A stretch of DNA of 26,806 nt from Verrucomicrobiota bacterium (GTDB lineage Bacteria > Verrucomicrobiota > Verrucomicrobiae > Opitutales > CG1-02-43-26): the NCBI GenBank assembly GCA_013289195.1, contig JABDAI010000014.1, positions 1-26,806 of the forward strand. The letters run 5' to 3'. A model generated the notes under the pieces. The model did not search any database, was not told the origin of the DNA, and saw nothing but the letters and a program-made list of their open reading frames with translations. Below are positions 1 to 26,806 of this stretch, in pieces; position 1 is the stretch's first letter, and the number at the start of each line of letters is the position of its first letter. The position numbers and the translations under genes were made by a program.

Positions 1-202
1 TTGGACCAAGCCCTTGCATTTCCCAATTTCGCATTAAACCACCACTTCTTTGCTGAATACTTCTAGCCCAAACAAAATAGTCAGTCTTGTTGTCGAGAGT
101 TAAGTTAGTAGCATTATTATCTAAGGCTGCTGCTAACATTTGGCTCGAAATCACTAGAACACCTATTAGCACCAATAAGAATTGTTTTGTTATTTTATTC
201 AT
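1..202 (-). CDS. Secreted protein of unknown function, C-terminally cut by window edge
   Basis: The reading frame opens at the ATG whose complement is at 200-202 and is still open at base 1, giving about 67 residues. It starts MNKITKQFLLVLIGVLVI, a typical Sec signal peptide (two lysines, then a hydrophobic stretch), with likely cleavage near LAAA around residues 24-27. The mature part has an N-K-T-D-Y-F-V-W block that matches N-M-T-D-Y-F-V-W in the next gene (609-1163), and the signal peptides are nearly identical (MNKITKQ in both). The two are therefore tandem paralogs exported to the periplasm or outside. No catalytic motif is visible and I do not recognise the family. The upstream Shine-Dalgarno is weak. 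Being real is well supported by the paralogy; function is unknown. Confidence 0.75.
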   Translation of the reverse strand, partial: MNKITKQFLLVLIGVLVISSQMLAAALDNNATNLTLDNKTDYFVWARSIQQRSGGLMRNWEMQGLGP

Positions 203-438
203 AATTTTCTAAAATTAATTATTCTGTTTTTATCTATCTTTTTTATCTATCTATATATTAATTTAATAAAATAATATAATATTACCTAAGCCTACACCTT
301 TTTCTTATAAAAAACAAATTTTTTGTTAAAATTTGAAAAAATTCATAAATTGTTTACTATAAAAATAGTATAGTGCTAATTACATAATATATTAGAAGGA
401 TAGATTACAAACGACTTGACCCAACCAAGATTATTCTT

Positions 439-537
439 CTACAAGTGGAAAGTTTTTAACTTGCATTCGAGATAGAAAACTATAAAAAAAAGCAAACGAT
501 CCTGGTGGGGAATACATTCTCGATACCTTGGCCTCAT
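439..537 (-). pseudogene. Probable transposase N-terminal stub (IS1182-like)
   Basis: A strong ribosome binding site (GGAGG, five bases) precedes an ATG at 537. The frame reads MRPRYRECIPHQDRLL and then loses resemblance to anything, stopping after 32 residues. The first 15 or so residues recall the start of IS1182-type DDE transposases, which often open with a short R-x-R-Y/F-x-x-x-x-R/H-x-Q-x-x-L-L pattern. I read it as the 5' end of an insertion sequence whose body was deleted. The family call comes from memory of the pattern only. The rest of 203-608 holds AT-rich leader sequence and no other gene that I can support. Confidence 0.35.
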
Positions 538-579
538 AAAAACCTCCAAAATTTTGGGTGGCTAAAAATTCTTATTCGT

Positions 580-605
580 TAAAAACTGCTTATTTACAAA
601 TCAGT
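580..605 (-). terminator. Weak hairpin terminator after the 609-1163 gene
   Basis: On the minus strand, just after the stop of the secreted-protein gene, ACTGATTT and AAAT..CAGT can pair with a small bulge and are followed by five T residues. The stem is short and AT-rich, so termination would be inefficient. Seen by eye; no folding energy was calculated. Confidence 0.3.
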
Positions 606-608
606 ACC

Positions 609-1163
609 CTATTTTTTCTGCCAGTACGCATTTGCAGTAATTGTAACAAAATAGTCGTAGTAGGTATCTTTTTCTCCATCCGCGGAACTGATTTCCTTCG
701 GTTCGGTTTCTATATTTACTTCAATTTCTACTTTTTTATCTCCAAGGTCCATTTCCTTAGCTATTTTCTTAGGACTATTTGGTGAAAGTTCAAAATTGAT
801 GCTTTGGCTTGTCTCGGGTGTATTGCCATTAAGCCCAAAAAGAAGTTTAGCAGTAACTGCAGGAGCAGGTCCCTTCTTAAAACGCTCATCACGGCTTATT
901 GCCTCCTCAGAAACCCAGCGGTGCAAGGGAACAATGTCTTTACTGTTTGGCTGAATTCCCTTTCCTTGCGACATTCCCCATTCACGCGGCCCGAAGCCGA
1001 CATTTTTTTGCTTAATATCTTTTATCCAAACAAAATAATCCGTCATGTTATTAATTTTTATGTTAGTTACTGCATTTGGATCTATCTCTGCTGCTGTCAA
1101 TTGGCTTAAAATTGTCAGAATACTTATTATTATCAATGATAATTGCTTTGTTATTTTATTCAT
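609..1163 (-). CDS. Secreted protein of unknown function, tandem paralog of the 1-202 gene
   Basis: This 184-residue protein begins with MNKITKQLSLIIISILTI and a run ending LTAAE, a clear Sec signal peptide with probable cleavage after residue 24 or 25. The ATG has AAGGA seven bases upstream. The mature region carries N-M-T-D-Y-F-V-W at about 39-46, matching the gene to the left, and later stretches (for example K-V-E-I-E-V-N-I-E-T-E) look like alternating beta strands, suggesting a small beta-sandwich. There are no cysteines, no lipobox and no catalytic signature. The gene sits downstream of the pseudopilin operon on the same strand but is separated from it by a foldback element, so co-transcription is doubtful. 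The family is not recognised. A periplasmic or surface role is inferred only from the signal peptide. Confidence 0.8.
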   Translation of the reverse strand: MNKITKQLSLIIISILTILSQLTAAEIDPNAVTNIKINNMTDYFVWIKDIKQKNVGFGPREWGMSQGKGIQPNSKDIVPLHRWVSEEAISRDERFKKGPAPAVTAKLLFGLNGNTPETSQSINFELSPNSPKKIAKEMDLGDKKVEIEVNIETEPKEISSADGEKDTYYDYFVTITANAYWQKK

Positions 1164-1284
1164 AATTTTTCCTTATTTAATTACTATTTTTTTACTAAAT
1201 ATTTTTATCTAATTTATATTTAAAATTATAACATTTATTAAAAAAACGCAAAATAACATAAAAAATAATTTAATATTTATAAAA

Positions 1285-1429
1285 TAGACTTCTTTCGAAA
1301 CTAAGTATTTTGCTCTATAGCAAGGAAACAATTTGTAAGGGACCGGAGTGTATACAAAAATACATGAGGATCCCGAATAAATTTTTGACGCCGCTAGAGA
1401 GCAAAAGAGTTGGTTTCGAAAGAAGTCTA
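1285..1429. mobile_element. 145-bp foldback element (MITE-like, IS5-type ends)
   Basis: The ends are a perfect 17-bp inverted repeat: TAGACTTCTTTCGAAAC at 1285-1301 and its complement at 1413-1429. Complementarity continues inward imperfectly: TTTGCTCTATAGC pairs with GCTAGAGAGCAAA, and GGGACCGGAGTGTAT with ATACATGAGGATCCC, so almost the whole element can fold into one long hairpin. It has no transposase. TA at each outer edge could be part of a target duplication. The end sequence resembles the ends of some IS5-family elements, which is recollection rather than a search. It lies immediately 3' of the last pseudopilin gene. It is probably mobilised in trans, or is the remnant of an internally deleted element. 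Confidence 0.75.
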
Positions 1430-1468
1430 ATAAATAAATTTTTAAATTGAATACTGTATTTATGTTTA

Positions 1469-2080
1469 TCATAAACTGCTCACCCCTACCAACACAATTC
1501 TCCTACTTAACTTCTTATTCCTGGCACCCATCACCCCAATCTCCGCACTAATCGCCGTTCCTAAAAACGGCACCTTTTTTGTCCATTCAACCATTCCATC
1601 CAAGTTTATATATAAAAATTCTACTGTTAAACCCTTAACATCTTTGGCCACTCTATTTGATAATTTTGGGACATTTTTGGCCGAAATTCCTTTAAGAGAC
1701 ATCCCTATTTCCTCCAAAGCCTCAGTCACATCGTACTTTCTTCCAATACTTTCAATATAGCGATAGAGTCCCTCTTCGCCCATTTCATACACAATTGCAT
1801 TTGGAAATTCTGTTTTCCCGTAAGAATAAAAACACCATCGAATCCGTCCATGCCCCAAATTATATATCCAATAATAAGGTAATGAAGTCTCTAAATCCTT
1901 CTCTATTATATCTAATGCTAATATCAAATCGTTATCCTGGCTTATTTTCTTCGCAGATCTCTCCCAAGTGCCCACAACCTGACTGCTCATTTTCAGCACA
2001 ATATAACATATCATTAACATAATCGATGCAACGATTAAAACCTCCAATAACGTAAATCCTGCCTGACCTTTTAATTTCAT
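1469..2080 (-). CDS. Type II secretion pseudopilin, GspJ-like
   Basis: The product is 203 residues. It begins MKLKGQAGFTLLEVLIVASI, a class III prepilin leader: cleavage is expected after Gly8, giving Phe at +1 and the conserved Glu at +5, followed by a hydrophobic helix to about residue 32. The position as the last of four pseudopilin genes, the length near 200 and the longer globular part all fit the minor pseudopilin GspJ, which with GspI and GspK caps the pseudopilus. The start overlaps the stop of the preceding gene by four bases (2077-2080), indicating translational coupling. No GspK gene follows; a foldback element and AT-rich sequence come next. A type IV pilus minor pilin is the main alternative. 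Confidence 0.8.
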   Translation of the reverse strand: MKLKGQAGFTLLEVLIVASIMLMICYIVLKMSSQVVGTWERSAKKISQDNDLILALDIIEKDLETSLPYYWIYNLGHGRIRWCFYSYGKTEFPNAIVYEMGEEGLYRYIESIGRKYDVTEALEEIGMSLKGISAKNVPKLSNRVAKDVKGLTVEFLYINLDGMVEWTKKVPFLGTAISAEIGVMGARNKKLSRRIVLVGVSSL

Positions 2081-2541
2081 CGATTTTTAATGACAACGTA
2101 ATTACGACCTTTGCTTTGATTCTCTCTGGATTGACCTCCTTTATTGATTTCCACCCATATAGCAAAATAACTCTTATCATAATCCAATGGTCCACATGAC
2201 ATTATATCAGTCATTTTAGAAGGGAATAACTGTGCCTTAATTATTTTACTACTCCCTTGAGCTTCATCGAAAATATTGCACACCTCTTGTTTTCCATCAC
2301 AATCTTCATAAAAATAAAAAGTTTCTTCTTTTTTAGTCATATTATATATTTCATCAAAAGAACGCATTTGGATAAAAGTATCTACCTTCCTTTTAACATC
2401 CTCAAACTCGCTCATCGCTTCTAAATCCCTTACTTGCGACAAAATCGGCGTAAATAACCCCAAAAGACACAATACTCCGCAACCGATTATCCCAACAGCT
2501 AAAACTACCTCAATTAATGAAAACCCCTGTTCCCCTTGCAT
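2077..2541 (-). CDS. Type II secretion pseudopilin, GspI-like
   Basis: This 154-residue protein begins MQGEQGFSLIEVVLAVGIIG. Prepilin peptidase would cut after Gly6, leaving Phe +1 and Glu +5, then a hydrophobic helix to about residue 30 that later inserts in the inner membrane and packs into the pseudopilus core. GspI normally has a short leader and the F-S/T-L-x-E-V start seen here. Its ATG follows directly on the TAA of the upstream gene, and its own stop overlaps the GspJ-like start by four bases, so the genes form a tight operon. The globular part has three cysteines in the middle (D-C-D, V-C-N, S-C-G), which is unremarkable. Assignment to GspI rests on order and size. Confidence 0.78.
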   Translation of the reverse strand: MQGEQGFSLIEVVLAVGIIGCGVLCLLGLFTPILSQVRDLEAMSEFEDVKRKVDTFIQMRSFDEIYNMTKKEETFYFYEDCDGKQEVCNIFDEAQGSSKIIKAQLFPSKMTDIMSCGPLDYDKSYFAIWVEINKGGQSRENQSKGRNYVVIKNR

Positions 2542-3006
2542 TTAATCAAAATCAAAATTCACCCTTTTAGTTTTATCCTCTGATAAAACTAAAGACATTC
2601 CACAAGATCTATGTTTCGAATTATCAATTTCAATAAAATCCCACAATTCTCCTTCCACTGTCATTTGCTTACACGCTTCCATATAAACATCCACTCCCTC
2701 TGGCAATAACTCATACATAGAACTATTTTCCGTCTTAAGACAAATTAATCGTCTATCATACTTATGCACCATAATATTGACAGAGCCATCTTCCAAAATG
2801 GCAATTCTTCGTCCTATTTTTAGCAATTTCAAAATGATATCCTCTCCTCTTTTTAGCGGATCTATCGCCTTCTCTTTAAATCCATACACAACAGAAAAAC
2901 TCAAAACTCCTATTAATGCAATCACCATCAATAATTCCAATAATGTAAACCCATACCTAGTTCTACTTCCCATATTCTTCCTATCTCCAACTTTCAATAT
3001 CTTCAT
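2542..3006 (-). CDS. Type II secretion pseudopilin, GspH-like
   Basis: The frame is open further upstream to 3054, but the ATG at 3006 is preceded by GAAGGAG at ideal spacing, so I start there, giving 154 residues. A later ATG at 2973 (AGGAAG upstream) is a second candidate. The leader ends R-Y-G, then F-T-L-L-E-L starts the mature helix, with the required Gly -1, Phe +1 and Glu +5. Family GspH proteins are about 150-190 residues and sit between G and I, as here. The gene overlaps the end of the GspG-like gene by 26 bases. GspH is a minor pseudopilin of the upper pseudopilus. No further motif supports H over any other minor pilin. Confidence 0.78.
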   Translation of the reverse strand: MKILKVGDRKNMGSRTRYGFTLLELLMVIALIGVLSFSVVYGFKEKAIDPLKRGEDIILKLLKIGRRIAILEDGSVNIMVHKYDRRLICLKTENSSMYELLPEGVDVYMEACKQMTVEGELWDFIEIDNSKHRSCGMSLVLSEDKTKRVNFDFD

Positions 3007-3541
3007 ACTTTTCTCCTTCTTTATTTCTGGAATAGATACCAATTTTAGCAGCAACCTTCTTATCTTTAATCTTCAATAACCCTAGCTGCTGAGTATCTGC
3101 AATAATACAAATATCTGAATTACCAAAAGCATCGACAATCAATCCTTGGTCATTAAACTCAGTCCTATCAAAGTGATAAAATACTATTCCCTTTGGATTT
3201 AATTTCTGCCGCTCACGAGCCGTCATATCTTTGTATTCAGGATAGACTCCATGCCCGGACAAAGCTTTTACAAAATCTGCACTATATGCAGTAAGATTGA
3301 CTTCATCTTTATCATAAAAAAACCAAGGATACTGTCCATATTCATGAAAATACTTTTCTAAAGCAAAAATATATTGATAAAATTGCGCTTTAGTTTGGGT
3401 CCTTAAAGAAGATTTTCTAACCATACCCATTGTCGGCAATAACAATCCCATTAAGATCCCTACAATCCCAATAACACAAAGTACTTCAATCAATGTGAAA
3501 GCATTTTCTCTTTTAATCTTTTCCCAAGCTCGAAAAATCAT
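2981..3541 (-). CDS. Type II secretion major pseudopilin, GspG-like
   Basis: The product has 186 residues and begins MIFRAWEKIKRENAFTLIEV, followed by a hydrophobic helix to about residue 36. Phe +1 and Glu +5 are present, but the residue before the cut is Ala (N-A-F-T-L) where Gly is nearly invariant. The C-terminal part has D-A-F-G-N at about residues 139-143, comparable to the D-P-W-G-N segment of GspG proteins, plus an early F-Y-Q-Y-I-F-A-L-E-K-Y-F helix, so this is probably the major pseudopilin. It is first in a four-gene operon with the GspH, I and J-like genes. No obvious ribosome binding site precedes the ATG; a TTGACA lies about 30 bases upstream, which could give a nearly leaderless transcript. 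Confidence 0.78.
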   Translation of the reverse strand: MIFRAWEKIKRENAFTLIEVLCVIGIVGILMGLLLPTMGMVRKSSLRTQTKAQFYQYIFALEKYFHEYGQYPWFFYDKDEVNLTAYSADFVKALSGHGVYPEYKDMTARERQKLNPKGIVFYHFDRTEFNDQGLIVDAFGNSDICIIADTQQLGLLKIKDKKVAAKIGIYSRNKEGEKYEDIESWR

Positions 3542-3547
3542 CCAAAA

Positions 3548-3576
3548 ATGCTTACAATATCACGGAATATTGTCAA
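3548..3576 (-). promoter_or_regulatory. Possible operon promoter with palindrome
   Basis: On the minus strand a perfect TTGACA (3571-3576) overlaps an inverted repeat, ACAATAT-6 bp-ATATTGT (3554-3573). No good -10 hexamer follows at 16-18 bp (TAAGCA is the best). The palindrome could be an operator for the pseudopilin operon or a weak stem after the 3595 gene. It is supported only by its symmetry. Confidence 0.3.
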
Positions 3577-3594
3577 TTTTTGAAATAAGAAATA

Positions 3595-4332
3595 TCACTT
3601 TTTCTCTGAAACTTTATTTGGGTGTTCTTCGTCATATTCCTTCTTAATTGCCTTTAACCATTTTTGCGCGGCTTGTTTATTAATTTTCAATGAAAAAGCT
3701 ATAAAAGATAATTTTTGATTATATTCAATTCTTTTTTCAGAATCATGTTGAAGTGGTGGATTAATTGCTACAGTTTCTAACCAGTTTGCTAATTCTTGAC
3801 GATCTACATTCACTTTTTTGCCGCCACCGCCTTGAACATCCCTTTTTTCTAATTCATCAGCTATCATTTTTGCAAGACCAGTCTTTGCACCCCCATCAAA
3901 CCATTCAGCCTTTTTACGTAAAATCCAATTTACAAAACTTTCAGTTACTGTCATTTCTTCATTATAGTCTTCAGCCCAATTTTGATATGAGATAGCGAAT
4001 TTTTGGATATATTGTGTATCTCCTGTGCCAAAAAATGGAAAATCTGTTTTTTCAAGTTTGGAATTTACATTTTGTAGCTTTGGCCGCGGTGGCGATTCAT
4101 CGATCTTATGCCTCACTACTCGGGGCAAATCTTTTATTACTTTTTCGATACTAGTTTCCTTATTTACGGACTCTCTAATCTTTGATTTCATATCTTTTTG
4201 CTCAGGCAGCTGTTGAACATCCTTCAATTCTCCCTCAACTTCCATGTGCCCTATTGGCCGTTCGGTCTTCTGCTGCTTATCACCCGGTGTTATTATTTTG
4301 TTAGCTGCTTTACCTAATCCTATTTCTCTCAT
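3595..4332 (-). CDS. Unknown ~245-aa protein, copy 1 of a duplicated module
   Basis: This protein has 245 residues, is charged and has no signal peptide or membrane segment. It is a close paralog of the gene at 4933-5691. The C-terminal 90 residues are nearly identical, including V-Q-G-G-G-G-K-K-V-N, D-R-Q-E-L-A-N-W-L-E-T-V, H-D-S-E-K-R-I-E-Y and A-I-K-K-E-Y-D-E, and even the sequence past the stop codon is shared. The first 130 residues are more divergent and low in complexity. The N-terminus carries P-I-G-H-M-E-V-E-G-E...V-Q-Q-L-P-E-Q, a motif also present in the two neighbouring small proteins. The helical, conserved C-terminus looks like a folded domain on a disordered leader. I do not recognise the family. 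It is probably co-transcribed with its neighbours upstream. Confidence 0.75.
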   Translation of the reverse strand: MREIGLGKAANKIITPGDKQQKTERPIGHMEVEGELKDVQQLPEQKDMKSKIRESVNKETSIEKVIKDLPRVVRHKIDESPPRPKLQNVNSKLEKTDFPFFGTGDTQYIQKFAISYQNWAEDYNEEMTVTESFVNWILRKKAEWFDGGAKTGLAKMIADELEKRDVQGGGGKKVNVDRQELANWLETVAINPPLQHDSEKRIEYNQKLSFIAFSLKINKQAAQKWLKAIKKEYDEEHPNKVSEKK

Positions 4333-4470
4333 TTTATTTTCCCTCTATTTTTATTTATTATATCATTAATTAAAAGTATATCTATTTTATATATTACTAT
4401 TTATAAAAAACAAAACATAATATACTAATGAAATAGTTATAAAAAATAATTACCCTCAATGACACGTAAA

Positions 4471-4548
4471 TCACGATTTAGATGTTCAAAATACCAATAT
4501 TTACTCCACTAATAATTAAAAAGATTCTTAATTTTCTCATAAAAATAA
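4471..4548 (+). pseudogene. corA internal fragment (duplication scar)
   Basis: This noncoding stretch aligns with the intact corA at about 6658-6737 (codons 155-181) with only a small deletion and scattered substitutions; for example CGATTTAGATGTTCAAAA matches TGATTTAGATGCTCAAAA, and CCACTAATAAT is identical. It has no start and covers less than a tenth of the gene. Its right end overlaps the last codons of the small gene at 4537-4746, supplying that gene's stop codon. It is a leftover from duplication or rearrangement involving the corA neighbourhood. Confidence 0.8.
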
Positions 4549-4746
4549 CCTGCGAATAGGTTGAGAAGCTGTTTGCTGTGCCTTTATCTCTTGCTTGATA
4601 TCAGGTTGCTTTGTTTCTTGAACTTTTTTTGGAGGACCAGTTTTGGAAGGCATAGTACCTTGTACTGCGGATTTCAGTATATCTATTCCGCCAATCGGCC
4701 TCCAACCTCTCGTAGATATATTATCTTTTCCACTTACATTTGCCAT
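4537..4746 (-). CDS. Small basic protein of unknown function, module copy 1
   Basis: The product has 69 residues, no signal peptide, and is rich in Lys, Gln, Pro and Thr, so it is probably disordered. It aligns with the 67-residue product at 5727-5930 through P-I-G, Q-G-T-M and a K-x-V-Q-x-T-x-Q-P segment. The P-I-G and V-Q-Q motifs recur in the N-termini of the adjacent ~250-residue proteins, suggesting a common N-terminal module. GAGG lies upstream of the ATG at good spacing. The last four residues (R-L-F-L) and stop derive from the corA fragment at 4471-4548, so the natural C-terminus was replaced. Being real is supported by the paralogy; function is unknown. Confidence 0.6.
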   Translation of the reverse strand: MANVSGKDNISTRGWRPIGGIDILKSAVQGTMPSKTGPPKKVQETKQPDIKQEIKAQQTASQPIRRLFL

Positions 4747-4932
4747 ATTATTTCCTCATTTAAAATTAAATCTCTCTAATACTAAATATATTTCTAATTT
4801 TAAAATACTCAAATTTCTTAACGAAAAAACCTCATTTTATTAAATAAACTTAATAAATTAATAACCAAACTAATTAATTTAATTAATCTCAAGTCTCATC
4901 CGCCTTCCTGCTTTAATCGGAAATAAGAAATA

Positions 4933-5691
4933 TCACTTTTTCTCTGAAGCTTTATTTGGGTGTTTTTCGTCATACTCCTTCTTAATTGCCTTTAACCATT
5001 CTTGCACGACTTCTTTATTAGTTTTCAATGAAAAAGCTATAAAAGATAATTTTCCCTCATATTCGATTCTTTTTTCAGAATCATGTTGAGATGGTGGATT
5101 AATTGCTACAGTTTCTAACCAGTTTGCTAATTCTTGACGATCTATATTCACTTTTTTGCCGCCACCGCCTTGAACATCCCATTTTTCTAATTCCTGTGCC
5201 ATCATGTTTGCAAGACCAGTCTTTACACCTCCTGTAGACCATTCGGCCTTTGTAATTAAAATCCCAGCTTCAATTCTTTCAGTTATTGTCATTTTTTTGT
5301 GAAAATCCTCATCTCCTCGATATAAGATACCGAATTGTTGGATATATTTTGTATCTCCTCCGCCCAAAAATGGAAAATCCGTTTTGTCCGTTTTTCCAAG
5401 TTCGGGATTTACATTTTGCGGTATCGTTCGCTCTGGTGGAATATGAATCTGATCCTTCACCAGTACTTTAGGCAGATTTTTCATTATTTCTTCAATAGAA
5501 GAAGCCTCTTGAGTTTTCTTCCTCGACTCTTGAACCATTGTCTTCAAATCATCTTGCTCTGGCAGTTGTCGAACAACCATCGACTCACCTCCAACCTCTA
5601 TGTGCCCTTTTGGAAGTTCTGTCTTCGATTGTTCTTCGCCTGGTTTTGTACTTTTTCTACCCGGTTCACCTGTTGATCTTATTTCTCTCAT
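4933..5691 (-). CDS. Unknown ~252-aa protein, copy 2 of a duplicated module
   Basis: This 252-residue protein is the paralog of 3595-4332. Identity is greatest after about residue 150 (E-K-W-D-V-Q-G-G-G-G-K-K-V-N, E-L-A-N-W-L-E-T-V-A-I-N-P-P, H-P-N-K-A-S-E-K-K at the end). The N-terminal half keeps P-K-G-H-I-E-V-G-G-E and V-R-Q-L-P-E-Q-D-D, and shares T-D-F-P-F and G-D-T-K-Y-I-Q with its twin. No signal peptide, membrane segment or known catalytic motif is visible. It lies 35 bases downstream of the small gene 5727-5930 and is likely co-transcribed with it. The divergence pattern, loose N-terminus and constrained C-terminus, is common in secreted effectors and in proteins with adaptor tails, but no function can be assigned. 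Confidence 0.75.
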   Translation of the reverse strand: MREIRSTGEPGRKSTKPGEEQSKTELPKGHIEVGGESMVVRQLPEQDDLKTMVQESRKKTQEASSIEEIMKNLPKVLVKDQIHIPPERTIPQNVNPELGKTDKTDFPFLGGGDTKYIQQFGILYRGDEDFHKKMTITERIEAGILITKAEWSTGGVKTGLANMMAQELEKWDVQGGGGKKVNIDRQELANWLETVAINPPSQHDSEKRIEYEGKLSFIAFSLKTNKEVVQEWLKAIKKEYDEKHPNKASEKK

Positions 5692-5726
5692 TTTATTCCT
5701 ACCTCTTTATCGGTTGTTAGATTCTT

Positions 5727-5930
5727 TCAAGTACGCTTCGTTGCCTGCTTTGCCTGCTCCATCTTTCGTTTTGCAGTAGGTTGCTCAGTTTGTTGAACTG
5801 CTTTTTGAGAACCACTCTTGACCTGCATGGTGCCTTTTGGCTTTGCGTGTCCTATTGGTTTCATTAAATCTACTGCACCCGGGGGCGGACCCTTCCGAGG
5901 TACATGTACTATATTTTTTGATTTATCCAT
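5727..5930 (-). CDS. Small basic protein of unknown function, module copy 2
   Basis: The 67-residue product is very basic (ending K-Q-A-T-K-R-T), rich in Pro, Gln and Lys and predicted to be disordered. AAAGGA sits upstream of the ATG. It contains K-P-I-G-H-A-K-P-K-G-T-M, which resembles P-I-G-H-M-E-V-E-G-E in the 3595 product and P-I-G...Q-G-T-M in the small paralog at 4537-4746. Its first four residues, M-D-K-S, also start the CC2 protein. It is first in the predicted small-large gene pair and has its own promoter-like element at 5977-6004. A chaperone-like or DNA-binding role could be imagined from the charge, but nothing in the sequence proves either. Confidence 0.65.
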   Translation of the reverse strand: MDKSKNIVHVPRKGPPPGAVDLMKPIGHAKPKGTMQVKSGSQKAVQQTEQPTAKRKMEQAKQATKRT

Positions 5931-5976
5931 ATATTTCCTTTCTTTAAGTTTAATTAAATGCTCCTATTATTCAATA

Positions 5977-6004
5977 TATATATAATTTAATCAAAAATCA
6001 AATT
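5977..6004 (-). promoter_or_regulatory. Promoter-like element of the small/large module
   Basis: AATTTGATTTTT begins at 6004 on the minus strand, and TATATA follows 16 bp after the AATTTG. The upstream box is the same as that found before five coiled-coil genes to the right, which have TATTAT-like sequences at 17 bp. Shared wording suggests shared regulation. Confidence 0.4.
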
Positions 6005-6193
6005 ACTTAAAAAAATACTACTATTATCACAACAAATTTATAATAGTAAACTTAAATAATAACTAAATTATTAAAATTTATCTTTCTTTTTAAATTCTTA
6101 AAATCCTCTTAAAATCGATATTGAAATTCCTTATTATTTTTATTAAATTAAATTTATACCCTCACTTCATTCTGCAAAGTTCAATCTAGACCC

Positions 6194-7174
6194 ATGGTAA
6201 TATACACCCTAGAAAACCAAACCATTAATAAGCACTCCTTCACATTAGACGGCATTATTCCTGCTAATACGGTTTGGATCGACCTCATTAACGTCACAGA
6301 AGCCGAAGAACAAAAACTCGAGAAATTACTGCAAATCAACGTCCCAACCCCCGAGGAAACTAGAAATGTTTCCGTCTCCAATCGACTTTACGAAGAAGAT
6401 AATGCTATTTACATGTCCATCACTTCTTTTATCAATCAAGATAAGAACATCGATGAACTCAAACCTGAAGTCATTACCTTCATCGTCACAAAAGGCATAT
6501 TGATTACTTCAAGAGATACAGACTTCAATCTCTTTGGCCCTCACTTTACTGCCTATTCTCGCAAGTTAACCTCTACAGAAAATATTGCTCTCAACTTACT
6601 CCTCATGTTTCTTGAAAATATCATCAATGAAACGGCCGCAATTCTCGAACAAATAGGTCATGATTTAGATGCTCAAAATACCAATATACTTAATTCCACT
6701 AATAATCAAAAAGATCCTCAATTTTCCCATAAAAATATTCTTCGCGAAATTACTATCTCCGGAAATACCGTTTCAAAAGTCCGTGAAAGCTTAACCAGCT
6801 TCAACCGCATGGCTATATTTCTCATCCAAAGTACCTTCACTGATAAAAAACCAAAAATTCTTGGACATCTCAAAAATATCTTATCCGATATCTCGGCCCT
6901 CAATGATCACGCTACTTTTATTTCAAGTAAAATCATTTTCCTACTCGATGCAACGTTAGGCCAAATCAATATCGAACAGACAAATATCATCAAAATCTTC
7001 TCCCTCGTCTCTGTAGTCTTCCTGCCCCCACTCCTAATCGCTAGCATCTATGGCATGAACTTCAAATTCATTCCAGAACTCGATTGGGTTATCTCCTATC
7101 CCCTAATCCTTATTCTTATGGTTCTATCCTCCTGGTTACCCTACAGATATTTCAAAAGAAAAAAGTGGTTTTGA
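6194..7174 (+). CDS. corA: CorA-type Mg2+/divalent cation channel
   Basis: This is a full-length CorA (326 residues). The N-terminal half is the cytosolic funnel. The long alpha-helical region around 140-250 leads into transmembrane helix 1 (about 264-285), which ends in the signature Y-G-M-N (286-289), followed by the periplasmic loop F-K-F-I-P-E-L-D-W and transmembrane helix 2 (about 299-317). The end is basic (K-R-K-K-W-F), as usual. Family members form pentamers in the inner membrane that admit Mg2+ and sometimes Co2+ or Ni2+. It lies 30 bases before rtcB and is probably co-transcribed. A fragment of the same gene is found at 4471-4548. The gene is on the strand opposite most neighbours and is rich in C-ending codons. 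Confidence 0.95.
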   Translation: MVIYTLENQTINKHSFTLDGIIPANTVWIDLINVTEAEEQKLEKLLQINVPTPEETRNVSVSNRLYEEDNAIYMSITSFINQDKNIDELKPEVITFIVTKGILITSRDTDFNLFGPHFTAYSRKLTSTENIALNLLLMFLENIINETAAILEQIGHDLDAQNTNILNSTNNQKDPQFSHKNILREITISGNTVSKVRESLTSFNRMAIFLIQSTFTDKKPKILGHLKNILSDISALNDHATFISSKIIFLLDATLGQINIEQTNIIKIFSLVSVVFLPPLLIASIYGMNFKFIPELDWVISYPLILILMVLSSWLPYRYFKRKKWF

Positions 7175-7204
7175 GGAGAAAACTTTGTTAGCCTCATAAT
7201 TACT

Positions 7205-8368
7205 ATGAAATATAAAATCTGGGGTGAAGAACTTATCGACAAAGCTGCCATTAAACAAATGGACAACGCTTGCTCCCTTCCAATAAGCGTTAGAGGTGCC
7301 TTAATGGCCGATGGACATATTGGTTACGGCCTACCTATTGGTGGAGTCCTCGGTACGGATAATGCCGTCATTCCGTACGCTGTTGGAGTTGATATCTCCT
7401 GCAGCGTCAAGCTCAGTGTCCTCGACATCCCTACAACGGCTCTTACCGAAAACATGCAACGCTTTAAACAAGCCATTGATATGGAAACCCGTTTCGGCGT
7501 CGGTGCCAGTTTCAAAAGGGATAAGCGCCAACACGAGGTCATGGACGAAGATTGGTCCATTTCCCCCGTCACCGCAGCCAATAAAGATAAAGCCTGGGAA
7601 CAACTAGGAACGAGCGGCAGCGGCAACCACTTTGTGGAATTCGGCATCTTTACAATCGGCAAAAATGACATCAATCTAGCTCCCGGAGACTACGTAGCCC
7701 TCCTCTCTCACAGCGGATCAAGAGGCACTGGGGCCATGGTCTGTAATTACTATAGCAAAATAGCACAACAAAAATGCCCTCTTACGGACAAGGAACTCTC
7801 ACGCCTTTCCTGGCTCTCGCTAAAATCACATGAAGGTAAGGAGTATTGGGATGCCATGCAGCTCATGAACCGATATGCCCAAGCCAATCACGAATTGATC
7901 CATAAACACATAGCCAAAAATCTAGGCGCCCAGGTCCTCTTTTCTTTTATCAATAGCCACAATCTAGCTTGGGAAGAAGAACATTATAATAGAATGCTCA
8001 TTGTCCACCGCAAAGGTGCCACTCCCGCACAAAAAGGCCAACTGGGCATCATACCGGGCTCAATGTCTTCTCCAACCTTCTTAGTAAGAGGAAAAGGCGA
8101 ACCAGAATCCCTAAAATCATGCTCTCACGGTGCAGGCCGCCAATTAGGTCGACGTGAGGCCAAGCGCACGTTAAACAAAGACTTTTGGAGAAAATACCTC
8201 AAAGAACACGGTGTAACCCTAATGAGCGCCGGAATCGACGAAATGCCTGGAGTCTACAAAGATATCAATAAAGTGATGGAAGCGCAAAAAGATCTTATTG
8301 ATATAGTCGGAGAATTTCATCCAATTTTAGTGAAAATGGCCGATGGCCATGAACCTGCTGAGGATTGA
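7205..8368 (+). CDS. rtcB: RtcB-type RNA ligase
   Basis: RtcB joins 2',3'-cyclic phosphate (or 3'-phosphate) and 5'-OH RNA ends using GTP and Mn2+, in RNA repair or tRNA splicing. All main motifs are visible in 387 residues: M-A-D-G-H-I-G-Y-G-L-P-I-G-G (34-47), metal-binding D63 and C66 in V-D-I-S-C-S-V, G-N-H-F-V-E (H142), S-H-S-G-S-R-G (H169), S-H-N (H252), and the guanylylated histidine in S-H-G-A-G-R (H308). The protein is shorter than the E. coli or archaeal enzymes (about 400-480), fitting the short RtcB subgroup. D-I-S-C-S replaces the more common D-I-G-C-G. No archease or RtcR gene is nearby. Two extra copies of its 3' end lie downstream, at 10124-10242 and 11503-11707. Confidence 0.93.
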   Translation: MKYKIWGEELIDKAAIKQMDNACSLPISVRGALMADGHIGYGLPIGGVLGTDNAVIPYAVGVDISCSVKLSVLDIPTTALTENMQRFKQAIDMETRFGVGASFKRDKRQHEVMDEDWSISPVTAANKDKAWEQLGTSGSGNHFVEFGIFTIGKNDINLAPGDYVALLSHSGSRGTGAMVCNYYSKIAQQKCPLTDKELSRLSWLSLKSHEGKEYWDAMQLMNRYAQANHELIHKHIAKNLGAQVLFSFINSHNLAWEEEHYNRMLIVHRKGATPAQKGQLGIIPGSMSSPTFLVRGKGEPESLKSCSHGAGRQLGRREAKRTLNKDFWRKYLKEHGVTLMSAGIDEMPGVYKDINKVMEAQKDLIDIVGEFHPILVKMADGHEPAED

Positions 8369-8419
8369 TAAGTATCTTGGAATCTGTCAAATTAACGTTT
8401 ATTAATTTTCCGATTTCGG

Positions 8420-10012
8420 CTAGCTCGAATCGCTGTCGCTGACTCGCAAATTATTTTTGTTTTCAGAAGTTTTTGGATGAGCATCATAAGTTGTCGTTAC
8501 CTCAAGATTCCCCAATGGTCCCATTTCCACTAAGCCATAAAGAATGTTATCCGTAACACCAAACCATTTTTTACATTCTTTTGAAAATTTTTCTGATTCC
8601 TCTCCTGCGGAACTCCACAGCTGCTCCACATAAAATAAAATTAATGCGATTGGAGAAAGTATAATTGAATAAGCAAAGTAAATTGCAATTTGATGACATA
8701 ATGCCATATTATGTTCATTGTCTCTTATAAAATTCTCGAGACCTTTAATACCTCTGGCCATTCTATCCATCTCTTCAATTTCAATTGCACAATTCATTAT
8801 CCTATCTAAATTTTTCAAATTTTGGTCACCTTCCTCTGCTTTTTCTGATTTTAATATCGCACGCAATGATTCTATCGCCTCTGTAAAAGCTATTCCCCCA
8901 AGTCGAATCCATTGTTGTATGCCTTTAAAGTCTCTAATGGCTTTTGCTTCCTGTTCTTTCCTTAATGGTTCGGCCGGATTGTTAATCCTTATACCATATC
9001 TTAATATAACTTGCTGTAGACTTTGATACTGTTTTAGCTTTGATGGCAGAGTTTCAAGATCTATTGCTTCTTGCGTTGTTAGAATAACCCTTTCCTTAAT
9101 TTTGTTTTCCAAAACTTTTATTGTCTTATCAGTTTCTTCTATCTGCTTACTAATGTCTTCGAGATCGATACTTAAAGCGACTTCTTGAAGAACTGATGTT
9201 AACTCCTTTTGCTTTACTTGTCCCGCATCTTTTGCTTTCTTTAATTTTGCTTCTGCTGCTGCGAGACTTCCGGCACACATCTGTACTGCTGGGGTTTGTG
9301 GTTCTTTTTCTATAGCTTCCAAAGGCCGTTTATTTGCAATACTTTCGGCTGCCCGTAACGCTTTCGTTGCTACCCAAACTTCATCATTAGCTATTATAAC
9401 TTCCCTTATAGCTGCTTTATTATCTGCAATAGCTTTCTGTAACTGTTCTACAACTAGATTTTCAACATATCCAGTTTGCTGTAATATCTTTCTTGCCCTT
9501 TTGCTGAAATCAATCCCCTTCTTCAAATCTTCCAATTGAAGGCGAACTTGTTTTAGCTCCTTTACTATTTCACTAAGATCATCAAGATCAACTGGGTCGA
9601 CTTTAGCCAGTTTAATGACTGCGTCAAGCGCCTCACTTTCGATGCTTAAAGTAGCCAGACCACGCTTATCCATTTCATTTCTAACCTTTTCACTATATTC
9701 TTTTTCTTTCGCATTCAACTCATTCAATTTAAGCTCCACTGCTTGTCGATTATTTAAGTTCACACCGAACATCAACTGAGCTCCTCCTGCTCCGGTTAAA
9801 TGACTTCCTTGTAACCAGGTATGTAAAGTGCGTAGCTGTTTGTCGTGAAGTACTGTCACTTTCCTCGATTCTTCTTTTGTCTTAAATTGCGCAACCTGAC
9901 CCTCAAGAGTGTCCAATTGCCTGTTAATTTCTTCAGATTTACCTTTATCTAAGACTGGCTTATAAACTCCTTGCGTTTCTTGGTTGACTGTTTTTTTTTG
10001 TGGAAATTCCAT
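8420..10012 (-). CDS. Coiled-coil membrane-anchored protein CC1 (unknown family)
   Basis: This 530-residue protein has no signal peptide. The N-terminus has the family's Y-K-P block (17-19), then Q-L-x-x-L-E-G-Q. Residues 85-430 are almost wholly charged helical heptad-type sequence, with A-N-D-E-V-W (208-213) and R-Y-G-I-R-I-N-N-P (338-346). G-L-E-N-F-I-R-D-N-E (424-433) precedes Cys439 and a single membrane segment at about 440-466, then a 60-residue tail ending S-D-S-D-S-S. These blocks recur in CC4 to CC7. It converges on rtcB, with only 51 bases between. Its promoter-like element is at 10066-10094, and its Shine-Dalgarno (AGAAG) is weak. It is probably a membrane-inserted, mostly cytosolic or host-exposed rod. 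Function is unknown. Confidence 0.85.
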   Translation of the reverse strand: MEFPQKKTVNQETQGVYKPVLDKGKSEEINRQLDTLEGQVAQFKTKEESRKVTVLHDKQLRTLHTWLQGSHLTGAGGAQLMFGVNLNNRQAVELKLNELNAKEKEYSEKVRNEMDKRGLATLSIESEALDAVIKLAKVDPVDLDDLSEIVKELKQVRLQLEDLKKGIDFSKRARKILQQTGYVENLVVEQLQKAIADNKAAIREVIIANDEVWVATKALRAAESIANKRPLEAIEKEPQTPAVQMCAGSLAAAEAKLKKAKDAGQVKQKELTSVLQEVALSIDLEDISKQIEETDKTIKVLENKIKERVILTTQEAIDLETLPSKLKQYQSLQQVILRYGIRINNPAEPLRKEQEAKAIRDFKGIQQWIRLGGIAFTEAIESLRAILKSEKAEEGDQNLKNLDRIMNCAIEIEEMDRMARGIKGLENFIRDNEHNMALCHQIAIYFAYSIILSPIALILFYVEQLWSSAGEESEKFSKECKKWFGVTDNILYGLVEMGPLGNLEVTTTYDAHPKTSENKNNLRVSDSDSS

Positions 10013-10065
10013 AATTTTTCTTCTTTTACAAAAACTAAATTTTATAAGTTAATAATTAATTAAAT

Positions 10066-10094
10066 ATAAAACAACATTGAATAAAATTCAAATT
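10066..10094 (-). promoter_or_regulatory. CC1 promoter-like element
   Basis: On the minus strand AATTTG (10089-10094) is followed after exactly 17 bp by TTTTAT and then the TTAATTAATT box. The layout matches the elements before CC2, CC4, CC6 and CC7. The start codon is about 53 bases downstream. Confidence 0.55.
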
Positions 10095-10123
10095 TCACAA
10101 TTTTTTAAAAATAAAATATTAAC

Positions 10124-10242
10124 GTACAAAAAATATAATCAATAAAGTCATGGCAGCGCAAAAAGACCTCATCGATATAATCGGTGAATTCCACCCATTC
10201 CTAGTAAAAATGGCCGATGGTCATGAACCTGCTGAGGATTGA
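10124..10242 (+). pseudogene. rtcB 3'-end fragment 1 (duplication scar)
   Basis: The last 30 codons match the end of intact RtcB (residues 358-387) in frame, through H-E-P-A-E-D and the same TGA. Only three residues differ (E to A, V to I, I to F), yet many third codon positions differ (for example GAT-CTT-ATT against GAC-CTC-ATC). That pattern implies the source copy evolved under protein-level selection before it was truncated. Resemblance fades left of about 10124. There is no plausible start signal, so I call it a remnant. It separates CC1 from CC2, just as intact rtcB borders CC1. Confidence 0.85.
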
Positions 10243-10260
10243 TAAAATTAAATCCTCGAT

Positions 10261-11376
10261 CTATTTAAGCTTCTCTTCGTCCTCGATTATTGGTCTAAAA
10301 AGATTCTCGGATGGTATACCTATGCTAATTTGTATAGTTTCTCCCGTTCCGCTTATTGTTTTTTGCAGCAATTTTAGGCTCGCAGTTATATTTCCTATTA
10401 TTTCCTCAAGCTCAGCCAAAATGCCCTTGCCTTGCAAGTTTTCCAACGTTTCTATACTTTCAGTTACCACTTTTTGTACAGTTAAATTCTCAGGTCTATT
10501 TTCTGTTACGCCTTCTGCAATTGGTCCCTGGCTTGACGGAATATTTTGTTCTACTCTCGCTTTAAGAGACTGTAATGCAAGAAGATTTGCATTGTCTTCT
10601 GCTAATTGCTGTTGATTAACTTCTTTATTCTCTTGAGCACCCGCTTTTAATTCATTAATTTTATTTTCTAGTTCTTTAATTCCTTCATTAATTTCATCAA
10701 GTGTAGGAACAACTTTACTCACTACACTAATTGCATCTTGAACCTGCTGTGCTGTTTGTATTGCTTTACTTCGAGCTTCTATATCTTCAGGTGAATTGAT
10801 TGCTGTTTCTGCAGCTCTTTGGCAGAGTTCAATACTATTTTCAAGATTGTTTATTGAATCCTGAATGATCGAAGCTTCAAAAAATTGGACTGTCTTCCCA
10901 CCTTCTTTAATCACTTTTTCCAATGAAGACAGATCCTTCATAGCTTTTTTTAATTCCACGTCTATTTGTTCTTTCTGCTTTCTTCGATCTTTAACTGCCT
11001 GAATGTCTTCTAATTTCATATTAGCATACTTCGACTTTTCCGCATCTTTTTTCGCAAGTTTCAGATTCATTTCAATTGCTGCTTTCGAGAAGTTTTCTTG
11101 CTCCTCGAGATGTTTTTCTGCGAACTTAAATCCATGTTTAAGCACAGATACTTTAGTTTGCGCATTATTCAAAAGCGTAGCCCATTCAGTAACATTCTGT
11201 AAAGTGCTTTGCTTTATTGCGTCCTTTGTATCGGAAGGCTTGCTTGTCCGTTCTTCTACTGTCCTTTGCGAATCTGAAAAACTCGCAACACCTTCTTTTT
11301 TTTCAACTGCTTCTGAAGGTCTCACCGTTGAAGGGATCGGAATCCCTTTACCAGAATCTATACGTGATTTATCCAT
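10261..11376 (-). CDS. Divergent coiled-coil protein CC2 without membrane segment
   Basis: The product has 371 residues and a strong GGAG site before the ATG. It is almost entirely charged, helical sequence from about residue 55 on. It lacks the R-Y-x-x-R-I-N-N-P block and the C-terminal membrane segment of its neighbours. A central part, V-S-K-V-V-P-T-L-D-E-I-N-E-G-I-K-E-L-E, resembles V-S-K-H-V-S-T-P-A-E-I-E-K-R-I-K-T-L-E in CC3, so it is probably a shortened or divergent member of the family. It has the same promoter layout (11422-11450) and is bordered by rtcB scars on both sides, like CC1. It begins M-D-K-S, as does the small protein at 5727-5930. It would be soluble; a partner of the anchored members is a possibility only. 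Confidence 0.75.
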   Translation of the reverse strand: MDKSRIDSGKGIPIPSTVRPSEAVEKKEGVASFSDSQRTVEERTSKPSDTKDAIKQSTLQNVTEWATLLNNAQTKVSVLKHGFKFAEKHLEEQENFSKAAIEMNLKLAKKDAEKSKYANMKLEDIQAVKDRRKQKEQIDVELKKAMKDLSSLEKVIKEGGKTVQFFEASIIQDSINNLENSIELCQRAAETAINSPEDIEARSKAIQTAQQVQDAISVVSKVVPTLDEINEGIKELENKINELKAGAQENKEVNQQQLAEDNANLLALQSLKARVEQNIPSSQGPIAEGVTENRPENLTVQKVVTESIETLENLQGKGILAELEEIIGNITASLKLLQKTISGTGETIQISIGIPSENLFRPIIEDEEKLK

Positions 11377-11421
11377 AATATCTCCTTTTTTAAAATTAAA
11401 ATTATATTTAATTAATTAAAT

Positions 11422-11450
11422 ATAATACATAATTTATTAAAAAACAAATT
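11422..11450 (-). promoter_or_regulatory. CC2 promoter-like element
   Basis: AATTTG (11445-11450, minus strand), 17 bp, TATTAT, then ATTTAATTAATT. It has the same spacing as at CC4 and CC6, and the start codon is about 45 bases downstream. Confidence 0.6.
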
Positions 11451-11502
11451 ATTCGATTTCTTAATAACACTAAACTTGAATATAAAAAAATTTTAATTTA
11501 AA

Positions 11503-11707
11503 CATACATTAAACAAAGAAAGACTTTTGGAGAAAAATATCCCAAAGAACACGGCATAACGCTAATAAGCACCGGAATCGACGAAATGCCTGTATTCTAC
11601 AAAGACATCAATAAGATCATGGAAGCGCAAAAAGAGCTGATTGACATCTGTAGTGAATTCCATTCCTGGTAAAAATAACCGAAGGCAACGAACCTATTGA
11701 GAATTGA
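11503..11707 (+). pseudogene. rtcB 3'-end fragment 2 (duplication scar)
   Basis: This stretch corresponds to RtcB residues of about 320-387. Long identical runs remain, for example GGAATCGACGAAATGCCTG, and the final TGATAA is kept. The frame is broken by a four-base insertion (AAAGAAAGAC for AAAGAC) and by in-frame stops near the end (TGGTAAAAATAA). It differs from intact rtcB and from fragment 1 at different positions, so it is an independent, older or more decayed copy. It lies between CC2 and CC3. Confidence 0.85.
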
Positions 11708-11725
11708 TAAGCTTTCCCCTTTCCC

Positions 11726-11940
11726 TTATTGCTCGGTATCGCTAGGACTGTCTTCTTCCCCGCTAAAACTGTCTTTTTTCTGCCCCTCTTCCGGCTCACT
11801 CAATGGATATTCGTAGTCAGAACCGCCAGACCTTGGACTTTCTTCGATGTCGGAAACATGTGCAACTTTATTTTTGTTTCTCGAAGGGGGTAGATCATGA
11901 TTTGTTGGCTCTACGTCAAGAGTCTCTACCGTTCACACCT
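11726..11940 (-). pseudogene. Frameshifted acidic C-terminal tail of CC3
   Basis: The annotated CC3 frame ends at 11916, but the +1 frame is open from about 11935 to a TAA at 11726-11728, about 70 codons. It encodes a hydrophilic, acidic tail containing H-V-S-D-I-E-E-S-P, S-G-G-S-D-Y-E-Y-P-L-S-E-P-E-E-G and S-G-E-E-D-S-P-S-D-T-E-Q at the end. This composition and the S-D-Y-E motif resemble the tails of CC5 (out of frame) and CC6 (S-E-Y-D-E), so it is probably the original end of the protein, lost through a one-base insertion or equivalent near 11930. It has no start of its own. Confidence 0.65.
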
Positions 11941-13610
11941 ATGAAATCGATAGCATCCTCTCCTGTAAGTCCTAAAACATAATTGAACATCTTATTAGAA
12001 GATACTCGGATAGCTTCCGCCTCTTCACCTTGACTTTCATAATACCATTGTAGTGTAATCTTTACCATTTCTACGACAAAAAATGTAATTATTCTGATTC
12101 CCCATTTATCCCAATCATTACTATTTCGCCAGGCTTGCAATTCTTGTACATAGTTCTGATTTTTTGCTTTAAACTCATTCAAACCCTCCTCTACGGCCAA
12201 CATTGCATCAATGGTTCGTAACTTTACTATGCATTTATCTAATGTCTCCATTGCATCGAGTGCTTGAGCGGTTGTTTCCTGAACGGATAAAGCGCTAGTT
12301 TCCAGATTCTTTGCCTTTTCATGCATTTGATGAAATAACTTACTAGCAGGCCCATCTTCTGCAATAGCAGCGCGTAAAGATTCAGCTCGCTGCTGTATCC
12401 TTTCAGATTCTGGGTTTTGCCCTGTGATCCCATATTCTTCTAAAGTCGATTGAAGCTTCCTTAATGAGAGAAGAGTACTTTTGCCCTGAGCATCCTGGGG
12501 TTCCTCTTCTAATGTTTTAATTCTTTTTTCAATTTCAGCAGGTGTAGAAACATGCTTACTGACGTTTTGAAGGGCCTTCTCAACTTCTATCATTGCTGCG
12601 CTTACAGCTTTTTTAGCGTTTTGCTTTTTCTCGGGAGAAGCCTTAATGAGACTTACTACAGCCTGCCTGTATTCATCTACCTGTTGACTAAACTCACTTA
12701 CTGCTCTCTTTGCTTTTCTTTGCTCCTCTTCTGGCCTCAACTCTTCAGCATCTTTCAACTCTTTAGCAGCTTGCTGATAGGCACTTTCTGCCTTTGTCTC
12801 TGCTTCTTTCAATGACTTAAGTCCCTTAAGCAAATCAACATTCATATACACAGCTTGCTTAGATTCGTTAATTGCCTTAAGTTCGTTTTGATATTCAAGC
12901 TTGGCCTCGTCATAAGCCTTTTTTTTTTCATTTTTCTCCTTTACTTTGGTTTCCAAATCAACATATGTCTCCTCCAATTCAACTTGCTGTAATAATCTCG
13001 ATGCCCGGTCACTTATCTTAATTCCTTGGTTTAAATCCGCCAATTGATCTTGAAAGCTTTTCAAATCCTCTACCGAAGTGGCTAAATCTAGTACCATTTC
13101 TTTAAACGGAAGACTCTCTGGAGGTAATTTAGAAGATTTAAAATGACTTGCCAAAGCACTAATCTTTTGGCGAAGGATTTCTACGTCGTTTATTGTTTGC
13201 AATTTTTGAATTTGTTCTTTTGATCTATCGGAAACATTAGGCGCGTTTTCGAATGCAACCAGTTTCCGTCTAACATCTTCAGCTTTTTCTTTTTCTAGCT
13301 TATTCAGTCTATCTAATTCGGCTTGTCGTTGTATTTTGCTACTTAAGTCTACACCGAAATCAATTTCTACTTTACTTTTTTGTAGTCCTTGGAATTCTAA
13401 CTGTCCTTGGCCTTGTTCCCATTTTTTTAAACTTTCCTGCATTTCTGGAGTCATTTTCTCTTTGCCTGATTCTTTTTCTTCTATTTTCCTTGTTCCTTTG
13501 TTCGTCGCAAATTGCGCCTCAATGGTCGCAAATTTCTGATCAATGAGTCTCGATGTTTTTTGGTCTATCTTTGGTTTATAGACTGATCTTTCTGGTTTTG
13601 CTCTTTCCAT
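11916..13610 (-). CDS. Coiled-coil membrane-associated protein CC3
   Basis: This 564-residue protein has a GAGG site before its ATG. It opens with Y-K-P-K-I-D-Q-K-T (12-20) and has a W-E-Q-G-Q-G-Q-L-E block and G-V-D-L-S-S-K-I-Q-R-Q-A-E-L, both shared with CC5 and CC7. Heptad-like charged helix runs to about residue 500, including L-A-D-L-N-Q-G-I-K-I-S-D-R-A-S-R-L-L-Q-Q. A weaker hydrophobic stretch (about 505-523, I-I-T-F-F-V-V-E-M-V) is the only candidate membrane segment, and its C-terminal third differs from other members. The frame stops at 11916, but a frameshifted tail continues to 11726. Upstream, a 34-bp stretch (13634-13667) is identical to one before CC5. It lacks the AATTTG element. 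Confidence 0.82.
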   Translation of the reverse strand: MERAKPERSVYKPKIDQKTSRLIDQKFATIEAQFATNKGTRKIEEKESGKEKMTPEMQESLKKWEQGQGQLEFQGLQKSKVEIDFGVDLSSKIQRQAELDRLNKLEKEKAEDVRRKLVAFENAPNVSDRSKEQIQKLQTINDVEILRQKISALASHFKSSKLPPESLPFKEMVLDLATSVEDLKSFQDQLADLNQGIKISDRASRLLQQVELEETYVDLETKVKEKNEKKKAYDEAKLEYQNELKAINESKQAVYMNVDLLKGLKSLKEAETKAESAYQQAAKELKDAEELRPEEEQRKAKRAVSEFSQQVDEYRQAVVSLIKASPEKKQNAKKAVSAAMIEVEKALQNVSKHVSTPAEIEKRIKTLEEEPQDAQGKSTLLSLRKLQSTLEEYGITGQNPESERIQQRAESLRAAIAEDGPASKLFHQMHEKAKNLETSALSVQETTAQALDAMETLDKCIVKLRTIDAMLAVEEGLNEFKAKNQNYVQELQAWRNSNDWDKWGIRIITFFVVEMVKITLQWYYESQGEEAEAIRVSSNKMFNYVLGLTGEDAIDFIGVNGRDS

Positions 13611-13633
13611 AATTTCCTCTTTTTTAAAATTAT

Positions 13634-13667
13634 ATATTGTATTAAATTAATTCTACACTCGATTTGA
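13634..13667. repeat. 34-bp upstream repeat, copy before CC3
   Basis: This is identical over 34 bp to 17666-17699 before CC5 and sits at nearly the same distance from the start codon. On the minus strand it contains TCGAGTGTAGAATTAATTT and AATACAATAT, a possible start-proximal promoter portion. Here it also encodes the last residues of the transposase stub. It marks the edge of a segment shared by the CC3 and CC5 loci. Confidence 0.75.
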
Positions 13668-13920
13668 CATCAATCATTGCGAATTCAACAACTGCCTTTT
13701 CGTCTTCAGGTTCAACTCGATTTTTTAAAATAGGTTTTTTTTGACTGATTTCTTGAAGCGCCGCTTCGCCTCCTGTTTCATAAAGCTCTTTAAAGCGATA
13801 GAAACTATCTCGCGAATAACCCCTGATTTTACAGGCTTGAGAAACATTCCCAAGTTGTTTCGCTAGCTCTAATATTCCTAGTTTATTTTTGATGATTTTG
13901 TCATTTACATTTATATTCAT
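13642..13920 (-). pseudogene. IS481-type transposase N-terminal stub
   Basis: The frame gives 92 residues after an AAGGA site. The sequence [13 protein letters not shown], then [14 protein letters not shown] and [10 protein letters not shown], is the typical helix-turn-helix start of IS481-type transposases. Family members run to about 300-350 residues with an integrase core (DDE). Here the resemblance stops near residue 80 (V-V-E-F-A), and the last residues are encoded by the repeat shared with CC5. The catalytic domain is absent, so the element cannot transpose by itself. It might still be translated, as a short DNA-binding protein. A TGTCAGATTAAG-type end sequence near 13946 may be part of the element's end. 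Confidence 0.8.
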
Positions 13921-14025
13921 AACAGTCCTTTTTTATTTATTTATTGGATCTGTCAGATTAAGTAAAGTTTATTACACTTTAATCATATAATAATTTTATA
14001 ATCTATTAATTTATATACCATTTAT

Positions 14026-15678
14026 TTAAATATCAAATTCACCTTCTTCTCCTATTACTATGGGTTTGAGTCTATTCATCGTTTGTTCATCTATAGAAGG
14101 CAGATTATTAAACGAACTTTTAAGTTCATCTGATATATTTTTTGCATTTTCTAAATTCTCTTTCAAATTGTAGAGCCAATAAATTACTAAAGGAAAAAGT
14201 ACAATTGTCAATGCACCTACAATGGCAAGTGCATAACAAAGCATCATAGTATTAGTATTATCATTTTGAAAACTTTCAAGACCTTCAATACCTCTAGATA
14301 TTTTATCTATCTCTTCAAGTTCAGCTGCAGTCTCCATTACTTCAAGCAAAGTTGGGTTGTCTATACCTGAAGATTTTTTAACTGGCGCGTTTGGGCCTTG
14401 ATTTCTCATTTTTTCTGCTATATCACGCAATGATTTAATCTCGTCGCTATTGATAAAAGAAGCCCCCCAGGTTCGAAGCGACTCTTTTACTCTATTAAAG
14501 TCCTCAATAACCTTGTTTCCTTCCTTTTGTCTCACTACTTCGCTATCAGTAGTAATAGGATTGTTAATCCTTGCACTATATCTCAATAAAACTTGCTCGA
14601 GATTTTGATAATGTTCAAGTTGCGATTCCGCTCTTTCTAGTTCATTTAATTGATCTGCTCCTAGTGCCTCTTTACTAACTTGGGCCTGTGCTATTATTTG
14701 CTGATTCCTTTCTAGTTCTCTACGAATCAAATCAGGAGAAATATTTGTAGCAATCTCTTTCAGAGCTGCAGTCACCTCTTTTTGCCTGGCTTCCGCTGTA
14801 TTTTTTGCTAGCCCTGCTGCATGTTTTGCTTTATCCAAATCACTTATAGCATAATTGATCATTTTCCTTCCTATTGAAGTCGAAGCATTCGCTTCAGCTT
14901 CTTTCAATGCCTTTGTTTTGGCCAAAATTTCATCATTAGCTTGAATGAGACTATTCACAGCCTTTTGATAATTTTCTCTAGCTGTCTTCAATTTTACTGA
15001 AGCTTTTTCAGGAATTTCTCCCGCTTCTTGTAATATTTCCCTTGCTTTATTGCTAAGCTCAATTCCTCGTTCCAAATCCTCTAATTCAAGTGCTACGTCT
15101 TTTAAATTCCCCGCGGATATAGAGAGTTTTTTAAAGTCTTCCAGCTTATCGGCTAATACTACAATTTGCTGATATCCTGAAGAATCTAAGTTATTGCTGT
15201 TACATAAATTTAATAACCGTGTTACCGCTTGCAATGGCGTTTCTGGGTGCTGACTCTTCATCGCTTGCCATTCAGGATTTTTATCAAGATCTGGAATTAG
15301 ATTGGGGTTCGAAAGCAATCTATTTTTTAGCTCATTCAGTCCACGTTTAACTTTTTTAACGTCTTTTGCGTCTTCAGATAGTTGTTCTTTCAAGGGGTCC
15401 ACTTTACTCTGCCGTGCTGTTAAGTTACTTAAGCCACCAGAGAATAATAGTTTACCCTGATTATCCCTCCCTCCTTCTACATTGGTGTACAAAAAGTTTC
15501 GATCCTCATTACTCAGTTTCAATTTTTCTTCTGGTTTAGGTTTTATTTGTTCGATCTCTCTTGTGTTGTCTTTTGTCTGCAATTTTCCTTTGATGACACT
15601 TAATTGTTGTTCATAGCTCTTAAATGCTTTTTGATTTATTTTTGTTTTATAGCTTACTATTGATCTTTCGTGTCGCAT
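14026..15678 (-). CDS. Coiled-coil membrane-anchored protein CC4
   Basis: The product has 550 residues. It starts with Y-K-T-K-I-N-Q-K-A-F and carries the family blocks in order: L-E-D-L-E-R-G-I-E-L-S-N-K-A-R-E-I-L-Q-E-A, I-Q-A-N-D-E-I-L-A-K-T-K-A-L-K-E-A-E-A, L-L-R-Y-S-A-R-I-N-N-P, and G-I-E-G-L-E-S-F-Q-N-D-N. A Cys (L-C-Y-A) precedes one membrane segment at about 480-503. The 47-residue tail ends G-E-E-G-E-F-D-I. No signal peptide is present. The gene lies 87 bases downstream of CC5 and has its own promoter-like element right after the CC5 stop. The ribosome binding site is weak. The heptad region suggests oligomers. The family is unknown. Confidence 0.85.
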   Translation of the reverse strand: MRHERSIVSYKTKINQKAFKSYEQQLSVIKGKLQTKDNTREIEQIKPKPEEKLKLSNEDRNFLYTNVEGGRDNQGKLLFSGGLSNLTARQSKVDPLKEQLSEDAKDVKKVKRGLNELKNRLLSNPNLIPDLDKNPEWQAMKSQHPETPLQAVTRLLNLCNSNNLDSSGYQQIVVLADKLEDFKKLSISAGNLKDVALELEDLERGIELSNKAREILQEAGEIPEKASVKLKTARENYQKAVNSLIQANDEILAKTKALKEAEANASTSIGRKMINYAISDLDKAKHAAGLAKNTAEARQKEVTAALKEIATNISPDLIRRELERNQQIIAQAQVSKEALGADQLNELERAESQLEHYQNLEQVLLRYSARINNPITTDSEVVRQKEGNKVIEDFNRVKESLRTWGASFINSDEIKSLRDIAEKMRNQGPNAPVKKSSGIDNPTLLEVMETAAELEEIDKISRGIEGLESFQNDNTNTMMLCYALAIVGALTIVLFPLVIYWLYNLKENLENAKNISDELKSSFNNLPSIDEQTMNRLKPIVIGEEGEFDI

Positions 15679-15735
15679 TTTATCTATATTATTTCATCCA
15701 TTTTTAAAACTAAAATTATATTAAATTAATTAAAG

Positions 15736-15764
15736 ATAATATCAATTCTTTTAAAAATCAAATT
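15736..15764 (-). promoter_or_regulatory. CC4 promoter-like element
   Basis: AATTTG (15759-15764, minus strand), 17 bp, TATTAT, then CTTTAATTAATTTAA. The stretch from -10 onward is the same as at CC6 for over 15 bases. It lies just past the CC5 stop codon, so CC4 may be transcribed separately. Confidence 0.6.
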
Positions 15765-15765
15765 A

Positions 15766-17634
15766 TTAATAATTTTTAAACGAGAAATAAATAAAAAATA
15801 ATAAAAAATTAATATAAATAGATCGAAAAGTCATTTTTTTCTGAAAACGGTTCTGTCTCATAATACTATATTCCTTCCTCACCAAAGATTCTATCAGGTT
15901 TTTCTTCATAGTCAGAATATGAGGTGATTCATCTACTACTATTTTCTGTTGATCTGGAGTATCAAGTTTGTTTTGACCTTCTTTCAAAGTCTTATTCATC
16001 TTTAAGAACCAAGCTTTCAGTTCGCCTAATGCTCTATCTACTGGCGCATTGTCTATTGATGCTATTTCTACCGGCCCCTTTTCGTCTGGCAATCCTTTTA
16101 CTGGCAATAGTTCCAATTTCACATAAGACACCAAGTAAAATAACCCTGCAATTAAAGCCAAAGGAATACCAATACCTGTAAGTGCCGACCACATTGCAAG
16201 TTTACCAAAAAATGCCATATTTTCCTCAATGTCTCTTTTAAACATTTCAAGGGCTACCACCCCTCTATAGGTTCTCTCTATTTTTTCAAGTCGTTTTGTA
16301 GCCTCCATTAATTCATGTAAATTATTTTGATTTATTTTTACCGGTTCAATCATATCTTCAGGCTGTTGTTCTATAAGTTCAGCTGCGTTTGGTATTTCTT
16401 GCACAGTTTTAATCAATGATGTAATCTCATCGGTAATTGGTCCCCAGGTTTGAACCCAATCTCTCATTGCTTGAAATGCCATCACCGCTTCTGATTCTTC
16501 CTTTTTTCGTGTCTCTGATGACGGATTATCAATTCTCTCGCTATGTCTTAAGAAAACCTGCTCTATACTCTCATATAATTCAAGATTTGATTGCAATGAT
16601 TCAAGTGTTTGTCCCAGTACCGATACTTGGGGCTTCGACTCTTTACCTTCTTTAAGTTCTGTTATTCTTGATCTAAGTTCTTCTATTTTTTGACCAATCT
16701 TTTCTCGATCAACATTTTTAGATATCTCTTTAAGAATTCTGCTTTGCGCCTTAAGAGCTTTTTGCACTTCATCTTTTGCCACTTCTAACTCTGCCTTTGC
16801 AATCGTTAAATCAGTTTCTACATCTTTTTCACCCTTTTCTTTTGACTTCTCAAGTCTCCGAATCCTATCATTAGCGATCATAAGCTTCTCCAAGGCTTTG
16901 CTATAAGTATCTATAGCTTCATTCAATTGATTAACATTCTTGGTCTGAATATTTTCAGCTTTCTGTAATATGGTGATTGCCTGATCACTTAACTGAATTC
17001 CTCGATTTAAATCAGCCAATTCCGCTTGAGTGTTTGCTAATGTTCTTAAGGATTGTGTGAATTCTCTTATTAAACCCTCAGACTTTGAAAGATCTTCTAC
17101 AAAAATATCGAGGGCTAGACTACTTCTAGCTAAATCCTCAAAGTACTTAAGGTCAGCCTTAAAGTCTTTCTTGTTTACAATTTTGGTCTTCAAACTTTTA
17201 ACTCTGTCTCTTTGCTCGCTTAAAGATGCACTAAGAGAATCTTTCTTCATCGCAGCAATATCAGCAGACAAAGATTCATCTAGCGCCCCTAGTTTAGTTA
17301 AAACAGCCTTTGTATTTTCTTTTTCTTGCTTATTGAGCTTTTCCAATTCAGCTTGCCGGTTTTTTCCGCTATCTAATTCCAACTGGAAATCAATTCTCAC
17401 TATTTCTTCTTTTTCTGTTTTGATTTGACCCTTTCCTCTTCCCCATTCTTCTAAACTTTTCTGTATATCTGTACTCAAAAGCTGCTTTCCATTTGGTTGA
17501 TGTTTTATTTCTCTTGATCCTTCACTTGTCGTAAGTTGTTTTCCTAGATTCTCAATTTGCTTTTTAGCAAGCTCAAATGTCTGTACTTCTATCTTTGGCT
17601 GATAGCCTGCTCCTTGTGGTTTTGCCCTATCCAT
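15766..17634 (-). CDS. Coiled-coil membrane-anchored protein CC5, frameshifted tail
   Basis: This 622-residue protein has a strong GGAGAG site. Y-Q-P-K-I-E-V (12-18), W-G-R-G-K-G-Q-I, L-A-D-L-N-R-G-I-Q-L-S-D-Q-A, L-M-I-A-N-D-R-I, H-S-E-R-I-D-N-P and G-V-V-A-L-E-M-F-K-R-D-I-E-E-N-M are all in family order. A membrane segment lies at about 480-505; here the usual Cys is replaced (M-A-F-F-G). The natural tail seems to be lost. After D-E-S-P (about residue 571), a shift to another frame reads SYSDYEEKPDRIFGEEGI, while the present frame runs into an unrelated, partly hydrophobic end (F-L-L-F-F-I-Y-F-S-F). The closest relative is CC7. The 34-bp repeat lies upstream, and CapA-like is the next gene upstream. 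Confidence 0.83.
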   Translation of the reverse strand: MDRAKPQGAGYQPKIEVQTFELAKKQIENLGKQLTTSEGSREIKHQPNGKQLLSTDIQKSLEEWGRGKGQIKTEKEEIVRIDFQLELDSGKNRQAELEKLNKQEKENTKAVLTKLGALDESLSADIAAMKKDSLSASLSEQRDRVKSLKTKIVNKKDFKADLKYFEDLARSSLALDIFVEDLSKSEGLIREFTQSLRTLANTQAELADLNRGIQLSDQAITILQKAENIQTKNVNQLNEAIDTYSKALEKLMIANDRIRRLEKSKEKGEKDVETDLTIAKAELEVAKDEVQKALKAQSRILKEISKNVDREKIGQKIEELRSRITELKEGKESKPQVSVLGQTLESLQSNLELYESIEQVFLRHSERIDNPSSETRKKEESEAVMAFQAMRDWVQTWGPITDEITSLIKTVQEIPNAAELIEQQPEDMIEPVKINQNNLHELMEATKRLEKIERTYRGVVALEMFKRDIEENMAFFGKLAMWSALTGIGIPLALIAGLFYLVSYVKLELLPVKGLPDEKGPVEIASIDNAPVDRALGELKAWFLKMNKTLKEGQNKLDTPDQQKIVVDESPHILTMKKNLIESLVRKEYSIMRQNRFQKKMTFRSIYINFLLFFIYFSFKNY

Positions 17635-17665
17635 ATATTCTCTCCTTTTTTAAAAACATATATTA

Positions 17666-17699
17666 ATATTGTATTAAATTAATTCTACACTCGATTTGA
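17666..17699. repeat. 34-bp upstream repeat, copy before CC5
   Basis: This is identical to 13634-13667 before CC3. It begins two bases beyond the stop of the CapA-like gene and ends about 30 bases before the CC5 start. It probably carries the promoter downstream half and marks a duplication boundary. Confidence 0.75.
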
Positions 17700-17701
17700 T
17701 A

Positions 17702-18697
17702 TTATTCATTCACAAAAACCTCCAAACACTTCAAACCGCTATTCCACCGGACTGCAGTGTCCAATTCCTCGCACAGCAGCTTCATCTTCTGGCCAATCCG
17801 TTCACCCGTCTCTCCCTTAGCATGACGTGCCTGAAAATTTCTTATCACCGTCGGATACAACTTCAATCCCTTTATGTGCGTTCCTTCAGTTTCGACCAAA
17901 AAAATAAAGGACTCATCATTCCTCTCATCGGAATCCACTGCATAATCATCAATAAAATCTCCTGCACTGTAAATGATAGGTCGGTTTTGGTAAATTTCCA
18001 CTCCACGAAATACGTGGCAAGAATGCCCAAAAACAATATCTGCTCCACAATCTACTAGGAAATGAGAAAAACCCACATGCTCAGGCTCTGGCCGATAACC
18101 CCAATTGGATCCCCAATGCGCCGAAACAATCAGGATATCAACATCTGCCTTAGTTCTTTTTATCAAATTCATAAGATCTCTAGAAAATTCACCTGTATTA
18201 CTTCTTTCTTCTCCTTTTGCTGAAATGGGCATATAAAAAGTCCCAGAACGCTCATTCGTAGCCTCCCAAATAGGCTCATTATCCGTTAAACCAATTCGGC
18301 ACCCACCAACCTCAAAAACTGCAGGCTTCCTAGCTTCTTCAACATCATTTCCTGCTCCTGCATAATGAATTTTCTCTTCTTTCAAAATCTCGAACATTTC
18401 AAAGAAAGCATCATATCCATAATCCAAAACATGATTATTGGCCAACGATACACAATCAATACGAGCATTTTTCAATACAGACACATTTTTCCTATCACTC
18501 CTGAAATGAAAAACCTTAGGGGTAATAGACCAAGGTTCCCCTTTATCTGAAATCACACATTCCAAATTACAAAACCGCACATCCGCGGAACGAAAAACAT
18601 CCAACGTATCTCCCCAAGGATAAGCAAACGACTGTTCTTTCAAACACTCATTCACCAATCTCCCCAACATGACGTCACCAACAAATAATAATTTCAT
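17702..18697 (-). CDS. CapA/PGA-cap family metallophosphatase-like protein
   Basis: The frame extends to a TTG at 18733, but the ATG at 18697 starts right at the family pattern, so I prefer it (331 residues). The sequence K-L-L-F-V-G-D-V-M-L-G-R opens the protein, with Asp as first metal ligand. N-L-E (about 45), S-L-A-N-N-H-V-L-D-Y-G (about 84-94), V-S-A-H-W-G (about 190-195) and D-I-V-F-G-H-S-C-H-V (about 220-229) complete the calcineurin-like metal site. CapA proteins take part in poly-gamma-glutamate or capsule synthesis in some bacteria, but many homologs are of unknown substrate. No signal peptide or anchor is seen here. No other capsule gene is near. It stands inside the coiled-coil array, possibly by rearrangement. 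Confidence 0.85.
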   Translation of the reverse strand: MKLLFVGDVMLGRLVNECLKEQSFAYPWGDTLDVFRSADVRFCNLECVISDKGEPWSITPKVFHFRSDRKNVSVLKNARIDCVSLANNHVLDYGYDAFFEMFEILKEEKIHYAGAGNDVEEARKPAVFEVGGCRIGLTDNEPIWEATNERSGTFYMPISAKGEERSNTGEFSRDLMNLIKRTKADVDILIVSAHWGSNWGYRPEPEHVGFSHFLVDCGADIVFGHSCHVFRGVEIYQNRPIIYSAGDFIDDYAVDSDERNDESFIFLVETEGTHIKGLKLYPTVIRNFQARHAKGETGERIGQKMKLLCEELDTAVRWNSGLKCLEVFVNE

Positions 18698-18798
18698 AAT
18701 ATTTTCTGCCCCATATTCTGCACTGAAAATCAAATTTCTATTAAACCATCACAATTTAAACATAATATATAATTATTAATTATTTTATTTTCTATTTA

Positions 18799-18951
18799 TT
18801 ATCTATTTTCCTTTTTTAAACTATAAATTAAATCTTTCATTCTCAGCCACCCTAGATAATAAAATCTAACTCTTTTGAAATCTTTATATAATTTCAAAAA
18901 TAATTCTGACTTCATTTCGTCATGTTTCTGGATGTCAGTGTCGTTGATCAT
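18799..18951 (-). CDS. Possible 50-aa protein downstream of CC6
   Basis: An ATG one base after the CC6 stop opens a 50-residue frame, MINDTDIQKHDEMKSELFLK and on to K-K-E-N-R. The product is charged and helical with several aromatic residues (R-F-Y-Y-L-G-W). Position would allow translational coupling to CC6, but there is no good ribosome binding site of its own. No relative is visible in the window. It may be a real small protein or chance. Confidence 0.3.
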   Translation of the reverse strand: MINDTDIQKHDEMKSELFLKLYKDFKRVRFYYLGWLRMKDLIYSLKKENR

Positions 18952-18952
18952 G

Positions 18953-20638
18953 TTATTTTTCATCTTCGTATTGACTTCCTTCATCATATTCAGAAAACTC
19001 AATATTGGGCTCGACTACTTCCTCTTCTAATTTCTTCATAGGCATCTTCATACCTTCTAACAATTTTTTTAGTTCATCCGAAGCAGATTCTGTCCCCTTC
19101 GGGCCATATGCCAAATAAGCTAATCCTGCAATTAAACCTGCCAGTGGTAGAAGAATAACTGTCCATGCAAGTAACCAGGTAACGTTATAACAATTCTGCA
19201 AAGTTGCGTCATTGTCCCTTTTAGAACTTTCAAGACCTACAATACCGCTGAACGTTTTATCTATCCCTTCAAGTGCACTTGTATCTTCCAATATTTCAAA
19301 TAAAACTTCTTCATCTTCTTCTGGACTTATTGTGGGTGTCTGCTCTTCTCTACTTTTTAGTGCTACACGCAATGAATCAATCGCCGCACTATTCATAAAA
19401 CCCTCATCCCAAAATCGAAGAGACTTTTGTACATCACGAAATTCTTTAGTTACCTTTGCTGCTTCCTCTTGCCTCAATACATCGCCCTCAACATCAATTT
19501 GATACCTTAATAAAACATTCTCTAGATCCTGATAAAGTTGAAGATTCGATTTCGCTATTGCAAGGGTTTGGGCTTCTTCCTCCTTGTCACTTGCCGGAAT
19601 GTTATTCAATCTTTCTATCTTATTTTTATTCTCTTCAATTTTCTGACGAATCTTTTCAGGGGAAATAATTAAAGCAACCTCTTTAAGAACCTTTGTCAAT
19701 GCCTCCTTTTTCTTTCTTACATCGGCTACTTTTACAGCTAAATCCTGTTCTACTCTTTTTAAAGCTTCACGTGCCTTCCTTAAAGTATCATCTCGATTTT
19801 TCTTCTCCTCAGGTTCCAAAAACCAAGCATTTGCAGCACTTTCGGCTTCCTCATATTTCTTTGTTGCTTCCCAAAGTGCATCATTAGCTTTTATAAGTTC
19901 GTCCACAGCGTCTTTATATGCTCCAACGGCTGTCCGCAATTTCTCTGGAACTGGTCTCGCTTGCAGTAATATCGCCCTTGCCTTTTGGCTGAGCTCAATT
20001 CCTCGTTCAAAATCCTCTAACTTAAGTCGAGTTTTATTTAAATTATCTGCCAAATGAGCAAGCCGCAGAGTTTGGCTGATCACACCTTCCTCACCTAATT
20101 TTACAAGTTTATCCAAATCCTCAGAACTCAAACTATCTTTATTCCTCAACGGCTCTACAATTTGCAAGACTTCAGTTGCTTTTTTCACACTGTGTGGACT
20201 TTTTCCAGCGGTATCCACAGTCGTTTGAGAGCCTTCTGTTTTCGGTTGAGCAAGTGTAGCTTCAAAACTTTTGCTTTGCTGCAACATCGCATCCAATTCA
20301 TCTTTTACCCCATTTAGTTCTTTTTTAATATCTTCTGTCAATTCTTTCTTAGATGTTCTCAGCTGGGTTAACATACTCATTTGTACTTTTCGGCTACTTA
20401 AGTCCGGGTACGAAAGACCTTCATAGCTTCCTCGTACTACGTCGTTCAAAAATCGTCGTTCATCTGGTTGCAATGCCATTTTTTGTTCCACTTCCCTTAC
20501 TTTTGCATCTCCTGCCTGAAATTGCCCAATTCTCTTTTCGATCTTATCCAAACTATTCTTTATTTGGCTTTTTTCTTCATCATTTATTACTGGCACAAAT
20601 TTTGGGGTTGATTCTTGGTATGTTCGTGGACGCTCCAT
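18953..20638 (-). CDS. Coiled-coil membrane-anchored protein CC6
   Basis: The product has 561 residues, with AAGGA upstream of the ATG. The N-terminus is more divergent (P-K-F-V-P-V-I-N-D-E-E). Family blocks are L-E-D-F-E-R-G-I-E-L-S-Q-K-A-R-A-I-L, I-K-A-N-D-A-L-W-E-A-T-K-K-Y-E-E-A-E-S, L-L-R-Y-Q-I-D-V, and G-I-V-G-L-E-S-S-K-R-D-N. A Cys (N-C-Y-N) precedes a membrane segment at about 486-511 with a central Leu-Leu-Pro-Leu. The 50-residue tail is acidic at the end (E-F-S-E-Y-D-E-G-S-Q-Y-E-D-E-K). The R-I-N-N-P block has changed to R-Y-Q-I-D-V-E-G-D. No signal peptide is present. The gene shares its promoter wording with CC4, to which it is most alike in the ANDxxW region. Confidence 0.85.
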   Translation of the reverse strand: MERPRTYQESTPKFVPVINDEEKSQIKNSLDKIEKRIGQFQAGDAKVREVEQKMALQPDERRFLNDVVRGSYEGLSYPDLSSRKVQMSMLTQLRTSKKELTEDIKKELNGVKDELDAMLQQSKSFEATLAQPKTEGSQTTVDTAGKSPHSVKKATEVLQIVEPLRNKDSLSSEDLDKLVKLGEEGVISQTLRLAHLADNLNKTRLKLEDFERGIELSQKARAILLQARPVPEKLRTAVGAYKDAVDELIKANDALWEATKKYEEAESAANAWFLEPEEKKNRDDTLRKAREALKRVEQDLAVKVADVRKKKEALTKVLKEVALIISPEKIRQKIEENKNKIERLNNIPASDKEEEAQTLAIAKSNLQLYQDLENVLLRYQIDVEGDVLRQEEAAKVTKEFRDVQKSLRFWDEGFMNSAAIDSLRVALKSREEQTPTISPEEDEEVLFEILEDTSALEGIDKTFSGIVGLESSKRDNDATLQNCYNVTWLLAWTVILLPLAGLIAGLAYLAYGPKGTESASDELKKLLEGMKMPMKKLEEEVVEPNIEFSEYDEGSQYEDEK

Positions 20639-20961
20639 ATCATTTTTTCCTTTTTTAATTTTAAATTAATTAAAGATAATATAATATTAAACAAAAATCA
20701 AATTATATATAAATTTTATATAAAAAAATAATACACTATAATTATATTTCTAAAAATATAAATCTATTAACTAAAAATATAAATCTATTAACTAAAAATA
20801 AAAAATAGAAATGCATAATAATCACAAAAAACGAATAAATCTATTGATTTTTTATATTCTATTAAAATAATTAATTTAAATGAAATAATATCAACAGAAC
20901 CCTATTTTGCGCGTCCACCCAACCATCAAAACATCAAATTAAGATAAGTCCGAATATAAAT
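20639..20961. other. Intergenic region between CC6 and CC7 with 21-bp tandem repeat
   Basis: This stretch of more than 300 bases has no credible gene. It holds the CC6 promoter-like element at 20676-20704, and two perfect copies of a 21-bp unit (AAAAATATAAATCTATTAACT) at 20752-20793 with a seven-base partial third copy. The last 90 bases before the CC7 stop are less AT-rich (TTGCGCGTCCACCC) and may be a remnant, but I could not match them to anything in the window. Confidence 0.6.
20676..20704 (-). promoter_or_regulatory. CC6 promoter-like element
   Basis: AATTTG (20699-20704, minus strand), 17 bp, TATTAT, then CTTTAATTAATTTAA, as at CC4. The start codon is about 37 bases downstream. Confidence 0.6.
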
Positions 20962-22872
20962 TCAAAACTCATCTTCACTCAAGTTTATCGTATCAGAAAT
21001 CGAACCTGTAGCCGTTCGCAGTTTTTGTTCCTCTTCTTCTTTCTTTTTCCTTGTACGCTCAACTTCAAGCTCATCCGCCATTTTTTGACCTTCTTCAAAA
21101 GTCTTAGTTATACGTGGCAACCACTTTTTAATTGGTTCTAATGCTTTGTCTACTGGCTTTTCCAATCCTCCTATTGGCACTCCTTCCAATTTCAAATTGT
21201 ACGCTGCGTAAAATAATCCTACAATTAAAATTAAAGGAATTAATACAACTGTACAAGCAAACCCTATTGCAAGCGAACGGCAAAATGCCAGATTTTCCTC
21301 AATGTCTCTCTTATACTGTTCAAGGCCCGCAACGCCCCTAAATGTTTTTTCTATTTGTTCAAGACGATTTGTAGCATCCATTAATGCAAATAAGGTTTTT
21401 TGATCTTCTATTGGTTTGTATTCCATATCTCCATATTCTTCTTTAAAGGCGGTATCGCTTTCTATTATCTTTATAGTTGCAACTAATGATTGAATCTCAT
21501 CAGTACTTGGCCCCCAGCTTCGAATCCAAGCTTCCATTCTTTTAAATGCCATAGCCACGTCTGATTCTTCTTTTTGTCTTGAGGCTTCAACCGGATTATC
21601 CATCCTCGCACCATATCGCGATAAAACTTGTTCTATATTCTCATACCGTTCAAGATTTTTTTGTAATGTTGCAATCTCTCTTGTTATAATGCCTAGTCCT
21701 TCAGTACCAACTCCAGACTTTTTTGTCTCTAGCTCACGTATTGTTAGTCTAAGTTCTTCTATATTTTTTTGAATTTTTGTACGGTCAACACCTTTAGAAA
21801 TTTCTTTAAGAATTTTACTTTGAGCCTCTTGTGCTTGCCTTCCTTCATCTTTTGCCTCTGCTAATTCTTTTTCTGCTGCTTTTAACGCATTTCTTTTATC
21901 TACTACTTTTGCATTTCGAGTTTCTTTTTCAGATTTGGTTCCTCCCCAAGCCTTTGCCTCATTTTCGGCTTCTTCTAACTCCTTATTTTTGTTCCAAACA
22001 TCATCATTAGCCGCCATAAGACGCTCTAAAGCTTTACTATAATTGGTTATAGCAACATTTAACTCAGTCACAGCTTCAACCTCAATATCTCCAGCTTTCT
22101 GTAAAATTCCCAACGCCTGGTCACTTAACTCTATTCCTTGTTTCAAGTCTGCCAATTGCACTCGAGCTTGTACCAGTTGCAATGTGGAATCTAATAGGCT
22201 CTGCGTTAATCTAATAAGATCCTTAGCATTTGGGTTCAATTGCATGCTATTAGCCAATCTCTGAACTTCTTGCAACTCCTTGATACTTAAGTTCTGGGTA
22301 TCAGAAGCTAACTTTTGAACCAAGACCTTTGCGTTTCCTAAGCCTTCAAGTTGTTCCTGTATTTTGCCATATGCATCAAACAATTTTTGATGACCTTCTG
22401 CAATATCTGCTGTAGCTTCTGAAGCAGTCGCTTCACTCATGGTCATTAAGTTCTTTTGAACTGAAATCATATCTTTGCGTAAATTAGCTGAAGCTTTCGT
22501 CATTGTTTCAATTTCATCAGTCAATTTTTCTTCCAAGGCTTTCAGTTCTCGTTGAACATTTTCCGTGCATTCTTTTTCATGTTTACCCAATCTGTTCAAT
22601 TCATTTTGTCGTTGTGTTTGGCTATCTAATGCAATACCAAACATCAACTTTCCTCCTTCTAGTTCTCCCTTTGCCCATTGATTTACAAGTTGCCTGCTAC
22701 TTTCATTCAATCCACTTTCAGGTGGGAATTGCTGAATTGCCCTTATTGACCCATCTTTCGTTGAAAATGCGCCCTCAATTTTATTTAGTTGCCTCCGAAC
22801 ATCCTGAAATGTTGTTTCTTCTATTGGCGTATAGGGTGTTGAACCTATTGAACTTTTTGTTACAGATTCCAT
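20962..22872 (-). CDS. Coiled-coil membrane-anchored protein CC7
   Basis: This is the longest member, 636 residues, with AAGGA before its ATG. It opens with Y-T-P-I-E-E-T-T-F (18-26) and R-Q-L-N-K-I-E-G-A-F-S-T, then W-A-K-G-E-L-E-G-G, G-I-A-L-D-S-Q-T-Q-R-Q-N-E-L, L-A-D-L-K-Q-G-I-E-L-S-D-Q-A, L-M-A-A-N-D-D-V-W, R-Y-G-A-R-M-D-N-P and G-V-A-G-L-E-Q-Y-K-R-D-I-E-E-N. Cys (A-F-C-R) precedes a membrane segment of about 24 residues (about 535-558) broken by a Pro. A 77-residue charged tail ends S-D-T-I-N-L-S-E-D-E-F. CC5 is its nearest relative. An N-terminal insertion with several polar repeats makes it longer. Function is unknown. Confidence 0.86.
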   Translation of the reverse strand: MESVTKSSIGSTPYTPIEETTFQDVRRQLNKIEGAFSTKDGSIRAIQQFPPESGLNESSRQLVNQWAKGELEGGKLMFGIALDSQTQRQNELNRLGKHEKECTENVQRELKALEEKLTDEIETMTKASANLRKDMISVQKNLMTMSEATASEATADIAEGHQKLFDAYGKIQEQLEGLGNAKVLVQKLASDTQNLSIKELQEVQRLANSMQLNPNAKDLIRLTQSLLDSTLQLVQARVQLADLKQGIELSDQALGILQKAGDIEVEAVTELNVAITNYSKALERLMAANDDVWNKNKELEEAENEAKAWGGTKSEKETRNAKVVDKRNALKAAEKELAEAKDEGRQAQEAQSKILKEISKGVDRTKIQKNIEELRLTIRELETKKSGVGTEGLGIITREIATLQKNLERYENIEQVLSRYGARMDNPVEASRQKEESDVAMAFKRMEAWIRSWGPSTDEIQSLVATIKIIESDTAFKEEYGDMEYKPIEDQKTLFALMDATNRLEQIEKTFRGVAGLEQYKRDIEENLAFCRSLAIGFACTVVLIPLILIVGLFYAAYNLKLEGVPIGGLEKPVDKALEPIKKWLPRITKTFEEGQKMADELEVERTRKKKEEEEQKLRTATGSISDTINLSEDEF

Positions 22873-22922
22873 AATTTTCCTTTTTTCTCTATTTAAATTA
22901 AATTTAATTGCATTAATTAATT

Positions 22923-22951
22923 CTAATATTATTTAAATAAAAAAGCAAATT
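22923..22951 (-). promoter_or_regulatory. CC7 promoter-like element
   Basis: AATTTG (22946-22951, minus strand), 17 bp, TATTAG, then AATTAATTAAT. The layout matches the others, with a changed final -10 base. The start codon is about 50 bases downstream. Confidence 0.5.
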
Positions 22952-23002
22952 ATAGAAATAAACAAAATCCAATAATTACATAAAATTAAAATAAAATCAC
23001 TT

Positions 23003-23846
23003 TTACACCCCTTCTGCTCCTCTTTTCAATCTATGTATACGTTCCCCAACATTCTCAATACTCAGGCACGCAAATAGATCATCATCAAATACCTGTGAAA
23101 ATTTTCTATATTCTTCTAAACTTATCTGATCCAGGTACTGTTTCTTTTCGAGGCTGTACTGAACTAATTGTCCTATGATTTCGTGCGCTTCTCTGAAGGT
23201 TATTCCTTTGTTTACTAAGTAATCGACTAATTCTGTAGCGCCAATATAGCTTTTTTGTGCACTAATATACATGTTTTTCTTTCTTAAACTTTATGTTCTC
23301 TAGGAAAGGTATCATAATGCTCAGACAATTCCTTAAGGTGTCAATAGCATCAAATACTCCTTCCTTATCTTCTTGCATATCCTTATTATAGGCTAAAGGC
23401 AAACCCTTCATCACAGTGAGGAGTGCCACTAGATGCCCGTAAAGACGACCTGTCTTCCCTCTGACCAATTCCGGCACATCGGGATTTTTCTTCTGCGGCA
23501 TTAGAGAAGATCCTGTGGCAAAAGCGTCGTCGAGCTCGATGAATCCAAATTCTTCACTTGCCCATAGTATCAACTCCTCGCTAAGACGCGAAAGATGCAT
23601 TCCTAAAATACTTCCATCTGCTAGAAATTCTATGAGGTAATCCCTGTCGCTTACGGCATCTATTGTATTTTCAATAACGTCCCCTTGTCCTCGTCGAAGG
23701 TTTCTCAAAATCATACCCACTACCTTCTGCCCTAAAATAGCACTTTTGCCCTCTTCCTTCTTCATCATCTTCCAATACTCAGCCCGATGAATCAATTCCT
23801 CTATCTCGGCTTTACTACAATTTTCTATTCCTATAAAATGTTTCAT
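23003..23846 (-). pseudogene. argH: Fused argF/argH remnant with frameshift
   Basis: A strong AGGAGG precedes the ATG at 23846. The first ~47 residues (M-K-H-F-I-G-I-E...[17 protein letters not shown]) look like the start of ornithine carbamoyltransferase (ArgF). The frame then runs straight into argininosuccinate lyase (ArgH), from [10 protein letters not shown] through the signature [12 protein letters not shown] to the [12 protein letters not shown] block. The frame ends at 23262 (K-E-K-H-V-Y), but the ArgH C-terminus continues in another frame (23003-23272, T-E-L-V-D-Y-L-V, F-R-E-A-H-E-I-I-G). The shift falls at a run of five A. The N-terminal half of ArgH and most of ArgF, including the carbamoyl-phosphate site S-T-R-T-R, are gone, so neither enzyme works. 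Confidence 0.85.
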
Positions 23847-23865
23847 TTCTTCTTCCTCCTAAATT

Positions 23866-24618
23866 TTATAATTCCCACTTCTTTAAAAGCTTCTCTAAGT
23901 CCCCTTTCTTCTTGAGTTCATCAATAACCTCATCAAACTTAGCTTTTAAGTCAGATCCTTTTTCAAATGCTATCGCATATCCCTCACCTGCATTATCCTC
24001 AAAGACGCTGTAACCCAACTCGCTATTGGCTTTGACAAACTCCTTTGCCTGACTTTCCTCGATCATCACACCATCGAGCCGTCCCACCTTCACTTCCTGA
24101 ATCAATTCCGGATTCCGGGTCATCCCCTTAATGATAAGCCCTTCCAATTCTTTCGCTTTTGCTTTGAGAAAAATTTCCATCGTCGTTCCAATTTGTGTCC
24201 CAATTTTTTTACCCTTCATCATCTGGACATCATCGATCAACTCACCTATCTTATATACAATCGCAAATTTCGGAACATAATACATTTGCGAAAAATCCAC
24301 CCGCTTGACACGATCCTCTGTCACCGTCATACCTGACATGACAAAATCCACTCTCTTGGAATTAAGCGCTGCTATCAACCCATCAAATTTCATATCCTTA
24401 ATCTCTAATTCATATCCCAATTTCTCACAGATCATTTTCGCCAAATCTATCTCAAAACCCACCAACTTCCCATCCTTCCTAAACTCAAATGGCGGATACT
24501 CCGCAGAACAACCCATTACCAAAGTCTTCTCTTTCTTGCCCCCACAACCTACCATTGTCACCCCTACTACGCCTAGCGCAATAAGAAACATTATTTTATT
24601 TATTATTTTATTCATCAT
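23866..24618 (-). CDS. Amino-acid ABC transporter substrate-binding lipoprotein
   Basis: The frame extends to a TTG at 24636, but the ATG at 24618 gives a better start (250 residues). A signal sequence with hydrophobic run is followed by T-M-V-G-C, a slightly atypical lipobox, so the protein is likely a lipoprotein. The mature part is a family 3 solute-binding protein: Y-P-P-F-E-F, G-F-E-I-D-L-A, F-D-G-L-I-A-A-L, D-F-V-M-S-G-M-T-V-T-E-D-R, V-D-F-S, G-T-Q-I-G-T-T and a G-Y-A-I-A-F-E-K segment. It binds a polar amino acid; arginine is favoured by the context (dead arginine genes 20 bases downstream, same operon) and by the general likeness to ArtJ-type proteins. Permease and ATPase genes are not in this window. 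Confidence 0.9.
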   Translation of the reverse strand: MMNKIINKIMFLIALGVVGVTMVGCGGKKEKTLVMGCSAEYPPFEFRKDGKLVGFEIDLAKMICEKLGYELEIKDMKFDGLIAALNSKRVDFVMSGMTVTEDRVKRVDFSQMYYVPKFAIVYKIGELIDDVQMMKGKKIGTQIGTTMEIFLKAKAKELEGLIIKGMTRNPELIQEVKVGRLDGVMIEESQAKEFVKANSELGYSVFEDNAGEGYAIAFEKGSDLKAKFDEVIDELKKKGDLEKLLKKWEL

Positions 24619-24766
24619 AAATCCAATATTATTCAAAAATTTTCAAAAAGTCCAGAATTTTATTCAAAAATCACCAAGAAAATTCTTTAAATACCAAAAA
24701 TATGCAATAAAATGCCAAGTAATTAAAAATTGATTTCCGTAGCTGCAGTTTCAGAAAGTTAATTAC

Positions 24767-24803
24767 AAAATAATATCCTGACTTTTCGTCAGGATATTAT
24801 TTT
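24767..24803 (-). terminator. Strong hairpin terminator
   Basis: A perfect 16-bp stem, AAAATAATATCCTGAC with its complement, encloses the five-base loop TTTTC. ATTAC and GTAAT extend it beyond a one-base bulge. T-rich flanks on both strands would let it act in either direction; by position it ends transcription of the 24889-25707 gene. Confidence 0.8.
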
Positions 24804-24849
24804 TGTAATAAAAACCTCAGTCCGGAATGCTGTCCTTTGCACGTTTTAT

Positions 24850-25001
24850 AAACTTCCTTGGATTTCTAATCGTATTGGGCGAATGAATTTAGCAAGCTCC
24901 GAATTCGTTTCGTCCTGTGCGAGTTAAACTTCCTTGGATTTCTAATCGTATTGGGCGAACGAATTTAGCAAGCTCCGGATTTGTTTCGTCCTGTGCGAGT
25001 T
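24850..25001. repeat. 76-bp tandem duplication at a gene end
   Basis: Copy 1 (24850-24925) and copy 2 (24926-25001) are directly adjacent and differ at three positions. The unit is not a multiple of three, so it changes the reading frame. The right copy is coding in the 24889-25707 gene; the left copy is read out of frame and provides its new end. Confidence 0.9.
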
Positions 25002-25707
25002 TGTCCAACATCGGTCCGCATAGAGCCCAATTACCTCTGGCAAAATCTCCAATTTTTCTTTCAAACTCTCTATCCTGATTAATTACAGCCATCTTCAATT
25101 CATCGATCTTACCTTCGTTTATCTTGGTCAAAATATATGCAAAAATACATGCAGCAGTTTCATAACCTGCCAAAACATTTTGATCTCTTAAAAACTCATT
25201 ATCCCACCACCCACAACTTCTTACAAATGCTTCACACACTTGTGCCTTAGCTTCTCTAAAAAATAAAGACTTTACTTCAGGAAGTTGGTAATATTTATCC
25301 AATAATGCCCTATCCTCACTATATATTGTACCACCCTTTGTACTATCTTCTTTTATAGCTACTCCACCTATTTTTAATTTACCTTCAGTTACTAAAGCCA
25401 CTATATGAGAAGGAATTCTTTCATCTGTTAATCCCCATCCAAAAGAAGGCTGGTTCGTATCGAATGCAGCTATATATTTCATTGCAGGATCGGTTAAATC
25501 AGAAAATCGTGATGAATTCTGAACAGTAGATCTATTTATTACAGATCCTATTCCATATTGTTTCCTTTCCACTGGATCACCTACTGATCCGAAAATATCA
25601 CCCCACATCTCTTGATCAGACTCCTGTACTGTGCATTTTTCTGCCTGTTGTCCAGTTCTATAAATATAGCTATTCATGTAACCACCATTAGTTTTACTTG
25701 TATTCAT
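24889..25707 (-). CDS. Unknown 272-aa protein with an altered C-terminus
   Basis: The product has 272 residues, no signal peptide and no membrane segment. It is mixed alpha/beta by eye, with a helical second half (residues of about 150-245) holding C-E-A-F-V-R-S-C-G-W-W-D and A-C-I-F-A-Y-I-L-T-K-I. I do not recognise the family. A second ATG at 25677 has GGTGG upstream and could be the true start. The ancestral end was probably ...E-I-Q-G-S-L followed by TAA, because the left duplicate reads so in the old frame; the 76-bp duplication added T-R-T-G-R-N-E-F-G-A-C. It is transcribed alone, between a TTGACA promoter and a strong terminator. Confidence 0.75.
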   Translation of the reverse strand: MNTSKTNGGYMNSYIYRTGQQAEKCTVQESDQEMWGDIFGSVGDPVERKQYGIGSVINRSTVQNSSRFSDLTDPAMKYIAAFDTNQPSFGWGLTDERIPSHIVALVTEGKLKIGGVAIKEDSTKGGTIYSEDRALLDKYYQLPEVKSLFFREAKAQVCEAFVRSCGWWDNEFLRDQNVLAGYETAACIFAYILTKINEGKIDELKMAVINQDREFERKIGDFARGNWALCGPMLDKLAQDETNPELAKFVRPIRLEIQGSLTRTGRNEFGAC

Positions 25708-25756
25708 ATTTTTTTATTTTTTATGTTTTTATTTTTTTCACTTTTATTATCTTTCA

Positions 25757-25785
25757 ATACTATATTTTTTAAAAAAAATTGTCAA
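25757..25785 (-). promoter_or_regulatory. Sigma70-like promoter of the 272-aa gene
   Basis: A perfect TTGACA (25780-25785, minus strand) is followed after 17 bp by TAGTAT; TATAGT at 15 bp is the alternative -10. A poly-T/poly-A tract lies in the spacer. It differs from the AATTTG-type elements of the coiled-coil genes. The start codon is about 50 bases downstream. Confidence 0.5.
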
Positions 25786-25925
25786 GAATTTATTTATAGT
25801 TTAAATAAATTAACTTCATAAAAAATTGAAATTCACCACTTTAGCCTATCCTATGTCATATGTTATATTTATTATGCAATTTTTAATTGCACTCCACCTT
25901 CACTTCTTTAAAATTCTACATACCT

Positions 25926-26534
25926 ATGAAACACATTTGTACAGAAACAATTATCACTTTACAAAATCAATCCACCATCGATTGGCATATACATGCACCC
26001 TCCATTACCCATGATGAACTTCTGGGCCTTATTCAATCGAATCATATGCAGAACTTCCTTCTTTGGCACGAAGAAGATCGTGCCCGCCGCAATGACATGG
26101 GCTTTGAATTCGTCTTCCACGCCAAACGCGCTATCGATAAATTTAATCAAGAACGCAATAACTTCATGGAACGTATCGACGAATTTATCTCTAAACTCCT
26201 TCCCGCACCTTCCCCACATTGTCCCATCCATACAGAAACTCCGGGCATGATCATTGATCGTCTTTCTATTCTTAATTTAAAAAAATACCATATGGCTGAA
26301 GAAACTTCCCGTCACGACGCCCCCATAACCCATAAAGAAAAATGCCTCCTTCGTCTTTCTTCCATTACTGGGCAACTTCTCGATCTTCAAAATAATCTTC
26401 AAGTTCTTCTAAATCAATGCTTTACATCAGAGCGTACCTTCCGCGTTTATTATCAGCATAAAATGTATAATGACTCTTCCTTGAATCCCGAGCTTCGTAA
26501 TGAGACTCGAACTTCAACATCATGCATATCTTAA
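25926..26534 (+). CDS. DUF4254 family protein
   Basis: The frame opens at 25887, but the ATG at 25926 is the better start (202 residues). The sequence W-H-E-E-D-R-A-R, then A-K-R-A-I-D-K-F-N-Q-E-R-N-N-F-M-E-R-I-D, and T-P-G-M-I-I-D-R-L-S-I-L-N-L-K-K-Y-H-M are typical of DUF4254, an all-helical family usually found beside GT9 glycosyltransferases. Its biochemical job is not known; the constant neighbourhood suggests a part in LPS core assembly. It overlaps the following GT9 gene by 13 bases (26522-26534), so translation is coupled. No clear ribosome binding site is visible. The gene is rich in C-ending codons, like the other plus-strand genes. Confidence 0.85.
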   Translation: MKHICTETIITLQNQSTIDWHIHAPSITHDELLGLIQSNHMQNFLLWHEEDRARRNDMGFEFVFHAKRAIDKFNQERNNFMERIDEFISKLLPAPSPHCPIHTETPGMIIDRLSILNLKKYHMAEETSRHDAPITHKEKCLLRLSSITGQLLDLQNNLQVLLNQCFTSERTFRVYYQHKMYNDSSLNPELRNETRTSTSCIS

Positions 26535-26806
26535 TCATCAAACCCTCCTCCCTCGGCGACATCATTCACGGGCTCCAGGTTGCTCAATCCATCAAAGAGC
26601 AGCTCCCCCACTGCAAAATCGATTGGGTAGTCCGCGATCGCTTCGCCCCCATCGTCTCCCGCTGTAATACTGTCGATAATATCTTCCTCTTTCATCGACG
26701 TAAGGGGCTAAAATCATTCATTCAACTTCTTCAACAAATCCGAAAAACGCACTACGACTACTGTCTCGACTTCCAAGGCCTGGCCCGCACTGGCATCATG
26801 ACCTAC
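26522..26806 (+). CDS. GT9 heptosyltransferase (WaaC-like), cut by window edge
   Basis: Ninety-five codons are present, and the frame is open at the end of the window. The N-terminus reads M-H-I-L-I-I-K-P-S-S-L-G-D-I-I-H-G-L, the classic start of ADP-heptose:LPS heptosyltransferases, closest in wording to heptosyltransferase I. W-V-V-R-D-R-F and D-Y-C-L-D-F-Q-G-L-A-R-T-G follow at family positions. The enzyme adds heptose to lipid A-Kdo or the growing inner core on the cytosolic face of the inner membrane. The gene follows DUF4254 with a 13-base overlap. It implies LPS with a heptose-type core. Whether it is HepI or a related GT9 cannot be settled from this part. Confidence 0.9.
   Translation, partial: MHILIIKPSSLGDIIHGLQVAQSIKEQLPHCKIDWVVRDRFAPIVSRCNTVDNIFLFHRRKGLKSFIQLLQQIRKTHYDYCLDFQGLARTGIMTY

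Follow-up and report, generated by a model that had tools for sequence, protein, structure and literature searches.

Our analysis has shown that five genes, CC1, CC4, CC5, CC6 and CC7, on the minus strand of the window (the whole 26,806-nucleotide stretch of DNA that was analysed), are true paralogs. With a confidence that stops a little short of even, we propose that these five full genes form a lineage-specific, fast-evolving, membrane-inserted helical family that was made by local block duplication and is directed at a host. The kinship of the core survived composition correction. BLASTP with SEG filtering gave best-direction E values from 4.9e-92 (CC5-CC7) to 1.7e-25 (CC5-CC6), and in Smith-Waterman comparisons all ten core pairs reached z 20-68 against 60 heptad-preserving shuffles and z 14-38 against 60 local (20-residue) shuffles. 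Further, leave-one-out profiles built from any four members recovered the fifth in every case (5/5, E 7.8e-91 or better).

The full members lie at 8420..10012 (CC1, 530 aa), 14026..15678 (CC4, 550 aa), 15766..17634 (CC5, 622 aa), 18953..20638 (CC6, 561 aa) and 20962..22872 (CC7, 636 aa). An earlier, sequence-only reading had described a seven-member array. Its open reading frames were found where it had put them and the five full members stood, but the rest amounts to one half-member, CC3 (11916..13610, 564 aa), and one very divergent gene, CC2 (10261..11376, 371 aa), both likewise on the minus strand. That reading had missed that the array is broken up by the N-terminal remnant (92 aa) of an IS481-like transposase between CC3 and CC4 (13642..13920, minus strand; 49.9 bits, E 3.1e-13, a partial match under the full-length cut-off) and by a capA-like gene (PGA_cap) between CC5 and CC6 (17702..18733, minus strand). 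As had been claimed, CC3 shares the N-terminal half: its first 215 residues fit the family profile (E 5e-31), and the remainder is divergent (E 0.097). The description of CC2 as a reduced member was not borne out. CC2 is outside the family at profile level (-5.8 bits, equalled by 31 of 300 heptad shuffles), and its direct membership is not supported. In pairwise comparison it resembles the divergent C-terminal half of CC3: in either direction, none of 300 shuffles of either kind equalled the score (z 5.7-7.7). Its resemblance to CC5 and CC7 is weaker; there, no heptad shuffle in 300 equalled the score (z 4.5 and 4.3) and 2 and 1 of 300 local shuffles did so (z 3.0 and 3.3). The 3' ends of CC3 and CC5 are both atypical, and acidic stretches are found there in other frames; downstream of the CC3 stop, this is a Ser/Asp/Glu stretch.

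Each core protein would be mostly helical and begin with a short polar N-terminal tail, followed by helices probably arranged as a coiled coil or a bundle. Next in the predicted plan comes a GxxxLE helix, which runs into a single hydrophobic segment that contains proline; the polar tail after it is in most cases mildly acidic. Most of the ordered blocks described previously were recovered. The strict patterns GIx[LF]SxxA, AND and GxxxLExxxxD occur in all five core members, with GIKISDRA as the CC3 variant of the first. The reported Y-x-P start is present in CC1, CC5, CC7 and CC3, and is replaced by FVP in CC6 and YKT in CC4. The [RH][YS]xxR[IM][ND]NP block holds in three of the five (CC1, CC4 and CC7) and is altered in CC6 as claimed, but it also departs from the pattern in CC5 (RHSERIDNP). 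A single C-terminal membrane segment was borne out by one 19-residue hydropathy peak (2.1-2.8) in 5/5 core members. This segment is an uncharged run of 27-36 residues without a polar middle (about residues 442-462 in CC1), and at least 60 residues stand C-terminal to it. CC2 and CC3 have no hydropathy peak above 1.4. The tail is polar as proposed, with a Ser/Asp-rich end in CC1, but the atypical last residues of CC5 are basic and hydrophobic instead of acidic and contain a second weak peak (1.42). By inspection and hydropathy only, none of the five has a signal-peptide-like start, in agreement with the same reading. Predicted models of CC7 and CC1 had pLDDT of 62.8 and 57.1 and pTM of 0.38 and 0.33, and were worst in the membrane half. 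The low-confidence CC7 model places the GxxxLE block and the hydrophobic segment on one helix, with pLDDT below 50 there.

The history of the array is recorded in part by a neighbouring gene. An intact rtcB-family gene (7205..8368, plus strand) converges on CC1, and two relics of its 3' end, both previously missed, were found on the plus strand. Relic 1 (codons 354-387; 10131..10245) sits between the CC1 upstream region and the end of CC2 and matches the end of intact rtcB at 87% DNA identity. Relic 2 (11515..11711), which is spread over two reading frames and has 82% DNA identity, sits between the CC2 upstream region and the end of CC3. Since rtcB 3' relics stand between CC1 and CC2 and again between CC2 and CC3, the array grew by block duplication. 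The amino-acid identity kept is 91% (34 aa) in relic 1 and 73% (48 aa), then 53% over 15, in relic 2. Unlike these relics of neighbouring blocks, CC1 and CC2 can barely be aligned better than chance. Use of the relics as a neutral clock was rejected because relic 1 differs at 15 of 114 bases but at only 3 of 34 residues, indicating that it was coding for a time. A TTTAATTAATT-like box (at most one mismatch) also lies no more than 60 nt upstream of 7/7 CC start codons (10054..22922; at 10054, 11407/11410, 13642, 15721/15724, 17674, 20661/20664 and 22912). It precedes the 3595 gene as well and none of seven other genes tested, and a box as good arises in 6-23% of single-gene shuffles. The box can be a product of the common descent of the CC genes. 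In promoter and terminator scans of 3500-23200, site numbers were not above those of shuffles.

The surrounding genome shows signs of decay, with decayed arginine genes (argF and argH remnants) and relics of rtcB, corA and the 24889 gene. A few neighbouring genes suggest that the organism is a member of the Verrucomicrobiota. It is probably host-associated. RtcB has 61% identity on the Verrucomicrobia side versus 47-48% on the Chlamydiales side. CorA, which was compared with the Chlamydiales group only, has up to 43% there (16/92 genomes). The first gene of a set of four pilin-like genes, the sole machinery seen in the window, was matched in 133 of 194 Verrucomicrobia-group genomes, many of them over the N-terminal part only, and in 0 of 92 Chlamydiales-group genomes, an empty answer that is no proof of absence.

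The view that the family has not been described held within the searches that we ran. None of the seven CC proteins reaches a curated Pfam cut-off, and CC7, the one member compared with NCBIfam, hit none of its families. Protein database searches with whole CC7, a five-row alignment and CC4 residues 350-510 returned the window's own protein alone; for CC7 and the alignment, only the 7997 candidates with the most words in common were scored, which may have cost weak relatives. The alignment yielded 67 stretches in genome contigs and 115 in viral contigs, and none was confirmed. In overlapping genome sets, it matched three of six genomes at E 0.1 (none at 0.001), two of 232 Chlamydiales-group genomes at E 0.01 (best 6.7e-4), 0/387 of the Verrucomicrobia group at E 0.001, 3/273 of one order at E 0.001 (best 2.1e-6), 1/177 of the order of another match (a genome already among the three) and 0/4 of one family. 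The 232-genome search lacked a match (0.0034) seen in one of the six genomes, so this first-look search was not exhaustive. Four matched loci were inspected (L020, L023, L054 and L055) and four were left out (L021, L022, L024 and L056). None of those inspected has the family plan: L020, a Chlamydiota match, is a coiled-coil protein whose hydrophobic stretch is close to the N-terminus, and of the others we take one to be YicC-like and two to be TPR-like. The genome-search matches are only chance-level or unrelated helical proteins. Among plasmids, neither the window's first 25,000 bases (as DNA) nor CC4 (as protein) found a match, and the phage search with CC4 protein was equally empty. The alignment hit five solved chains at E <=1 (three designed proteins, PawS1 and prolactin; best E 0.013). 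Fold searches with the CC7 model gave nothing at E <=0.001, as expected from a weak model. PADLOC returned weak matches for CC1, CC2 and CC5 (best 2.3e-4, CC2), and the Rfam and tRNA searches returned none. A literature keyword search, which is blind to unnamed families, found no title or abstract opening describing such a family.

The CC copies diverge at broadly similar rates over the three codon positions (CC5-CC7, 0.41/0.38/0.44). In the four of ten full-length pairs computed, NG86 dN/dS was 0.61-0.81, below 1 in every pair, and position 2 was slowest in 4/4; for CC3-CC5 (0.47/0.26/0.45) it was clearly slowest. All five reading frames (530-636 codons) have remained open, although the aligned parts of the copies differ by 34-43% at the DNA level. 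Mean pairwise identity is highest in the hydrophobic segment (47%) and the stretch preceding it (44%), and lowest in the N-terminal tail (24%), region 111-225 (23%) and the C-terminal tail (22%). Genome decay, rapid divergence and protein architecture fit a host effector, and the lack of detectable homologs is as expected of fast-evolving host-interaction genes. We envisage that the CC proteins would be exported from the bacterium, that the hydrophobic segment would insert into a host or vacuole membrane, and that the helical rod would be displayed as a tether or docking platform. Divergence may let the copies engage different partners or keep pace with the host. The ratios below 1 and the slow second codon position weigh against this reading, as does a window in which no secretion system or chaperone was seen.

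A single C-terminal hydrophobic segment is equally compatible with an ordinary inner-membrane protein of a bacterium. The proteins could be the bacterium's own scaffold or stress proteins, with a cytoplasmic rod, an inner-membrane segment and assembly into homo- or hetero-oligomers. We regard this as possible, if doubtful. It agrees with the single segment and the lack of a signal-peptide-like start in 5/5, with conservation that peaks in the segment and the stretch before it, and with the window, where no secretion system or chaperone was seen. However, a basic cell-structure protein should be conserved more widely than the chance-level or unrelated helical genome matches indicate (0/387 and 3/273 at E 0.001), and the dN/dS values also speak against it. 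Those same values suit relaxed duplicates, a functionless local amplification drifting to pseudogenes, since relaxed constraint would yield equal ratios. The atypical CC3 and CC5 3' ends, the partial or divergent CC2 and CC3, and the several gene relics nearby point the same way. Nevertheless, five long frames have stayed open despite their divergence and the hydrophobic segment and most conserved blocks are retained in 5/5, which makes this explanation unlikely.

That the CC proteins belong to a phage or mobile element, for example as tape-measure proteins, is very improbable. The IS481-like remnant lies inside the array, and the best BFVD match of the weak model, with several more, is a tape-measure protein (none at E <=0.001); fold matches of this kind are usual for long helices. 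In PHROGs, however, CC3-CC7 matched nothing up to E 0.01 and CC1 reached E 0.0086, while a CC2 match (head-tail adaptor, 49 residues, E 0.00015) is absent from the other six. The alignment has no viral-contig relative, CC4 has no phage or plasmid relative, and no further phage gene was recognised within the window. On balance, a host-directed role is more likely than a structural one. Should it be correct, the phylum, whose intracellular members are little known, would gain a new family of effector type. Even if it is not, the array clearly illustrates the amplification of an orphan family in a genome that is decaying around it.

Several known systems share features with the CC proteins. Tape-measure proteins, the top weak fold matches, also combine long helices with a hydrophobic part, but the CC family has one C-terminal anchor and several diverged copies, without phage context or a family match. 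An MIT domain (PF04212) was considered for CC5 (residues 217-267, 22.5 bits, E 1.2e-4) and rejected; the score is below the Pfam gathering cut-off of 30, two of the seven members match at E <=10 and five have no match. Syntaxin-type SNAREs have a helical bundle and then a long helix that enters a C-terminal transmembrane segment. The CC helix that appears, in a low-confidence model, to run into the hydrophobic segment is similar, but in the CC proteins at least 60 residues follow that segment. No SNARE motif was matched: the best related Pfam hit was Sec20 (E 0.45, one of seven members), and no SNARE was among the five solved chains. In chlamydial inclusion membrane (Inc) proteins, the defining feature is a bilobal domain in which a loop of <30 aa joins two transmembrane helices (40-60 residues in all); these proteins form large families without relatives outside the phylum, are enriched in coiled coils and have some gene hot spots (PMC3048545). 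The CC proteins are not chlamydial Inc proteins, since their hydrophobic segment is single in 5/5 and not bilobal, and no sequence relationship between the two was found. The CC family too has a hydrophobic anchor and, within the searches that we ran, no outside relatives, and it belongs to the same superphylum if our placement is right. We consider it a long shot that the array is an independent counterpart of the Inc repertoire, in which diversifying, co-regulated, single-pass SNARE-like tethers would be exported without a signal peptide and place a proline-containing segment in host membranes. If the family is host-directed, it would represent convergence on an Inc-like plan of coiled coil plus anchor.

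Our analysis has shown that five of the seven (-)-strand genes of the helical-protein array (CC1 to CC7, 8420..22872) form a coherent family. The open reading frames were confirmed where the sequence-only reading had placed them. Among CC1, CC4, CC5, CC6 and CC7, all ten pairwise alignments far exceeded anything that composition or heptad periodicity could account for, with z 20-68 against 60 heptad-preserving shuffles and 14-38 against 60 local ones; three unrelated control proteins from the window (the 3595, 4933 and 24889 genes) reached z -1.5 to 2.5 against the seven CC proteins. The family also stood up to a profile check, in which leave-one-out profiles of four members recovered the one left out in all five cases, with E no higher than 7.8e-91. 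The ordered blocks described earlier were mostly right, but the RxxxRIxNP block as written fits only three of the five core members and should admit RH, as in CC5.

The description of a seven-member array must be narrowed to five full members, with CC3 a half-member and CC2 doubtful. The family profile matches CC3 residues 1-215 (E 5e-31) but not the other 349 (E 0.097). It gives CC2 -5.8 bits, a score that 31 of 300 shuffles also attained. Pairwise, CC2 exceeded 300/300 shuffles of both kinds and in both directions against the CC3 C-terminal half (z 5.7-7.7), and 300/300 heptad shuffles against CC5 and CC7, where local shuffles reached the score in 2/300 and 1/300, respectively; its similarity to CC4 was no higher than chance in the shuffle test. 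The CC3 C-terminal half beat 300/300 shuffles of both kinds with CC4 (z 5.6, 4.3), and did not beat all 300 with CC6. On this thin basis, CC2 and the CC3 C-terminal half could both be versions of the full members' plan that have diverged greatly.

The array, broken up by an IS481-like remnant (13642-13920) and a capA-like gene (17702-18733), probably arose by tandem duplication of blocks of rtcB plus a CC gene, followed by erosion of the rtcB copies. Intact rtcB ((+) 7205..8368) converges on CC1. Pieces of its 3' end ((+) 10131..10245 and 11515..11711) lie between the CC1 upstream region and the CC2 end (87% DNA identity) and between the CC2 upstream region and the CC3 end (82%), and it is because they repeat this converging layout that we favor block duplication. 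Further left, a corA fragment (4462-4554, (+)) is 84% identical in DNA to intact corA (6194-7174), and the (-)-strand genes 3595-4332 and 4933-5691 are paralogs (62% amino acid identity), which suggest that the same process acted there. The 24889-25707 gene has a relic repeat of its 3' part at 24825-24923 ((-), 76% over 33 aa), and a 184-aa protein with a signal-peptide-like start by eye (609-1163, (-)) has a partial second copy at the left end (5-202, (-), 52% over 69 aa). The rtcB relics keep 91% (34 aa) or 73% (48 aa) amino acid identity to RtcB, yet CC1 and CC2 are barely alignable above chance, which suggests very fast change in the CC genes; alternatively, genes could have been shuffled or replaced within blocks.

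For four of the ten full-length pairs, differences at codon positions 1/2/3 and NG86 dN/dS were 0.41/0.38/0.44 and 0.64 (CC5-CC7), 0.49/0.40/0.48 and 0.81 (CC4-CC6), 0.47/0.42/0.49 and 0.66 (CC1-CC6), and 0.54/0.39/0.51 and 0.61 (CC1-CC4), with 0.47/0.26/0.45 and 0.53 for 138 N-terminal codons of CC3-CC5 and 0.20/0.19/0.21 and 0.70 for the 3595-4933 pair; these ratios may be too high, as any bias at third positions would depress dS. Positions differ at broadly similar levels, position 2 being lowest in all four full-length pairs. We read this as either weak constraint or diversifying selection on the CC genes, whose reading frames are preserved. An upstream box, TTTAATTAATT, counted with at most one mismatch, occurs 21 times in the window, where 100 shuffles gave 6.5 (sd 2.7). 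All seven CC genes and the 3595 gene have it in the 60 nt upstream of them, but none of seven other genes examined does. Shuffling each A+T-rich CC upstream stretch on its own produced the box in 6-23% of cases (125 to 451 of 2000). Only its joint occurrence is therefore notable, and this sharing is at least partly explained by common descent of the upstream regions. Sigma-70 sites were not in excess.

Neighboring genes were compared with Verrucomicrobia-group and Chlamydiales-group genomes, and our best guess is a Verrucomicrobiota affinity, with CorA counted against it (searched in the Chlamydiales group only, it matched 16/92 genomes at E 1e-10, best 43%). RtcB is closest to one Verrucomicrobia and one Phycisphaerales MAG (61% each, best segment), with MAGs of other phyla almost equally close and Chlamydiales at 47-48%. 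The first pilin-like gene matched 133/194 Verrucomicrobia-group genomes at E 1e-6 (best E 2.3e-25, many in the N-terminal part only) and 0/92 Chlamydiales-group genomes; DUF4254 matched 5/194 of the former (48-49%). The ArgH remnant, searched in the Verrucomicrobia group only, matched 91/96 genomes at E 1e-10 (best 65%). Remnants of argH lie in two ORFs (23003-23846, (-)), the first weakly argF-like at its start (ornithine carbamoyltransferase, E 0.001) and then the middle of argH (E 4.6e-64), the second a separate argH end. Arginine biosynthesis thus appears to be decayed, and from this decay, together with the rtcB and corA relics, we infer that the bacterium is host-associated. At 1469-3541 ((-)), four pilin-like genes in a row carry N-terminal methylation motifs and represent a putative type II secretion or pilus-like set; three exceed the Pfam cut-off and 2077-2541 falls slightly under. 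The 3595 product has weak family matches only (PG_binding_4, E 0.054; phrog_7338, E 0.0046) and the 4933 product none; neither has a hydropathy peak above 1.4.

Each core member has one C-terminal hydropathy peak of 2.1-2.8 (19-residue window), CC5 a further weak one (1.42) at its end, and CC2 and CC3 none above 1.4. The surrounding uncharged run spans 27-36 residues; it contains a proline and lacks a polar middle. Mean pairwise identity is highest in this segment (47%), the stretch preceding it (44%) and CC7 residues 226-300 (40%), and is 22-24% in both tails and region 111-225. AlphaFold models built from five or six paralogs are nearly all helix at low confidence (CC7, pLDDT 62.8, pTM 0.38; CC1, pLDDT 57.1, pTM 0.33). 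Both predict a single long helix that starts ahead of the GxxxLE block and takes in the hydrophobic segment, a part among the least certain (pLDDT <50 for CC7 512-589, about 50 in CC1), and the global shape of the models is no basis for further inference.

We tentatively predict that the CC proteins are helical tethers: each would be exported, would insert in a host membrane and would tether there, the copies diverging for partner choice, with export, target and tethering all inferred. The main rival, by which the same proteins would form a scaffold of the bacterium's own inner membrane, we hold to be somewhat less likely. Over the last 30 residues the net charge is -2 to -8 in CC1, CC4, CC6 and CC7. 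Near the 3' ends of CC3 and CC5, an acidic stretch sits in another frame, which suggests that these two ends are damaged. That the array is a decaying amplification seems improbable, and must be kept in mind.

Within the searches made here, the earlier view that no described family has this plan was borne out: no Pfam model exceeded its cut-off for any of the seven proteins, PHROGs and PADLOC gave weak partial matches only, and protein, genome, viral, plasmid and phage searches found no relatives. We also considered whether they are Inc proteins, whose defining feature, as worded in PMC3048545, is a bilobal domain; by that definition, the CC proteins are not. In style, chlamydial Inc proteins are nevertheless their closest analogue.
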